DNA of 63,136 nt, taken from the NCBI GenBank assembly GCA_024636855.1, contig JAGXGG010000073.1, positions 1 through 63,136 of the forward strand, given 5' to 3'. Positions 1 through 63,136 of the stretch are shown in pieces. Position numbers and translations under genes: made by a program. The notes under the pieces are model-generated. The model saw nothing but the letters and a program-made list of their open reading frames with translations. It had not been told where the DNA came from and did not search any database. The DNA is from Ignavibacteriota bacterium. Lineage in GTDB: Bacteria > Bacteroidota > Ignavibacteria > Kapaibacteriales > UBA2268. The first letter of the stretch is position 1, and each line of letters begins with the position of its first letter.

Positions 1-1763
1 TATTCTCAGCTTTAGATGACACTTATACTCCTATGGGTGGGCGATTGCTCAAAAAGTGGATATCGATGCCTCTGAAGAATAAAGGGCAAATAGAAAGAAG
101 ATTGAATGCTGTCGAAGAGTTATATGATTCTCAAAAAATTAATCAGCTAAGAGAAGAGCTAAAGAAAATAGGCGATATAGAGCGACTAGCAACTAAAATT
201 GCCACACTAAGAGCAAACCCAAGGGATTTGGTAGCACTCAAGAACTCACTTATTATACTTCCAGATATTACGAAGTTTTTCTCAACTTTTGAAGATACAT
301 ATCTTTCTCAACTTGGTGCTAGTCTTCCTAATTTGCAAGAATTAACTAGTAAATTAGAAAATGCACTAAAAGATGAACCTGGATTGAATATTGGAAAAGG
401 TAATGTATTCAGAGATGGGTATAACGAAGAGCTAGATGAATATGCTACTGCCCGATACTCTGCTAAAAACTGGATAAGTAATTATCAGAAAGAACAAAGA
501 GAAGCAACCGGAATAAATAGTCTAAAAGTCAGCTTCAACAACGTTTTTGGTTATTACATAGAAGTCTCAAGAATCAATAGTGATAAAGTCCCAGAAAGCT
601 ATCATAGGAAGCAAACCCTTACTAACTCGGAAAGATACATAACACCTGAGCTGAAAGTCTTCGAAGAAAAAGTATTCAGTGCTGACGAGAAAATAGACAC
701 TATTGAGAAAAAGCTATACTCTGAATTAATTAATGATTTGATGTCATATTTACAAGATTTGAAATTGAGTAGCTTTATTATATCACAAATTGACTGTCTG
801 CAATCCTACGCATTTGTTTCTCTACAAAGGAACTATAGCAAGCCTTTACTTACAGATGATAATAATCTTGATATAATTGACGGAAGACACCCTACCGTTG
901 AGATAAGTTTACCACATGGTGAGAGCTTTACTCCAAATGATACAAAATTTGATACAAGTACTGAGTTAGTCCACATTATCACAGGGCCTAATATGTCCGG
1001 TAAATCATGCTATTTGCGTCAAACTGCTATTATAATACTCATGGCTCAGATTGGGTGCTTCGTACCAGCTAAGAGCTGCACTATGGGCTTAGTAGATAAG
1101 ATCTACACGAGGGTCGGAGCTGGTGATAATATTAGAACTGGAGAAAGTACATTCTTAGTGGAAATGCAAGAAGCAGCTAATATAATGAACAATGCCACTG
1201 AAAGGAGTCTAATCTTGCTTGATGAAGTTGGCAGAGGAACAGCTACATTCGATGGTATATCTATTGCTTGGGCAATAGCAGAGTATATACATAATGTAAT
1301 TCAAGCAAAGACATTATTTGCTACTCACTATCATGAGTTAAATGAATTAGCTAATAGATACGAAAGAATAAAGAACTATAAAGTAGACGTGGTAGAAAGA
1401 GATACTAATATTATATTTACACATAAAGTTCTTGAGGGTAGTGCAGATCACTCCTTTGGTATTCATGTAGCTAAAATGGCTGGGCTACCCTATGACGTTG
1501 TGGAACGTTCGAAAGAAATAATGGGGACACTAGAAAGTGATGTAAGTCAGCAAAAAATTGATGGCGATGAACTTAGCTCTGCAAAGCCAGATGTAAATAA
1601 ATTGAAACCAATATCAGCACCTGAGACTACAGGACAAATGGCTATCTTCAGCTTCGAAGATGATAAATTACGAACTAGACTCAAACAAATGAGCATAGAA
1701 GCGATAACCCCACTCCAATCTTTTCAAATTCTTTCTGAGTTAATTAACGAAGCTAGAAAGTAG
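1..1763 (+). CDS. mutS: DNA mismatch repair ATPase MutS (5' end outside window)
   Basis: The reading frame is open from the window edge, and the residues just before the first Met (SALDDTYTP) match the MutS core, so the gene begins upstream and about the first third (mismatch-recognition domains) is missing. Visible parts are the lever/clamp region, then the ABC-type ATPase: Walker A GPNMSGKS about 318 residues after the first visible Met, Walker B LILLDEVGRGT near 394-404, and the THYHEL switch. MutS binds mismatches as a dimer and recruits MutL. The P-loop reads NMSGKS where NMGGKS is usual, a tolerated change. Downstream are 153 bp with no recognisable terminator. Confidence 0.95.
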   Translation, partial: FSALDDTYTPMGGRLLKKWISMPLKNKGQIERRLNAVEELYDSQKINQLREELKKIGDIERLATKIATLRANPRDLVALKNSLIILPDITKFFSTFEDTYLSQLGASLPNLQELTSKLENALKDEPGLNIGKGNVFRDGYNEELDEYATARYSAKNWISNYQKEQREATGINSLKVSFNNVFGYYIEVSRINSDKVPESYHRKQTLTNSERYITPELKVFEEKVFSADEKIDTIEKKLYSELINDLMSYLQDLKLSSFIISQIDCLQSYAFVSLQRNYSKPLLTDDNNLDIIDGRHPTVEISLPHGESFTPNDTKFDTSTELVHIITGPNMSGKSCYLRQTAIIILMAQIGCFVPAKSCTMGLVDKIYTRVGAGDNIRTGESTFLVEMQEAANIMNNATERSLILLDEVGRGTATFDGISIAWAIAEYIHNVIQAKTLFATHYHELNELANRYERIKNYKVDVVERDTNIIFTHKVLEGSADHSFGIHVAKMAGLPYDVVERSKEIMGTLESDVSQQKIDGDELSSAKPDVNKLKPISAPETTGQMAIFSFEDDKLRTRLKQMSIEAITPLQSFQILSELINEARK

Positions 1764-1916
1764 TAATCACTAAGGATTGTTCCATTTAGGTACAGAACGT
1801 ACATGAATTAAGACTTTTGGACAATTTTATTACAAAGGATAAATATGACTTTAATATTGTCTTTTTGATTATAATTTGTATTTTATGCGATTAAAAAAGT
1901 AACATTTTAGTATAAT

Positions 1917-3884
1917 ATGAAGCATGAACAACATAAGTTTATAAAATGGGTTAAATATAACTTTGATAACCTAATGTCCAAAGGCACATCTGCCCCATTA
2001 TTCCTATTGCTAGGAAGCTCTTTTATTTTTCTTTTAGTCATATCAGCTCTACTCCTTGTGTCTGGTATATTGACTCCAGATATTGTTACTAATGGAAAAG
2101 CATCAGGCGATGTAGACTTTTTTGATGCTATCTACCTAACTTTACTCCGTATGTTAGACCCAGGAGTAGTTTCTGACGATCCTATAATATGGCCTTTCCT
2201 AATATTTATGTTAACAGCCACATTGGGAGGAATGTTCTTTTTCTCAGTATTGATAGCAATTGTAAATAGTGGGGTAATCAATAAGCTTACTGATCTAAGA
2301 AAAGGTAAATCATTTGTATTAGAAACAAACCATACTATTATATTAGGTTGGTCATTCCAAGTATTCCCAATAGTCAAAGAGCTTGTTATAGCAAATGAGA
2401 ATCTGAAACATGCTTCAATAGCTATACTTGCTGAGAAAGATAAAATCTATATGGAAGATGAGATAAATTCAAAGGTAAAAGAACTGAAAACCACAAAAGT
2501 GGTATGTAGAACAGGGAGCCCAATTGACCTTATCGATTTAGAAATACTAAACATACATGAAGCAAAATCAATAATAATAATCGCGCCAGAGACTAAAGAC
2601 CCTGACTCAATAGTAATCAAAACTATACTTGCAATAACTAATAATCCAAACAGAAGACATGATACCAAATATCATATAGTTGCTGAGATAAGAGACCCTC
2701 GTAATGTGGCGATTGCAGAAATCGCAGGTCGTGATGAAGTTCAGTTAGTTATTTTTGATTATTTGATATCTAGAATTACGGCACAGACATGTCGTCAACC
2801 TGGTTTATCTGTTGTATTCAATGAATTACTAGACTTTAGTGGCGATGAGATATACTTCCAAGAGGAGCCCGAATTGGTTGGTAAAACATTTGTTGAGGCT
2901 ATGTTTTCTTATGAGGATTCTATTCTAATTGGTATAAGACGAAAGAATGGTGAAATACTACTAAAGCCACCACACGATACGCAGATAGAAAAAGGTGATA
3001 TAATAATTGCCGTTTCTGAAGATGATGATACTATAAAGCTTTCTGGTAAAAAAGAATTTAATATAAATACTGATGCAATTAGGAAAAATCCAGAATACGT
3101 GGACCCTTCACCTGAGACTACGCTGATAATAGGATGGAATAGACGTGCTCATCTGATTATAAATGAATTGGACAACTATGTTCATCCAGGTTCTAGAATA
3201 ACAGTGATTGCTGAAAACACTTCAGCAGAAAATGATTTATCACTTCATTGTGCAGATTTGCAGAATCAGACTGTTACATTTTGGTTCGGTGACACAACTA
3301 ATAGAAGAATACTAGATGATTTGAATATAGAAACATACAATCATATTATCGTACTCAGCCAAACAGAGAATAGCGATATTCAAGCTAGTGACGCTAGGAC
3401 TTTATCGACATTACTCCATTTGCGTGATATAGCTGATACTAGAGGCCATGAGTTCTCAATAGTTTCGGAAATGCTTGACGATAGAAATAGGGAGTTAGCT
3501 GAGATTACTCATACAGATGATTTCATAGTCAGCGTAAAGTTAGATAGTTTGATGTTATCACAAATATCAGAGAATGCTGAGTTGAAACGAATTTTTGAAG
3601 ATTTATTCTCAGCTGGTGGCCCATCAATTTATATAAAACCAGCAGAGTATTATGTAGAATTAGGAAGGGCAGTAAACTTCTATACGATAATGGAATCGGC
3701 TAGACAACAAGGGCACTTAGCGATAGGAATAAAACTAAAGAATAATGATACTTCGTTCAAAAAGTCTGAGATGCTTGCCCACGGAGTTATTGTAAACCCA
3801 AATAAATCGAGGGAAGTTTTCTTTAGTAAAGGTGATAAAATTATAATACTATCAGAAGATGAAATAACAGATGTTATTGGTTAG
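1917..3884 (+). CDS. CASTOR/POLLUX-related putative ion channel with RCK domains
   Basis: 655 residues. The N-terminus has two hydrophobic segments (about 25-52 and 90-118) separated by a pore-loop-like stretch (FDAIYLTLLRMLDPG). Two Rossmann-type RCK/TrkA-N units follow, beginning TIILGWSFQVFP and TLIIGWNRRAHL. This layout matches the prokaryotic relatives of the plant nuclear channels CASTOR/POLLUX/DMI1, presumed ligand-gated cation channels in the inner membrane. The ion cannot be read from sequence. The 3' end overlaps the convergent rsmD by 11 bp. Confidence 0.8.
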   Translation: MKHEQHKFIKWVKYNFDNLMSKGTSAPLFLLLGSSFIFLLVISALLLVSGILTPDIVTNGKASGDVDFFDAIYLTLLRMLDPGVVSDDPIIWPFLIFMLTATLGGMFFFSVLIAIVNSGVINKLTDLRKGKSFVLETNHTIILGWSFQVFPIVKELVIANENLKHASIAILAEKDKIYMEDEINSKVKELKTTKVVCRTGSPIDLIDLEILNIHEAKSIIIIAPETKDPDSIVIKTILAITNNPNRRHDTKYHIVAEIRDPRNVAIAEIAGRDEVQLVIFDYLISRITAQTCRQPGLSVVFNELLDFSGDEIYFQEEPELVGKTFVEAMFSYEDSILIGIRRKNGEILLKPPHDTQIEKGDIIIAVSEDDDTIKLSGKKEFNINTDAIRKNPEYVDPSPETTLIIGWNRRAHLIINELDNYVHPGSRITVIAENTSAENDLSLHCADLQNQTVTFWFGDTTNRRILDDLNIETYNHIIVLSQTENSDIQASDARTLSTLLHLRDIADTRGHEFSIVSEMLDDRNRELAEITHTDDFIVSVKLDSLMLSQISENAELKRIFEDLFSAGGPSIYIKPAEYYVELGRAVNFYTIMESARQQGHLAIGIKLKNNDTSFKKSEMLAHGVIVNPNKSREVFFSKGDKIIILSEDEITDVIG

Positions 3885-4428
3885 AAAATTCTAGTATTGT
3901 TAACTTAGATATACCAAATGATTTTTGCTTAACTAAGGTGAAATTTGAAGAATAAATGATTTCCTCTTTATCTTCTGTTTCTAGAATTAAAAAGCCCTCA
4001 TGTTCTAAAAGCTTTCTATCTTCAACAATTATGATTATCTGATTAGCCGTTTGCAAGTGGTAAGGAGCGTCGGAAAAGATAATATTATATATAGTATCGC
4101 ATTTTTTGAGAAAAGCCAATACGTCTGATTTTACAATGTTGTAAGACTCCTTTTCAAGGTTAATATCAGAGGCAAATTGCTTTATAACGGTAATTGGTTG
4201 GTAATTCTTCTCGACGAAAGTACAATTCTTCGCTCCCCTACTTAGAAATTCAATTCCTACTAAACCAGAGCCAGCATAGCAATCTAGAACTCTCTTGTTC
4301 TCAAAATATATATAATTATCTAATGTGCTGAATAAAGATTCGCGTGATTTATCAGTTGTAGGTCTAACACCGGCAGGCATCTTTCCTTTTATAGAGCGTC
4401 CACCATATTTGCCAGAGATAACTCTCAA
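3874..4428 (-). CDS. rsmD: 16S rRNA (guanine(966)-N2)-methyltransferase RsmD
   Basis: 184 residues, the usual size. The N-terminus MRVISGKYGGRSIKG and the VRPTTDKSRESLFSTL block are diagnostic. The SAM-binding motif I is LDCYAGSGLVGIE (48-60). Motif IV, normally DPPY, reads SDAPY (119-123). The enzyme methylates G966 of 16S rRNA. It overlaps the upstream minus-strand gene by 4 bp (ATGA), so the two are probably translated together; the convergent channel gene overlaps its 3' end. Confidence 0.92.
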   Translation of the reverse strand: MRVISGKYGGRSIKGKMPAGVRPTTDKSRESLFSTLDNYIYFENKRVLDCYAGSGLVGIEFLSRGAKNCTFVEKNYQPITVIKQFASDINLEKESYNIVKSDVLAFLKKCDTIYNIIFSDAPYHLQTANQIIIIVEDRKLLEHEGFLILETEDKEEIIYSSNFTLVKQKSFGISKLTILEFSNQ

Positions 4429-5345
4429 AACTCAAATACTTTTCCTTTGTCAAAACTATTAAGTGAACCACCAACAACCGGTGAGTAAATGTGGGAAGTA
4501 CGGATACAGTATTCGCGTAATCTATTGTCTATATTGGCTCTGACCAATCTGAATGAATTGAGCCTTTTAATCTCTAAGCTCAAGGTATTAGAGATTTTAT
4601 CAAGTAATGATTTTTTTAAATTAGTACCAATTACTAAAGCGTTACCAGTGGATAGTCCACTTGCATTTAGTTTTGTAATTTCGTTTTCAATAGCTTCTAT
4701 TAAATTCTCATCATTATCATTCTTAATCAAATCGTAAAAGTAAGTTGTATTATTATTACTTAAGCTAATATCACAGAATGAATCTTCAACATTGATAAGT
4801 AGGTCGTATAAATGGCTAGTATCAGGGTAATTATATTCTATTGTATTCTGGGAAGCGATCTGAGCCATTGTGATATAGCTAATATCTAATCCTGTTATTT
4901 CTAGTGCTTTCTTACAGTTCTCAACTATACTTCTTCTGATAAATACTACAAATAGCATTTCAGAATCATTCTCATCTTTCTGACCATAGGGATAAATCCG
5001 AAATATGAAATTAGCAATATCAAAAGATTCATTATTTCCTTTTATTTCAAGTTCTAATAACTCTTTGAGTTTTGAACTATCCATGTCTATCAAACCTGGA
5101 ATTATAGTCCAAAAAGCAGATTCATTGTTAAGAATAACGTTAAGTTCTTCTATTTTATGCTCAGTAGTAGTTAAATTCCTATTGAGTTGATTGATGGCTT
5201 TCTTAGAATTCTCATCATCTATATCGTCTAAGTTGACTGGGTCAAGTGTAGAGGCTATGTCCAGCAGAGATAGACCCTTATTATTCCTCTCAAAAATACC
5301 AGAATAAACCTTATCCGAATTAAAAAATACTGTTAGTGATTTCAT
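4425..5345 (-). CDS. PilM-like / actin-fold protein encoded with rsmD (uncertain)
   Basis: 306 residues, no signal peptide or membrane segment. The middle contains a PilM-like pattern: LKELLELEIKGN, a beta segment ending EMLFVVFIRRSIVENCKKALEITGLDI, then LLINVEDSFCDISLSNNN, which resembles a degenerate phosphate-binding hairpin, and a closing VVGGSLNS. In many Bacteroidota a poorly conserved protein (DUF3822 and relatives) sits directly before rsmD, and this may be its equivalent. ATGA overlap with rsmD indicates translational coupling. Function unknown; the fold assignment is inference. Confidence 0.45.
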   Translation of the reverse strand: MKSLTVFFNSDKVYSGIFERNNKGLSLLDIASTLDPVNLDDIDDENSKKAINQLNRNLTTTEHKIEELNVILNNESAFWTIIPGLIDMDSSKLKELLELEIKGNNESFDIANFIFRIYPYGQKDENDSEMLFVVFIRRSIVENCKKALEITGLDISYITMAQIASQNTIEYNYPDTSHLYDLLINVEDSFCDISLSNNNTTYFYDLIKNDNDENLIEAIENEITKLNASGLSTGNALVIGTNLKKSLLDKISNTLSLEIKRLNSFRLVRANIDNRLREYCIRTSHIYSPVVGGSLNSFDKGKVFEF

Positions 5346-5393
5346 AAAAAATTAAAAAAATTTTTATTTTCAATCCCCTAAATTAAAAAAAAT

Positions 5394-7631
5394 TTAGATA
5401 TGAGACCGTGAAATCTTTGCAAATTCAAAAACTTTAAATGATAAATCTGATTGTATCTCAAAATCAGAAATCAGATTTAGCATTATAATACTTCTTCTAA
5501 CAGTTGACTTTTGTTTTTTAATACGTTTTAACTGATTTCTATATAGTTCTAAAGTGTTAGAATTGAACTCAGTATATAGTTTCTTAATTGTTTCATAATT
5601 CTCAAAATTATAATCGCCAAGTGCTTTAATTAAAAGAACATTATACTCTTCATATTTTTTGTTCAATGTTGTAAGTAATTCCATTTCATCTTCTGTAAGT
5701 GGTTTGTGATTATTATTCACATACTTATAGTTTTGTGCTACAGAATGGTATAACTTATCAGAAATATCTTGAAGTGAGATTGTAATTCGAATAGCTAAAT
5801 TCGCAAACTCAGTATCTTCATATTCGAATTTATTGACTAATCTTATGAAACTTGAGTTAAGAACAATTACATCTTTTTCGATCTCAGCTGCTTTTTTCTT
5901 AGACTTTTTCAATTTTTTAAGGTCTTCGTCTATCAACCCTGTATTACTTTTAGCAAAAACACTAGTTACATCATTCAAGAAAATAGAGACATCATTCATA
6001 ACTTTTTTGTTTGAATATTCTTTGTCGCCTTCTTCTTTTCTAGATTTAATATCTGCAGCACGATGCTTTTCTTCTTTTGCTTTGTGATATCTAGCACTTC
6101 TATATATAGTAAATGCAGTCAAAACAAAAACACCAAGTAAACCTACCCACTCACCGTAGTATATAGTATAACATATAATCATAGAACCAACAGTAGCAAA
6201 TAGGGCAGTTATAAACCAACCACCAATAACTGTAAGTACACCAGATACTCTATAAACAGCACTGTCTCTGCCCCATGCTTTATCAGGTAGTGCCGCAGCC
6301 ATAGCTACGATAAATGTCACATAAGTAGTTGATAATGGTAATTTGAAAAAAGTAGCTATAGAGATTAGTCCAGCAGAAACGAATAAAATAACAGCAGCTC
6401 TAAGCAAATCGAAAGCTGGTGCATTTCCTAATTCATCCAAATCGGGTTTAAATTTAGAAGTATCGAATCTACTATTTACAAATCTAATAACTGAGCTAGG
6501 AATTAATTTTTTGATTTCACTGAATATACCATAAGTCATTCTTACTAAAGCTCTAGCCATCGCGTTCGATTCAAATCTTTCATATCCTTCATCTTGACGA
6601 CCTAAACTAATAGTAGTAGTAGCTACAGAACGTGCCTTCTTTGATAAGAACAAAGTGGCAACCATAACTAACCCAGAGAATAACAACATCCAAGTCTCTG
6701 CAGGTAATTTGCCTTGCATACCTGACATACTAGTTGTCAATGGATTGTCAGTCAGTGAAGCAATTTTAAATGCATTAAGTCCTGCGATGGGTGCGCCAAT
6801 AAAGTTTACAAGATCATTAGCTGCAAACGCCATTGCAAGGGCAAAAGTACCTACAAGTACTATTAACTTTAATACATTAAATTTCGTGAATCTCTGTACG
6901 ATTAGTAGTACTACAGTCCAAAAACCATACAGATAAATGAATATTAATCCCATATTGTCTTGGAAATATCCTTTGAAATCTCCTTTCATGAATTCAGTGT
7001 TTTTAGCACCTTTCATCATTATAAACATAGTGATAGAAGCAAGAGCCATAGCTCCCCAGAATGCTCCATATCTTCTAAACCTTTTTTCAAAATCAAAAGA
7101 GAAGATTAACCTTGTTATATACTGAACAAACAATCCAAATACGAATGCCATTACTATAGATAATAAGATAGCACCTATAATGGTGAGTACCATATTTACA
7201 TTCATATAATTGGCTATTTCTGAATAATTCCCTGTTGTATCACCGATTTTAATTAGTGTCATTGCCATACCCGACCCGAAGAGCCCAAATACAATAGAGA
7301 CGGTGGTAGAAGTAGGGAGACCAAAAGTATTGAAAGTGTCTAAGAGGAGAATATCGAGGAACATAACGGAGACAAATATGACCATCAGCTCAGGCATCAG
7401 GAAGAATTCAGGGTTAAATATACCCTTCCTTGCTACTTCCATCATACCACCGGATACCATCACTCCAACTAGTACACCGATTGCGGCTACTATCATGATA
7501 GTTCTTAGCTTAGCAGCATTAGCCCCAATTGCAGAATTCAAAAAATTTACAGCATCATTTGCAACACCAACTGTAAGATCTACTATCGCCAACAGAATTA
7601 GGATGACAAGAATTACTAGATTTATATCCAC
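5394..7631 (-). CDS. Inorganic phosphate transporter, PiT family, with helical C-terminal domain
   Basis: 745 residues. The PiT signature appears early (TVGVANDAVNFLNSAIGANAAKL) and again at about residue 265 (MAFAANDLVNFIGAPIAGL), as expected for the two inverted PHO-4 repeats. About a dozen membrane helices reach to near residue 520. The last ~190 residues are charged and helical (a lysine-rich linker, then a PhoU/DUF47-like region), an arrangement common in Bacteroidota PiT proteins and possibly regulatory. Likely role: cation-coupled phosphate import across the inner membrane. A TATATTTG box lies 37 bp upstream. Confidence 0.9.
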   Translation of the reverse strand: MDINLVILVILILLAIVDLTVGVANDAVNFLNSAIGANAAKLRTIMIVAAIGVLVGVMVSGGMMEVARKGIFNPEFFLMPELMVIFVSVMFLDILLLDTFNTFGLPTSTTVSIVFGLFGSGMAMTLIKIGDTTGNYSEIANYMNVNMVLTIIGAILLSIVMAFVFGLFVQYITRLIFSFDFEKRFRRYGAFWGAMALASITMFIMMKGAKNTEFMKGDFKGYFQDNMGLIFIYLYGFWTVVLLIVQRFTKFNVLKLIVLVGTFALAMAFAANDLVNFIGAPIAGLNAFKIASLTDNPLTTSMSGMQGKLPAETWMLLFSGLVMVATLFLSKKARSVATTTISLGRQDEGYERFESNAMARALVRMTYGIFSEIKKLIPSSVIRFVNSRFDTSKFKPDLDELGNAPAFDLLRAAVILFVSAGLISIATFFKLPLSTTYVTFIVAMAAALPDKAWGRDSAVYRVSGVLTVIGGWFITALFATVGSMIICYTIYYGEWVGLLGVFVLTAFTIYRSARYHKAKEEKHRAADIKSRKEEGDKEYSNKKVMNDVSIFLNDVTSVFAKSNTGLIDEDLKKLKKSKKKAAEIEKDVIVLNSSFIRLVNKFEYEDTEFANLAIRITISLQDISDKLYHSVAQNYKYVNNNHKPLTEDEMELLTTLNKKYEEYNVLLIKALGDYNFENYETIKKLYTEFNSNTLELYRNQLKRIKKQKSTVRRSIIMLNLISDFEIQSDLSFKVFEFAKISRSHI

Positions 7632-7667
7632 TTTTTATATTTTCTTTTTTATGAATTATGACAGATT

Positions 7668-7675
7668 CAAATATA
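7668..7675 (-). promoter_or_regulatory. Putative -7 promoter element (TATATTTG) of the PiT gene
   Basis: Exact match to the Bacteroidota -7 consensus TAnnTTTG, 37 bp before the PiT start codon. No TTG at the usual -33 spacing was seen, so this rests on the -7 box alone. Confidence 0.4.
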
Positions 7676-7755
7676 AAAATATATATCAATAATAATAGAA
7701 GTAATTACAAATCTTAACACTTTCTTAACAATTAAGAATTACTAAAATAGGATTA

Positions 7756-8505
7756 TCATTTAATTTCACTTAACGATTCCAATATATCTCTTGGCTCAGC
7801 CCTGTTTCTATAATCTGCGTCTAAGAAGGCATAGACTATATTACCCTCTATGTCTATTACATAAGTCGCTGCTAGAGGTAGTGTATTACTTTCGTCACCA
7901 TTGTATCCATGGAGATCAAACCCATCTTGGTAGCGTTTGGCAACTGCTTCTGTTAGCTCAAAAACAACACCATAATCTTTAGCAACTTTATTACCTACAT
8001 CACTAAGGACTTGGAAAGAAAGCGAGTTCTTCTCAACTGTTGATAGAGAGCTATCGGGCAACTCGGGAGTTAACGCTACTAAAGAAGCATCATGCTTTTT
8101 GAAATTTGGTAACTCGTCTTGTAATCTTTTCAAAGTCAAATTGCAATAAGGACACCATCCACCACGATACCAGATTAGAACAACTGGTCCGTTTTTCAAT
8201 TCATCATAAAGAGTTACGCTCTCCCCTTTTGCATTTTTCAGCTTAAAGTTAGGAGCTTTATCGCCTTTATTCATAGCTTTCTCTAGTACACCATCATCTA
8301 TAATTGCTTGGATACCAGCAGCATAATCTTTTTTCTTTTCTTCATCAGCATTCAATTCAAAATTTGTTTTTTTCTCATCAAGTGAATTTTGAAGAGGAAT
8401 ATACTCTTCAGTTTGTTGAGTTTCATTTTCCATTTTATCATTCTCTTTATTATTTTCACATGCTAATAATGTAAATAGCATGAGAGTTACCAATATTTTA
8501 TACAT
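7756..8505 (-). CDS. Peroxiredoxin-like (AhpC/TSA) lipoprotein
   Basis: 249 residues. The N-terminus MYKILVTLMLFTLLAC is a lipoprotein signal with Cys16 as the lipidation site. An acidic linker leads to a thioredoxin-fold AhpC/TSA domain beginning GDKAPNFKLKNAKGE (81-95). The active site is WYRGGWCPYC with CxxC at 118-121, as in the peroxiredoxin-like family rather than classical AhpC. Expected role: thiol-based peroxide reduction in the periplasm. It is divergent from msrB across 161 bp, so two envelope oxidative-damage genes share one control region. Confidence 0.83.
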   Translation of the reverse strand: MYKILVTLMLFTLLACENNKENDKMENETQQTEEYIPLQNSLDEKKTNFELNADEEKKKDYAAGIQAIIDDGVLEKAMNKGDKAPNFKLKNAKGESVTLYDELKNGPVVLIWYRGGWCPYCNLTLKRLQDELPNFKKHDASLVALTPELPDSSLSTVEKNSLSFQVLSDVGNKVAKDYGVVFELTEAVAKRYQDGFDLHGYNGDESNTLPLAATYVIDIEGNIVYAFLDADYRNRAEPRDILESLSEIK

Positions 8506-8666
8506 ATCCGTATTTATCTATTATTATTAATAAAAAAGAACACGTTTCCAAGCATTTATTATTCTTAGATTAAATGAAATGTAACAGACATAATCTAAAT
8601 CTTCATTTAAGTCGTATAATATTTATTACTAATCACAGTCTATAAATACAAAAAAAGAGGAAGAAA

Positions 8667-9185
8667 ATGAAGCAAATCAAAATGTTAACAATAATCGCAA
8701 TTAGTGCACTACTAATAGCTTTTGTATATTCGCAATTAGAATCGAAACCAAAGGAAAAGAAAACAATGGATAAAATGCCTGTAGAAAAAACTGATGCTGA
8801 GTGGAAGAAAGAACTTACACCTGATCAATATAGAGTACTAAGAGAGAAAGGAACTGAAAGACCTGGTACTGGTGAATACAATCTACACTTTGAAGATGGG
8901 ATGTACAAATGTGCAGCATGTGGTAGCAGCCTTTTTGGATCAGACACTAAGTTTGAATCTGATTGCGGTTGGCCGTCATTCTCAGAAATAAAAGATAAGA
9001 GTAAAATAAAAGAGATCAAAGACACTTCACACGGAATGATAAGAACAGAAGTCGTATGCGCTAACTGTGGTGGGCATCTTGGTCATGTATTCAATGATGG
9101 GCCTACTTCTACTGGACTTCGTTATTGCATTAATTCTGTTTCCTTGGACTTTGCACCAGATACAAGTAAAAGCGAAAATAAATGA
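8667..9185 (+). CDS. msrB: Peptide-methionine (R)-S-oxide reductase MsrB, membrane-anchored or secreted
   Basis: 172 residues. An N-terminal hydrophobic stretch (about 5-22) precedes a Lys/Glu-rich linker, so the catalytic domain probably faces the periplasm. The SelR domain has the zinc ligands C82/C85 (CAAC) and C131/C134 (CANC), the GWPSF motif, and the catalytic Cys154 in [12 protein letters not shown]. It reduces methionine-R-sulfoxide in proteins. The stop overlaps the next start by 4 bp (ATGA), suggesting a two-gene operon. No lipobox Cys was seen, so it is more likely a membrane anchor or cleaved signal. Confidence 0.93.
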
Positions 9186-9688
9186 TAGAATTTATAGAGG
9201 TTCTAGAGCAAAAGCTTAGTACTGAAGACCAAGATGTAATAGACGAGTGCAATAAACGATTAAAGCAAGAGTTCCAAGTATCACCAAATGCTAGAGAGGA
9301 AGTTGGCTATTTCTTGCATTTAGTCAATGAAGGTTTATACCCAAAGGAGAATATCTATGATTTTCTCTACAAGTTCATAGATTATTATTACGAAGATGCA
9401 GAATATCTATACGATTATGCTAATATAATCCTTTATGCTGTATCCGAAGAGTGGATAGACCCTATTATCGGCTCACGGCTCATCGGGTCTATTTGGACTG
9501 TTTTGGGCTACCCTCCCGAACTGACCGATTTCATAGGTACAGAAGGCGAGATAGAATATCACGATAATCGACTTCGAAATGAAAATATAAGTGAATCTGA
9601 AAAGAAAGAAATAGAAGAAAAACTAGACCAAATTCGGATCAAATTAATTCGAATTGCAAAAGATTATGTGGAAAATAATACCTTTTAA
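9182..9688 (+). CDS. Hypothetical acidic cytoplasmic protein co-transcribed with msrB
   Basis: 168 residues, not recognised. It is soluble, helical and acidic, with an aromatic-rich middle ([19 protein letters not shown]) and a charged coiled-coil-like tail ([22 protein letters not shown]). The ATGA overlap with msrB implies translational coupling. It has no signal peptide although msrB appears exported, so a direct partnership is not obvious. Confidence 0.6.
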
Positions 9689-9722
9689 TCTTAATTCTTT
9701 TTACAATTATTCCTACATTTCT

Positions 9723-9730
9723 TAATTTTG
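9723..9730 (+). promoter_or_regulatory. Putative -7 promoter element (TAATTTTG) of trhO
   Basis: Match to TAnnTTTG 32 bp before the trhO start codon and 35 bp after the preceding stop. No clear TTG -33 element. Confidence 0.4.
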
Positions 9731-9761
9731 TGGATTATAGGTTCAAAATAAAAGATAAACA

Positions 9762-10853
9762 ATGAAAATCGAGACCAAATACTCATTACTTACATTCTAC
9801 AAATTCGTAGATATTCCTGACCCAAAAGCCGAAGTGGCAAAGCTATACCGCTACACTCGTGACATAGGACTGCGTGGTCGTATATTCATAGGTGAAGAGG
9901 GAATCAACGCACAGATAACAGGTAATATCGGTCAACTTCATGCTTTACTTCTTTACTTGGATAATAACGAGTATTTCAAAGATATACCAGATATTGATAC
10001 TAAAGCAACAAGAGTAGATGAGCACAAATTTCCTAAAATGATAGTCCGATACAAAAAAGAAATCGTCGCACTAGGAGAGATTTACTCAGCTGCGGATATA
10101 GAAAAAGTAAAAAGCAAGATGAGCGTAGAAGAGTTCAAACAAGTGATGGACGAAGAGAATGACGACTATCTAATACTAGATATGCGTAATAACTACGAAT
10201 ACAAGTTAGGCCATTTCAAGAAAGCTATACCAGCTGGTACAGTTAGTTTCCGAGACCTGCAATCAATAATAGACCACTACAAAGAGCAATTCAATAATAA
10301 GAAAATAGTAATGTATTGCACTGGCGGTATCCGTTGTGAGAAAGTCGCTGTGTACCTGGACAAACAGGGATTCAAAGACGTAAAACAGTTGGACGGTGGC
10401 GTAGTCAAATATGTCAATAAATACAATGATGGCAATTGGCTAGGTAATCTGTACACTTTCGATGATAGGGTTAGTACAGACATAGGAGATGAGAACACAA
10501 ACGTCATAATTTCCGAATGCCACTATACTGGCCAAAAAGCAAAGAACTACTACAATTGCAGATATGGTCCATGCAATGCACAGATAATAGCAAAACCAAA
10601 AGAGTACAGAAAACACATGGGTTTCTGCTCTGAGGAATGTTCCCACAAAGCGAAAGAAGACATACTAATACGTGATGCAAACTTTGACCCAATCCAATAT
10701 AAAGTACTCAGAAGTGAGATAAAACAAGATAATAGCAAACGCGAGCAAATAGTAAATGGAATAGCAAAGCACGTAACCGAATGGCTAGCTGGCGTAGAAT
10801 TCAACCACAAAACCCCAATCAAAGAGCAGATTATATTGCCGGTTGTGGGTTAG
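9762..10853 (+). CDS. trhO: Oxygen-dependent tRNA uridine(34) hydroxylase TrhO (YceA, rhodanese family)
   Basis: 363 residues, the long form of the family. The N-terminal UPF0176 domain carries RGRIFIGEEGINAQITG (38-54). The rhodanese domain (about 128-225) has the active-site loop CTGGIRCEK starting at Cys186. The Cys-rich C-terminal part (CNCRYGPC-type spacing, then CSEECS) is typical of longer members and may bind metal. The enzyme forms 5-hydroxyuridine at the tRNA wobble position. It stands alone between a promoter-like box and a strong terminator. Confidence 0.93.
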   Translation: MKIETKYSLLTFYKFVDIPDPKAEVAKLYRYTRDIGLRGRIFIGEEGINAQITGNIGQLHALLLYLDNNEYFKDIPDIDTKATRVDEHKFPKMIVRYKKEIVALGEIYSAADIEKVKSKMSVEEFKQVMDEENDDYLILDMRNNYEYKLGHFKKAIPAGTVSFRDLQSIIDHYKEQFNNKKIVMYCTGGIRCEKVAVYLDKQGFKDVKQLDGGVVKYVNKYNDGNWLGNLYTFDDRVSTDIGDENTNVIISECHYTGQKAKNYYNCRYGPCNAQIIAKPKEYRKHMGFCSEECSHKAKEDILIRDANFDPIQYKVLRSEIKQDNSKREQIVNGIAKHVTEWLAGVEFNHKTPIKEQIILPVVG

Positions 10854-10870
10854 GATAGTTAAAGAAATTT

Positions 10871-10900
10871 AGAGACGTATTGCATACGTCTCTTTTTTTT
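10871..10900 (+). terminator. Rho-independent terminator of trhO
   Basis: A perfect 9-bp stem (AGAGACGTA / TACGTCTCT) around a TTGCA loop, followed directly by eight or more T. The stem core GAGACGTA recurs in the repeat cassette at 27419-27439. Confidence 0.85.
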
Positions 10901-10940
10901 TCCTATTTTGTCAAATCTGAATTAGCAAATGTAGTTTCCG

Positions 10941-11480
10941 ATGAAAAATAATTTAGTTAAAACTTCCTATCTTGTATTGATTTTTATATTCCTATTTAGT
11001 TGTGATGTTTTACAAGAAAGAAAAAATGAAACATTAATATTTTTGGATGGCACAAAATATCTGAATCCCAAGGTTGATGACATTGGTAGACAGCAAAATT
11101 TAAAGTTTGAACCATATTTGGGTCTTTATTTTCAACCTCTTGAATTCGAGAATAAATATTATATAGTTTTGCATACAAAAGAAACTCAAGATTATAATGG
11201 TATATACTATAATCCAAAGATGACTCTTAAGGAAGTTTATCAGGAGGTTAAAGACGATAATATTACATTGGTTAGAATCCACTCCAAACATCTAGGAGGA
11301 AACGAATTCTGGTATCCAATTTTAGATAATTATGAAAAACAAATTGATCTAATAATCACGAAAGAGAAAAATGAAAAAGGAATAGTTTGGAAATATAAAA
11401 ATGAAGTTATATTGAGTATTAAGTTTGAACTTAATAGTGATTTTATTTCGTTAATAACATTATATCCAATAAAAGAATAA
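10941..11480 (+). CDS. Hypothetical lipoprotein
   Basis: 179 residues. The N-terminus has a hydrophobic core ending IFLFSC, a good lipobox with Cys at about residue 21. The rest is a mixed charged/aromatic domain with no motif I recognise. It stands alone: a terminator lies 41 bp upstream and the next gene is convergent. A CTATTTTG sequence just upstream may be a weak promoter box. Confidence 0.6.
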   Translation: MKNNLVKTSYLVLIFIFLFSCDVLQERKNETLIFLDGTKYLNPKVDDIGRQQNLKFEPYLGLYFQPLEFENKYYIVLHTKETQDYNGIYYNPKMTLKEVYQEVKDDNITLVRIHSKHLGGNEFWYPILDNYEKQIDLIITKEKNEKGIVWKYKNEVILSIKFELNSDFISLITLYPIKE

Positions 11481-11533
11481 TTTAATTCATTAAAGATTAC
11501 CATGTTCAACTTATTTTAAGATAATCAACTCTC

Positions 11534-13123
11534 TTATAATACCACCATAAACTTAAGCATCTCAACTTCATTTCCATTCACAACTTTTAGGAAGTAAACC
11601 CCAGTGTTCAAATGTTCAATGCTTATTGATTGAGTATATTTATCTGATTTATAGATAGTCTTTGAGTTCATATCTATTAGTTCTATTTGGTTATAGTTAA
11701 TATTGTCAAATACAATTAGATTATTGTCTAAATCAAGTCTGATATTATCTGAATCTTGTATGTCTTTTACGCTGTTGGTCGAAGTAGAGAAAGAGATACA
11801 TTGGGAATAATCTATACATCCTTGTTTAGTTATCACTACTTTATAATCTCCATTTTCTGAAGGTGTATATTCTTTTTCAGTTGCGTCGGCTATTAGTACA
11901 TCTCCTTCGCAGTTATACCATTGGTATTCACCGGCACTTCCAGAAGATACAAGTTTACCACTTTGTTGCTTCACACTTAGATTTATAGCTACATCTCTAA
12001 TATCAATCTCTAATGTAGAATCACAATCAAAACCTTTTTGCTTTAACATTTGTGTGTAGAACCCCTGCTTTGTATATTCTACATCATTTATTGATATCGC
12101 ATCATTCTTACATTTTATGGTATCTAAATTATTAATAGTGGGATAACATACTTCATAACAACTAGAAATATATTCGCATTGACCTTTTGTTAATTTGACT
12201 CGATACTTACCAGTTTTAGTAGGTGTATATAAAATCCTATTCTCGCTAATTAATATTCCTAACCCTTCCAAACCATCACATGAAAACCATTCGTATTTGT
12301 CAGCATTTGTTTCTAGGCATCTGATCGTTTTATTATCAACTCTTATCTCATCATCTAGTACATTTTTATACACCTTCAAAGTATGTATAGAATCACAATA
12401 TGAGTATGTCTCAACTGTATCACTATAAACACCAGCTTCAGTTATAGTATCACCTTTGAAGACTATAGATTCACCAAAACAGATTTTGAAATCACTTTCT
12501 ACTCGAATAGTATCAAAGCAATCATATTCGATAATGTAATAGTTATATCTCCGATGAGGTTGGTTAACCCATTGACCAGGTTCAGTTACTTTTTCTTTTT
12601 TTGTAGTATCATAGTATGCTTCAAGTGTCATAGATATTCCACATAAGTCTTGAATTCTAATAGGGTAAGTTTGTTTATCATTAATTGCACCCCAATTCAC
12701 AAATTCTCCATTTAAAGCTCTTCCATTATCATATCTTCCTACATAAAAATGTCTAGAAGTATCTTTAGAATACTGAACTGACCAAGAGCATGTATCAATA
12801 AAATCAATCCCCCCAATCCAAACATTGTGATTGGTTTTGAAGTCATTATCAAGTAATTCGATACCATGTTTTATAGGTAATTCATTAGTAAGGAAATTTA
12901 GAATTGCATCATTTTCTTCTTGGCTTTCAATAACTGTTAAATACCCACCCCTTTCACTTGCACATGAATCAGCACGGAACCACCATTTACTCTGATTTAT
13001 AAACTCATATTTCTTTCCATGATAATAGAATTCATATATGTTTTCTTCATCTACACAGTCTTGAGAATAAGCAGTTAATGATAATATAATTGCAGTTATT
13101 ATTAATAGTATTTGTTTTTTCAT
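11534..13123 (-). CDS. Secreted C-type-lectin-domain protein with T9SS sorting domain
   Basis: 529 residues. A signal peptide (MKKQILLIITAIILSLTAYS) is followed by a C-type lectin-like domain (about 26-200): FINQSKWWFRADSCASERGGYLTVIES is the classical start and VWIGGIDF the WIGL-like motif. The middle has Ig-like segments with repeated phrases (KYEWFSCDG, EYQWYNCEG). The C-terminus (IELIDMNSKTIYKSD... LNTGVYFLKVVNG... MLKFMVV) is a Type IX sorting domain, so the protein is expected on the cell surface or secreted. The ligand cannot be predicted. Confidence 0.85.
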   Translation of the reverse strand: MKKQILLIITAIILSLTAYSQDCVDEENIYEFYYHGKKYEFINQSKWWFRADSCASERGGYLTVIESQEENDAILNFLTNELPIKHGIELLDNDFKTNHNVWIGGIDFIDTCSWSVQYSKDTSRHFYVGRYDNGRALNGEFVNWGAINDKQTYPIRIQDLCGISMTLEAYYDTTKKEKVTEPGQWVNQPHRRYNYYIIEYDCFDTIRVESDFKICFGESIVFKGDTITEAGVYSDTVETYSYCDSIHTLKVYKNVLDDEIRVDNKTIRCLETNADKYEWFSCDGLEGLGILISENRILYTPTKTGKYRVKLTKGQCEYISSCYEVCYPTINNLDTIKCKNDAISINDVEYTKQGFYTQMLKQKGFDCDSTLEIDIRDVAINLSVKQQSGKLVSSGSAGEYQWYNCEGDVLIADATEKEYTPSENGDYKVVITKQGCIDYSQCISFSTSTNSVKDIQDSDNIRLDLDNNLIVFDNINYNQIELIDMNSKTIYKSDKYTQSISIEHLNTGVYFLKVVNGNEVEMLKFMVVL

Positions 13124-13240
13124 GGTGAATCACATGTTAATCAATTGTTGATTCTGAAAATAATGAAATTTATTTACTTAAAAAAGATTTTTTAGATTAT
13201 TTTCTAACTTTAATCCACTCAAAATCTTAAATTGACAAGC

Positions 13241-13340
13241 ATTGCCGTTAGCTTTGTCCAACGGATATGAAATCAATAACAATCCACTTGGACTTTAGTC
13301 CCATAAATATTTTACTCATGCGGAGTTCTCCTGGACTCTT
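13241..13340 (-). repeat. 100-bp dispersed repeat, copy A (inverted relative to 27502-27601)
   Basis: The reverse complement aligns without gaps over exactly 100 bp to 27502-27601. The best-conserved core runs through TATTTATGGGACTAAAGTCC and on to TTCATATCCGTTGG. It contains the palindrome GGACTAAAGTCC and a degraded form of the CCGTTGGC/GCCAACGG hairpin (two stem changes here, perfect in the other copy). Confidence 0.9.
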
Positions 13341-13455
13341 CGGACACTGCGTGTCCTCTGAGTGACGCGTTTCTTTTTGGCTCTGGAGACTGCCACGTCG
13401 CTTCGCTTCTCGCAGTGACATAATCTAATTGAGGTTTGGGGGATTTGGAGACGTA

Positions 13456-13503
13456 TGCACTTCGACGCCGCTCAGCACATGCACTTCGACACGGCTCAGC
13501 ACA
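13456..13503 (+). repeat. Tandem duplication of a 24-bp unit
   Basis: Two adjacent units (13456-13479 and 13480-13503) sharing TGCACTTCGAC and GCTCAGCACA and differing at a few central bases. The TTCGAC...CTCAGCACA core is a motif seen in intergenic repeats of many bacteria. Confidence 0.8.
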
Positions 13504-13649
13504 GGCTGACACTGGGTGCCATCTCAAGTGCTGTTAGAAATTGTGCCGTCATCCTGATGACGCTGAAAGCGTCATTAGGATCTTCTTTTATTAAGGAGAC
13601 TCTTCACTGCGTTCAGAGTGACGTAGTTACGCGGGGGTTGGACATAAAC

Positions 13650-14678
13650 TTAAAAAGTCAATACAATTTTACCAATGTAATCGCCGCTCTCGAAGTGTTT
13701 TTGGGCTTCTTTTGCTTGTGAAATATCATAAGTAGTATCTATAATTGGGTCTATTTTCTCTTCTGCCAGTAGATTGATTAGGTCTTGCATATTCTTTGGA
13801 TTACCCAAGAAAAGACCATTTATATTCAGGTGACGGAAATATGTTTGTTGTATGTTCAATGTCACTTCGCGACCTGTTATCATACCACAGAACATAATAC
13901 GGCCATCATTTCTTAACAAGCTGAATGACTTATCGAAAGTAGTTGGGCCCACATAGTCAAGCACCGCGTCCAATCCACCGGGGAAGTTTGCCTTTATTTT
14001 CTCTACTATCTGCTCATCATCTCGCATATACACATAGTCAGCACCCAAATCTTTTAGCTTTTGGGCTTTCTCTTCGGTTGATGTAGTAGTGATTACTATA
14101 GCACCGCGTTGCTTTGCTAGTTGGATAGCATACGTTCCTAAACCACCAGAACCACCCCATACTAGGAATGTATCTCCTTTTTGTAGATTAGCGATAGTGT
14201 CAATAGCATGTATAGCTGTCAGTCCTGCTGTGGGCAATGTAGATGCTTTCTCATAGCTAACATTATCAGGTATATTATAGAGTGAAGATTCGGGAATAGC
14301 TACATACTCTGCATAACCGCCGGGTAGATGCATACCGAAGAATTTCCAACCGAAATTAAGTTGTGGATTATCTACAAATTTTGGGTTTTCTATATCTGAT
14401 AGTACTATTGGGAAAGAGACTATCCTATCCCCCGTTTTGAAATTAGACACACCACTTCCTACTTCGACTACTTCACCAGCTATATCTCCACCGGGTATAT
14501 GAGGGAAGCTAATCTGTAAGCCAGGGTATCCATTACGCATGACCGTATCTATCATATTGATAGAGCTAGCTTTTACCTTTACTAATACTTCATTTTCCTT
14601 TATTTCTGGTTTTGGGAAATCTTCTGAATACTTTATTACTTCCAAATTACCATTGCTTTCATAATAAGCAGCTTTCAT
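13650..14678 (-). CDS. NADPH:quinone oxidoreductase-like protein (zinc-independent MDR family)
   Basis: 342 residues. The GroES-like N-terminal domain has FPHIPGGDIAGEVVEVG (58-74). The Rossmann fold follows with VWGGSGGLGTYAIQLAKQRGA (nucleotide loop 175-181). The catalytic and structural zinc ligands of alcohol dehydrogenases are absent, pointing to the quinone reductase/enoyl reductase branch. Cytosolic NAD(P)H-dependent reduction is expected; the substrate is unknown. The CPBP protease gene lies 18 bp upstream, so co-transcription is likely. The repeat region begins at its 3' end. Confidence 0.85.
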   Translation of the reverse strand: MKAAYYESNGNLEVIKYSEDFPKPEIKENEVLVKVKASSINMIDTVMRNGYPGLQISFPHIPGGDIAGEVVEVGSGVSNFKTGDRIVSFPIVLSDIENPKFVDNPQLNFGWKFFGMHLPGGYAEYVAIPESSLYNIPDNVSYEKASTLPTAGLTAIHAIDTIANLQKGDTFLVWGGSGGLGTYAIQLAKQRGAIVITTTSTEEKAQKLKDLGADYVYMRDDEQIVEKIKANFPGGLDAVLDYVGPTTFDKSFSLLRNDGRIMFCGMITGREVTLNIQQTYFRHLNINGLFLGNPKNMQDLINLLAEEKIDPIIDTTYDISQAKEAQKHFESGDYIGKIVLTF

Positions 14679-14696
14679 TTTATTACCTTTATAATT

Positions 14697-15221
14697 TTAA
14701 AATACAACTGGAAAAAATACAAAAATCATAGCATCCCAAAGAGCATGTGATATTATCCCTGGAACCAATGATTTGTATTTATAGAACAACAATCCCCAAT
14801 GAATGCCTAGTACTAGTGCGGCTAACAATAGCATAGGATTGAAAGCCCATATATGAACAAGACAATATATAATTGATGTTATTATTAATGCTTTCTTGGG
14901 ATTACTTATTTGACTGATTTTGTTTTGTACGAATCCACGCCAGAATATCTCTTCCGAAGGACCTATGATGAATATTAATAGGAGCCCTATATACAAAGGA
15001 TCGAGCTGTGTTTTAGTTGTATATATTGCTTCTATTTGTGGTACTACGAAATCGAACACATTTTGAGCTATGAACACACCGAGACGAGATAGTCCATATA
15101 GCAAAATAGCATGACCAAGCCCGATAAGGATTAGTTTTTTATTAATTTTAAGTAAATTTTTGAATGATTCTTTTTGAGTTAGAATAGAGAAAATAGCTAG
15201 GGATGAAGCTGAAAAAGTCAT
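14697..15221 (-). CDS. CPBP-family intramembrane glutamic protease (Abi/CAAX-like)
   Basis: 174 residues, shorter than the usual 220-300. It has about five membrane helices, the motif EEIFWRG (90-96) with the catalytic Glu pair and Arg, a His at 123 in LVHIW, and a C-terminal GIISHALWDA motif. The frame is open about 100 bp further upstream (reading RVYRNWQYHPQYYFWIA before Met1) but contains no ATG, GTG or TTG before a stop, so the start is placed at 15221; a longer protein from an unusual start is possible. A 34-residue frame ends 2 bp before this ATG. Confidence 0.82.
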   Translation of the reverse strand: MTFSASSLAIFSILTQKESFKNLLKINKKLILIGLGHAILLYGLSRLGVFIAQNVFDFVVPQIEAIYTTKTQLDPLYIGLLLIFIIGPSEEIFWRGFVQNKISQISNPKKALIITSIIYCLVHIWAFNPMLLLAALVLGIHWGLLFYKYKSLVPGIISHALWDAMIFVFFPVVF

Positions 15222-15223
15222 CG

Positions 15224-15328
15224 CTATCCAAAAATAGTATTGTGGATGATATTGCCAATTTCGGTAAACTCTGCAAACATAATGAACCAGAGGAAAGAGG
15301 CGATTAGAATACCAAGAGTAATTATCAT
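15224..15328 (-). CDS. Candidate 34-residue membrane peptide upstream of the CPBP protease
   Basis: A short frame starting with ATG and ending TAG 2 bp before the CPBP start. The product begins MIITLGILIASFLWFIMFAE, a plausible single membrane helix, and ends FTEIGNIIHNTIFG. It could be a coupled small protein or leader, or a by-product of overlap with the N-terminal extension of the protease frame. No homologue is known to me. Confidence 0.3.
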   Translation of the reverse strand: MIITLGILIASFLWFIMFAEFTEIGNIIHNTIFG

Positions 15329-15410
15329 ATTAACTCATAGAAATTGAAAATTATTTATTATATTTGTTACAAGTTAAGAAAATAAAATTTTGGATTAAGA
15401 GGATTAAGTA

Positions 15411-18047
15411 ATGAGAATATTTTTTATACTATTTGTTTTACCAGCAATTTTATTTGCACAGCCCGCTGGCTCAAATTATTACGAGTTCACACCTTCTCCT
15501 GCATACGCTAGTTTATCAAGCTATCCAGACTACGAGGAAGTTGGATTTCTGCATCCAGATTCGAAAGGAAAACTAGAAAAGCTCTATTTTGCCCTTACTG
15601 GTAATGTAGCTAGAAAAGATACAATCAGAATCATAGGTGACCCTAGTGATGGCAGCTATGCCCCATCTATGTGGGTAAATGGCATACTCAACTATAATCT
15701 ATACGCTCAATTTGTTATAGATTACCAACCAGGTCAATCGTGGTTTGAGTTAGACCTAACTGGTTTAAATCTAGAGATAGGTGGATTAGATAGAATCGGT
15801 ATTTCTCACTTAATTAAAGAAGGAGGCCCTTTTTTCCTTGCTGATACTAACAAAAACAGTAAACCAAATGCCTCATGGTTAGTACAAACATTCAAACCGA
15901 ACCCTGGGTTCTATAATTTGAGAGGATTACCTAGTCCTGTAACTACTGATTTCCTATTTGCAGCAAAAGTCAATTGGTACAATGGAGATGATCAAGGTGA
16001 GCCTCCAACACCAACTCTAGTAGATGTAACTGAGAAAGCTGGACTAGTAGGAATAAATGGTGAACTACTGAAATCACCTATGGGAGCAGTATATGATTGG
16101 AATAGTGATGGTTTCGATGATATATTCTTAAGTAACAACTACTTCGAAAATAATGGTGATGGAACATTTACAAATGTCACTACGAGCTTTGAAAAAGTGA
16201 TAGACGGCAATAAAATATTTGGTGATATAGATAATGATGGGTACACAGACATATTCGTTGCTCGAGGAGGAGGGAATGATAAAATATATTTCGGGACTGA
16301 TGATGGATACATAGAATTAACTGATGATGCATTTAAGGCAAATACTGACCCAACAACTACTCCATTATTCTTAGATTATAACAATGATGGACAATTAGAT
16401 ATATTCATAGCAAGAGGCAGAGCAACAGTAAATGGACAAGAAGTTTACTATCAAGATCAACTATACTTAAACAAAGGTAATAGAATATTTGAAGATGTAA
16501 CTGAAAGTTCTGGTATAGCCGCAGGTGAACCTGGAGCAAATTACGATTGTTGGGGAGCAAGTGTAACAGATTATAATAATGATGGTTTCACGGATATATT
16601 TGTTGCTACTTATCGATTAGCACCAGATTTGCTATACAAAAACAATGGGGATGGTACATTCAGTCAAGTAGCTGCTGAGACTGGAGTAATAGGGAATACA
16701 ACTTTAGTTCAAAATTATTTTGGTCATGGTATGGGGTCTGATTGGGGTGATATGAATGATGATGGTAAATTGGATTTAGTCGTTGGTAACCTTGGACACC
16801 CCGATGAGAGAGGGGCTTATTCTAATCCTTCACTGATTTTCTTCAATAATAATGATAATATCTTTACTGAAACTCATCAAGAACTTGGGTTGAAGTTCTT
16901 CGAGATGAACGCAGGGCCAACATTTGTTGATTTGAATAATGATGGGTATTTGGACTTATGGTCTAGCCAATATTCTTATGAAGCTTATGATGCAGCTCCG
17001 ACTAAGAAATACTCTAGAGTGTATATTAATGGTGGTAAAAATGAGGGTTTCCTATTAAAAGATAAGACTTGGGAACTAGGAAGCAAGATTCATGGTGCTT
17101 GGACTGCGCTCCGTCTAGACTATGATATGGATGGAGATATGGATTTATTAGTTTGTAGTAATCAAGAGAATGTGAAATTATTTGAAAATAGATTGGAGAA
17201 CATGGGTAATTTCCTTAATCTGAGAATTGATAAAGAATCAGTACCCAAAGGATATAGTGCTAGAGTGACGAATAGTAACAGAACACTATTTAGGTCTAAT
17301 CAAGGTATAGTAAGTACAGGTAGAATCTCGCAAAGTACTAATATGCTTCACTTTGGACTTGCCAATCAAGACAATGTGGTTGCATTGCAGATAGAACATA
17401 ATGGAGGAGAAAGTCTAGTATTAGATGGATTAAAGGCAAATACTAATTATTGGATGAACAGACAGGGTAATTTCGTCCTTCCTATCAGACCAGAACTGAT
17501 ATCACCTATCAATGAGAAATTAGTAAACAAAACTGATAAACTTATTTGGAAGCCTATGTGGAATGTAGAGGAAATAGAACTCATAGTATCAGAGAAAGGT
17601 GGAAATGAGATATTCAGAGATGCGATAGATTACCAGACAACATACAATATAAGTGATATAGATGGTGTTGAAATTAACAATATATACACATGGCAGATAA
17701 TCGGAAAAAGAAAAGGTGACGAAACTATTTTATCAGAGGAAGGAAGTTTTAAATTTGAGCCACAGTCTTCAGTAACAAACCAGTTAGTAGGTCTTACATC
17801 TAATATTTATCCGAACCCAGTGAAAGATATTTTGAATCTTAAAATGAGTTCAGATGAAAATAAGTTATACTCAATTGAGATGATAGATTTAGCTGGATGT
17901 ACTGTTGCAAACTTCGGTAAGAAAATAATCGGCGGTGAAGCAGAATTACAATTCGATGTATCTCAAATCACCTCTGGTAATTATAGTCTTATAATCTCAG
18001 ATGATAAGGGGAAATCGAGCATAATCAAAGTAGTGATAGCCAAATGA
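15411..18047 (+). CDS. Secreted FG-GAP/VCBS-repeat protein with ASPIC/UnbV-like and T9SS sorting domains
   Basis: 878 residues. A signal peptide (MRIFFILFVLPAILFAQ) precedes an N-terminal beta domain. About seven FG-GAP/VCBS repeats follow with calcium-binding loops such as DWNSDGFDDIF, DIDNDGYTDIF, DYNNDGQLDIF, DYNNDGFTDIF, DMNDDGKLDLV, DLNNDGYLDLW and DYDMDGDMDLL, predicting a beta-propeller. An ASPIC/UnbV-like segment comes next (ARVTNSNRTLFRSNQG... SQSTNMLHFGLAN). The C-terminus SNIYPNPVKDILNL... ITSGNYSLIISD is a T9SS sorting domain. Probably a surface protein of unknown ligand. It abuts convergent dacB. Confidence 0.85.
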   Translation: MRIFFILFVLPAILFAQPAGSNYYEFTPSPAYASLSSYPDYEEVGFLHPDSKGKLEKLYFALTGNVARKDTIRIIGDPSDGSYAPSMWVNGILNYNLYAQFVIDYQPGQSWFELDLTGLNLEIGGLDRIGISHLIKEGGPFFLADTNKNSKPNASWLVQTFKPNPGFYNLRGLPSPVTTDFLFAAKVNWYNGDDQGEPPTPTLVDVTEKAGLVGINGELLKSPMGAVYDWNSDGFDDIFLSNNYFENNGDGTFTNVTTSFEKVIDGNKIFGDIDNDGYTDIFVARGGGNDKIYFGTDDGYIELTDDAFKANTDPTTTPLFLDYNNDGQLDIFIARGRATVNGQEVYYQDQLYLNKGNRIFEDVTESSGIAAGEPGANYDCWGASVTDYNNDGFTDIFVATYRLAPDLLYKNNGDGTFSQVAAETGVIGNTTLVQNYFGHGMGSDWGDMNDDGKLDLVVGNLGHPDERGAYSNPSLIFFNNNDNIFTETHQELGLKFFEMNAGPTFVDLNNDGYLDLWSSQYSYEAYDAAPTKKYSRVYINGGKNEGFLLKDKTWELGSKIHGAWTALRLDYDMDGDMDLLVCSNQENVKLFENRLENMGNFLNLRIDKESVPKGYSARVTNSNRTLFRSNQGIVSTGRISQSTNMLHFGLANQDNVVALQIEHNGGESLVLDGLKANTNYWMNRQGNFVLPIRPELISPINEKLVNKTDKLIWKPMWNVEEIELIVSEKGGNEIFRDAIDYQTTYNISDIDGVEINNIYTWQIIGKRKGDETILSEEGSFKFEPQSSVTNQLVGLTSNIYPNPVKDILNLKMSSDENKLYSIEMIDLAGCTVANFGKKIIGGEAELQFDVSQITSGNYSLIISDDKGKSSIIKVVIAK

Positions 18048-19520
18048 TTATTCGAATGAAGCAAGACGCATAATTATAAGGTCTTGTAGATTATTAATCT
18101 CCGTTTGTGGAGCAGTGAAATTATTAAAAAATAAATTCACAACGAAAGTATCTCCGCTTGCTGAGACAACATAGCCAGAAATATTAGAAATTCCATTCAT
18201 AGAACCAGTTTTAGCAAATACTCGGTTTTGTGCAATGGAATTTTTCATTCTTCTTTCCAATGTACCAGGTTTACCGGGTTGTGCAAGTGAATTTATAATA
18301 GAAGATCTATAATCTGAAGTGTAAATATAACGCAAAAGATTGGTCATCAAATTCGGAGACAAATAGTCTAATCTGGATAGCCCTGAACCATCAACTAAAT
18401 TGAAGTCATCTTCTTCGTAGAAATTCTTAATGAATTTTTCTACTAACTTCACACCAGAAGTAAAGCTGCCATCTCCACCATTTTCTTTCCCTATAGTTTT
18501 TAGCAATATTTCGGCTGTCAGATTATTACTCTTTCTATTCACGAATTCTATAATTTCTTCTAATGTAACCGATTGCTTATCAAAAACTTGATTAATTTTA
18601 AAATACACAGGAGTTTCGTTCCAATCATCTATATCAATCAACGCACCTTTGAATCTTATATTAAAATGTCGTAAATGATCGCTAAAGTTATTTAAGAAAT
18701 AAAGAGTTGGGTTATCTATTGCTATTTCTTCTGAAATAGTATCTTTTTTCATTGGGTCAAAAGGCATACTTCCAAAAAATTCGAAGAAATTAGTCACAGC
18801 ATCTCTTTCAAATGAAACATCATTAACACCTGACTCTGAGCCAGTTTTTACATTGTTCACTATTCTAACAAAATCTGAGTTAGGTACTAATTTAATTTTA
18901 GTAATCTCATTTCTCTTGTCTCCTGAGGTAATATTAGCAGTTATAGAATTGTTGAATATATTCAGAGCACCTATTTGAGCAGAGTAAGAGTATTTCATAT
19001 CGTCCCATGCCCAACCAGAAGGATAGTATGAATCATCAAAATAATTATCATCACCTATTATATTTCCCTTTATAGATTTGATACCCAAACTATCTAGTTT
19101 AGAAACCCAATCATCGAATATAATACTCTCTGATTTGTAAAACTCTAAAGACAACGTAGGATCACCAAACCCTCTAATAATTAGATTCCCTATGAACTCT
19201 CCATTTTCCTCTACATTCCCATCTAAGTATAATTTGCTATTATAAGTGAAATTTTTACCTAAATAATGAAGAGCGGCAGAAGTAGTTAGCAGTTTAACTG
19301 TAGAAGCAGGTATGAAATTCTGTTGAGAATTTAGCGAGTAAACAGACGTATTTTTATCAATGGAATAAATGCTAATACCAACTTGCGTATTATCTAGTTT
19401 TTTAGTTCGGAGTAGCCCATCTATGTCTTTTGCAAGAGAATTATATTTATCCACGTTCGGTTTTGCGAACGTAAATGCACTAGCACATAAAAAAACTATC
19501 AATAATCTAATCATCATCAC
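18048..19520 (-). CDS. dacB: D-alanyl-D-alanine carboxypeptidase/endopeptidase (PBP4, peptidase S13)
   Basis: 490 residues with a short signal peptide. Penicillin-binding motifs are complete: SxxK as STVK (73-76) in FIPASTVKLLTTSAALHYLG, SxN as SNN in NRKSNNLTAE, and KTG in VFAKTGSMNGISNISGY. The large insert between SxxK and SxN is typical of PBP4. It trims or cleaves peptidoglycan cross-links in the periplasm. It is divergent from htpG with only 46 bp between starts, so their promoters must overlap. Confidence 0.93.
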   Translation of the reverse strand: MMMIRLLIVFLCASAFTFAKPNVDKYNSLAKDIDGLLRTKKLDNTQVGISIYSIDKNTSVYSLNSQQNFIPASTVKLLTTSAALHYLGKNFTYNSKLYLDGNVEENGEFIGNLIIRGFGDPTLSLEFYKSESIIFDDWVSKLDSLGIKSIKGNIIGDDNYFDDSYYPSGWAWDDMKYSYSAQIGALNIFNNSITANITSGDKRNEITKIKLVPNSDFVRIVNNVKTGSESGVNDVSFERDAVTNFFEFFGSMPFDPMKKDTISEEIAIDNPTLYFLNNFSDHLRHFNIRFKGALIDIDDWNETPVYFKINQVFDKQSVTLEEIIEFVNRKSNNLTAEILLKTIGKENGGDGSFTSGVKLVEKFIKNFYEEDDFNLVDGSGLSRLDYLSPNLMTNLLRYIYTSDYRSSIINSLAQPGKPGTLERRMKNSIAQNRVFAKTGSMNGISNISGYVVSASGDTFVVNLFFNNFTAPQTEINNLQDLIIMRLASFE

Positions 19521-19566
19521 GTCTTTTAGAAAGGAAATTTTTATAAATTTAAAATAATGTTGAGCT

Positions 19567-21414
19567 ATGACTACACAAACTAAAAAACAAATTAAGGAAA
19601 CTTTTGAATATAAAGCAGAAATGAAGCAATTATTACAATTGATTGCTCATTCTCTATACACTCATCCAGAAGTTTTTATAAGAGAATTAGTTTCTAATTC
19701 ATCAGACGCATTAAACAAGATTAGATTTAAAAAACTAACAGATAAAAATGTATATCAACCTGATAAAGAACTTCGAATTGATATCAATATAGATGAAGAG
19801 AAACAAACATTCTCTATCAGTGATACCGGGATTGGTATGACTAAAGAAAACTTGATAAATCAATTAGGAACTGTAGCAAAATCAGGGACATCAGAATTTT
19901 TAGAGCAGTTGAAAAAAGGAAAACAAAAAGCCGATGGTAGTCTAATCGGGCAATTCGGAGTTGGTTTCTATTCTGTCTATATGGTCACAGATAAAATAAG
20001 TGTGAAGACTCGAAATTTCGAAGAAGGTTCTAACGGTTACAAGTGGACCAGTAAAGGCGATGAAAAATTTGAAATAGTAGAAGCTAAGAAAGAAGATAGA
20101 GGAACGCAAATCTATTTCAAATTGAAAGATGAGTACAAAGAATTTGCTACTGAGAGTAGAGTTCGTGCTATATTGAAGAAATATTCGAATTTCATCGAAT
20201 ACCCTATCTACCTGAATGGTGAAGAGATAAACACAGTGGATGCTATCTGGCAAAAATCAAAATCTGAGATTAATCAAGAAGAAGCAAACGAGTTCTACAA
20301 GTTCATCTCAAATGACTATCAAGATCCATCTGATTATATTCATTTAGATTTGGAAGGTGTCGTAAGTTTCAAAGCATTAGTCTTCTTCCCTCAGAAAGCT
20401 CCGATGAATATGTTTGCTGATGATTTCCGTACTACTCTGCATTTATATACGAACAAAGTATTTATACAAGACAATGCTGATTGGTTATTACCAGATTACT
20501 TGCGATTCTGCAAAGGGGTAATAGACACTTCAGATTTACCTCTGAACGTATCTAGAGAGGTTACTCAACATTCACCAGTTATGGCTAAAATCAAGAGTAT
20601 AATCACTGGAAAGATACTAAGCGAATTCGAAAGTTGGGCGAAAAATGATGTAGAAAAGTTCAATGCCTTTTACAAAGAATTTGGAACTATGCTGAAAACG
20701 GGATTGAATTCCGATTTTAGTAATAGAGATAGAATCACAAAATTGCTTAGATTCCAAACTTCTAATCGTGATGAGTTAATCTCATTCGACCAGTATCTAG
20801 AATTAGCAGACACAGAAGTAAAGAAAATATATTATTTAAGTGCTGAGAATATAGAATCAGCTAAACGTAATCCAAATATGGAATACTTTAAGAAAAATGA
20901 TATTGAAGTTATATTCTTGACAGATCCTATTGATTCATTTGTTATTCCTCAATTGTACCAATACGAAGAATATCAACTTGTATCAATTGACAAGGAAGAA
21001 CTAGACACCGAAGAGAGCAAAGAAAATGAAGAAAACAAAGAAACTGATAAATTAGTAGTGGCAATCAAAGAAATACTTGGTGATAAAGTAGCTGACGTTA
21101 AAGAATCGAAAAGGTTAGTTGACTCACCTTGTACTATAGTCGCTGGTAAAGATGGTATGGATGCTCAAACAGAGCGAATGATGAAGATGATGGATAAGAA
21201 CTTCGAAGGAGCTAAGAAAGTATTTGAAGTGAATTTGAACCATAACATCCTAAAGAATCTGAATACGTACTTTGATAAAAATGGCGTAGATGATAAATTT
21301 AAAAGTATTGTCGAGCAACTATATGGCAGTGCATTACTGATAGAAGGTGAGCTTAAGAACCCTACGGATTATGTAGCAAGTGTGTATGATTTGTTAGAAG
21401 CACACACTAATTAG
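19567..21414 (+). CDS. htpG: Molecular chaperone HtpG (Hsp90)
   Basis: 615 residues, normal size. The GHKL ATPase domain has RELVSNSSDALNKIRF, the ATP-lid ISDTGIGMTKENL and GQFGVGFYSVYMV. The middle domain contains DTSDLPLNVSREVTQ with the conserved catalytic-loop Arg, and the C-terminal dimerisation domain follows. A charged Glu/Lys-rich stretch lies before the C-terminal domain. Cytosolic ATP-dependent chaperone; no heat-shock operator was recognised in the 46-bp divergent spacer. Confidence 0.97.
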   Translation: MTTQTKKQIKETFEYKAEMKQLLQLIAHSLYTHPEVFIRELVSNSSDALNKIRFKKLTDKNVYQPDKELRIDINIDEEKQTFSISDTGIGMTKENLINQLGTVAKSGTSEFLEQLKKGKQKADGSLIGQFGVGFYSVYMVTDKISVKTRNFEEGSNGYKWTSKGDEKFEIVEAKKEDRGTQIYFKLKDEYKEFATESRVRAILKKYSNFIEYPIYLNGEEINTVDAIWQKSKSEINQEEANEFYKFISNDYQDPSDYIHLDLEGVVSFKALVFFPQKAPMNMFADDFRTTLHLYTNKVFIQDNADWLLPDYLRFCKGVIDTSDLPLNVSREVTQHSPVMAKIKSIITGKILSEFESWAKNDVEKFNAFYKEFGTMLKTGLNSDFSNRDRITKLLRFQTSNRDELISFDQYLELADTEVKKIYYLSAENIESAKRNPNMEYFKKNDIEVIFLTDPIDSFVIPQLYQYEEYQLVSIDKEELDTEESKENEENKETDKLVVAIKEILGDKVADVKESKRLVDSPCTIVAGKDGMDAQTERMMKMMDKNFEGAKKVFEVNLNHNILKNLNTYFDKNGVDDKFKSIVEQLYGSALLIEGELKNPTDYVASVYDLLEAHTN

Positions 21415-21434
21415 TAAAATTTATAAATTATTTG

Positions 21435-21442
21435 TATTTTTG
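21435..21442 (+). promoter_or_regulatory. Putative -7 promoter element (TATTTTTG) of queA
   Basis: TAnnTTTG match 43 bp before the queA ATG and just after the htpG stop codon. No clear -33 TTG. Confidence 0.4.
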
Positions 21443-21484
21443 TAATTGTATCAATTCGCAATTAACCAATAGGTCCCCAAATTG

Positions 21485-22537
21485 ATGAAGTTATCGTCAT
21501 TTAAATATGATTTACCTAAAAAATCAATAGCAAAGTTTCCTGCAGATCCACGGGATTCATCTAAAATGTTAGTAATGGACAGAGAAAGTGGCAAAATTAA
21601 AGATAAGATGTTCACTGATATACTTAGCGAATTAAGCAAAGGAGATTGTCTAGTATTAAATGATACAAAGGTATTCCCTGCTAGATTATTTGGTAACAAA
21701 GAAAAGACCAATGCTAAAATAGAAGTCCTATTACTTAGAGAGCTGAAAAGCGAAGAAAGACTTTGGGACGTAATGGTTGAACCAGCTAGAAAAGTTAGAA
21801 TCGGAAATAAAATATATTTTGATGATAATAAATTCTATTGCGAAGTAATAGATAATACAACCTCAAGAGGAAGAACAGTACGTTTTTCTTATGATGGTAA
21901 TCTATTCGATGAGATCGAGAAAATTGGTGAAATGCCTATACCAGATTACATTGATAGAGACACAGCACAAATAGACAAAGCAACTTATCAAACAGTTTTC
22001 TGTAATGATGATCATTTACAATCGATAGCTCCTCCTTCTGCTGGATTACATTTCACAGAAGAAATTCTAAAGAAAATAGAAGATAAAGGCGTTAGGATTG
22101 CTTATGTTAATCTGACAATTGGTCAAGGAGTATTCGAAACCATAGATGTTGAAGATTTGACTAAACACAGAATGTATAGCGAATATTTCGAGATACCAAG
22201 AGCTTCTGCTGAGTTAATTAACAAATCATTGAAATCGAACAAACGTATATTTGGTGTTGGTACTAGTGTGGTTAGAGCTTTGGAAGCGTCTGTATTGACT
22301 ACAGGAGCAGTTAAGCCAAACAAAGGTTGGACTGATAAATTCATTTATCCTCAATACGAATTCCAAATTGTGACAGACTTTTTAACTAATTTCCACTATC
22401 CTGCGTCACCACAAATACTAGTGTCTTGTGCATTTGGTGGTAAAAAGCAAACTTTTGAAGCATACAAACACGCAATTAAAAATGATTACAGACTTCTAGC
22501 TTATGGTGATGCTATATTATATAGAACTCCAAAATAG
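21485..22537 (+). CDS. queA: S-adenosylmethionine:tRNA ribosyltransferase-isomerase QueA
   Basis: 350 residues from this ATG; an in-frame TTG one codon earlier is not preferred. Family signatures include FKYDLPKKSIAKFPADPRD at the start, LNDTKVFPARLFG, PSAGLHFTEEIL, and NFHYPASPQILVSCAFGG near the end. It transfers the ribosyl group of SAM to 7-aminomethyl-7-deazaguanine in tRNA, the penultimate step of queuosine synthesis. It is a single gene closed by a strong terminator; no other queuosine genes are in the window. Confidence 0.95.
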   Translation: MKLSSFKYDLPKKSIAKFPADPRDSSKMLVMDRESGKIKDKMFTDILSELSKGDCLVLNDTKVFPARLFGNKEKTNAKIEVLLLRELKSEERLWDVMVEPARKVRIGNKIYFDDNKFYCEVIDNTTSRGRTVRFSYDGNLFDEIEKIGEMPIPDYIDRDTAQIDKATYQTVFCNDDHLQSIAPPSAGLHFTEEILKKIEDKGVRIAYVNLTIGQGVFETIDVEDLTKHRMYSEYFEIPRASAELINKSLKSNKRIFGVGTSVVRALEASVLTTGAVKPNKGWTDKFIYPQYEFQIVTDFLTNFHYPASPQILVSCAFGGKKQTFEAYKHAIKNDYRLLAYGDAILYRTPK

Positions 22538-22569
22538 TTAGAACTGATTTTGATATTTGAAAATACAAA

Positions 22570-22603
22570 AAGCATACTTATTTAAAGAGTATGCTTTTTT
22601 TTT
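22570..22603 (+). terminator. Rho-independent terminator after queA, just before mutA
   Basis: Stem AAGCATACT / AGTATGCTT (22570-22578 with 22588-22596) followed by a run of T to 22603. The mutA start codon is only 12 bp beyond the T tract, so the hairpin would lie in the mutA leader unless transcription starts inside it. Confidence 0.85.
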
Positions 22604-22614
22604 GAGATGAGATT

Positions 22615-23847
22615 ATGGAAAATTTAAAAGAACAGATTCACAGTGAATTCAGTCCTATAAAATTCGAGGATTGGAAGAAAGCAGCACAGAAAACACTTAG
22701 AAACGAAAACATAGATTCAGTTAATAGTAAGAAGGTTAGCTCTAATATTACTATAAATTCTATATATGATAGAAGTCAAGTTTCTAAGTACTTCGATTTG
22801 CAATTCCCTGCCAAAAATGATAACATTATAAATTACTCATTGACTAACTTTACAGAATTGCAAAGCGAATCAGATATTGAAGTGGCTGCAATTATATATT
22901 TGATAAAAAACGCTGAGCAAAATTCAAGAATTGAAATTTTAATAGACCCCAATTTCTTTCTTTCGATTGCCAAGTTCAGAGCAATTAGATATATGCTCAC
23001 AGAAATGGGTAGAGATGATATCTCTATTATTGCAAAGAGCCCAAATGTTAATAAATCTTATGCTGATGTAGAAAACAATCTAATTAGACTTACTACTGAA
23101 GCAATGTCTGCTATTATAGGTGGTGCAGATAAAGTTGATTTACTTCCATATAACTCAATGAGACAGAATGATGTGTTTGGACAAAGGATTACTAATAATA
23201 TTTTGATACTACTTAATGAAGAGAGTTATCTATCAAAAGTAAAAGACCCGCTTTCTGGCTCTTATCTTATTGAAAATCTAACTAACAATTTCATAGAGTC
23301 TGTAGAGAATATTAGCAAAGAAATCTCCAATTTAAACACTGAAATTGAAGTAAAAGACTATGTAGTCTCAAAGTGTAAAGATTATCAATTGCAACAATTA
23401 AATTTACTCGAGTCACAGAAGAAAAAGATAATCGGTGTAAATATCTATCAAAATAAAAAAGATAATTTAGCTGAAGCAGATATTGAAACTAGCAATAATA
23501 TTAGCAAGTTTGAAAATAGAAAATCTAAAATTGATAAGTTAAATCCCAAAGTATATATAGCAAACTTCGAAGAGACAAATGTACTTCAAGCACCAATTAT
23601 TATGGCTCTGAATACTTATAATATTCCATTTCAGATTAGTGGTATATTCGAGTTAGTTGAAGATGCTTTCAACGCAATTAAACTTTTTGACCCAGATTTG
23701 GTGATAATAAATGGGAATAGTGACATAGATCGAATACTAAGAAACATGCTAGATGAATACAAACTAGTCAGCATTGATAAATTTGACAGCTCTTCAATTC
23801 TTAAAAACATTGATTCTGTGATTAATTATATTGGAGCGGAAGTATAA
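22615..23847 (+). CDS. mutA: Methylmalonyl-CoA mutase small (beta) subunit
   Basis: 410 residues. It has a TIM-barrel-like region with [12 protein letters not shown] near the start and [12 protein letters not shown], then a degenerate cobalamin-binding-like domain ([20 protein letters not shown]...) lacking the DxHxxG motif, as expected for the noncatalytic subunit. It is shorter than typical small subunits (about 600). One base separates its stop from the mutB ATG, so the two form a coupled operon. Role: structural partner in converting methylmalonyl-CoA and succinyl-CoA. Confidence 0.88.
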
Positions 23848-23848
23848 G

Positions 23849-25918
23849 ATGGCTAAGAACTTTACAACATTAGAAGGCATAGAGCTAAAAGAAAAATTTA
23901 CTGCCGAAGATATAAGAGACAGCAAACTCCAAGACTTTTCGTCAGGAGAACCACCATATCTACGTGGACCATATCATACTATGTATCTAGGAAGACCGTG
24001 GACTATCAGGCAATATGCTGGCTTCTCTACAGCCGAAGAAAGCAACGCTTTCTATAGAAGAAACCTGAAAGGTGGTCAAAAAGGACTATCAGTTGCATTC
24101 GATTTGGCTACACATAGAGGCTACGATAGTGATAACCCGAGAGTAGAAGGCGATGTAGGAAAAGCTGGGGTAGCAATAGATAGTATCGAAGATATGAAAG
24201 TGCTATTCCGTGATATACCACTAGACAGTATTTCTGTATCTATGACTATGAATGGTGCAGTAATCCCAATTATGGCTTTTTATATAGCCGCTGCTATAGA
24301 ATCGAGAGTCAAACCAGAACAACTTAGTGGTACTATACAAAACGATATTCTGAAAGAATATTTAGTTCGAAATACATATATCTACCCACCGAAAATGTCA
24401 ATGAGAATAATCTCCGATATATTCGAATATACTAGCAAGAATATGCCGAATTTTAATTCTATTTCTGTAAGTGGGTATCATATACAAGAAGCAGGTGGAA
24501 CAGCAGACATAGAATTAGCATACACTCTAGCTGATGGATTAGAATATATACGAGCTGGAATGAAAGCAGGTCTCTCAGTTGATGATTTTGCTCCTCGTAT
24601 CTCTTTCTTCTGGGGAATTGGTATGAACTTTTTCACTGAAGTAGCTAAGATGAGAGCAGGTAGATTAATCTGGGCTCAGCTAATCAAGCAATTCGACCCC
24701 AAAAATGAAAAATCAATGTCATTGAGAACTCATAGCCAGACTTCTGGTTGGAGTTTGACAGAGCAAGACCCACTTAATAATATAGCGAGAACTACGATAG
24801 AAGCTATGGCTGCTGCAATCGGTCATACTCAATCGCTTCATACTAATTCATTTGACGAGGCAATGGCTTTACCGACAGACGCTAGTGCAAGAATTGCTAG
24901 AAATACACAGCTTATATTGCAACACGAGACTGGTATAACAGATTTCATAGATCCATTCGGTGGCTCGTATTATGTAGAAACACTTACCAAAGAGCTATAT
25001 GATAAAGCGTGGGATTTGATAATGGAAATAGAGCAACTAGGTGGTATGGCGAAAGCGATAGAGTCAGGATTACCAAAGTTGAAAATAGAAGAAGCTGCTG
25101 CAGTTAAACAAGCTCGAATAGATTCGGGTGACGAAACAATAGTTGGTGTCAACAAATACAAAGTTGAAGACAATTATCAGTTTGAGATTCTTGAAGTTGA
25201 TAACGTGCAAGTTCGTGAGTCTCAGATAAATGGATTAAACTCTATAAAAAGTAAAAGAAACAATGAAAAAATAGAAAAGATATTGGCTAATATCACTAAA
25301 GTAGCTGAATCTGGCGATGGTAATTTGCTCGAGCTAGCAGTCGAAGCGGCACTCGAACGCGCAACACTTGGTGAGATATCAATGGCAATAGAGAAAGTAT
25401 CAGGGAGACACAAAGCTATGACTAAAACGATAAGTGGAGTTTACAGCCGTGAGAATAGCAATAAAATAGAAATAGATGAAGTCAGAAAATTATCTGATGA
25501 GTTCAATGAACTTGAAGGTCGTCGCCCAAGAATATTGGTTGCTAAGATGGGGCAAGATGGTCACGACAGAGGAGCTAAGATAATAGCTACTGCATTTGCA
25601 GATTTGGGATTTGATGTAGATGTAGGCCCTCTATTCTCAACACCAGAAGAAGTTGCAAAACAGTGTATAGAAAATGATGTACATATTGTCGGGATAAGCA
25701 CTTTAGCTGCTGGTCATAAGACTCTATTACCAAAATTGGTAGAGTTACTAAAAGAATATGGAAGAGAAGATATATTGGTCATAGCTGGTGGTGTAATCCC
25801 TAAGCAAGATTATGATTTTCTATTCAAAAACGGTGTATTCAAAGTATTTGGACCAGGTATAAAAATCACGGATTCATCTAAAGAAATAATTAATGAGCTA
25901 ATAAAGAGATACTCTTAA
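23849..25918 (+). CDS. mutB: Methylmalonyl-CoA mutase large (alpha) catalytic subunit
   Basis: 689 residues. The start is the ATG 1 bp after the mutA stop; a TTG 18 bp earlier lies inside mutA and is less likely. The catalytic barrel includes [40 protein letters not shown] and [16 protein letters not shown]. The C-terminal B12 domain has [13 protein letters not shown] (DxHxxG near residue 569) and the GISTLAAGH and VIAGGVIP motifs. It needs adenosylcobalamin and interconverts (R)-methylmalonyl-CoA and succinyl-CoA. No MeaB chaperone or epimerase gene is nearby. Confidence 0.97.
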
Positions 25919-25924
25919 ATATCA

Positions 25925-26722
25925 TTACTTCTGGCAATCAATAGTATTATATTGATATTTTATACTATTTTCTGGTATTGATGAAGTTATAGTAGTTTTT
26001 ATAGGGTATCCTTCTTCATTGTATTCATGTACGTAAATTGTATATTCCGTTATTCTTTTTCCGTCATTTAGATAGTAAACATTCTCTACAGATTTAAAAT
26101 TATTCTTTTTAAATGGTGTATAGAGCTTAGTCATATAGTCTATGTTTTTCATATTATCATAAGTATAGAAAGTCGAATCTATTAAAGGTTCCTCTGAAGT
26201 TTTTTGATTACGTACAGAAGTTACTACTCTATTTTCACTATCGTATATATACTCAGTTTCTATTTTTATTATCCAATTAATATCAAATTTAAAAACTCTT
26301 TCTTCTATCAAATTATTCTGATTATCATATGCCAAAGTGACTCTTTCTAATCTTTCATACTTATTGTTATATGTGATTATCTCATCAATCAAACCTTTAG
26401 AATTGAATGAAATAGAATCAACACTTTGTAGATTACCATTTCCGTCTAGGACGTTTATACTCTTAAATTCATTAAGGAAATTACGCTCATACTCAACCGA
26501 ACTAAGCATATCTCCTTTCTCACCATTCGAAAAGCTAAAGGTTTGTAATTTCAAAACATTGTCGTTCCAATAGATAACTTCTGTATATTTTGTTGAGCTA
26601 TCAGTAGTAGCTACAAGAAAACAATCAGGTCCAGAAGGTCCAATAACAGAGGATTTGTCATCTGAACAAGACAAGAATAAAACCAATAAGGCGAACGAAA
26701 AGACAATTTTTAAATAACTCAT
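25925..26722 (-). CDS. Hypothetical lipoprotein with YD/RHS-like beta repeats
   Basis: 265 residues. The lipobox is LVLFLSC, Cys near residue 20. The mature part is built of short beta repeats containing phrases like YDNQNNLIEERVF, YDSENRVVTSVRN and YDNMKNIDYM, reminiscent of YD/RHS-type or DUF4595-like beta-rich lipoproteins of Bacteroidota. Function unknown. Only 6 bp separate its 3' end from mutB, with no terminator visible between them. Confidence 0.6.
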   Translation of the reverse strand: MSYLKIVFSFALLVLFLSCSDDKSSVIGPSGPDCFLVATTDSSTKYTEVIYWNDNVLKLQTFSFSNGEKGDMLSSVEYERNFLNEFKSINVLDGNGNLQSVDSISFNSKGLIDEIITYNNKYERLERVTLAYDNQNNLIEERVFKFDINWIIKIETEYIYDSENRVVTSVRNQKTSEEPLIDSTFYTYDNMKNIDYMTKLYTPFKKNNFKSVENVYYLNDGKRITEYTIYVHEYNEEGYPIKTTITSSIPENSIKYQYNTIDCQK

Positions 26723-26770
26723 AATAGATTACAATTGATTAACATTTTAGGTTTTTTAGCTTAAACGATG

Positions 26771-26778
26771 TATTTTTG
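26771..26778 (+). promoter_or_regulatory. Putative -7 promoter element (TATTTTTG) of the DUF6580 gene
   Basis: TAnnTTTG match 38 bp before the start codon at 26817, inside the divergent spacer with the lipoprotein gene. Confidence 0.4.
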
Positions 26779-26816
26779 TCTTAATATAAGAATTAAAATT
26801 TTAAGATTAAAAAATT

Positions 26817-27347
26817 ATGAAAAAAGAAATATTATTTGGTTTCGGAATATTAGTCCTAGCGTTATTATCAAGATTTTTACCACATCCTCCTAACTTCACT
26901 CCATTATTAGCTATTGCTTTATTTGGCGGTGCTATATTCAAAAATAAGAAAATTGCATTGGCTGTTCCTATTGTAGCAGTATTTTTGTCGGATTTGGTTT
27001 TAGGACTACACGAATCTATGATTGCAGTTTACCTATGTCTAGGCATGTTCATGTATATGGGAATGAAACTAAACAGAAAAAATAGTAAATCAGTAGCTAC
27101 AAATGCAATCGCATCAGCTATTATATTCTTTATAGTAACGAATTTCACAGTATGGGCATTCGGTGGCATATACGAACAAAGCTTAAGTGGGCTTATGCTA
27201 TCTTATACTTCAGCAATTCCATTCTTTAATTGGAATCTACTCTCTACTTTGCTATTCAGTGGTGTGCTATTCGGAGCATATAACCTATTCGAAAAATATA
27301 GCTTCTCAGAAGCTAAAGTTCAAGAAATCAGAATAGATAAAAAGTAA
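26817..27347 (+). CDS. DUF6580 family membrane protein (putative ECF-type substrate component)
   Basis: 176 residues with about five membrane helices. The start MKKEILFGFGILVLALLSRF and the segment PPNFTPLLAIALFGGA match DUF6580, proteins resembling S components of ECF vitamin transporters. The family is often discussed as putative transporters, substrate not established. Its position 0.9 kb after the cobalamin-dependent mutase makes a vitamin link tempting but unproven. It is monocistronic, between a TATTTTTG box and a strong terminator. Confidence 0.75.
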   Translation: MKKEILFGFGILVLALLSRFLPHPPNFTPLLAIALFGGAIFKNKKIALAVPIVAVFLSDLVLGLHESMIAVYLCLGMFMYMGMKLNRKNSKSVATNAIASAIIFFIVTNFTVWAFGGIYEQSLSGLMLSYTSAIPFFNWNLLSTLLFSGVLFGAYNLFEKYSFSEAKVQEIRIDKK

Positions 27348-27376
27348 GACTTACTTATACAAAAGATAAAGATTTG

Positions 27377-27406
27377 AGGCTGTCAGTAAATGACGGCCTT
27401 TTTTTT
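27377..27406 (+). terminator. Rho-independent terminator of the DUF6580 gene
   Basis: A 9-bp stem (AGGCTGTCA / TGACGGCCT, one G-T pair) around a GTAAA loop, followed by an eight-base T run. Confidence 0.88.
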
Positions 27407-27771
27407 GAACCCAATGTAGAGACGTAATGCTTACGTCTCCAAATCACCCACCCCAAAAAAAACCTGTAACCATGTCACTCTGATAACGCCGCAGGCGTTA
27501 GAAGAGTCCAGGGGAACTCAGCCGGAGTTCAATATTTATGGGACTAAAGTCCAAGTGGATTGGTATTGATTTCATATCCGTTGGCTAAAGCCAACGGCAA
27601 TACACCGAACTCTGCTTATTTGATGGAGCAGGTTCGCTCTGCCATCTGCATCCCAAACGGGTAGTTAGATAAGCCTAAATATAATATTAAGTTCAGCATA
27701 TCTAATAGGGTTTTACGTAAAAGAAACCATTCAATAATAGAAAAGAAGAATTTATTCTAAGACCTACTTTT
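27407..27771. repeat. Intergenic repeat cassette, no gene
   Basis: Downstream of the terminator the spacer holds, in order, a perfect hairpin GAGACGTAA-TGC-TTACGTCTC (27419-27439), the hairpin TAACGCC-GCA-GGCGTTA (27484-27500), the 100-bp dispersed repeat (27502-27601) and further unassigned sequence to about 27660 (CTGCTTATTTGATGGAGCAG is an imperfect palindrome). The final ~110 bp are A+T-rich with nothing recognisable. Confidence 0.75.
27502..27601 (+). repeat. 100-bp dispersed repeat, copy B
   Basis: Aligns without gaps to the reverse complement of 13241-13340. Three perfect hairpins are visible: GAACTC-AGCCG-GAGTTC (27514-27530), GGACT-AA-AGTCC (27541-27552) and CCGTTGGC-TAAA-GCCAACGG (27578-27597). 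The perfect stems here versus broken stems in the other copy suggest this is nearer the intact form. Confidence 0.9.
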
Positions 27772-28176
27772 TTAATAAATACTTTCAGAACCCAAATAGA
27801 TTCTAAGCGTATAAATGGTTTTTTCTTTAACAAAGAAAGTATCGATGTAAAGAGAGGTATTAATTACGCTTCGTATTTTGAGTTTAATATTTCCTGATTC
27901 TACTAACATTTCAAAACCACCTAAACTATCAATTGAAATGCCTTCAATGTATTCTTCACCAATTAAAACTTCTCCAAAAGATAAATTTTCTTTAGTTGAT
28001 GCATCGAAAACACTTCCACGAATTATTCCATATCCTTTCTCTATTTCATCAGACTCAACTACACTCTCAATATTATAAAAGCCATCAATGTAAATGAGGG
28101 AACTATTAGATCTCTTTATATTTGAACAACTATTTATTGCCATAATTATCAAAATACAGATTAATATTCTATTCAT
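27772..28176 (-). CDS. Small lipoprotein with carboxypeptidase-regulatory-like fold
   Basis: 134 residues. The lipobox is MAINSC (Cys17). The mature part includes GYGIIRGSVFDASTKENLSFGEVLI...SIDSLGGFEMLVESGNIKLKIR, which fits a CarboxypepD_reg/CNA-B-like beta-sandwich, a common module of Bacteroidota envelope proteins. It is isolated, flanked by repeat-rich spacers on both sides. Role unknown. Confidence 0.6.
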   Translation of the reverse strand: MNRILICILIIMAINSCSNIKRSNSSLIYIDGFYNIESVVESDEIEKGYGIIRGSVFDASTKENLSFGEVLIGEEYIEGISIDSLGGFEMLVESGNIKLKIRSVINTSLYIDTFFVKEKTIYTLRIYLGSESIY

Positions 28177-28536
28177 AGGAAATTACTTTTGTTTAGTCAG
28201 ATATGACAAAATAGTAAAAATTATGGAAATGAAGTTGAGATGTTTAAGTTTATGGTGGTTAAATAGTGCATTTAAACTCCGTCAGGAGTTAAATATTAGT
28301 AGCCCATAGCTACCCCATAGGGGTAGTAGTATTAGCAGTATTTCATAGTTAGTGGTAAATATAAGGAATTGGTAAATATCTTACAAGTGTATTATTTGAT
28401 AAAGACCTACTACTTCTCCCTCAAACTTATGACCCTTTTTCGCAACTATCTTTCAGATTTTATTATATTGCGATAGAATAATCTGTGGAAATCAGGATTA
28501 TTTGTAAATGATTATTATGAAATCGAATAGAATATT
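28177..28536. repeat. 360-bp intergenic region with hairpin repeats, no gene
   Basis: Contains the hairpin AACTCC-GTCA-GGAGTT (28275-28290) followed by the hairpin CTACCCC-ATA-GGGGTAG (28310-28326), the same kind of 'AACTCC...GGAGTT then short G/C hairpin' string as in the cassette at 27.5 kb. The remaining ~200 bp before accC is A+T-rich; no clear promoter was identified. A 71-codon frame crossing this stretch is repeat-derived and not called. Confidence 0.65.
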
Positions 28537-30036
28537 ATGTTTAAAAAAATATTAGTTGCGAATAGAGGCGAGATAGCCATCAGAGTGATGAACGCCGCTC
28601 GTGAGTTAGGCATAGAGACTTATGCAGTTTACCACGAAGTAGATAAACACTCACTCCATACTATTTCTGCGGATTATGCCCTAGAGATAGTTGGAGATAC
28701 TCCGAAGCAGGCATATTTGGATGCTGCTCAGATTATTAGTCTGGCTATAGAGAATGATTGCGAGGCGATTCACCCCGGTTACGGCTTTTTATCTGAGAAT
28801 GCTAGCTTTAGTAAGGCGTGTAAAGATGCTGAGATAAAGTTCATCGGCCCTAATGAGTATGCTATAGAAGTGATGGGTAATAAGACTGCTGCTCGTGAGC
28901 TAATGCAGAAAGCTGGTGTACCAATAGTACCCGGGACTAAAGAGCGAATCACCGACCTAGATCTGGCAAAAGAAATTGCTACCGAGATTGGCTACCCTAT
29001 ATTACTAAAAGCTGCTGCTGGTGGTGGTGGTAAAGGTATGCGTAAAGTTGAAAAAGAATCTGATTTTGTAGATAGCTATGACGCAGCACAAAGGGAAGCA
29101 CGTAATGCATTCGGTGATGATACTATATATATGGAAAAATATATTGTCAACCCTAAGCATATCGAAATACAGATATTAGCTGATGAACACGGTAATTGTG
29201 TACATTTGGCAGAGAGAGATTGCTCTATTCAAAGACGACACCGAAAAGTAATCGAGGAAGCTCCATCTACAGTCTTGGATGAAGCACTGAGAGCAGCTAT
29301 GGGCAAAGTCGCAGTTGATGCTGCTCAAGCTTGTCATTACGTAAATGCAGGAACAATTGAGTTTTTGTTAGATAAAGATAAGAACTTCTACTTTTTAGAG
29401 ATGAATACGAGATTGCAAGTTGAGCACCCTGTTTCTGAACTTATTACTGGTGTAGATTTGGCAAAAGAGCAGATAAAAGTAGCGGCTGGCTATCCCCTAC
29501 CATTCGAGCAAGAAGATATTGTAGTGTCTGGTCACGCTATCGAAGCACGTATATATGCTGAAGATGCTACTAATAATTTTATGCCTGATATTGGTACTAT
29601 TTCTTACCTAAGAAACCCCGATGGAATTGGTGTGAGAGTAGATGGCGGTATAGAGCGAGGAGATGAAGTGAGTATAAACTTCGACCCTATGTTAGCTAAG
29701 CTAATTGTATTCGGTCAAGATAGAGCCGAAGCTATCGAGAAAATGGACGCTGCACTTTCTTCATACAAAGTAGTTGGCTCTATTACAGTTATTCCGTTCC
29801 TAAAAGCGGTTATGCAATCAGATAAATTTCGTAATCACTATTTCGATACTGGGTTTATAGAATCAGAATTCGATTTCAAAGTATTAGACGAGATGAAAAG
29901 TAAAGGTGAAGTGTATGCCGCAGCAATAGCCGCGTTTGCTTATAATCTAAATAAAAATACAAAGAAAGTAACACCTGTTAATCCTAAGCCAAGCGATTGG
30001 AAATCTAAGAGACTAAATAATATGAGGGAGTTCTAA
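28537..30036 (+). CDS. accC: Biotin carboxylase subunit of acetyl-/propionyl-CoA carboxylase
   Basis: 499 residues. The N-terminal MFKKILVANRGEIAIRV, HPGYGFLSEN, the ATP-grasp glycine loop AAAGGGGKGMRKV, ERDCSIQRRHRKVIEEAPS and EMNTRLQVEHPVSE are diagnostic. It carboxylates biotin using ATP and bicarbonate. The adjacent biotin carrier gene (1 bp gap) and the mutase genes 2.6 kb upstream favour propionyl-CoA carboxylase over acetyl-CoA carboxylase, an inference. The carboxyltransferase subunit is not in the window. Confidence 0.93.
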   Translation: MFKKILVANRGEIAIRVMNAARELGIETYAVYHEVDKHSLHTISADYALEIVGDTPKQAYLDAAQIISLAIENDCEAIHPGYGFLSENASFSKACKDAEIKFIGPNEYAIEVMGNKTAARELMQKAGVPIVPGTKERITDLDLAKEIATEIGYPILLKAAAGGGGKGMRKVEKESDFVDSYDAAQREARNAFGDDTIYMEKYIVNPKHIEIQILADEHGNCVHLAERDCSIQRRHRKVIEEAPSTVLDEALRAAMGKVAVDAAQACHYVNAGTIEFLLDKDKNFYFLEMNTRLQVEHPVSELITGVDLAKEQIKVAAGYPLPFEQEDIVVSGHAIEARIYAEDATNNFMPDIGTISYLRNPDGIGVRVDGGIERGDEVSINFDPMLAKLIVFGQDRAEAIEKMDAALSSYKVVGSITVIPFLKAVMQSDKFRNHYFDTGFIESEFDFKVLDEMKSKGEVYAAAIAAFAYNLNKNTKKVTPVNPKPSDWKSKRLNNMREF

Positions 30037-30037
30037 A

Positions 30038-30562
30038 ATGAAAGACATGCAAGAAGAAATAAAATTAGTTTCTGGTGATAAAACATACTCGGCAGCATTC
30101 GATCACACTGATACCTCGAAAGTATTCTTAGATGAGAAGCTTTATGAGTTCAAAGTTTTGAAAGAATATAATGATAATGTAAAAGTAATCTCAGTAAATA
30201 ACAAAGTATTTACTGTTAAGATAAACCTAGAAGACCAAGATAGTATAGAAATACTAACTACTGGCTTCGGTTATAAATACGATATCAAGACGGCTACTTC
30301 TTCCCTTTTGGAAAAATTTGTTCGTCAAAGTGGCAAGGGTAAGGGCAAGGTAAATGGTATAGTTGCTCCAATGCCTGGTATGGTAGTGAAGGTTAACTGT
30401 GCAGTCGGTGATCAGATATTAGAGAATGATAAACTAGTAATAGTAGAAGCGATGAAGATGGAAAATGCCTTGGCTTCTCCCCTATCCGGAACTGTCAAGA
30501 AAATTAATGCTATAGAAGGTAAAGCAGTTGATAAAGGAACAGTACTAATAGAGATAGAATAA
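30038..30562 (+). CDS. Biotin carboxyl carrier protein (acyl-CoA carboxylase biotin subunit)
   Basis: 174 residues. A ~95-residue N-terminal beta domain leads to a biotinyl/lipoyl domain starting KVNGIVAPMPGMVVKV; the biotinylation motif is EAMKMEN with Lys140, and the half-repeat SPLSGTVKKI follows. It carries carboxybiotin between the carboxylase and the missing carboxyltransferase. One base from accC and one base from the next gene, so a three-gene operon is likely. Confidence 0.93.
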   Translation: MKDMQEEIKLVSGDKTYSAAFDHTDTSKVFLDEKLYEFKVLKEYNDNVKVISVNNKVFTVKINLEDQDSIEILTTGFGYKYDIKTATSSLLEKFVRQSGKGKGKVNGIVAPMPGMVVKVNCAVGDQILENDKLVIVEAMKMENALASPLSGTVKKINAIEGKAVDKGTVLIEIE

Positions 30563-30563
30563 T

Positions 30564-31187
30564 ATGAGATTAATCTTATTTATTATAATTATTTTATCAC
30601 CACTATTACACTCAAAAGATAATAATAGTCTAAGTGAAGTTGAATTAGTGTTATTTGATTTATCACAAGTTGATAGTACAATAGTGATTAAATGGGAAAC
30701 TGCTAATGAATATAATAATAAATATTTTCTACTTGAAAGGTCTTTAAATTATCCGAAACTAGAATTTGTAATTATAGACACATTAGACGGAGCAATAAAT
30801 TCTAAAGAGAATCAAAAATATAGCACAATAGATAGTTCAATAGATTTTGGAAATACTTATTTTTATCGATTATCAACCGAAGCTTTTGATGGGACTAAAC
30901 AGATTTTTAACAATATAATAGTTTATACTCCTAATGTCGAGACATCAGTAATAAAGTCAGACAACGATTATATTATAAATTATGAGTTGTTTGAAGATAG
31001 AATTATTATTAAATCCCCTATCCAAAAACAAAACCAAATAACCATTTTTAGCCTAGATGGCAGGTCTATAAACCCTAAATTCGAAATTCTCACTGATAGT
31101 TATTTTTCCATAGATATTAGTGATTTACCACAAGGGAAATACATATTGCTTTATAACCAAAGCCTCATCTGTAAATTTATTAAATAA
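30564..31187 (+). CDS. Small secreted protein with T9SS-type C-terminal domain
   Basis: 207 residues. A signal peptide (MRLILFIIIILSPLLHS) is followed by a fibronectin-like segment with IKWETANEYNNKYFLLERS, the phrase that typically precedes sorting domains in T9SS proteins. The C-terminus (ITIFSLDGRSI... ISDLPQGKYILLYNQSLICKFIK) fits a Type A sorting domain. With no evident catalytic domain it may be a minimal cargo. It begins 1 bp after the carrier protein gene although functionally unrelated to it. Confidence 0.7.
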   Translation: MRLILFIIIILSPLLHSKDNNSLSEVELVLFDLSQVDSTIVIKWETANEYNNKYFLLERSLNYPKLEFVIIDTLDGAINSKENQKYSTIDSSIDFGNTYFYRLSTEAFDGTKQIFNNIIVYTPNVETSVIKSDNDYIINYELFEDRIIIKSPIQKQNQITIFSLDGRSINPKFEILTDSYFSIDISDLPQGKYILLYNQSLICKFIK

Positions 31188-31263
31188 AATTATCTATCTG
31201 TAAAAACTAAAATTTTTATTATCTTGTCTCTATTGAAAAAGAAAAAATTACAATAGGATTGAT

Positions 31264-34155
31264 ATGAAAACATTAGTTACTTCTTTAATTATAATAATGA
31301 GTCTTCAGTTAAGTGCTACTGACAAGGATTTTTTCCTCCGCCAGAAAGAATCTGCACATCCTACTCCTTCGCCTTCTGCTATAAAGGAGTTCAATAAATA
31401 TCAATACAAAATACCTTATAAAATACAAGGCGAATCAAAGTTCTTCAATATGGCTCCATCAGTTGATGAGGGCAATTCGCAAGGTCAACCTACACAAAAC
31501 GAATCTAGTATAGCGGTTAACCCGAACAATCCTAATATAGTAATATCTTCAGCTGTTGATTATAGAGATAACTCGTCTACTTGGGTTTATATCTCTACAG
31601 ATGGTGGTAGAACTTGGGAAAACAAAAACTTAGGCAAAGCAAATGGATGGCGTTCATCTAATGACCCATCAGTTATGTTCGACAATGATGGTACTGGTTA
31701 TCTGGTTCACGGGGCTTTCCCTGCAAATGGTAGCGGCGAGAATGGAGTTTATTTGAATAAATCTACTGATGGTGGTATAACTTGGGGTGATCACATACCA
31801 GTAATTGAGCATAAATTACCAGATGACCCACTAACATATTTCGAAGATAAATATTACATAGAAGTAGATAACTCAGATGATTCTCCTTACAGAGGACATT
31901 TATATATCCCATGGAAGAGAGTTACTGAAGCTGATAGCGCTACACAAATAGTACTAGCTAAATCAACTGATAAAGGTGAAACTTGGTTAGAGCCAGTTAA
32001 TATTAGCGATAGATTAAGTGGTAGTTCTGAGGATACGACTTTCGGTCAGAGTTTCCCGTTAGTATCTACTGGACCTGAAGGGAATGTATATGCTGTATGG
32101 AATCATGGTATAAAGCACGCTGTTGGATTTAACAAATCTACTGATGGTGGTGTTACTTGGGGAACACCAGGTATAATCTACCAATACAATATATTTGGTA
32201 CTACTAAATTATTGTCCCAAGGTTGGAGACATACACTTAAGGGCAAAGTAAGAGCTGAAGCCTACCCTGTTATAAAAACTGATTACAGTAATGGCCCGAA
32301 TAAAGGTAATGTATATGTAGTTTGGGCGGCAGATAGTATCCCGAATATTTATTTCTCCAAATCTACAGATGAAGGTGAAACTTGGTCATCACCCAAAATA
32401 GTTCATGCTGAAACAAAAGGCGATCAATTCTGGACATGGTTGGGAGTTGACCCAACTAATGGAGATTTGGCTGTTATGTATCTTGATAGTAGAAATGACC
32501 CTGATAATATAATGGTAGAGTGCTATGTTAGTTACTCGTCTGACGGTGGTGAAACTTGGAAAGATAGACAAATTTCAGACGTACCTTCTGACATACGTAA
32601 CAACCCATTTTCAGGAAATGTATTCGCTGGAGATTATAGTGGACTCGATTTTTATGATGGTGTTATCTTCCCTAGTTGGGTAGATATGCGAAATACAGTT
32701 GGCCCAGATGGAAATATTAACGATAATGATGTTTACTCAGCTATCATCATAGTAGATCAACCATCACCAGTTGATGATTTTAAAGTTTCTGTAGTACCGA
32801 GTGACCCTACTCAACTCAATCTGAATTGGACTACAGTTTGGGAGAGTTCTTTCGGCAAACAACTAAATAAAGAAGATTTTGAATTACAAGTTTTCAGAAA
32901 CAATGAACTTTTACAAACTTTGAGTCCAGACTCTGATGGCTTAACAGATATGGGACTAACACCATATCAGAGATACGACTATAAGATAAGAGCGAAAAGT
33001 GATAATGATTCTAGTATATACAGAAATGCTTTCAGCTATGCTGGTGGGACAGAGAAACCAGATTCAGTTTTCATAACAAATATAGAAACTTATTCTGATG
33101 ATTTTGATCATGTATCAACTAGATTGTTCGTTATGATACCTAATAAAAGAGCTGATAAAGTAACACCACTTACTAAAGTCAAAAGATTAGAGGTTTTTGG
33201 TGACGGTAAATTTTTAAGAATTTTCCCTTTAGTTAACGAAGAGATAGGAACTACTGTAGCAGTAAACATAACTGAAGAATTGGGCAACTTTTCTAATCTA
33301 CGTTGCGTCCTTGTAGCAGGATATGAGAATCAAAATTTGGGCGAGCAGTTTAGTGATACTTCTAATAGTGTATTGGGTTATGAGGGTGAACTAATTAGTT
33401 TTGGTAAGGAGAGAATAATAAATTTCGAAGATAAAAATGAGACCTATTATACTCAAGAATGGGAAATAACAGAGGAGATAGCAGCTTCTCCGACCAATAG
33501 TATATCAACTTCTCCGAATGGAAATTATGATTCAAGAAGTGAATATACACTATATCTTCAACCAACATTGTTGGGTATCACAACAGGTATAAGTGATGTG
33601 GCGACGCACAAAATTACGTTCGACCAAATATGTGAGGTACATTCACTAGATAGTGCCGTTATTGAATCTAGTGTTGTTCTTAAAAATTGGTTTGTTGTAA
33701 AGAAATATAGTCTTGATGATTACGAGCAATGGAATGATGATAATCTGACAACAGAAGATTGGGTTAATTCAGAAGTAATACCTATAATTCAAGGTATGAC
33801 TGATATAGTTTATACTCGATTTAGATTAAAAACTAACGCAGTAGTAAATAAAAAGGGTTGGTATATAGATAACCTAACTTTTACTCCTTTCACTATCAAA
33901 TCTAGCGTAGAAGAAGAAATAGTATCTGAGTTAGGTGTATATCCTAATCCAACTTCTAATTACTTAAACATAGTTAATAAAGACAACTTGCCACTTGATA
34001 TTGAGCTAGTAGATATGAATGGTAATCCAATAATAATTCAAAAAGATTATTATGGAAAGTCATTAAATCTTACTAATTTGTCATCTGGTGTTTATATACT
34101 GAAGTTAAACTATAAAAATCATTCAAAAATCGAGAAAGTAACTATTATCAAATGA
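31264..34155 (+). CDS. Secreted sialidase-like (BNR/Asp-box) protein with T9SS sorting domain
   Basis: 963 residues, signal peptide at the N-terminus. About six Asp-box (S-x-D-x-G-x-T-W) repeats are visible: STDGGRTW, STDGGITW, STDKGETW, STDGGVTW, STDEGETW and SSDGGETW, predicting a six-bladed propeller. A fibronectin-like region and a beta domain follow, then the sorting domain (LGVYPNPTSNYLNIV... LSSGVYILKLNY). The active-site Arg triad of true sialidases could not be placed, so glycosidase activity is uncertain. Its stop overlaps the next start by 4 bp. Confidence 0.85.
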   Translation: MKTLVTSLIIIMSLQLSATDKDFFLRQKESAHPTPSPSAIKEFNKYQYKIPYKIQGESKFFNMAPSVDEGNSQGQPTQNESSIAVNPNNPNIVISSAVDYRDNSSTWVYISTDGGRTWENKNLGKANGWRSSNDPSVMFDNDGTGYLVHGAFPANGSGENGVYLNKSTDGGITWGDHIPVIEHKLPDDPLTYFEDKYYIEVDNSDDSPYRGHLYIPWKRVTEADSATQIVLAKSTDKGETWLEPVNISDRLSGSSEDTTFGQSFPLVSTGPEGNVYAVWNHGIKHAVGFNKSTDGGVTWGTPGIIYQYNIFGTTKLLSQGWRHTLKGKVRAEAYPVIKTDYSNGPNKGNVYVVWAADSIPNIYFSKSTDEGETWSSPKIVHAETKGDQFWTWLGVDPTNGDLAVMYLDSRNDPDNIMVECYVSYSSDGGETWKDRQISDVPSDIRNNPFSGNVFAGDYSGLDFYDGVIFPSWVDMRNTVGPDGNINDNDVYSAIIIVDQPSPVDDFKVSVVPSDPTQLNLNWTTVWESSFGKQLNKEDFELQVFRNNELLQTLSPDSDGLTDMGLTPYQRYDYKIRAKSDNDSSIYRNAFSYAGGTEKPDSVFITNIETYSDDFDHVSTRLFVMIPNKRADKVTPLTKVKRLEVFGDGKFLRIFPLVNEEIGTTVAVNITEELGNFSNLRCVLVAGYENQNLGEQFSDTSNSVLGYEGELISFGKERIINFEDKNETYYTQEWEITEEIAASPTNSISTSPNGNYDSRSEYTLYLQPTLLGITTGISDVATHKITFDQICEVHSLDSAVIESSVVLKNWFVVKKYSLDDYEQWNDDNLTTEDWVNSEVIPIIQGMTDIVYTRFRLKTNAVVNKKGWYIDNLTFTPFTIKSSVEEEIVSELGVYPNPTSNYLNIVNKDNLPLDIELVDMNGNPIIIQKDYYGKSLNLTNLSSGVYILKLNYKNHSKIEKVTIIK

Positions 34156-34678
34156 TAAGCAGTAATATAAATATTACGAAACCAACTTACATGGAAAAGG
34201 AATTTTCTCTTTTCAAAAAGGAGAAAGAACAGTCCTCTGGAAACAAAGAACTATCTGAAAGTGAGAAAAAGAGAGTTCAAGAGTTAAAGAAGATAGACCG
34301 TGAAGTTAGAACTCATGAGCAAGCCCATTTGGCGGCATCTGGTGGATTGGCTCGTGGAGGTGCATCATTTACATACACCAAAGGCTCTGACGGCAGAAAA
34401 ACGCTACAGGAGGCGAGGTTAGCATTGAGATTTCACCTGTCGAAGGTAAGCCTGAAGAAACAATACGCAGAATGCAGCAGGTAAAAAGAGCTGCCACAGC
34501 TCCTGCTAACCCTTCAAGTCAAGATAGGTCAGTAGCTGCAAAAGCATCAAGAGAAGAAGCTAAAGCTAGAGCCGAACTATTGAAACCGCAAGTTGACGAG
34601 AAAGTTGAAGATAAAAGCAGAATACTAAGTGTGTACAAAAATGAGTTCCAAGAAAGTACTTTCTCAGTAACTGCGTAA
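34152..34678 (+). pseudogene. SprA-related/CJM1_0395-type putative metalloprotease, frameshifted
   Basis: Two overlapping frames together give one protein. Frame 1 (34152-34484) carries the zinc motif HEQAH in REVRTHEQAHLAASGGLARGG and SFTYTKGSDGRK. From about 34404 the family sequence continues in another frame as TGGEVSIEISPVEGKPEETI then RRMQQVKRAATAPANPSSQDRSVAA, ending at 34678. Loss of one base in or beside the A5 run at 34397-34401 explains the break (AAATAC reduced to AAAAC restores a K-Y-A-T-G-G reading). Either a real disruption or a sequencing error; without the shift the family normally ends as frame 2 does. Confidence 0.85.
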
Positions 34679-34680
34679 TT

Positions 34681-35349
34681 ATGAAAGCAAACTATTTCGC
34701 TCCCCTAATAGAATTATTTGAAGCAAATAGAAACGAAGATTTAATCCCACAAATGACAGCATATATGAAAAATCAATTTTCATACTATGGACTCAAAGCA
34801 CCTCAAAGAAAAGAACTACAAAAGCAATTCATATCTGAAAATGGAAAACTAGACCCATCGAATGCATCTAAAGAGATCAGGGAAGTCTGGAATACCTGCA
34901 ACAGAGAAGTAAACTATACTGTCATTGATATTCTCCGGCACAAACGTTATTGGGTAGATTTAAACTCAATCGATTTAGTTGAGTGGTTAATAGTCAATCA
35001 AAGTTGGTGGGATACAGTAGATGCATTGGCAGTTAATAGTGTAGGTCAATACATGAAACTACATCCAGAACAAATAGATTATTACAATGCAAAATGGATT
35101 AGCTCAGAGAATATGTGGCTAAACAGGACAGCAATACTATTTCAATTAAAATATAAAAAAGAGACGAATTTTGAGCTGTTGAAAAGTAATATTCGCCTTC
35201 ATTCACACCAAAAAGAATTCTTCATTAAAAAAGCTATTGGTTGGTCATTAAGAGAGTATTCAAAGATTAATCCTTCCTCAGTAATTAAATTTCTAAATGA
35301 AAACGAACTCCAAAATCTTAGTATCCGTGAAGCCTCAAAGTATTTATAA
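34681..35349 (+). CDS. DNA alkylation repair protein, AlkD-like glycosylase
   Basis: 222 residues, the normal family size. All-helical HEAT-repeat protein with YGLKAPQRKELQKQF near residue 36 and the active-site segment NQSWWDTVDALAV, which matches the Trp/Asp pair of AlkD; AIGWSLREYSK is also conserved. AlkD-type enzymes excise bulky or positively charged alkylated bases without flipping. It begins 2 bp after the frameshifted metalloprotease gene, so it is probably in the same transcript as the BNR protein. Confidence 0.9.
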   Translation: MKANYFAPLIELFEANRNEDLIPQMTAYMKNQFSYYGLKAPQRKELQKQFISENGKLDPSNASKEIREVWNTCNREVNYTVIDILRHKRYWVDLNSIDLVEWLIVNQSWWDTVDALAVNSVGQYMKLHPEQIDYYNAKWISSENMWLNRTAILFQLKYKKETNFELLKSNIRLHSHQKEFFIKKAIGWSLREYSKINPSSVIKFLNENELQNLSIREASKYL

Positions 35350-35361
35350 TTAAAAATATGT

Positions 35362-35369
35362 TATTTTTG
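35362..35369 (+). promoter_or_regulatory. Putative -7 promoter element (TATTTTTG) of the porin gene
   Basis: TAnnTTTG match 38 bp before the porin start codon. Confidence 0.4.
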
Positions 35370-35407
35370 TATGTGAAGTAATTTATAAATATAACATAGT
35401 GTGAAAA

Positions 35408-36577
35408 ATGCTCCGAATTGCAATTTTACTATGTTTATTCTTAGTTGGTACTAGTACATACGCTCAAAGCGTATCGTATCCTAGTTTCGGCAAGGGAATA
35501 AACATTATGGCTGATGACTCATCAGCATCGATGAAAATACATGTACGAATCCAAAATCTGTTTGAAGCAGGATACGATGATTTCTTACAAAAGACAAATA
35601 CTAAATTTTTGGTAAGAAGACAGCGGCTGAAATTCGATGGTCACATGATTGACAAAGATTTAAGATATAAACTAGAACTAGGCTTTTCTAATAGAGACCA
35701 GGGTAATTCTAGAACTCGTCAATTTGGAAGTGATGGCTCTAATATCATTTTAGATGCCGTTGTAAAGTATTATCTATTCGAAGATTTTGATATTTGGTTT
35801 GGACAAACCAAATTACCTGGAAATAGAGAAAGGGTAATATCTTCTGCAGATATGCAATTTGTAGATCGTTCTCTTTTAAATGAGAATCTCAATATAGACC
35901 GAGATGCAGGTATTCAGATTAGATATAAATTTGGTACTGATTTCATTGTGAAGCCTACTTTTGCATTTACAACAGGTGAAGGAAGAAATATTACCGCTGA
36001 TAATGCTGGTGGATTTGCTTATACTTTCCACGCAGATTTTTTACCATTTGGTGAATTTGATGATTATGAGTCCTCAGACCATAATTTCAATGAGAATCAT
36101 AAATTAGTTATTGCAGCTGCATTTAGTTTCAATGATGCTACAAATAGGCAAGGTGGTCAAATAGGTAACTTTGTATTTGATACAAATGGTGCAGGGGTAC
36201 ATACTGATATGTTCACTTATTTTGCTGATTTACATTATAAATATAATGGTATAAGCATAATGGCAGAAGTAGCTAGAAAGAATATTGATAAAGAATTTAC
36301 TAATGCAACTAGAAAGTTTATAACAGGAGATGCACTCAATTTTCAGATTGGTTACTTATTTAGAAATTATTGGGAACTCGCTGCTAGATTTAGTCACGTA
36401 GAGCCAGATAATTCATTTTCGGATATCGATGAGCTTTCGGAATATACTTTTGGTATTTCTAAGTACTTATCTAAACATAAGCTTAAGATTCAATCTGATT
36501 TCTCTTATTTCGAAAATTTTGGATTAGTAGGCGAGGAAGATTTTAGATATAGGTTCCAAGTTGAACTGCAATTATAG
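35408..36577 (+). CDS. Outer-membrane porin, OprO/OprP-like
   Basis: 389 residues with a signal peptide (to about residue 20, SVSYP start of mature). Opening sequence FGKGINIMADDSSASMKIHVRIQ, LVRRQRLKFDGHMIDKDLRYKLELGFSNRD, and FDIWFGQTKLPGNRERVISSADMQFVDRS match the phosphate-selective porin O/P family. Alternating aromatic strands continue to the C-terminus (FRYRFQVELQL). Despite the family name the substrate cannot be inferred. It is a single gene with a promoter-like box. Confidence 0.85.
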   Translation: MLRIAILLCLFLVGTSTYAQSVSYPSFGKGINIMADDSSASMKIHVRIQNLFEAGYDDFLQKTNTKFLVRRQRLKFDGHMIDKDLRYKLELGFSNRDQGNSRTRQFGSDGSNIILDAVVKYYLFEDFDIWFGQTKLPGNRERVISSADMQFVDRSLLNENLNIDRDAGIQIRYKFGTDFIVKPTFAFTTGEGRNITADNAGGFAYTFHADFLPFGEFDDYESSDHNFNENHKLVIAAAFSFNDATNRQGGQIGNFVFDTNGAGVHTDMFTYFADLHYKYNGISIMAEVARKNIDKEFTNATRKFITGDALNFQIGYLFRNYWELAARFSHVEPDNSFSDIDELSEYTFGISKYLSKHKLKIQSDFSYFENFGLVGEEDFRYRFQVELQL

Positions 36578-36732
36578 AAGAAAAATTGTTATTTTGTCAA
36601 TTAATTGACCAAGCTAGAGTTTAATCCAATATTGAGTGTTACTTTTATCCTACAACGGTGTTATTACACTAGTAACGATTGGTTATTATCTATTAATAAA
36701 ATCTAAAATGACATAAGTCACGTAATGTATAT

Positions 36733-37158
36733 ATGAAACAAATAAAAATAACCTTATTCTTAGTATTGATTATGACTTTATTGTTTGCTTCGTGTTCCGA
36801 GAGCATTGTCTCGGAATGCGAACCAGACTTAAAAGTTGATAATCAAATGAAAGCGTCATTTAAAGAAATACAAGAGCAGGTCCTAACTCCTAGTTGTGCT
36901 ACTAGTGCGTGTCATGGTGGCTCTTTATTTAATTACCCAAAATTAGAAAAAGATAAGTCTTATGATAATATAGTAGGGAAAAATAACTTAGCTGGTAATA
37001 TGCCACTAATTGATCCTGGAAATAGTGCTAATAGTTTTTTATACAAGAAATTATTAGGTGAAGCTGGATGGTTAATGCCTTTAGGTGGCCAAAAGTTGAA
37101 TCAAAATGTTTTAGATTCTATAGCAGCTTGGATAGATAATGGTGCAGAAAACAATTAA
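36733..37158 (+). CDS. Cytochrome c-like lipoprotein with an unusual CX4CH motif
   Basis: 141 residues. Lipobox LFASC (Cys21). The haem-type segment is CATSACHGG with Cys55, Cys60 and His61, so four residues lie between the cysteines instead of two. Met90 and Met115 are possible axial ligands. The rest (NSANSFLYKKLLGEAGWLMPLGGQKL... IAAWIDNGA) matches planctomycete-type cytochrome c domains of Bacteroidota. First gene of an operon with YceI and DUF5777, a set often found together. Haem attachment at this motif is unproven. Confidence 0.78.
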   Translation: MKQIKITLFLVLIMTLLFASCSESIVSECEPDLKVDNQMKASFKEIQEQVLTPSCATSACHGGSLFNYPKLEKDKSYDNIVGKNNLAGNMPLIDPGNSANSFLYKKLLGEAGWLMPLGGQKLNQNVLDSIAAWIDNGAENN

Positions 37159-37172
37159 ATAGTGAGAAAATT

Positions 37173-37742
37173 ATGAAAAAATTAATAATCCTAGGATTAG
37201 TACTTATACTAACTACTAGTGTATTTGCAAAAGTAGAACACCAGGTAGATAAAAGTAAGAAAAATGTCGTAAAGTTTATATCTGATGCTCCTGTTGAAGA
37301 TTTTGAAGGAGTCACTAGCAGTATAGATGGATATATGCTTGGAGAAGTCGGAAACTTTGAGGGAACAGAGTTATACTTTGAGGTGCAATTGAATACTGTT
37401 GACACAGATATTGGACTCAGAAATAGACACATGAGAGAGAATTATCTTCACACTGATAAATATCCTTTAACAACGTATGAAGGCAAAATAATCGAATCTA
37501 AAAAAATAGATGATAAACACTATGAAGTAAAAGCAAAAGGTAAATTCGAAGTTCATGGGGTTTCCAAAGAGAAGATAATTGAAGCAGATATCTATGTATA
37601 TGACAATATATATCATGTAAAAACAAAATTTGTTGTAACATTGACAGATCATAAGATTGAAGTTCCTTCACTCATGCTTGTTAAAATTGATCCAGATATG
37701 GATTTGAGATTAGATTTTTTCTTGAAAGAGGTAACAAAGTAA
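37173..37742 (+). CDS. YceI family periplasmic protein
   Basis: 189 residues with a signal peptide. YceI beta-barrel features: NVVKFISDAPVEDFEGVTSSIDGYM, VDTDIGLRNRHMRENYLHTDKYPLTTYEG and KGKFEVHGVSKE. YceI proteins bind isoprenoid lipids such as polyprenyl chains in a lipocalin-like cavity. It lies 14 bp after the cytochrome-like gene and directly abuts the DUF5777 gene. Confidence 0.92.
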   Translation: MKKLIILGLVLILTTSVFAKVEHQVDKSKKNVVKFISDAPVEDFEGVTSSIDGYMLGEVGNFEGTELYFEVQLNTVDTDIGLRNRHMRENYLHTDKYPLTTYEGKIIESKKIDDKHYEVKAKGKFEVHGVSKEKIIEADIYVYDNIYHVKTKFVVTLTDHKIEVPSLMLVKIDPDMDLRLDFFLKEVTK

Positions 37743-38591
37743 ATGAAATATATTTCTACTTTATTAATAGCAATATTTATTCCTTCAATATTAGTTTCAC
37801 AGACGTGGCAAAGAAAAACAGAAGTAAAAGAACCACCATTACAATTATTTCAGAGTACTTATGCATATGCACTGCCGACTGCAGAAACTTTGAAACAAGG
37901 CGATTATCTTTATGGGATTTCTCATAGGTTTACTGTACCTGTATCTTCCGGATTTGAACAACTTTTCGGAATAGATGGCCCAGTTACAAATATGATGAAC
38001 TTGGGATATGGTCTGACTGATGATATTTTCTTGAACCTTGGTAGAAGTAATAGAGAATCACAATGGTGGTTCGAGACAAAGTATAAAGCAATAGAAATTA
38101 GGAATGAAACATTACCAATTTTAGTTAGCTTTTTGGGTGGAGTAGCATACTCAAGCAGACCTAACTTAGTAGGGGGGCAAAAAATAGAAGCAGGAAGAGA
38201 TTGGCATTTTTACGGCGTTGCTATTGTTAACACTATAATAGAAAAAAAGTTAGGCCTAGGAATAACACCCACGTTCTCTTATAACTCTCACTTACAATGT
38301 CCAGAAGTTGAGAACAGTGTTACACTAGGAGCTTATGCTGAATATTTTATTGATGATATGTATAGTATTCTAATAGAAACAAACCCAACTATAACTGGCT
38401 GGCGAAATCAATATGATTCCTATACTGTAGGATTCACTATGAATACAGGTGGTCATTTCTTCAAATTCTCAGTATCTAATAATACTGCTATCAATATACA
38501 GCAGTTCAATACTGGTGCCCAAAGCGCATTTTTAGGTAGTGGTGATAATAATAATTTACATTTCGGTTTTCAGATAACAAGAAATCTTTAA
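37743..38591 (+). CDS. DUF5777 family outer-membrane beta-barrel protein
   Basis: 282 residues with a signal peptide. YAYALPTAETLKQGDYLYGISHRFTVPVSSGFEQLFGIDGP is typical of DUF5777, as are the NLGYGLTDDIFLNLGRS and RDWHFYGVAIVNT segments; the C-terminus HFGFQITRNL is a closing strand. Function unknown; the family often follows YceI and a cytochrome-like lipoprotein. ATG overlaps no stop: it begins the base after the YceI stop. A terminator follows. Confidence 0.85.
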   Translation: MKYISTLLIAIFIPSILVSQTWQRKTEVKEPPLQLFQSTYAYALPTAETLKQGDYLYGISHRFTVPVSSGFEQLFGIDGPVTNMMNLGYGLTDDIFLNLGRSNRESQWWFETKYKAIEIRNETLPILVSFLGGVAYSSRPNLVGGQKIEAGRDWHFYGVAIVNTIIEKKLGLGITPTFSYNSHLQCPEVENSVTLGAYAEYFIDDMYSILIETNPTITGWRNQYDSYTVGFTMNTGGHFFKFSVSNNTAINIQQFNTGAQSAFLGSGDNNNLHFGFQITRNL

Positions 38592-38615
38592 AAACTCTAT
38601 CCTATTGTAAATCAG

Positions 38616-38647
38616 AAGTCTATTGCCATTCGCATTAGACTTTTTTC
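38616..38647 (+). terminator. Terminator of the cytochrome–YceI–DUF5777 operon
   Basis: Stem AAGTCTA / TAGACTT (38616-38622 with 38636-38642) around a 13-base loop, then a T run. Moderate strength because of the long loop. Confidence 0.65.
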
Positions 38648-38760
38648 TTGCCCAAACTATATTTAAGATTTAAAGATACCTTTATCTTTATTTCTATTTA
38701 GGAATTATTTAACTTTGTCTAAGATATTAATCAAAAGTGAATTTTTAATTAGAGAAAGCA

Positions 38761-38985
38761 ATAATAAATCCTAATACTGCTGTCTTAACAGAAAAAGGTC
38801 TCGCTAGTGAAATTGATTTAGTATTAACTCATACTATTGCAAGTAACATTAAACTGCAATTGGGTTACTCTTATTTAATTCCAACGGATGCATTAAAAAT
38901 TGTTCAAGGTAGACCAAATGGTGATAATTCACAATGGTAATAAGCAATGTTAAGAGTACCCCCAGAGTTATTCTCTTCTAACTAA
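38761..38985 (+). pseudogene. Remnant of an outer-membrane beta-barrel (alginate-export-like) gene, copy 1
   Basis: A 59-codon open stretch without an ATG reads LTEKGLASEIDLVLTHTIA, KLQLGYSYLIPTDALKIV and GRPNGDNSQW, then meets TAATAA; the same frame continues AMLRVPPELFSSN to a third stop at 38985. The pattern of alternating strands ending in an aromatic closing strand resembles the C-terminus of alginate-export-type porins. A stop 15 bp upstream shows the 5' part of the gene is gone. Copy 2 at 45599 has the same frame and the same stops. Confidence 0.75.
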
Positions 38986-39046
38986 CATTGTTCTTAAATA
39001 GCTAAATTCTTAGAAAAGAGGGCATTAAATGTCTGTTTTTTTTTAT
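38857..39046 (+). repeat. Long direct repeat, left copy
   Basis: 190 bp matching 45695-45884 without gaps and with about six differences, all transitions. It spans the end of the beta-barrel remnant and ends in a nine-base T run. The 96 bp immediately upstream also match, but far less well at the nucleotide level. Confidence 0.92.
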
Positions 39047-39062
39047 TTTAATGTAACTTTTC

Positions 39063-39070
39063 TTATTTTG
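39063..39070 (+). promoter_or_regulatory. Putative promoter box (TTATTTTG) of lectin gene 1
   Basis: One mismatch to TAnnTTTG, 63 bp before the ATG, within the phrase AACTTTTCTTAT that also precedes lectin gene 2. Weak evidence. Confidence 0.3.
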
Positions 39071-39133
39071 ATTTGTCACTTAAATTATAACTTATGGAAT
39101 AAACAACTAATTTTATGTTTAGGGGTAAACATT

Positions 39134-42100
39134 ATGAAAAAATTTATTTTGATCTTATTATTAAATTCTCTTCTTACTATTAGTTTGGCGGCACAGTTCA
39201 AAGTTGCACAAAGTAATTCAAATAATTATAGCTTTAACACTAAAGAAAACGCTCATCAACTAACTGATGGTTCAAATAGAATGCAAGCCACAGCTATTTG
39301 GAATGATATCTCTGTACCAGGATTTGAACAAATTGACTTGAACGTAAATTTCCTAGTAGAAGCTGAATATTATTTAGGGTATAAGGATAAAGAAGGGGCT
39401 GATGGAATTGCCTTCGTATTGCAATCAGCAGGTGATGATAAACTCGGTAGTTTAGGTGTAGGTATGGGATTCGCAGCGAACCCATATGATCGTAATAAGA
39501 AAGTCGCTCCTTCCTTAGGTATAGAGTTGGATACATGGTATAATCATCCTGGTTCTCCACCCGCCGTTGATACTAATCCAGAAGATCACTTCGGATATAT
39601 TGTAGATGGAAATTTGATGGATAGAGTAGGCTTAGATTTAGACGCAAAGGAAGATTTGTATGAAGGTCCATTAAATATTGAAGATAGTACGTTTCATTGT
39701 GTCAAATTCTTTTGGAACAGTAAAACTAAAGAGTTAACAAGTTACTTAGATGGACAATTAAGAAAAACTGAAGTTTTCAATGGAATTAATACTAGTACAT
39801 TGACGGCAATCATACAAACTGATCTTGTGTATTGGGGCTTTACAACTGGAACTGCTACTAGAGATAATATCCATATGGTTAGATTTGATGATATAACTAG
39901 AGATAATGAGGCCTGTTTTGTTGAGATATATAAAGAATCAGCATATATAGCTACAAACCCTAATTGTGGCTTCGAAGAAATTACAGTTTGTAAGAATAGC
40001 GATGAAAGTCAGGTTAATCTAGGTTTATCTACAACGAAACTTCCAATTGATAATATTATTTGGAAATCTATAAAAAATAAAACTTTTATTAATCCAATTA
40101 GTGCAACAAAAGATAGAGTTAATCTGAAAATGAGCGATAATGACATTATCGAAGTGACTGTTTATTATTCTAATGGCTGTATAGCTAAGGACGAATTTAT
40201 TATAAATACAAAGAATATCGAAATCGTAAAAAAAGTAGACACGTTGAGGTTATGTTCATCAGATAATGTAATTATTGATTTTGATTTGAAAATAGATGGG
40301 GAAATAGTTGATAATTACAATGATGTCAAATGGTATTGGTCAAATAGAGAATATTTAGTAAATCAAGGTAAATTAACAGATAAAGAACAAATTTATTTAG
40401 ACAATAGAACTACAGATACACTAACTTTCGAAGTTACTGCTGGAATTACTGATGATTTGATGAATATATGTACTGATACAAAAACTGTAACAGTAATTAT
40501 AGCTAGCTATTATTTTAAAGAGAAAATAACTTATTCTCCTTGTGCTGATACAGCATATATTCAATTTGAAGTTTATGAAGATGCAGCACTCACTATTCCT
40601 TTATCAAAAGAAAAGATCAAAAAAATGAGTTGGGTTTCACCTAAATCCCAAAATGATTTTATAAACGGTATCATACCAGATGGAATGGATGCAACCGTAG
40701 TAACTGAAGGCAAATACGACATAAAATTTGAACTAAAAAATGGTTGCTTTATTAGCAAATCAGTTTTTGCTGACTTTTCTAAAGATAATTTGAATTTACT
40801 ACCTTCGAAAATTGAACTTTGCTTAAATGATAGTGTTTCAGTAACTTCTAAAGTAAATGCTTCAAAATATCTATGGTCAACTGGAGAAACTACTAAAGCA
40901 ATTACTATTAAGGAAGAAGGTAAGTATTTTCTTGAAATCGAGACGTTTGCTGGTTGCAAATACTCAGATACACTTGAAGTAATAAAATTACCAGAGATAG
41001 AGTTTAATATAATAGGTGATTCAACGATATGTACAAATGGAGATTTCGTAACACTAAAATCGGATAAGAGTTTCGAAAGATATCTCTGGTCAACTGGTAG
41101 CACAGCTACTAATATAAAAGTAAATACACCTGGAGTTTATTGGTTAAAAGTTACGAATGAGAGTGGATGTACTGCTTACGATAGTATAAATGTAGTTTCT
41201 TTTGATTCACTATTTGTTAGAATAATTGGCAAAGGTGGTTGCAATATGGATTCAGTATTATTGAGCTACGAAACAAACTCCAAAGATTATACTTTAAAAT
41301 GGTCTAATGGAAGTATCTCAGATTCTATTTGGGTAAATACTCCTGCCATATATTCTGTTGAAATAATAGATAATATTTCTGGTTGTACAAGAAAAGCATC
41401 ACAAAATGTTGAAATAACAAATGGATTCTACCCAGAATTAATGGGTGAAATGAGTATATGCGAAGGTACGGAAACTGAACTTGAAGTAATTGGTTGTTTG
41501 GATTGTAAGTATCAATGGTCAGAAGGTGGCGTACAATCGAAATCTACATTTGATAGCAATTCAAATGGTTATGTAGTTGTATCCAAATCACTTAATTGTT
41601 TAGATACTTTGTACTATGATATAAAAGTCGAAGCTCTCCCAGCTCCTAAAATACAAGGTATTAAGAAAGTGTGTTTACCATACAGCACACTACTTTATTT
41701 AAATGATGATTATAAGTCCGTCACCTGGTCAAATGGACAAAATACAAAAAGCATAGAGGCAAAAGAAAGTGGTGAATATTCAGTAATTGTTGAAACCGAG
41801 CTCGGTTGTTTAGGATATGATACAGTGTATGTTGAAGCAATAGATATAATAAATGAAATTGATTATAAGGACACAGTTGATTTTGGGAAGGTCTATTGGA
41901 ATAATGATGTCAATTTCAAAGTTGTTTTAAAATATGATGATTTTAAATCTGTTCATCTAACTTCATATTATAATGGGGCTCTAAATAATTTTGAAATTAA
42001 TAATTATAAAGAACTAGATTTCATAATTAGACCTAATGAGATTGGAGAATATATTGATAGTATAGAATTCGTTGTAGAAGAACCTTGTGTAGATACTTTC

Positions 42101-42745
42101 TATATATATATTGTCGGAGCTGTCTATACTAAAGTTGTTTTAGAATTACCAAAAATAATTGCTTATCCTGGAGACTTTTCCAATATACCTATAAAGTTGT
42201 ATAGTAATATAAATATTAAAGATAGTTATAATTTCGATATGAACTACGAAAGTGAAATAGTTTATTTTAAGGGTAAATATAACCCTTTGGGTTTCAACAA
42301 AGCTTTGAATTTGAATGCGGCTGAACAAATTATTGAAAATCCTGTTGGTACTGTTCTATTAACTGATTTAGCTGAAAAGCCACTTACAGTAGATACATTG
42401 TTATGGGATAATAAGTATATTGAGAGTGAAATCATTAATGGCTGGATTAGATTAGACACTATATGCACTCACGAATATAGAGTTGTAAATATAGATTATG
42501 ATAATATTTCTACATTCTATGATTTAAGTAAAGATAGGTTAATAATTCAAAAGGTTGGTATTTCAGAAAATTCTATCATAGATGTTATTATAACTGATTT
42601 GAATGGAGTAACAGTATATAAAGAGAATACTACAATTACTGATATTGAAGAATTTGATTTATCAAAATTTGTAGCAGGTGTTTATTTTGTAAGAATAGAA
42701 ATGAATGGATTCAGCAATCTTTATAAATTTGTAAAGGTTTATTAA
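39134..42745 (+). CDS. L-type (legume-like) lectin-domain secreted protein with T9SS sorting domain, paralogue 1
   Basis: 1,204 residues from the ATG at 39134, which gives an ideal signal peptide MKKFILILLLNSLLTISLAA; the frame is open 105 bp further up, but that part covers the repeat tail and is not expected to be coding. The lectin domain (about 21-270) has ADGIAFVLQSAGDDKLGSLG, PSLGIELDTWYN and YWGFTTGTATRDN. Several Ig-like repeats follow with recurring YLWSTGETTK / YLWSTGSTAT phrases. The end (EEFDLSKFVAGVYFVRIEMNG) is a sorting domain. Likely a surface glycan-binding protein. Confidence 0.88.
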   Translation: MKKFILILLLNSLLTISLAAQFKVAQSNSNNYSFNTKENAHQLTDGSNRMQATAIWNDISVPGFEQIDLNVNFLVEAEYYLGYKDKEGADGIAFVLQSAGDDKLGSLGVGMGFAANPYDRNKKVAPSLGIELDTWYNHPGSPPAVDTNPEDHFGYIVDGNLMDRVGLDLDAKEDLYEGPLNIEDSTFHCVKFFWNSKTKELTSYLDGQLRKTEVFNGINTSTLTAIIQTDLVYWGFTTGTATRDNIHMVRFDDITRDNEACFVEIYKESAYIATNPNCGFEEITVCKNSDESQVNLGLSTTKLPIDNIIWKSIKNKTFINPISATKDRVNLKMSDNDIIEVTVYYSNGCIAKDEFIINTKNIEIVKKVDTLRLCSSDNVIIDFDLKIDGEIVDNYNDVKWYWSNREYLVNQGKLTDKEQIYLDNRTTDTLTFEVTAGITDDLMNICTDTKTVTVIIASYYFKEKITYSPCADTAYIQFEVYEDAALTIPLSKEKIKKMSWVSPKSQNDFINGIIPDGMDATVVTEGKYDIKFELKNGCFISKSVFADFSKDNLNLLPSKIELCLNDSVSVTSKVNASKYLWSTGETTKAITIKEEGKYFLEIETFAGCKYSDTLEVIKLPEIEFNIIGDSTICTNGDFVTLKSDKSFERYLWSTGSTATNIKVNTPGVYWLKVTNESGCTAYDSINVVSFDSLFVRIIGKGGCNMDSVLLSYETNSKDYTLKWSNGSISDSIWVNTPAIYSVEIIDNISGCTRKASQNVEITNGFYPELMGEMSICEGTETELEVIGCLDCKYQWSEGGVQSKSTFDSNSNGYVVVSKSLNCLDTLYYDIKVEALPAPKIQGIKKVCLPYSTLLYLNDDYKSVTWSNGQNTKSIEAKESGEYSVIVETELGCLGYDTVYVEAIDIINEIDYKDTVDFGKVYWNNDVNFKVVLKYDDFKSVHLTSYYNGALNNFEINNYKELDFIIRPNEIGEYIDSIEFVVEEPCVDTFYIYIVGAVYTKVVLELPKIIAYPGDFSNIPIKLYSNINIKDSYNFDMNYESEIVYFKGKYNPLGFNKALNLNAAEQIIENPVGTVLLTDLAEKPLTVDTLLWDNKYIESEIINGWIRLDTICTHEYRVVNIDYDNISTFYDLSKDRLIIQKVGISENSIIDVIITDLNGVTVYKENTTITDIEEFDLSKFVAGVYFVRIEMNGFSNLYKFVKVY

Positions 42746-42770
42746 TACTGTTGAATTAATCAAAAGTAAA

Positions 42771-42798
42771 AGCAGACATTAATTGTCTGCTTTTTTTT
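42771..42798 (+). terminator. Terminator between the two lectin genes
   Basis: A strong stem AGCAGACA / TGTCTGCT around TTAAT, followed by a long T run that also contains the TTG assigned to the next promoter. Confidence 0.88.
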
Positions 42799-42827
42799 GA
42801 ATTGAACTTTTCTTATATTTATTTTTG
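42797..42827 (+). promoter_or_regulatory. Bacteroidota-type promoter of lectin gene 2
   Basis: TTG (42797-42799), a 20-bp spacer and TATTTTTG (42820-42827): the best -33/-7 pair in the window. The -33 element overlaps the terminator T run of the upstream gene. Start codon 69 bp downstream. Confidence 0.5.
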
Positions 42828-42896
42828 TATTAGAATAAAGCTAAATAAACTATTTTGTTTAGTTTAATCGTAATTTAAATTTTCAGGGTACTTGAA

Positions 42897-45599
42897 ATGA
42901 AGAAATATTTAACTATTTTTATATTCAATTTTATATTTACGTTAAGTTTAACAGCCCAATTTAAAGTTGTTCAAAGTAACCCTAACAACTATTCATACGA
43001 CCCAATTACAAAGATTCATAAGTTAACAGACGGTACTAATCGTATGCAGGCGACTGTAATCTGGAATGATATGAACTTCCCAGGTTATGAAAAAATTAAT
43101 TTACAAGAAGACTTTATAATTGAAGCTGAAATGTATTTTGGCTTCAAAGACAAAGAAGGTGCTGATGGTATAGCGTTAGTGTTACAAACTCAAGGTGACA
43201 ACGCAATAGGTAGCCTAGGAGTGGGTATGGGTTTTGCAATGAATCCATATGATGGTAACAAACGAGTTTATCCTTCATTTGGGGTAGAAATTGATACATG
43301 GTATAATTATGCAGGTTCTCCTCCACCTGTGGACAGAGTTAATGCAGATCACATTTCTTATGTTATTAATGGCGATATGTATGATTTACTTGGTAATGAT
43401 GAATTTGCAAAATATGATTATAATGAAAAAACACATAAAGATATTGAGGACGGTAAGTTTCATTGTGTAAAATATCATTGGGATTCTGAATTGGAGATAT
43501 TATCCGTGTATTTTGACGGCCAGCTAAGAAAATCTGATAATCTTCAAGATGGTTTAAAGATGAAATTATCTCAGTTACTGAAATCAAATGAAGTTTGGTG
43601 GGGGTTTGCAACAGGGACAGCTACTAGAGACAATGTTCACATGCTTATTTTTAAAAATATATTACGTGGAGACGAAGCCACAATTACAAATGTTAATACA
43701 AATACAAGCACCCTAATTGGTGAATTTTGTGAAAAAACAATCTCTCCATGTGATAATAATATCGAATTTAGTTTAGATGAGACGGGTTTACAAATTGTCG
43801 ATACTAAATGGGAATTAGTTCCGCCAATTTATGATAAGGTTATTTTCTCAAATAATAATAAAAGCATAAGTGATGTAATAAGTGAAGACAAAAAATATAT
43901 AGTAGAAGTAACTTATTCTGATGGTTCTAAAGCAAAAGATTCTATTTTTGCTAAATATTTAAACTTAGAAGTCATGATACCAGACACTTTGTACCTATGT
44001 CAAAATTCAACTTCAAAAATCACTGGTCAATTATTTGTAAATGGAGAGCTGGAAAACAATAATAATAAGATATTATGGAATTGGAGACCGTTGGGTTTAT
44101 TCAATAAGATTGAAGATAATATTGCTTATTTAAAATCTCAAATTCCAGATACAACTATTTCTTGTGATATAGTCTATCAAGTATCCGATTCAGTAACAAA
44201 ATGTGTGTTAAGTAAACAAGTTGTACTAGTTAACAGTACTCAAGATTTCGAATTAGCAATAGATTCTCTACCGTGTATGAATGAGAAAACAGTTAGTATA
44301 GTTGGTTTAGACGGAAACCAAATAAATTTGAATCAGATTAAAACTATATTGTGGAAGTTAAATGATAAATTAATTGATTCAGAAAATCATATTTCTTTGG
44401 ATTCTGTTGTAGTTGACGATATCGGTCTATTAGAAATTACTATAGAAACACATAGTGGATGCATTTATAATATCAGTAAATATATTTATAACTCTTCTAA
44501 AAATAACAATCAAAAAATATTACCTAAAATTAGAACTGATTATTGTACTAATGATACATTAGTATTAAGCCCAATTAGAGAATTTGATTATTACTTATGG
44601 AATAACACTATTGAATCAAAAGACTTAATAATAACACTACAGGGACTTTATTATTTATATGCAATTGATTCTACAACAGGTTGTACATTCAGAGATACAA
44701 TTAATATTAGTTTCCATGATTACCCAGATTATGTTGTTGATGATTATAATATCTTAATTTGTAAAGGAGAAACTAAGCAAATAGATCTAAAAACTAACAG
44801 TAATAATATTGTGCGTTGGTTTGACGAGTTAGGTAATTTATTATCTGAAGAACAAGTACTATTAGTTTCAGAGCCTTCTAAAGTATATGCTGAAATAGAG
44901 AATGAATTTGGGTGTAAAGTGACAACAGAATTAATAAGTATAGAGAGTTCAAGTACAAATAATATCTATGAATTATCTAATATTTATGGTGGAAATGAGG
45001 TTTATTTTGAAGGAATAAAAAGAAATAGATTATATGGAAAAGAGATACTAATTAAAAACTTAATTGATTCTTCATATACTATTCAATTATTAGAATTGGA
45101 ATCAAAAATTGATTTTTCAATACCTAGTTCACAGTTTCCAATTCAACTTACACCATATAGTATCAACACCATTTCAGTTTTTTTATACTCAAGAAATAAT
45201 GAGTCTAAACAAGATGTTATATATAATGATAACGAATGTAAATCTGAACTAATTAGACTAAAAGCCGAATTTGAACAAGAGACTTATAAGTTCGTAGATA
45301 AATGTGGTATGACTTGGTATATTGATGAAGCAAATAGTATTAATTTGAACGAACCTTTCCCAAATCCAGCTAAAGATTGGATTAACATTAGCTATAATTC
45401 TGATCAAGATATTGATATTTCTTCATTAATTAAAGTCTCATTGATGGATCAATTTGGAAATAAATTGAATTCAAAACCTTTAATATCTAAAAATTTAATT
45501 GAGATAGATTTATCTTCTGACTTGAGTTCAGGTGTTTACTTTGTGAAATTAGAATATTTGAATAATGTTAAATTATTCAAATTTACAAAGTTGAGATAA
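42897..45599 (+). CDS. L-type lectin-domain secreted protein with T9SS sorting domain, paralogue 2
   Basis: 900 residues, signal peptide then QFKVVQSNPNNYSYD, paralogous to the QFKVAQSNSNNYSFN start of the preceding gene. The lectin domain has ADGIALVLQTQGDNAIGSLG, PSFGVEIDTWYN and WWGFATGTATRDN. It is about 300 residues shorter because it has fewer Ig-like repeats. The end (EPFPNPAKDWINI... LSSGVYFVKLEYLN) is a sorting domain. Its stop codon (45597-45599) directly meets the second beta-barrel remnant. Confidence 0.88.
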   Translation: MKKYLTIFIFNFIFTLSLTAQFKVVQSNPNNYSYDPITKIHKLTDGTNRMQATVIWNDMNFPGYEKINLQEDFIIEAEMYFGFKDKEGADGIALVLQTQGDNAIGSLGVGMGFAMNPYDGNKRVYPSFGVEIDTWYNYAGSPPPVDRVNADHISYVINGDMYDLLGNDEFAKYDYNEKTHKDIEDGKFHCVKYHWDSELEILSVYFDGQLRKSDNLQDGLKMKLSQLLKSNEVWWGFATGTATRDNVHMLIFKNILRGDEATITNVNTNTSTLIGEFCEKTISPCDNNIEFSLDETGLQIVDTKWELVPPIYDKVIFSNNNKSISDVISEDKKYIVEVTYSDGSKAKDSIFAKYLNLEVMIPDTLYLCQNSTSKITGQLFVNGELENNNNKILWNWRPLGLFNKIEDNIAYLKSQIPDTTISCDIVYQVSDSVTKCVLSKQVVLVNSTQDFELAIDSLPCMNEKTVSIVGLDGNQINLNQIKTILWKLNDKLIDSENHISLDSVVVDDIGLLEITIETHSGCIYNISKYIYNSSKNNNQKILPKIRTDYCTNDTLVLSPIREFDYYLWNNTIESKDLIITLQGLYYLYAIDSTTGCTFRDTINISFHDYPDYVVDDYNILICKGETKQIDLKTNSNNIVRWFDELGNLLSEEQVLLVSEPSKVYAEIENEFGCKVTTELISIESSSTNNIYELSNIYGGNEVYFEGIKRNRLYGKEILIKNLIDSSYTIQLLELESKIDFSIPSSQFPIQLTPYSINTISVFLYSRNNESKQDVIYNDNECKSELIRLKAEFEQETYKFVDKCGMTWYIDEANSINLNEPFPNPAKDWINISYNSDQDIDISSLIKVSLMDQFGNKLNSKPLISKNLIEIDLSSDLSSGVYFVKLEYLNNVKLFKFTKLR

Positions 45600-45823
45600 T
45601 TATTGACCCAACAACTTCAGAATTAACAGAGAAAGGGCTTGCTAGCGAAATAGATCTAGTATTAACTCATACATTATCTGGCGATGTTAAATTCCAATTG
45701 GGTTACTCTTATTTAATTCCAGCGGATGCATTAAAAATTGTTCAAGGTAGACCAAATGGTGATAATTCACAATGGTAATAAGCAATGTTAAGAGTACCCC
45801 CAGAGTTATTCTCTTCTAATTAA
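45599..45823 (+). pseudogene. Remnant of an outer-membrane beta-barrel (alginate-export-like) gene, copy 2
   Basis: The same reading as copy 1: LTEKGLASEIDLVLTHTLSG, KFQLGYSYLIPADALKIV and GRPNGDNSQW, followed by TAATAA and AMLRVPPELFSSN. No start codon. It follows lectin gene 2 with no spacer and is in a different frame. In the first 96 bp the two remnants differ at many codons, yet the conserved residues are mostly kept by synonymous changes. Confidence 0.75.
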
Positions 45824-45884
45824 TATTGTTCTTAAATAGCTAAACTCTTAGAAAAGAAGGCATTAAATGTCTATTTTTTTTTAT
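45695..45884 (+). repeat. Long direct repeat, right copy
   Basis: Matches 38857-39046 at a constant offset of 6,838 bp, about 97% identical with no gaps. Ends in the same nine-base T run, which reaches the stop codon of the convergent gene. Confidence 0.92.
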
Positions 45885-46843
45885 TACCTTTTCAAAATTT
45901 TAATTATTTGATTATTGATAAATAAGTAATATACACCACTTGGTTCGTTACTGATATCTAGTTGCCTAATATCGTTCATTTTCGTATCAATTAATGTTCT
46001 ACCTAAATTATTTATGAGTTTAACATTTAGAATTTTAGTGTCAGTATTTACATTAATAATACCATTAGAAGGATTCGGATAAACTCTAAATTTATTCATT
46101 TTCTCATCTTCAACGCTTATAAAGTTACAACCACTCATAACTTCAATTATAGAATTACAATTCTTAGAATTATTATTAAAATCAAATTCTGCATAGTTTC
46201 TTAAGAAACAGATACCTATAACTGCACAAGCTGAAAGTTTAGGATTATTGCTTATTCTAAGTTTTGATTTTTCTATTTTTTTCCCAGTAAATTTGAAACC
46301 ATCAACGGAACGAAGAGATTCTAATCCATGTAAAGCTTCCAAATTATTATTATCTGTTATTTCTAAATCACCTTTTAACGAATCTAGATTATGTATTCCC
46401 CATAGATCAGTTAATTTATCATTTGATTTGATATAAAAGTACCCCACTTCATCAATGTGAGAATACGATTCAGCACCAATTTGAATTAAACCACTTAGTC
46501 CATTTAAACTAGTTATCGAGTTATTATTTATTATAGCAATCCCAAAGCCTACCGAAGATATATTATGCAGGCCTATTAGACTAATCAAATTAGTATTCTT
46601 AACTATTAGTACACCACTTAGTTTGCTAATATTTCCCAAGGGTTCTAACGAGATAATTTCACCATTAAGAGGTTCAATGATTATAGAACCATTTAAATTA
46701 GAACAATTAGGGTATTCCAACGCAAATTTATCAATATCATTCTGACTATAAAAGTAGAGTGTATCTCCTTCGAAACATTCGTTTGAATAAAGATTTGAAA
46801 ATGACATTGTTAGAAGAGTAAGAAGTAGTAAAAGATGTTTCAT
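45884..46843 (-). CDS. Secreted receptor-L-domain-like (leucine-rich) protein with T9SS sorting domain
   Basis: 319 residues from the Met that opens the signal peptide MKHLLLLLTLLTMSFSNLYS; a start 30 bp earlier would add a charged leader and is less likely. The body has repeat phrases typical of receptor-L domains: ISLEPLGNISKLSGVLIVKN, LISLIGLHNIS, ITSLNGLSGL, LTDLWGIHNLDSLKGDLEI, LEALHGLESL. C-terminal sorting domain FRVYPNPSNGIINVN... EPSGVYYLFINN. Probably a surface adhesin-like protein. Its 3' end touches the right direct repeat. Confidence 0.8.
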   Translation of the reverse strand: MKHLLLLLTLLTMSFSNLYSNECFEGDTLYFYSQNDIDKFALEYPNCSNLNGSIIIEPLNGEIISLEPLGNISKLSGVLIVKNTNLISLIGLHNISSVGFGIAIINNNSITSLNGLSGLIQIGAESYSHIDEVGYFYIKSNDKLTDLWGIHNLDSLKGDLEITDNNNLEALHGLESLRSVDGFKFTGKKIEKSKLRISNNPKLSACAVIGICFLRNYAEFDFNNNSKNCNSIIEVMSGCNFISVEDEKMNKFRVYPNPSNGIINVNTDTKILNVKLINNLGRTLIDTKMNDIRQLDISNEPSGVYYLFINNQIIKILKR

Positions 46844-46902
46844 AGCATTTCCTTTGAATTGTTTTACTTTCAAATTATTAAATAATTCGCTTTAATACAA
46901 AT

Positions 46903-47442
46903 TTACTTCACTCTATCAGGGTTGTCTTTTGCGAATTGGGACCAGTTTGAAACTTTCTTTTTATTAGAGTTTCCTAGCTTCAGGCAATGACATATTGCAA
47001 TTGCTAGTGCATCAGTCGAATCTAAAAATTCTGGAGTCTCAGTTATACTTAGTATTTTCTTGACCATAAACTGTACTTGCTCTTTACCCGCTTTGCCTTT
47101 ACCAGTTACTGATTTTTTGATTTCATTTGGAGAATACTCAAAAACAGGTAACTCATTTTGTGTAGCTGAGAGTATAGCGACAGCCCTAGCATGGGATAAC
47201 TTTACTAATGATTGTACATTTTTAGCATAGAATATAGTCTCGAAAGCACTTATATCAGGATTAGTCCGCTTAATAATCCTATCAACGGAATCATTGAGTA
47301 TTTTTAATCGACCATTGAAATCTTCAGATTGTATCTTTGCTTTTATTACTCCATATTCGACAAGTTTGAAACTATTCCCCTCCATATCTACAACACCATA
47401 GCCGCAGATAACAGAACCGGGGTCTATACCAATCACCCTCAT
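46903..47442 (-). CDS. ruvC: Crossover junction endodeoxyribonuclease RuvC
   Basis: 179 residues. The four acidic catalytic residues are in place: Asp7 (VIGIDPGS), Glu68 (SAFETIF), Asp141 and Asp144 (DSTDALAIAICH). It resolves Holliday junctions with RuvAB, which are not in the window. Its ATG overlaps the yebC stop by one base (TAATG), so the genes form an operon. Confidence 0.95.
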   Translation of the reverse strand: MRVIGIDPGSVICGYGVVDMEGNSFKLVEYGVIKAKIQSEDFNGRLKILNDSVDRIIKRTNPDISAFETIFYAKNVQSLVKLSHARAVAILSATQNELPVFEYSPNEIKKSVTGKGKAGKEQVQFMVKKILSITETPEFLDSTDALAIAICHCLKLGNSNKKKVSNWSQFAKDNPDRVK

Positions 47443-48194
47443 TATAAATCCAACTGATCAAAAACGGAATCATCTATATCAGCATTATTATAAACATTCT
47501 GTACGTCATCTACTTCTTCCATTTTATCTAAGAACAGCATTACTTTCTTTGCAATAGAAACATCCGTTATCTTTACCTTGTTCTTAGCTATATATTCTAA
47601 TTGGCTATCTTCTATTTCGAAGATACTTTTGTCGAAATAGTCATTGACTGTGTTGTAATCCGTCATTGCACAGATTATTCTAGATGTTTCTGGGCTATAC
47701 TCTACGTCTTCCCCACCAGCTTCAAGTGCTTCCATCATCAAATCCTCTTCGCTTGCTCCTGAAGTCTTTATAGTAACAACTCCCTTTCTATCGAAATTCC
47801 AAGCAACTGAGTTAGTCTCACCCATATTCCCATCATATTTGCTAAAGGAAGCTCTAACCTCTGAAACTGTTCTATTCTTATTATCTGAGATAGTTTCTAC
47901 TATTATAGCAACACCATTTGGTCCATAACCTTCGTATCTATACTCTTCGAAGGCTTGACCTTCCAACTCACCTGTACCTTTTTTAATAGCACGTTCGATG
48001 TTGTCTTTAGGCATATCATTATCACGAGCCTTTTTGACAGCCAAACGTAGGCGAGGGTTCATATCAGTATCACCACCACCTTCACGAGCAGCTATAGTTA
48101 TCTCCTTACCCATCTGAGTGAATATTTTTCCTTTTAGGGCGTCTTGTCTTCCTTTTCTATGCTTTATATTGGCCCATTTACTATGTCCTGCCAT
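47442..48194 (-). CDS. YebC/PmpR family protein (TACO1-like)
   Basis: 250 residues, the usual size. MAGHSKWANIKHRKGRQDA, KKGTGELEG and YEGYGPNGVAIIVE are family hallmarks. YebC proteins act as transcription regulators in some bacteria and help ribosomes through proline-rich stretches in others. First gene of the yebC-ruvC operon; a TATTTTTG box lies 46 bp upstream. Confidence 0.95.
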   Translation of the reverse strand: MAGHSKWANIKHRKGRQDALKGKIFTQMGKEITIAAREGGGDTDMNPRLRLAVKKARDNDMPKDNIERAIKKGTGELEGQAFEEYRYEGYGPNGVAIIVETISDNKNRTVSEVRASFSKYDGNMGETNSVAWNFDRKGVVTIKTSGASEEDLMMEALEAGGEDVEYSPETSRIICAMTDYNTVNDYFDKSIFEIEDSQLEYIAKNKVKITDVSIAKKVMLFLDKMEEVDDVQNVYNNADIDDSVFDQLDL

Positions 48195-48240
48195 CTTATC
48201 TCTTCCTTAATATTTTACTTTTTTATTTAATAGTAGTTCA

Positions 48241-48248
48241 CAAAAATA
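48241..48248 (-). promoter_or_regulatory. Putative -7 promoter element (TATTTTTG) of the yebC-ruvC operon
   Basis: TAnnTTTG match on the minus strand, 46 bp before the yebC ATG, and between that gene and the helicase gene. Confidence 0.4.
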
Positions 48249-48256
48249 CAAAATCA

Positions 48257-51200
48257 TCAATTTTCTTTTACTAACAAATCTATAAATTTTTTGTAAATCG
48301 GTGATTGTTCAAGTACTTCTCGGCAGCCTGTTACATATAGCCGCTGCTTTGCCCTAGTGATAGCCACATTTAACTTTCTATCTATGTCGATATCGTCTAT
48401 TTTTACGGTTGAGGACATATTAAGTATATGATGAGGTTTATTTACAGCAAACGAAATAAAAATAATATCTCTCTCACTTCCTTGGAACCTTTCAACAGTA
48501 TCTACTGCTACTTTATCACGAAGTTCATAAGGCAATTTATTTTTTATCAATGCACATTGACTTCTGAAAGGACTGATTACACCAATTTCAAGGTTTTCTG
48601 TTTCCTTGGCTTTCGATAATTCAATAATAGAATTAACTATGTATTCAGCTTCAGCATAATTAATATATGGTGTAAGTTCAGATTCAACATTGTGAAATTC
48701 CAATTTTTCTATAGTATTATTTTGAGAAGATAGTCTTTGCAATTTCCCCTGATAGAATAGCACATTCGCTAATTCCATAATACTCTCACCCATTCTTCCT
48801 TGATGAGTAAGCATTCCGTGAGAATGTTCCCATCTTTTTTTCTTTGCATTCCGAAGCATTCTTTGGAAATAAGATTCTGATAGATTTTTAAGTTCAATTT
48901 CTTCTAGTAGCTCATTTTCTATCTTGAAATTGGATTCTGCTTGGTTTACAATTGCTGGTAACTGCTTCTCATCGCCTATCATTATGTACTTTTGGGAGTA
49001 ATTAATTATTTTTATGATGAATGGCTCTAGTATTTGTGCCGCCTCATCTATTACAGCTAAACCAAACTTCTTTAATTTAAAAAGTTCTTGGTGAGAAAGC
49101 AAAGAGGATACAGTAGAAACTACAACCCTAGTATTATGGAACTTCTCTTTTAGCTCTGCACTATTATAATCATTGCTCATATTAGAAAGAAGCACATCTT
49201 CGTGTTCCGAAGACTCTCTAGAGCCTAATCGAATAAAGTCAATGTCTGTTCGTTCTTTCAACACCGAGCAAATCTGATCAACTGCTCGATTAGTATACGC
49301 TGTTAATAATATACTTTCATTAGTATTATTAAAATAGTATTCTAATATAGCTCTTAGTACAAATGAAGTCTTACCAGTTCCAGGAGGACCTTGTATTAAA
49401 TAATAATTATTAGCTGAAATAGCAGCCTTTACCACTTCTTTTTGCTTCTCATTTAGGTAGTTACATTCGAACTGTATATCATTTATAGTCTGTTCTGTTT
49501 TACCAATTTTAACGTCGAATTCTGAATCATCTATGAAATCAAATATAACTGACGGCAATTTTTTATACGAGTGCTCTAGGAAATCACTCTCGATTGCCCA
49601 ACTGCTGTATTGTTCTAAGAATTTCTTACCGAGTAATTTATTCCTTAAACTAATAACAAGATGAGTTTTATCAATGAACTTTATCACTCCTTTGAGCAAT
49701 TGTTCTCTGAGTAATAATGTATTCCCTTCATCAGTTGTAGGGTATATTACGACTTGATCCCCAACTCGGAAGTTTACATCGCTAGCATCATATCTATCAA
49801 ACCGAAGATGATAATTATCAAAATTTGATTCTTCCTGATTTAATTTTAACGAGGGTAAAGTATTACGATTATTTATTTTCCGCTCTTCTAACCAAAGATT
49901 ACTATATGCTCTATCTGGATTTTCAGAATATTTACCAACTTTGTTGCTTATCAATTCACGAAAGACGAATGAGAGCATTTCTTTTAGATACTCATGAGCA
50001 AGAGTTGATGATTTGTTCAACTTCTCTATAAAAGTGTCTATGTCCTTTTGCCAATAGCTCGGAGGGAATTTTTCTAACTCCGTTACTAAATTACCAATTG
50101 AGCTATAATTGCCACTGGCCAAATCGAAATAGAGTCCGACTATTCTATTACGAAGGTCTATAATCTCATGGAAATTGCCTGCCAATATAGGTGCATTTCT
50201 AAACGGTCGTTTGTCATCTTTAGCATAGTAAATAGAAGAGTTACCATATCTCTCAGCATAAACAGATTTCAATATAAGATTATAGCAGCTCGCTTGCACA
50301 TAATGATTTCTCCAAGTAGATAAAGAGTATGCAACGTCGTTACCAGTTCTGATAGGTACGTTTTTAGTAGGAAACCCTCCTGATTTGAGCTCTATTACCT
50401 CTTTTTTGTTGGAATCGCCCACATCTACCACCATTGCATCTAATCGCCCTTGTAACCCATATTCTGGAGATATAAAGCTCGGTTCTATAAAGGTCTCCCC
50501 TTTAGGAATATCAGTAATTGTTCGTTTTAGCTTTTGGTAAATTAACTCTACATCATTATTTATATTTCCAATACTCTGTTTATCAAATTTATCTAGATAT
50601 ATATTCTGTAGAGGAGATTTGGATAACTCATTTTCAATATATAGTTCACTGTCTATCTCCTCTTCAGCTATCATAGCATCGAAAAGATTATTGATTATAT
50701 TACCTACCATCATAGGAGTAGAAGGATAAGAGACGCTCAACCAATTAAGCAATGCAAAATATTCAGATTGACCGTTATTCTGGAAACATCCTGCAATTTC
50801 AGTTACATCTATCAGATAATCACTTTCGTAGACAAGGAAAGTATTGGGATTGCAGTAGAAGACACTATAACCACTTTTCTCATGATGTTTTTCTACTTCT
50901 AAAACATTTATCTCACTATATGGTTTTACATATTGCCAAAGTGATTCCCAAGTTCGATTTAGATATATAGCAACTTTTCCTATTTCTTCGCTTTCACCAA
51001 ATATAATCTTATTCTCATTATCAGGTTTACTCTTTGCAGTAACTACTAATTTGAAAGATTTGAACTCTGCTTCTGGAGAATGAGTATAAGTTAATATCGG
51101 TTCTTCGGCCAGGAATTTCTTTAATTCACTATCTGAAATTCCCTCAGTAGTGATATCAAGCATTACAAGTGATATACGGAATGAAGATTCCATATCTTCT

Positions 51201-51484
51201 TTAGAACAGTAAAGAGTAGGTGTTGAGATTAACTTACTTATGTATTTGCGATAATTATTGATTTTGTCAATCAATTCTTGGTGCAAATTCAACTTATTGT
51301 ATAGGTATAATAATTTGGCGTGTAGCCCAGAGAAATAAGATTTTTCTTCTATAACAGCTGTGTTTACTATATGTTTGAAAATATCATACGCCTGCAAAGT
51401 GCGAAACGTATGTGTATTTTCAAAATCATTTAGCTTTAGCTTTATTTCCTCTTCGAAAGAAAGTGCTTTTTCATTAGCTATCAT
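48257..51484 (-). CDS. Dna2-like PD-(D/E)XK nuclease–SF1B helicase
   Basis: 1,075 residues from the ATG 1 bp past the recJ stop; an ATG 54 bp earlier would overlap recJ and is less likely. A ~340-residue N-terminal region precedes a RecB-type nuclease core (GLQGRLDAMVVDVG then KEVIELKSGG, about 350-375). The SF1 helicase follows: Walker A QGPPGTGKTSF (near 696), Walker B VIDEAAQILEP (near 815), IMIGDEKQLPAIV, and motif VI NVAITRAKQRL (near 1046). Domain order matches eukaryotic Dna2. Expected to process DNA ends or flaps together with RecJ. Confidence 0.85.
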   Translation of the reverse strand: MIANEKALSFEEEIKLKLNDFENTHTFRTLQAYDIFKHIVNTAVIEEKSYFSGLHAKLLYLYNKLNLHQELIDKINNYRKYISKLISTPTLYCSKEDMESSFRISLVMLDITTEGISDSELKKFLAEEPILTYTHSPEAEFKSFKLVVTAKSKPDNENKIIFGESEEIGKVAIYLNRTWESLWQYVKPYSEINVLEVEKHHEKSGYSVFYCNPNTFLVYESDYLIDVTEIAGCFQNNGQSEYFALLNWLSVSYPSTPMMVGNIINNLFDAMIAEEEIDSELYIENELSKSPLQNIYLDKFDKQSIGNINNDVELIYQKLKRTITDIPKGETFIEPSFISPEYGLQGRLDAMVVDVGDSNKKEVIELKSGGFPTKNVPIRTGNDVAYSLSTWRNHYVQASCYNLILKSVYAERYGNSSIYYAKDDKRPFRNAPILAGNFHEIIDLRNRIVGLYFDLASGNYSSIGNLVTELEKFPPSYWQKDIDTFIEKLNKSSTLAHEYLKEMLSFVFRELISNKVGKYSENPDRAYSNLWLEERKINNRNTLPSLKLNQEESNFDNYHLRFDRYDASDVNFRVGDQVVIYPTTDEGNTLLLREQLLKGVIKFIDKTHLVISLRNKLLGKKFLEQYSSWAIESDFLEHSYKKLPSVIFDFIDDSEFDVKIGKTEQTINDIQFECNYLNEKQKEVVKAAISANNYYLIQGPPGTGKTSFVLRAILEYYFNNTNESILLTAYTNRAVDQICSVLKERTDIDFIRLGSRESSEHEDVLLSNMSNDYNSAELKEKFHNTRVVVSTVSSLLSHQELFKLKKFGLAVIDEAAQILEPFIIKIINYSQKYIMIGDEKQLPAIVNQAESNFKIENELLEEIELKNLSESYFQRMLRNAKKKRWEHSHGMLTHQGRMGESIMELANVLFYQGKLQRLSSQNNTIEKLEFHNVESELTPYINYAEAEYIVNSIIELSKAKETENLEIGVISPFRSQCALIKNKLPYELRDKVAVDTVERFQGSERDIIFISFAVNKPHHILNMSSTVKIDDIDIDRKLNVAITRAKQRLYVTGCREVLEQSPIYKKFIDLLVKEN

Positions 51485-51485
51485 T

Positions 51486-53213
51486 CTAATCTTCGGGCTT
51501 AATATCTCGGATAAATAGTTGTGGCGTATTTTGCCCATTGAAAGTATTTATCTCTAAATTGTAGAGTATGTTGAATGGTTTCCCAGTCGTAACTATATCA
51601 TATTTATTAGCTAATCCGAATGCAATAGCATCTATAGCAAAATTGTTTTGGAATGCTCTGAATTTCAAATTATTCTGCCCTACTATTTTAACTCCATTCG
51701 ATGAAGTTACACCTTTAGAGAAGAAAATTGGCTTGTAATTAGCATAACCATAAGGTGCAAATTTATTGAGCGAAGAAATGAAATTCGGTGATAATTCATT
51801 TAGCTTTAGTTCAGAATCTATTTCCATCTCGTGAGTTAACATATCCGAAGATATATTTTCATCTGCACACGAATTAATAATTTTTCTTAATTCAGGAACA
51901 TCAGATTCTTTTAAAGTAAGTCCAGCAGCATGACGATGACCTCCAAACTCTATCAAAAGATGAGAAGCTCTTTTCAATGCAGCGTATATATCAAAATTAT
52001 TTGGACTACGGCATGAACCTTTCGCATAGCCATGGATAGTTGTCATCAATACAGTAGGTACGTTAAATCTATCTACTAAACGGGAAGCAACAATACCAAT
52101 AACTCCAGCATGCCAATGTGGCTGATGTACTACTAATGATCTTGCACCATCTTGAAGTTGCTTTTCAGCTATAGGAATCGCTTCTTCAAAAGTCTGTTGA
52201 TCGATGTATCTTCTCTTTCTATTTTCGTCTTCTAGCTGTTGAGCTATTTGAAAAGCATGAATTTCATCATCTTGTATCATCATATTTACAGAACGGAGCG
52301 CTTCACCCATACGTCCGGCAGCATTTATAATAGGAGCAACGGCAAATACAATATTAGTAGCAGTGATGGAACCAATCTTAAGATTTGTACAATGAATAAG
52401 GCCTTTTAGACCAGGTCTAGTATTCTCGTTGATTTTCTTCAAACCATAATAAACGAGTGTCCTATTCTCCCCTATTAAAGGGACCATATCGGCCGCACTA
52501 GCCATAGCAACAAAATCTAAATATTCGTAAGCTTTTTCAGGAATACCTAATGTTTGAGCTAAACCTTGTATAAGTTTGAATACTACTCCACAAGCAGCTA
52601 AGCTTTTGAATGGATATTCGCAATCTTTTCTGATAGGGTCTAATATAGCGTAAGCTTCTGGTAGTTCGTCGCTAGGTTCATGGTGGTCACAGATAATAAA
52701 ATCCATACCAGCTTTTTTTACATCTTGTGCTATTTTAATAGCAGTAATTCCGACGTCAACGGTGATTAATAATGTTGCACCGAATTCCTTCGCACCCTTG
52801 AGACTACGTTCTGACAAGCCGTACCCATCCTGAAATCTGTCAGGAATGAAGAACTGAACTTTACATCCTAGATTTTCGAGGAACTTACATAGAGCAGCAG
52901 TGCTGCAAGTCCCATCGACATCATAATCACCATGAATCCAAATTGATTCTTTGTCTTCTCGAGCTCTTAGTATACGTTCAACTGCCTTATCCATATCTTT
53001 CATTAAGAAAGGGTCATGGATATTTTGCTTTGAAGGTACAAAGAATTTATTCGCGTCTTCGGGCGTATTTATACCCCTTCCAACTAAAACTCTTCCCAAA
53101 GTCTTTGGTATTTTAAGTGATCTTGCTAAGTTGTGTACTGTTTCTTCATTTGGTTTATCTTTAAATTTCCAACGATAATACAAATTATAACCGATTATTT
53201 TATATTTTAGCAA
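51486..53213 (-). CDS. recJ: Single-stranded-DNA-specific exonuclease RecJ
   Basis: 575 residues. DHH-family motifs: WIHGDYDVDGTCSTAAL (DYDVDG 96-101), LITVDVGI, IICDHHEPSDELPEA, and GGHRHAAGLTL of the DHHA1 domain. It degrades single-stranded DNA 5' to 3' in recombination and mismatch repair. First gene of a probable recJ–Dna2-like operon (1-bp gap). The first ~13 residues are poorly conserved, so the exact start is less certain. Confidence 0.95.
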   Translation of the reverse strand: MLKYKIIGYNLYYRWKFKDKPNEETVHNLARSLKIPKTLGRVLVGRGINTPEDANKFFVPSKQNIHDPFLMKDMDKAVERILRAREDKESIWIHGDYDVDGTCSTAALCKFLENLGCKVQFFIPDRFQDGYGLSERSLKGAKEFGATLLITVDVGITAIKIAQDVKKAGMDFIICDHHEPSDELPEAYAILDPIRKDCEYPFKSLAACGVVFKLIQGLAQTLGIPEKAYEYLDFVAMASAADMVPLIGENRTLVYYGLKKINENTRPGLKGLIHCTNLKIGSITATNIVFAVAPIINAAGRMGEALRSVNMMIQDDEIHAFQIAQQLEDENRKRRYIDQQTFEEAIPIAEKQLQDGARSLVVHQPHWHAGVIGIVASRLVDRFNVPTVLMTTIHGYAKGSCRSPNNFDIYAALKRASHLLIEFGGHRHAAGLTLKESDVPELRKIINSCADENISSDMLTHEMEIDSELKLNELSPNFISSLNKFAPYGYANYKPIFFSKGVTSSNGVKIVGQNNLKFRAFQNNFAIDAIAFGLANKYDIVTTGKPFNILYNLEINTFNGQNTPQLFIRDIKPED

Positions 53214-53279
53214 ATCTAACGAATTAATATAATCCTAACAAGTAAAAGTGTGTAGATAATTACACACCGGCGAAAAAAT

Positions 53280-54290
53280 ATGGCTCAAAACAAGAAAAAC
53301 CAACAAAAGTTCAGTAAAGAACCTTTTAGAAAGTCAAAATCTGTTAAAAGAATATTGACTAAAAAGAGTGGGAAAATACCAGAGGATGCCAGAAAAGGCA
53401 CTATTTATTTAGCATTAGGTTCTAATTACAAGGTAAAAGATGATGAAACTAATGAATTTGTTGAATGTATATTGGGTGGTACTGTAATAACACCATACGA
53501 AAATATCAACGTTGCTGCAGTAGGAGACAAAGTACATTTTCAATCTTTAGAGCAGAATAATCAAGGTGTAATATTAGAAATAAGAGAAAGATACAGTAAG
53601 TTATCCCGAGAGTCGGTCAAAAAGACAGATAATGAACAGATTATAGCTGCTAATATAGACCAAATACTAATATTTATGTCAGTTGCAGATCCCTATTATA
53701 ATAAAGGTTTAATTGATAGATATCTAATTTCATCTGAGATGTATGATATACCAACTATTATATGTTTCAACAAAATTGAGCTAATGGATTTGACATTGAT
53801 AAAAGAAGATTTACAACCATATCAAGATTTGGGATATGGACTTATATTTATATCTATGGAAGAAAGAAAAAATCTTAATGAAATAGATTCAAAACTTGCC
53901 GGTAAGACGACATTAGTTACTGGTCCTTCTGGAGTAGGGAAATCTACTTTTATTAATTATATATTAGGTGAAGATATTTTGGCAGTTGGTAAAGTATCTG
54001 CCAAGCACATGAAAGGAAAACACACTACTAGTTTTGTACAAATGTTTGATGTAAACGAAAATACAAGGATTGTTGATTCCCCAGGGTTGAGAGAATTAGC
54101 TATTTGGAATTTTGATAAACTAGAACTCCAAATGTATTTCAAAGACTTTACAGGATACAGGGAAGAATGTAAATTTATCCCTTGTACACATACTCATGAA
54201 CCGGGTTGTATGGTCAAAGATGCAGTAGAAGAAGGTGAAATAGATATAGAAAGATACCAGTCATATTTATCAATTTTAGAAACTTTATAA
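53280..54290 (+). CDS. rsgA: Ribosome small subunit-dependent GTPase RsgA
   Basis: 336 residues. A Lys/Arg-rich tail (1-38) and OB-fold are followed by the circularly permuted GTPase: FNKIEL (G4), TGPSGVGKSTF (G1, near 214), KHTTS (G2) and DSPGLREL (G3). The C-terminal zinc site has C-PCTHTHEPGC. It matures the 30S subunit. It is divergent from recJ over 66 bp; no strong terminator was seen after it. Confidence 0.95.
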   Translation: MAQNKKNQQKFSKEPFRKSKSVKRILTKKSGKIPEDARKGTIYLALGSNYKVKDDETNEFVECILGGTVITPYENINVAAVGDKVHFQSLEQNNQGVILEIRERYSKLSRESVKKTDNEQIIAANIDQILIFMSVADPYYNKGLIDRYLISSEMYDIPTIICFNKIELMDLTLIKEDLQPYQDLGYGLIFISMEERKNLNEIDSKLAGKTTLVTGPSGVGKSTFINYILGEDILAVGKVSAKHMKGKHTTSFVQMFDVNENTRIVDSPGLRELAIWNFDKLELQMYFKDFTGYREECKFIPCTHTHEPGCMVKDAVEEGEIDIERYQSYLSILETL

Positions 54291-54422
54291 CAATAGGACT
54301 GCTAATGCTTTTAAAATTTGGGTTTTTTATTTAATTTGTGAAAATAATTGGAATCACTCTGAAGTTTATAATAATTCCGTGTGAATTTCGATATAAGAAG
54401 AAACCACAAAAATATATCTGAT

Positions 54423-55697
54423 ATGAATTTACAATCTCAATTAGAAGTAGTTAAGCTAAACGATGAGCGTCAAGAGAAAATATACAAAGAGCTTCTGGAC
54501 AAAGATACAGAGCTAATATTTGATGATGCTTTAGATAATGATATGGTCTTGAACATGGGCCCTCAGCACCCTGCTACGCACGGTGTACTGCGAGTATTAT
54601 TACGTATGGATGGTGAAACTATCATCAAGTGTGTACCTGAACTTGGCTATCTTCATAGAGGATATGAAAAATTAGCTGAGAACACTACATATCATGAGTT
54701 TATCCCCCACACAGATAGATTAGACTATTTGGCTCCTATGATGAATAACGTAGCCATAGCATTAGCTATCGAAAATTCTATGGGAATAGACACACCAACT
54801 AGAGCAAAATGGGTAAGAGTATTAGTATCTGAGTTAGCACGTATTTCATCGCATTTGATGGCAATGGGTGCGACTTGTATGGATACTGGTGCATTAACTT
54901 TATTACTATGGGCATTTACTGAAAGAGAAAAACTATACGATATATTTGAGAAAATTTGTGGAGCAAGATTCACTACTAGTTACACACGTATTGGTGGTGT
55001 AGCAAATGATATAGACGATGAAACATTAGCGCATATCAGATCATGGGCTAACCAATTCCCTGCTGAATTAGAATATTTTGGTAAAGTAGTTCACAAAAAT
55101 AGAATATTCGTAGATCGTATGGCAGGAGTAGGTGTAATGACTGCTCAGCAATGTATAGATCTCGGTCTAACTGGTCCAGTACTTCGTGGCTCTGGTGTGA
55201 GCAGAGATTTAAGAAGAGATGACCCATATTTAGTATATCCAGAATTAGATTTCGATGTGATCACTGAGAATGATGGTGATACAATGGCTAGATACATGGT
55301 TAGAATCAGAGAAATGAGTGAATCATTGAAGATAATACATCAAGTATTAGACAAAATGCCAAAAGGTGAAATAAGAGCAAATATACCAAATAAGACTTTA
55401 CCTAGAAAAGCAGATGTATATACTAAGATGGAAGAGATGATTTCCGATTTCATGCTTGTTAATTATGGAGCTGCTCCAGAAGTAGGTGAAACTTATACTG
55501 CAATCGAATCACCAAAAGGCGAGCTTGGCTTCTTCATAGTTTCAGATGGAACGGGTCACCCTTGGAAATTAAAAATTCGTTCTGCATGCGCATCGAATCT
55601 GCAAGGTTTAGCACCTATGGCAGAAGGCTCAATGCTTTCTGACGTAGTTGCAATTATCGGATCGATTGACCCGATTATGGGCGAAGCCGATAAATAA
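54423..55697 (+). CDS. nuoD: NADH-quinone oxidoreductase subunit D (NuoD), stand-alone
   Basis: 424 residues from the internal ATG; the longer frame would need a GTG 42 bp earlier and add an unlikely leader. Conserved features: NMGPQHPATHGVLRVLLRMDGE, ELGYLHRGYEKLAE, RVLVSELARISSHLM, GGVANDI, and the C-terminal SMLSDVVAIIGSIDPIMGEADK. It is the 49-kDa core subunit of complex I that helps form the quinone site. No other nuo gene is within the window; neighbours are rsgA and trmH-like. Confidence 0.95.
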   Translation: MNLQSQLEVVKLNDERQEKIYKELLDKDTELIFDDALDNDMVLNMGPQHPATHGVLRVLLRMDGETIIKCVPELGYLHRGYEKLAENTTYHEFIPHTDRLDYLAPMMNNVAIALAIENSMGIDTPTRAKWVRVLVSELARISSHLMAMGATCMDTGALTLLLWAFTEREKLYDIFEKICGARFTTSYTRIGGVANDIDDETLAHIRSWANQFPAELEYFGKVVHKNRIFVDRMAGVGVMTAQQCIDLGLTGPVLRGSGVSRDLRRDDPYLVYPELDFDVITENDGDTMARYMVRIREMSESLKIIHQVLDKMPKGEIRANIPNKTLPRKADVYTKMEEMISDFMLVNYGAAPEVGETYTAIESPKGELGFFIVSDGTGHPWKLKIRSACASNLQGLAPMAEGSMLSDVVAIIGSIDPIMGEADK

Positions 55698-55717
55698 AGA
55701 TTAAGAAAACTAATTAC

Positions 55718-55748
55718 AAAGCAGTCCCCCTAAAAGGACTGCTTTTTT
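55718..55748 (+). terminator. Terminator after nuoD
   Basis: AAAGCAGTCC / GGACTGCTTT stem around a CCCTAAAA-type loop, ending in a six-base T run at 55743-55748. The trmH-like ATG at 55754 is only 5 bp further. Confidence 0.85.
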
Positions 55749-55753
55749 ATGTT

Positions 55754-56341
55754 ATGGAACGTACACCAAAAAGATTAGATAAGCTAACCAAAGTCTTGCG
55801 AAAAAGACAACCAAATCTAACTATAATATTAGAGAATATAAACGACAAGCATAATCTTGCAGCTTGCTTACGTTCTTGTGATGCTGTCGGTGTAAGCGAT
55901 GTTTACATATTGTATCATGGTGAGCAACCCATTCGTAAACTGGGAAGAAATGCTGCTGCAAGCGCAACGAAATGGCTAAATATACATAGATATAATGATG
56001 TAGATAAATGCTTTACCGATATAAGAAGCAAAGGAATGAAAATAATCACAACCGCATTAGGTGAAAAATCAGTTTCATTATACGATTTAGATTTAACTGA
56101 GGGTGTTGCATTATGTTTCGGTAATGAACACGCAGGTGTATCACCAAAAGCCCTTGCCCTAGCTGATGGAAATTTCAATATACCACAAGCAGGTATGATA
56201 CAGAGTTTGAATATATCTGTAGCATGTGCAGTGAGTCTATACGAAGCATATAGACAAAGAAAAGATGCTAAGTTCTATGACTCATTACAATATTCAGAAT
56301 CTGAGTTCAATCAAGAACTAAAAAACTGGAAGAAGAAATAA
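55754..56341 (+). CDS. TrmH family tRNA/rRNA 2'-O-methyltransferase (SpoU)
   Basis: 195 residues. The three SpoU motifs are present: NINDKHNLAACLRSCDAVG, ALCFGNEHAGVSP, and IPQAGMIQSLNISVACAVSLYE. The short N-terminus and size match TrmH (Gm18 of tRNA), the most likely target, but rRNA enzymes of the family look similar. Its start sits right after the nuoD terminator. Confidence 0.9.
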   Translation: MERTPKRLDKLTKVLRKRQPNLTIILENINDKHNLAACLRSCDAVGVSDVYILYHGEQPIRKLGRNAAASATKWLNIHRYNDVDKCFTDIRSKGMKIITTALGEKSVSLYDLDLTEGVALCFGNEHAGVSPKALALADGNFNIPQAGMIQSLNISVACAVSLYEAYRQRKDAKFYDSLQYSESEFNQELKNWKKK

Positions 56342-56350
56342 GAAATAAAT

Positions 56351-56722
56351 TTATATATGTATCACATTGAAATAATTACTTAAACTACCTTCCCATCCAA
56401 AAAGAGTTTGACATTCAGTAAATAATACTGGTTCGAGAGTAGCTTCTACTGCCAAATCAATTTTATTTACACTATGCGCATTATATAGATCATTAAGTCC
56501 TTTAATATCGTCTTCTGCTGCACTAATAATAACAACTGAGCAAACTGTTGCAGGAGGTATATTAGCAACACTCAGTAAACTATAACCTACAGCAACAATA
56601 TCATTTGGAGGAGTACCACATACACTTTCAGCTCCCTCGACAACTAATGGAACTCCAGCACCACCTGAAAAGATAATTTGGACTTTACCTTTCGTATATA
56701 TTTTCTTTAAATTAGCAGACAT
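56351..56722 (-). CDS. Hypothetical protein, 123 residues
   Basis: Not recognised. Its N-terminus MSANLKKIYTKGKVQIIFSG lacks a signal peptide; the chain is rich in Ala, Val, Ile and small residues with four Cys scattered through it, and ends FGWEGSLSNYFNVIHI. A compact alpha/beta fold is possible. It lies convergent to the trmH-like gene, 9 bp apart, and 140 bp from the next minus-strand gene. A gap in neighbouring coding supports it being real, but I cannot assign a function. Confidence 0.5.
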   Translation of the reverse strand: MSANLKKIYTKGKVQIIFSGGAGVPLVVEGAESVCGTPPNDIVAVGYSLLSVANIPPATVCSVVIISAAEDDIKGLNDLYNAHSVNKIDLAVEATLEPVLFTECQTLFGWEGSLSNYFNVIHI

Positions 56723-56862
56723 TTATTACCCCTTAAAATTTATTAAACAAACCCCAATCATTTAATTAGGATTGCATAACTTAATATAATTCAACAAGAT
56801 TTAAAAATTATTATTTTATATTTCTATTTGCTTTTGGGGAAGAGAATTAAAGCTGAAGATAG

Positions 56863-57888
56863 TTAACTTACTATATCTTCTTGTAATTCTTCTTCTGAAG
56901 GGATTTCTTTGATGTTCTCACGAATGAAGAACATACCACCTAATAGAAGCTCCATAAGTTTAGAAGCAGCATGGGCTACCGTAGCAAATGCAAGACCAGT
57001 TTCCGAGTCAATACCGTATAACTGTACTAATGCCGTTGTAACTAAGTAGTGATATACACCAATCGCACCAGGTGTTGGAGCTATTGTCACCCCGATACCA
57101 GACACAATAACTAGCAACAATGCATCTTCGAGCCCTAAAGAATAAGAATTCTCGAATCCAAATGCGAAGAATAATAGATAAAGAGGTAGTGCATACAGAA
57201 TCCAAATAAAAATAGATTCTACAGCTATTCGAGCATATTTCGTTGGTCGTTTGATGATTGCAAACCCTTGTCTAAATTTCTCGAAAAGGTCTGCAAGTTT
57301 AATGTATAGTTTTTCAGAGAATGGCTTTATCACCTTATCTAAGAATAACTTAATAGTAGGAGGGTATAGAGATAAGAACATAACAAAAAGAATTAACCCA
57401 GAAATAATCACCAACTTCATTGGGTCTGTGTCATTCGGAAATGCTTTTAGTACTTGATCACTATTCCAAGTTAAGACTACTGCTATCAATACTCCCAGAG
57501 TAATCAAATCTAGTATTCGCTCTACTAATATAGTAGCAAAGGTACTTGAATAAGATATTTTTTCACGTTTACTATATATATAGGGGCGAACTAACTCACC
57601 TCCACGCGGAGAAACATTGTTAAACAAATAGCCAACCATAGTGGCAGAAAATAGATTTAGAATAGAATTAGCTTTGTGGAATGGAGAAAGCAATAATTTC
57701 CATCGTATTGCTCTCATCAGATGAGAAAGTACTACAATGGGTAATGGTGCTATAACCCAAAAATAATCTATATCTAAAATTGCAGAATAAAGCTTACCAA
57801 AGTCTATACCATCTACTGTGAAGTAAATAGAAACAACTAATAAGATTAGTGAAATTCCGTATTTTAGTATAGTTTTTACTTTAGCCAA
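56863..57888 (-). CDS. UPF0104/LPG synthase-like transmembrane protein (flippase-like)
   Basis: 341 residues with about eight membrane helices. HLMRAIRWKLLLSP, NNVSPRGGELVRPYIYSKR and the GIGVTIAPTPGAIGVYHY region are typical of the lysylphosphatidylglycerol synthase transmembrane-region family (UPF0104/DUF2093-like). No synthase domain is attached, so a lipid or carrier flippase-type role is more plausible than LPG synthesis. Its start directly abuts the pepT stop, so the two are co-transcribed. Confidence 0.85.
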   Translation of the reverse strand: MAKVKTILKYGISLILLVVSIYFTVDGIDFGKLYSAILDIDYFWVIAPLPIVVLSHLMRAIRWKLLLSPFHKANSILNLFSATMVGYLFNNVSPRGGELVRPYIYSKREKISYSSTFATILVERILDLITLGVLIAVVLTWNSDQVLKAFPNDTDPMKLVIISGLILFVMFLSLYPPTIKLFLDKVIKPFSEKLYIKLADLFEKFRQGFAIIKRPTKYARIAVESIFIWILYALPLYLLFFAFGFENSYSLGLEDALLLVIVSGIGVTIAPTPGAIGVYHYLVTTALVQLYGIDSETGLAFATVAHAASKLMELLLGGMFFIRENIKEIPSEEELQEDIVS

Positions 57889-59127
57889 TTATTTCCCTTC
57901 TTGTCCCCATAATTCTACTAAGTTAATCATTGTTTCGATAGTTTTCTCTAAGAAATCTAATGATAACCATTCTTTATTACTATGGAAGTTCTGTCCACCT
58001 GTATAAATATTCGGTGTAGGCAATCCCATTTCTGTTAATCGAGAGCCGTCTGTACCACCTCTGATTGGCTCCCACTCAGGGTTTGTACCAGCTTTCTCAG
58101 CCGCTTTGTAAAGTAAATCTAATCCTTTAGGGTTTTCCATAAGTACGTCGTACATATTTCTATAAGACTTAGTAACGACTAATTCGATTTTAGCTTTAGG
58201 GTAACTGGGCTGCACTTCAGATATTATTTTCTCTACTATCTCTTTTTGTTCTGTTAGTCCTTCTGTCATAAAATCACGGAATAATAAATGTAGAGTTGAT
58301 TTTCCAACTCTTGCATCTACTTCATGGGGATGAATATATGGCTGGTAACCTTCTGTAGTTTCTGGAGCCATATCGCGTGGTAATTTCGCTATTATCTCAC
58401 TAATTACTCTGATAGAGTTCACCATTCTGTCCTTAGCTTCCCCAGGATGTATCTCATTACCTGTAACAGTTACAAAAGCACTATCCGCACTAAACGTTTC
58501 TTTATTAATCTCACCGGGTAAACCGCCATCTATTGTATAAGCGTATTCACATCCGAATTTTTCGATATCAAATTTATCTGCACCTCGTCCGATTTCTTCG
58601 TCAGGAGTAAATCCTATTTTCACTGGACCATGTTTGGTAGTATCATCACTCGTTAGTATTTCTGCCATTTTCATTATAGCAGAAACACCTGATTTATCAT
58701 CAGAGCTGAGTAATGTCGAACCGTCAGTAGTGATTATAGTATGACCGATACATTTTTTTAGATTTGGGTTGTCTTTCTCTAGTATATACTCATTCGAACT
58801 TCCTAACTGTATATCACCACCTTGATAATTCTCAACTATTTGTGGATTAACACCGGTAGCATTAAAGTCAGGCGAGGTATCCATGTGGCAAACAAAACCA
58901 ACAGCTGGTAACTGAGAGCCACCTTCTATATTACTTGGGATTGTAGCATATACATAACATTCGTCAGTTAGCTCTACATCCTTTATCCCCATTTCTTTCA
59001 ACTCTTTTACTAACAAATGAGCAAGGTCAAATTGCTTTTTAGTTGAAGGTATTGTTGGACTTTTGGGGTCGGATTGAGTATCTATTTTCGCGTATCTTAT
59101 GAATTTATCGAGTACATTTTCAGACAT
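57889..59127 (-). CDS. pepT: Peptidase T (tripeptide aminopeptidase)
   Basis: 412 residues, normal size. M20 family metal ligands lie in GFVCHMDTSPDFN, TLLSSDDKSGVSAIM, and TPDEEIGRGADKFD with the catalytic Glu; the dimerisation domain and the final PNIYTGGQNFHSNKEWLSLD are conserved. It cleaves N-terminal residues from tripeptides in the cytosol. Upstream gene of the pepT–UPF0104 pair. Confidence 0.95.
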   Translation of the reverse strand: MSENVLDKFIRYAKIDTQSDPKSPTIPSTKKQFDLAHLLVKELKEMGIKDVELTDECYVYATIPSNIEGGSQLPAVGFVCHMDTSPDFNATGVNPQIVENYQGGDIQLGSSNEYILEKDNPNLKKCIGHTIITTDGSTLLSSDDKSGVSAIMKMAEILTSDDTTKHGPVKIGFTPDEEIGRGADKFDIEKFGCEYAYTIDGGLPGEINKETFSADSAFVTVTGNEIHPGEAKDRMVNSIRVISEIIAKLPRDMAPETTEGYQPYIHPHEVDARVGKSTLHLLFRDFMTEGLTEQKEIVEKIISEVQPSYPKAKIELVVTKSYRNMYDVLMENPKGLDLLYKAAEKAGTNPEWEPIRGGTDGSRLTEMGLPTPNIYTGGQNFHSNKEWLSLDFLEKTIETMINLVELWGQEGK

Positions 59128-59249
59128 AACTTTTTCATTTTTTTGAATTTTAGAATTAGCAAAATAAGAATTTCACAACTAAAATTTTAACTATGAACAA
59201 ATAAAACCGTATATTTATAAGTTATAGTCCAAATAAAAAAGAGAAAACG

Positions 59250-60593
59250 ATGAAGAAAATATTACTTTTACTGATAGCAACGAGTATGCTATCATTTGCA
59301 CAAGAAAGGAAAGAGGTGGCAGTAACGATTTACAATTCTAATCTGGGTGTTGTAAAAGAAACCAGAGAAATAGAATTAAAATCAGGTATAACAGAAGTGC
59401 TAATCAGAGATGTCCCTACCGAAATAAACCCATCTAGTGTGAAGATAAACCTAGACGGTACCGTTATAGAGCAGAATTACCGTTATGATTTGGCTAATAG
59501 CTATTCTCTAATGCAACATTTCGTTGATAAGAAAATAACACTTGTAGGTGAGAAGACTTTTGAAGGTACATTGATTTCTGCTTCTTCGAACTCAGTAGTA
59601 ATAAAAGATCAGAATGGTGGATTAGTAATACTCCCAAGTCTAGAAGGATATAATATATCGCTTGACTATATGCCTGAAAATCTATTGACTAAGCCAACAC
59701 TAGTTTGGAAAGTGAAGTCAAATGGCGGTGGTAAAAAAGACGCAGGTCTAATTTATCAAACTGGTGGTATGAGTTGGAAAGCTGAGTACGTAGCAACTCT
59801 CAATAAAGACGATAATAGATTGGACCTAAATGCTTGGGTGAACATTACTAATAACTCGGGTGGCTCTTTCAAGGATGCAAAAGTTAAGCTAATTGCAGGG
59901 GATATTAATAGAGCGAGTGGGATTGGATATATGGAGACTCGTGATTATGATATGGCTTATTCTAAATCTATGTCTGCTGAAGGCGACTTAGTCTCAGAAA
60001 AATCTTTCTTTGAATATCACATTTATGAATTAGAGAACAAGTCAGACTTACTTCAAAATGAAGAAAAGCAGATAGGACTTTTCAATGCATCGGATATCAC
60101 AGTTGTCAAAAAATTCATCTATAATTCAAACGGCTCAAACATAGAAAACAGAAAGCCATCGGTAAGTGTGGAGTTCAAAAATGCAAAAGAAAATAACCTA
60201 GGAATGCCCCTACCGAAAGGTATAGTCAGAATATACAAAAATGATGGTGACGCTGTTGAGCTTATTGGCGAAGATAATTTAGACCACACTCCAAAAAATG
60301 AAGATGTGGAGCTAAAAATCGGTGATGCTTTTGATATCACAATTGATGAAAAAGTCATATCTTCGACAAAGATTGCTGACAAAGTTCAAGAAATAGAATA
60401 TGAAGTAACTATCCACAATAGCAAGGAAGAAGCAGTTACAGTGGAAGTGAAACGGAATCTTTGGGGCAATTGGACAGTGATAGAGAAAAATGTAGATTAC
60501 GAAAAAGAAAATGCCAATAAAATCACATTCAAAGTGGATGTACCCAAAGAAAAAAAGAAAACTCTTACTTATAAAGTTAGATATGTTCAATAG
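59250..60593 (+). CDS. DUF4139 domain protein, paralogue A (secreted)
   Basis: 447 residues with signal peptide MKKILLLLIATSMLSFAQ. The DUF4139 core has VTIYNSNLGVVKETREI, DLANSYSLMQHFVDKKIT and the C-terminal VPKEKKKTLTYKVRY. The extracytoplasmic beta-rich domain has unknown function. Tandemly duplicated: the next gene begins 14 bp later and is alike along its length. Confidence 0.85.
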   Translation: MKKILLLLIATSMLSFAQERKEVAVTIYNSNLGVVKETREIELKSGITEVLIRDVPTEINPSSVKINLDGTVIEQNYRYDLANSYSLMQHFVDKKITLVGEKTFEGTLISASSNSVVIKDQNGGLVILPSLEGYNISLDYMPENLLTKPTLVWKVKSNGGGKKDAGLIYQTGGMSWKAEYVATLNKDDNRLDLNAWVNITNNSGGSFKDAKVKLIAGDINRASGIGYMETRDYDMAYSKSMSAEGDLVSEKSFFEYHIYELENKSDLLQNEEKQIGLFNASDITVVKKFIYNSNGSNIENRKPSVSVEFKNAKENNLGMPLPKGIVRIYKNDGDAVELIGEDNLDHTPKNEDVELKIGDAFDITIDEKVISSTKIADKVQEIEYEVTIHNSKEEAVTVEVKRNLWGNWTVIEKNVDYEKENANKITFKVDVPKEKKKTLTYKVRYVQ

Positions 60594-60607
60594 TATGGGA
60601 ATAGAAC

Positions 60608-61960
60608 ATTAGACATTTTATTTACATATTATTGTTTTTATTTCAATTATCTTTGATATCTCAAGATATAAGTAAGACTAGTCTTACAATCTATAATGAT
60701 GACTTAGGTGTTGTTAATGAAATCCGTCCACTTAATTTAAAGTTTGGGATAAATGAAGTATTCATTGATAATGTACCTTCTCATATCATTCCATCAAGTG
60801 TTAGAATAAATCTTAATGCTTCTGTTATAGAACAAAATTATCGTTATGATTTGGCCAATAGTTATTCGTTAATGCAGCACTTCATTGATAAAAAAATAAC
60901 ACTTGTTGGAGAAAAGACATTCATAGGAACTCTGATCTCAGCTACTTCTAATTCAGTTGTAATCAAACCAGAGAATGGTGGATTAGTAATTATACCAAAT
61001 TTAGATGGGTATAATATATCGCTTGATTATATGCCTGAGAACCTAATAACTAAGCCTACACTTGTTTGGAAAGTTAAATCAAGTATTGAAGGTGAAAGTG
61101 AAGCTAAGATTACTTATCAAACTAGTGGAATGAGCTGGAAAGCAGAATATGTAGCAACTCTAAATGAAGATGATAGTAGATTAGACCTAAATGCTTGGGT
61201 GAATATTACTAATAACTCAGGTGGCTCTTTTAAAAATGCCAAGGTAAAATTGATTGCTGGGGATATAAGTAGAGCCGAAGGTTATATGACACCTGAAGAA
61301 AACGCACGGTATAGAGAAATAGTTTTAAGTTCATACTCGCCACCGCCAATTGAATCTGTAATAGAAAAATCATTCTTCGAATATCACATGTATGAATTGG
61401 CTAACAAGTCTGACCTACTTCAAAATGAAGATAAGCAAATAGGATTATTCAACGCGTCTGAGATAAAAGTTCAGAAGAAATTTATCTATAATACAAATGG
61501 TTCTAATTTAGAAAATAGAAAACCGTCAGTTAGCGTTGAGTTTAAAAATGCAAAGGATAATAACCTAGGAATCCCCCTACCCAAAGGTATAGTTAGAATA
61601 TATAAAAATGATGGCGAAGCAGTTGAGCTAATAGGTGAAGATAATATAGACCATACTCCGAAAAATGAAGAAGTAGAATTGAAAATAGGAGATGCCTTCG
61701 ATATAACAATAGATGAGAAAGTCGTTTCGTCGAAAAAGATTGCAGACAAAGTAACAGAAATAGAATACGAAGTAACTATCCACAATAGCAAAGAAGATCC
61801 AGTAACTGTAGAAGTGAACAGAAACCTATGGGGGAATTGGACAGTGCTAGAGAAAAATGTAGATTACGAAAAAGGAAATGCCAATAAAATTACTTTCAAA
61901 GTGGATGTACCTAAAGAAAAAAAGAAAACTCTAACCTATAAAGTTAGATTTGTTTATTAA
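60608..61960 (+). CDS. DUF4139 domain protein, paralogue B (start codon unusual)
   Basis: Same domain as its neighbour (LANSYSLMQHFIDKKITLVG, GMSWKAEYVATLN, VPKEKKKTLTYKVRF). The frame from 60608 reads IRHFIYILLFLFQLSLISQ, an ideal signal peptide, but that first codon is ATT. The first ordinary start is a TTG at 60632, which would lose the basic part of the signal. An ATG at 60595 starts a six-codon frame ending at 60612 one base out of register; a one-base shift would join it to this gene. The start 60608 is chosen for the signal peptide only. Confidence 0.75.
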   Translation: MRHFIYILLFLFQLSLISQDISKTSLTIYNDDLGVVNEIRPLNLKFGINEVFIDNVPSHIIPSSVRINLNASVIEQNYRYDLANSYSLMQHFIDKKITLVGEKTFIGTLISATSNSVVIKPENGGLVIIPNLDGYNISLDYMPENLITKPTLVWKVKSSIEGESEAKITYQTSGMSWKAEYVATLNEDDSRLDLNAWVNITNNSGGSFKNAKVKLIAGDISRAEGYMTPEENARYREIVLSSYSPPPIESVIEKSFFEYHMYELANKSDLLQNEDKQIGLFNASEIKVQKKFIYNTNGSNLENRKPSVSVEFKNAKDNNLGIPLPKGIVRIYKNDGEAVELIGEDNIDHTPKNEEVELKIGDAFDITIDEKVVSSKKIADKVTEIEYEVTIHNSKEDPVTVEVNRNLWGNWTVLEKNVDYEKGNANKITFKVDVPKEKKKTLTYKVRFVY

Positions 61961-62022
61961 ATTGTAACCATTATTGGTATTAAGGTCTATTAAATAGTAT
62001 AAAATAAATAAGGAATATAAAT

Positions 62023-62847
62023 ATGAAGAAATTAAATTTAACTTTGATTGCTTTAGTAAGCTTCTCAGTCATATTATCATCTTGTAATGATAATAAAGCA
62101 ACGAATCCAGATGATAATAATCCAACAGTTAGTGGGAATTATTTCGCAACTACACAAGGATCATATTGGGTATACGAGAATGAGACTGAAGATGAAACAC
62201 AAAGCACAGTAATTACAAAAGATTCAGTTTCTTTAGAATCAGTTGAACAAAAAGATGGTAAAGAAGCATACAACTGCAAAACTTACACAGATAGTGACAA
62301 TAATGGCTCTTATGAAACTAATAGTGGCACTGAGACATTCTATGCAACTGCAGAAGGCAAATTGTACATTCATAAAGATGCTTTCTTACCAGATGGATTT
62401 GGAAATGGCTCGCCAATTGATTTGAGTGGTCAAATTGAATTCAAAGATGATTGGGTAAAAATAGCTGATGATAGTGATGATGATTGGGATATAGTAGAAT
62501 CTAAAATTAGTCTTACATTGCCGGGTCTTGGTTTTGATGTAGAGGGTGATTTGGATTCTGAAGGAGAAAATACTAAAAAAACAAAAGAAGTCACAGTCAA
62601 TGGTCAAAAATTAATGACTTATGGTTATAAGGTGGATATTAATTTTACAGGAAATATCTCAATTCCTATGTCGCCTTTGCCTGTGCCAATCGGCTTCACT
62701 TCTTCTACTACCTACTGGGTTGCTAAAGGTATAGGACCCGTACTAATAGAAACATCACCTGTTGAAATAGATGGAATTGCTGGTGGATTTATTCCCTCAC
62801 AACCAGGTAGTACTTCAACTTTAAAAACTTATTTCATAGCGAAATAA
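62023..62847 (+). CDS. Hypothetical lipoprotein
   Basis: 274 residues. The signal ends LSSC (Cys near 21), then an Asp/Asn-rich stretch (DNKATNPDDNNPT) and a domain with YFATTQGSYWVYEN, typical of beta-sheet lipoproteins of Bacteroidota in which a WVYEN-type strand recurs. An acidic middle (DDSDDDWDIVES) may bind calcium. Function unknown. A lipoprotein of similar design follows. Confidence 0.65.
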   Translation: MKKLNLTLIALVSFSVILSSCNDNKATNPDDNNPTVSGNYFATTQGSYWVYENETEDETQSTVITKDSVSLESVEQKDGKEAYNCKTYTDSDNNGSYETNSGTETFYATAEGKLYIHKDAFLPDGFGNGSPIDLSGQIEFKDDWVKIADDSDDDWDIVESKISLTLPGLGFDVEGDLDSEGENTKKTKEVTVNGQKLMTYGYKVDINFTGNISIPMSPLPVPIGFTSSTTYWVAKGIGPVLIETSPVEIDGIAGGFIPSQPGSTSTLKTYFIAK

Positions 62848-62909
62848 ATTGCATTCAAATTCGAGTATAAATATTATTACAATTAAAAAATATAGATAGG
62901 ATATAAAAA

Positions 62910-63136
62910 ATGAAAAAACAACTATTAACACTGACAGCATTATTGGGATTATCACTTATGCTTTTCAGCTGTAGCGATGATACTACAACTTCTCCAGACC
63001 CATCTGAAGATGTTTCTTATGTGAACTCAAATATTACTTCATATACATATAATGAATATGATTTGGATTCAGATAATAATGAAGTTGCCGAGACAACACA
63101 TCAAGACTCTCTAAACTATGAACAACAAACGAGCAA
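62910..63136 (+). CDS. Hypothetical lipoprotein (3' end outside window)
   Basis: The frame starts MKKQLLTLTALLGLSLMLFSC, a good lipobox, and continues open to the window edge (75 codons visible: SDDTTTSPDPSEDVSYVNSN...). It resembles the preceding lipoprotein in its Ser/Asp/Thr-rich linker. The remainder is outside the window. Confidence 0.6.
   Translation, partial: MKKQLLTLTALLGLSLMLFSCSDDTTTSPDPSEDVSYVNSNITSYTYNEYDLDSDNNEVAETTHQDSLNYEQQTS

What the first reader, a model, noticed from the sequence alone, without database searches (positions are those of the whole stretch)
38857..45884. A 6.8-kb module bracketed by long direct repeats around two lectin genes
Seen: 190 bp at 38857-39046 and 45695-45884 align without gaps at a constant 6,838-bp offset, about 97% identical with only transitions as differences. 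Between them lie two paralogous secreted L-type lectin proteins. Inference: repeats of this length and identity could recombine, deleting the pair as a circle or amplifying it, giving strain-level variation of a surface glycan-binding locus.
Basis: partly seen in the sequence, partly recalled or inferred. Interest (0 to 1): 0.75.

Follow-up and report, generated by a model that had tools for sequence, protein, structure and literature searches.

The report
Twin relics of a lost porin gene
The long repeats around two secreted lectin genes in this Ignavibacteria-type bacterium are two copies of the broken-off end of an outer-membrane porin gene, left where a nitrite-reductase operon was lost, and not the ends of a purpose-built mobile lectin module.

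Summary
The repeat is real: 38857-39046 and 45695-45884 match at 184 of 190 positions; the 6 differences are transitions. Weaker homology runs 97 bp further 5' (288 bp at 88%). Each copy is the last 76-81 codons of an alginate-export-type porin gene plus its terminator region, with the same two in-frame stop codons. All three other genomes held for the genus carry that gene whole, ending a nirK-FGE-SCO1-porin operon between the DUF5777 and lectin genes. The window genome lost about 3.9 kb at a TTTT[A/C]ATTA microhomology. No relative shows the repeat pair, and lectin number does not follow it: G002 and G003 have one lectin here; G001 has both, lectin 2 beside ruvC. The 5' parts of the tails come from different, formerly functional porin lineages; only the 3' 190 bp share a recent ancestor, as expected of gene conversion. 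The repeats are relics that exchanged sequence. Excision or amplification of the lectins is possible but not shown. This is an ordinary kind of rearrangement.

The parts
37743..38591 (+). DUF5777 beta-barrel gene, conserved left flank of the locus
   Evidence: PF19089 146.2 bits; syntenic in G001, G002, G003 at 87.6-91.1% aa
38592..38751 (+). Remaining intergenic and leader region of the lost nirK gene; ends at the deletion junction (microhomology TTTT[A/C]ATTA, 38743-38751)
   Evidence: Aligned to the nirK upstream regions of G001, G002 and G003 and to G001 and G003 at the junction
38743..38985 (+). Relic tail A: 3' end of the Alginate_exp porin gene with no 5' part, two in-frame TAA stops at 38938-38943 (a third in-frame TAA lies at the junction itself), ancestral stop at 38983-38985
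   Evidence: Matches residues 340-420 of the G003 porin; alignment; Pfam of the intact gene
38857..39046 (+). Copy 1 of the 190-bp repeat: porin 3' end, intergenic stretch and terminator region
   Evidence: 184/190 identical to copy 2
39011..39045 (+). Terminator-like hairpin and T run at the end of repeat copy 1
   Evidence: Fold -7.7 kcal/mol, z -1.92, hence weak on its own, and not listed by the terminator scan; a T run stands at the same place in G001, G002 and G003
39134..42745 (+). Lectin 1: 1203-aa L-type lectin protein with T9SS tail; orthologue of the single lectin at this place in G002 and G003
   Evidence: PF18483, TIGR04183. The ATG at 39029 reported by the ORF list lies inside the repeat; 39134 aligns with the relatives' starts
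42768..42794 (+). Strong terminator hairpin between the two lectin genes
   Evidence: (-14.6 kcal/mol, z -5.43)
42897..45599 (+). Lectin 2: 900-aa L-type lectin protein with T9SS tail; orthologue on G001 contig C89, 83% identical
45598..45823 (+). Relic tail B: 3' end of a second, diverged porin lineage, joined at the lectin-2 stop codon
   Evidence: Matches residues 345-420 of the G003 porin
45695..45884 (+). Copy 2 of the 190-bp repeat
45884..46843 (-). Recep_L-domain T9SS protein gene not found at this locus in the relatives; its stop codon abuts repeat copy 2 (start at 46843 chosen by eye; longest ORF runs to 46873)
   Evidence: PF01030 and PF18962; its N-terminal 255 residues have no match at E <= 1e-8 in G001-G003; one weak match to residues 82-180 in G001, E 4e-6
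46903..47442 (-). ruvC, conserved right flank
   Evidence: PF02075; found after the lectin in G002 and G003 and after lectin 2 on G001 contig C89

Best explanation
The direct repeats are two truncated, pseudogenised 3' ends of an alginate-export-type porin gene with its terminator region. They were left by recombination at microhomologies that removed a nirK-FGE-SCO1-porin operon from this locus. Shown by sequence: the intact operon sits at this place in all three relatives; its loss here leaves a junction at TTTT[A/C]ATTA; there is a second tail between lectin 2 and a Recep_L gene; both tails carry the same two nonsense codons. Inferred: the two tails come from different porin alleles, most simply because an incoming segment (tail A, lectin 1, lectin 2) replaced the front of a resident allele whose porin end (tail B) was followed by the Recep_L gene. 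Later gene conversion made the 3' 190 bp alike. The lectin pair is a passenger of this history and not a unit defined by the repeats, although such repeats remain an ordinary possible substrate for RecA-dependent deletion or duplication. The confidence given is for relic plus conversion; the allele-replacement step taken alone is nearer 0.4.
For: Intact 420-aa porin as last gene of the operon in 3 of 3 other genus genomes, while the window genome keeps only its last 81 and 76 codons. Operon identity, tested on the G003 copy: TIGR02376 359.4 bits against a cut-off of 296.3; Alginate_exp PF13372 53.4 bits against 25.2, SCO1-SenC, FGE-sulfatase. No nirK at E <= 1e-40 in the window genome, against 3 of 3 other genus members; a search with the G003 NirK gave only weak matches there (best E 0.07). 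Microhomology at junction A. Relative to G001, about 1.3 kb (tail B plus the Recep_L gene) lies extra between lectin 2 and ruvC. Tail mosaic: 0 of 96 upstream sites against 11 sites in the 3' coding part where A and B agree and all three relatives agree on another base. In trees A and B group at 98% bootstrap over the 3' part, but B groups with G003 (69%) over the 5' part. Of the 29 differences upstream 18 are at third codon positions (p = 0.0014), so both lineages diverged while functional. Lectin 2 is closer between the window and G001 (518 of 724 shared amino acids use the same codon) than seven flanking genes are (930 of 1752), p = 1e-17, although the window groups with G003 on the flanks: a sign of horizontal exchange of lectin 2.
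Against: The grouping of tail A with G001/G002 and of tail B with G003 rests on few sites (3 nucleotide sites for, 2 against). ruvC of the window is nearer to G001 (84.4%) than to G003 (80.7%), which the resident-allele story does not predict. Lectin 1 (first 99 codons) is nearer to G003 (76.4%) than to G001 (72.4%), although the story imports it along with lectin 2. No genome with the proposed resident allele (porin followed by the Recep_L gene) was found. The window genome is a 96.4% complete draft, so absence of nirK elsewhere in it is not proven. Adjacency of lectins 1 and 2 in G001 is inferred across a contig gap. Separate deletion and insertion events would also give the picture, though the two breakpoints lie only about 5 codons apart in a 420-codon gene. 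The terminator inside the repeat is weak by folding and was not listed by the terminator scan.
Confidence: 0.85

Rival explanations
1. Recombination-mediated variable module: the 190-bp repeats are the active ends of a lectin unit that is deleted as a circle or amplified by RecA-dependent recombination in living populations.
For: Length and identity (190 bp, 97%, longest exact run 97 bp) are of a size at which homologous recombination is generally possible (recalled, not tested); the 3' part shows past exchange between the copies.
Against: The repeat pair is not seen in 3 of 3 relatives, and lectin number varies there without it. No deletion or circle junction is seen in the assemblies held. 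The lectins are old diverged paralogues and not a recently amplified unit.
Confidence: 0.12
2. Campbell-type integration: a circle carrying tail B, lectin 1 and lectin 2 integrated by a single crossover into a chromosomal tail A followed by the Recep_L gene, which would give exactly tail-lectins-tail-RecL.
For: The order of parts is what a single crossover inside the tail would leave; the two tail breakpoints nearly coincide (residues 340 and 345); the shared part of the tails is the 3' part.
Against: Needs the chromosome to have had a truncated tail and no lectins beforehand, whereas 3 of 3 relatives have a lectin after the porin. No relative of lectin 2 in viral contigs (pattern scan) or plasmids, and no integrase or transposase among the 23 window proteins scanned with Pfam.
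Confidence: 0.15
3. Assembly artefact: in this 110-contig assembly, two strains' contigs were joined through the near-identical repeat.
For: The window lies in a fragmented draft assembly (110 contigs), and a 97-bp exact run could bridge short k-mers.
Against: The junction of lectin 2 with tail B and that of tail B with the Recep_L gene lie at the edges of the repeat, where no long shared word is seen; the six differences spread over the repeat; the flanks on both sides are syntenic with the relatives.
Confidence: 0.07
4. A mobile element or repeat family (MITE, insertion-sequence end, cassette recombination site) that happens to contain porin sequence.
For: Two discrete copies with similar ends.
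Against: Only 2 matches in the whole genome; no inverted repeat of 30 bp or more in 36000-48000; the same DNA is the 3' end of a complete gene in relatives.
Confidence: 0.02

Closest known systems
Deletion scars and truncated pseudogenes left by illegitimate recombination at microhomologies in bacterial genomes (general knowledge, recalled)
   Same: Gene 3' end without its 5' end, junction at a short AT-rich microhomology, nonsense codons in the remnant
   Different: Two such scars of the same gene flank one gene pair, and their 3' parts have been homogenised
Gene conversion between paralogous sequences in one bacterial genome (general knowledge, recalled)
   Same: Sharp change from diverged to near-identical sequence inside a homologous stretch
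   Different: The partners are two gene relics and not two functional gene copies; direction of conversion unknown
Duplication and expansion between direct repeats (Escherichia coli 7-kbp lac duplication system, PMC2656507; only the search listing with the start of the abstract was seen)
   Same: Repeated DNA as a possible substrate for homologous recombination over about 7 kb
   Different: No duplication or expansion is observed here; the intervening segment is single copy in the assembly
Proteins with an L-type lectin domain and a T9SS sorting tail (PF18483 with TIGR04183)
   Same: Both lectin proteins meet the curated cut-offs of both families
   Different: No departure from the families was noticed; two paralogues stand in tandem

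Membership tests
Truncated pseudogene of an Alginate_exp-family porin | Clear homology to the 3' part of an intact gene in relatives | tested here: met
   Residues 340-420 and 345-420 of the G003 porin at 79% and 82% identity; the intact G003 gene is PF13372 at 53.4 bits, cut-off 25.2
Truncated pseudogene of an Alginate_exp-family porin | Missing 5' part and in-frame nonsense | tested here: met
   No further porin match at E <= 1 in the genome; two TAA codons replace the relatives' Ile/Leu-Trp in both copies
Gene-conversion tract | Shared derived sites confined to a tract with sharp borders | tested here: met
   0 in 96 sites upstream, 11 within the coding part of the tract; Fisher p = 2e-10 for the density of differences
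Gene-conversion tract | Direction and donor identified | tested here: inconclusive
   Only weak hints from 96 bp (69% bootstrap)
Recombination-mediated excision or amplification module | Alternative junctions or copy-number variants tied to the repeats | tested here: inconclusive
   None seen in 4 assemblies of the genus; the proper test, reads of the population, was not available
Mobile element or cassette array | Transposase or integrase, or repeat copies elsewhere in the genome | tested here: not met
   2 copies only; none of the 23 window proteins scanned with Pfam is a transposase or integrase; the remaining frames of the 67 were not scanned
L-type lectin domain protein (PF18483) | Score above Pfam's gathering cut-off | tested here: met
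   93.1 and 99.6 bits against 78.3
T9SS type A cargo (TIGR04183) | C-terminal sorting domain above the cut-off | tested here: met
   31.0 and 24.2 bits against 23; with Pfam's PF18962 lectin 2 passes (35.8 against 27) and lectin 1 does not (23.1); actual secretion not testable here
Copper nitrite reductase NirK (TIGR02376), for the operon lost here | Equivalog score above the cut-off in the relatives' gene | tested here: met
   359.4 bits against 296.3 for the G003 gene; over the cut-off in G001, G002 and G003 and no match in the window genome

The most novel reading that the evidence does not exclude
The lectin pair is a recombinationally mobile unit: it moves between related Ignavibacteria as DNA that inserts by homology in the porin tail (by single crossover of a circle or by allele replacement), displacing the nitrite-reductase operon, so that a population would trade nitrite respiration for glycan-binding surface proteins at one shared chromosomal site.
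Probability: 0.12. Interest if true: 0.5.

Novelty: new member of a known kind. Interest (0 to 1): 0.25.

Why it matters
It replaces a guess about a lectin-shuffling module with a readable history: an outer-membrane and nitrite-reductase operon was lost at this place, and its debris now looks like designed repeats. It warns that long direct repeats in draft genomes can be gene relics homogenised by conversion. It also documents apparent loss of nirK in one of four sampled genomes of a genus, with the scar still visible, and probable exchange of a lectin gene between species.

Tried and rejected
Mobile-element reading: the repeat has no further copy in the genome, no inverted repeat of 30 bp or more in the region and no transposase or integrase among the 23 window proteins scanned. 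Structured-RNA reading: no Rfam match at gathering score in the whole window; three matches below gathering score in the locus, none over the repeats. tRNA-targeted insertion: no tRNA in the window. Phage or plasmid carriage of lectin 2: no match in viral contigs or plasmids. Simple tandem duplication of tail A: rejected as the sole cause because the 5' parts of A and B differ at 29 of 97 sites, 18 of them third codon positions, so they diverged as working genes. Promoter scan was uninformative: 55 sites found, 56.1 expected. A family search with lectin 1 (23 of 54 genomes at E <= 1e-20, not more than 12 candidates scored per genome) hit mostly its C-terminal half outside the genus and did not bear on the repeats. 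Literature: searches gave no paper on this locus in the papers listed (12 of 19, 12 of 55, 4 of 4, 4 of 4); no paper was opened. Homology-facilitated illegitimate recombination (listing only) is a recalled mechanism and not cited as evidence.
Full report
Observation. It is not chance; the longest exact run is 97 bp. Homology goes on to the left at a lower level, so the whole homologous stretch is about 288 bp at 88%. The change in density is sharp: 29 differences in 97 bp on the left against 6 in 191 bp on the right (Fisher p = 2e-10). The stretch has no third copy in the 3.1-Mb, 110-contig genome at E <= 0.001.

What the repeat is. Read in frame, both copies encode the end of an outer-membrane porin. 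Searched in 100 genomes (the window's own and 99 relatives), the 59-residue peptide finds matches at E <= 0.01 in 13 of 100, the window genome included; apart from the window the strong ones are in the three other genus members G001, G002 and G003, one each, inside open frames of 423-424 codons. The DNA of the repeat also matches in those three (78%, 69% and 75%); at most 8 candidates per genome were scored there, and one further 25-bp match in G042 (E 0.003) was not pursued. The intact G003 protein is an Alginate_exp porin (PF13372, 53.4 bits, cut-off 25.2). A search of the window genome with it finds only the two tails, covering residues 340-420 and 345-420. The non-coding part of the repeat is the porin's terminator region, with a T run at the same place in the relatives; the hairpin is weak by folding alone (z -1.92 and -1.57) and the terminator scan did not list it.

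What is missing. In G002 and G003, and in G001 up to its contig end, the order is DUF5777 gene, four genes, lectin, with ruvC next in G002 and G003. In G003 the four are a copper nitrite reductase with a cytochrome c domain (TIGR02376, 359.4 bits, cut-off 296.3), an FGE-sulfatase-domain protein, an SCO1/SenC protein and the porin; in G001 and G002 the gene sizes and order are alike and nirK is over the family cut-off, but the two middle genes were not scanned there. The window has DUF5777, tail A, lectin 1, lectin 2, tail B, a Recep_L-domain gene with a T9SS tail, and ruvC. Homology to the nirK leader runs to 38751 and porin homology starts at 38743; the overlap is a TTTT[A/C]ATTA microhomology. 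From the alignment coordinates the loss is about 3.9 kb. A family-level search finds nirK in 5 of 54 genomes: all three other genus members, two further genomes, and not the window genome, which is a 96.4% complete draft.

The second tail. Compared with G001 contig C89, where lectin 2 is followed by ruvC after 16 bp, the window has about 1.3 kb more: tail B and the Recep_L gene. Tail B begins at the lectin-2 stop codon and ends at the Recep_L stop codon. The N-terminal 255 residues of the Recep_L protein match 3 of 54 family genomes at E <= 1e-8, the window's own included and no other genus member; with the whole protein there is one weak match to its Recep_L part in G001 (E 4e-6), the other genus matches being mainly to the shared sorting tail.

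History of the tails. In the coding 3' part, 11 sites show A and B agreeing against all three relatives, among them changes in both nonsense codons; in the 96 sites upstream there are none. Trees reflect this: A with B at 98% over the 3' part, B with G003 at 69% over the 5' part. The 5' differences are mostly at third codon positions (18 of 29, p = 0.0014), so the two porin lineages diverged while under constraint. The simplest reading is two different porin alleles, each cut at nearly the same place, whose 3' parts were later made alike by gene conversion. That the cuts lie about 5 codons apart suggests one recombination event between aligned alleles and not two unrelated ones; this is inference.

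The lectins. Both are PF18483 lectins with T9SS tails by TIGR04183 (lectin 1 misses Pfam's own tail cut-off), and old paralogues. Lectin 1 is the orthologue of the lectin at this place in G002 and G003; G001 has the start of a lectin 1 at the end of contig C374 and lectin 2 on C89. Eight flanking gene alignments group the window with G003 and G001 with G002 (unrooted four-taxon tree without support values). Against that background lectin 2 is unexpectedly close between window and G001: 518 of 724 shared amino acids use the same codon, against 930 of 1752 in seven flanking genes (p = 1e-17). The test treats codons as independent, so the p-value is optimistic. Lectin 1 is less close to G003 than the flanks are (324 of 612 against 1122 of 1855, p = 0.001). 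Exchange of lectin genes between species is therefore likely, but in relatives the lectin differences exist without the repeat pair.

Results against this reading. The allele assignment of the tails is weak: three nucleotide sites for and two against. ruvC next to the junction is nearer to G001 than to G003. The first 99 codons of lectin 1 are nearer to G003 than to G001. No genome with the proposed resident allele was found.

Verdict. The repeats are relics of a lost operon that have undergone conversion. Excision or amplification of the lectins is possible in principle, undemonstrated, and not needed to explain the lectin differences seen between species.

Noticed in passing
13241-13341 and 27501-27601 (inverted): A roughly 100-bp dispersed repeat with 16 full or partial matches in the window's genome; 3 of the 8 copies aligned have an extra ~50 bp in the middle. 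It resembles REP-type elements of transposase origin (recalled, not tested).
   Followed up: partly
59250-61960: Tandem pair of DUF4139 proteins with 72-83% nucleotide identity over 300-bp stretches; in the stretches fetched, G002 and G003 show a single such gene.
   Followed up: no
34152-34484: Frame of 110 aa matching the first 83 residues of a 175-aa protein found in G001, G002 and G003; it looks truncated or frameshifted in the window.
   Followed up: no
42768-42842: A terminator plus leader upstream of lectin 2 resembles the stretch upstream of lectin 1 (71% over 59 bp), suggesting that the ancient lectin duplication carried the terminator with it.
   Followed up: partly
L026:13169-17320 (G003 contig C73): nirK, FGE-sulfatase-domain, SCO1 and alginate-export porin genes in tight order; gene sizes and order are alike in G001 and G002. 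What the FGE-domain and porin partners do for nirK was not tested.
   Followed up: no
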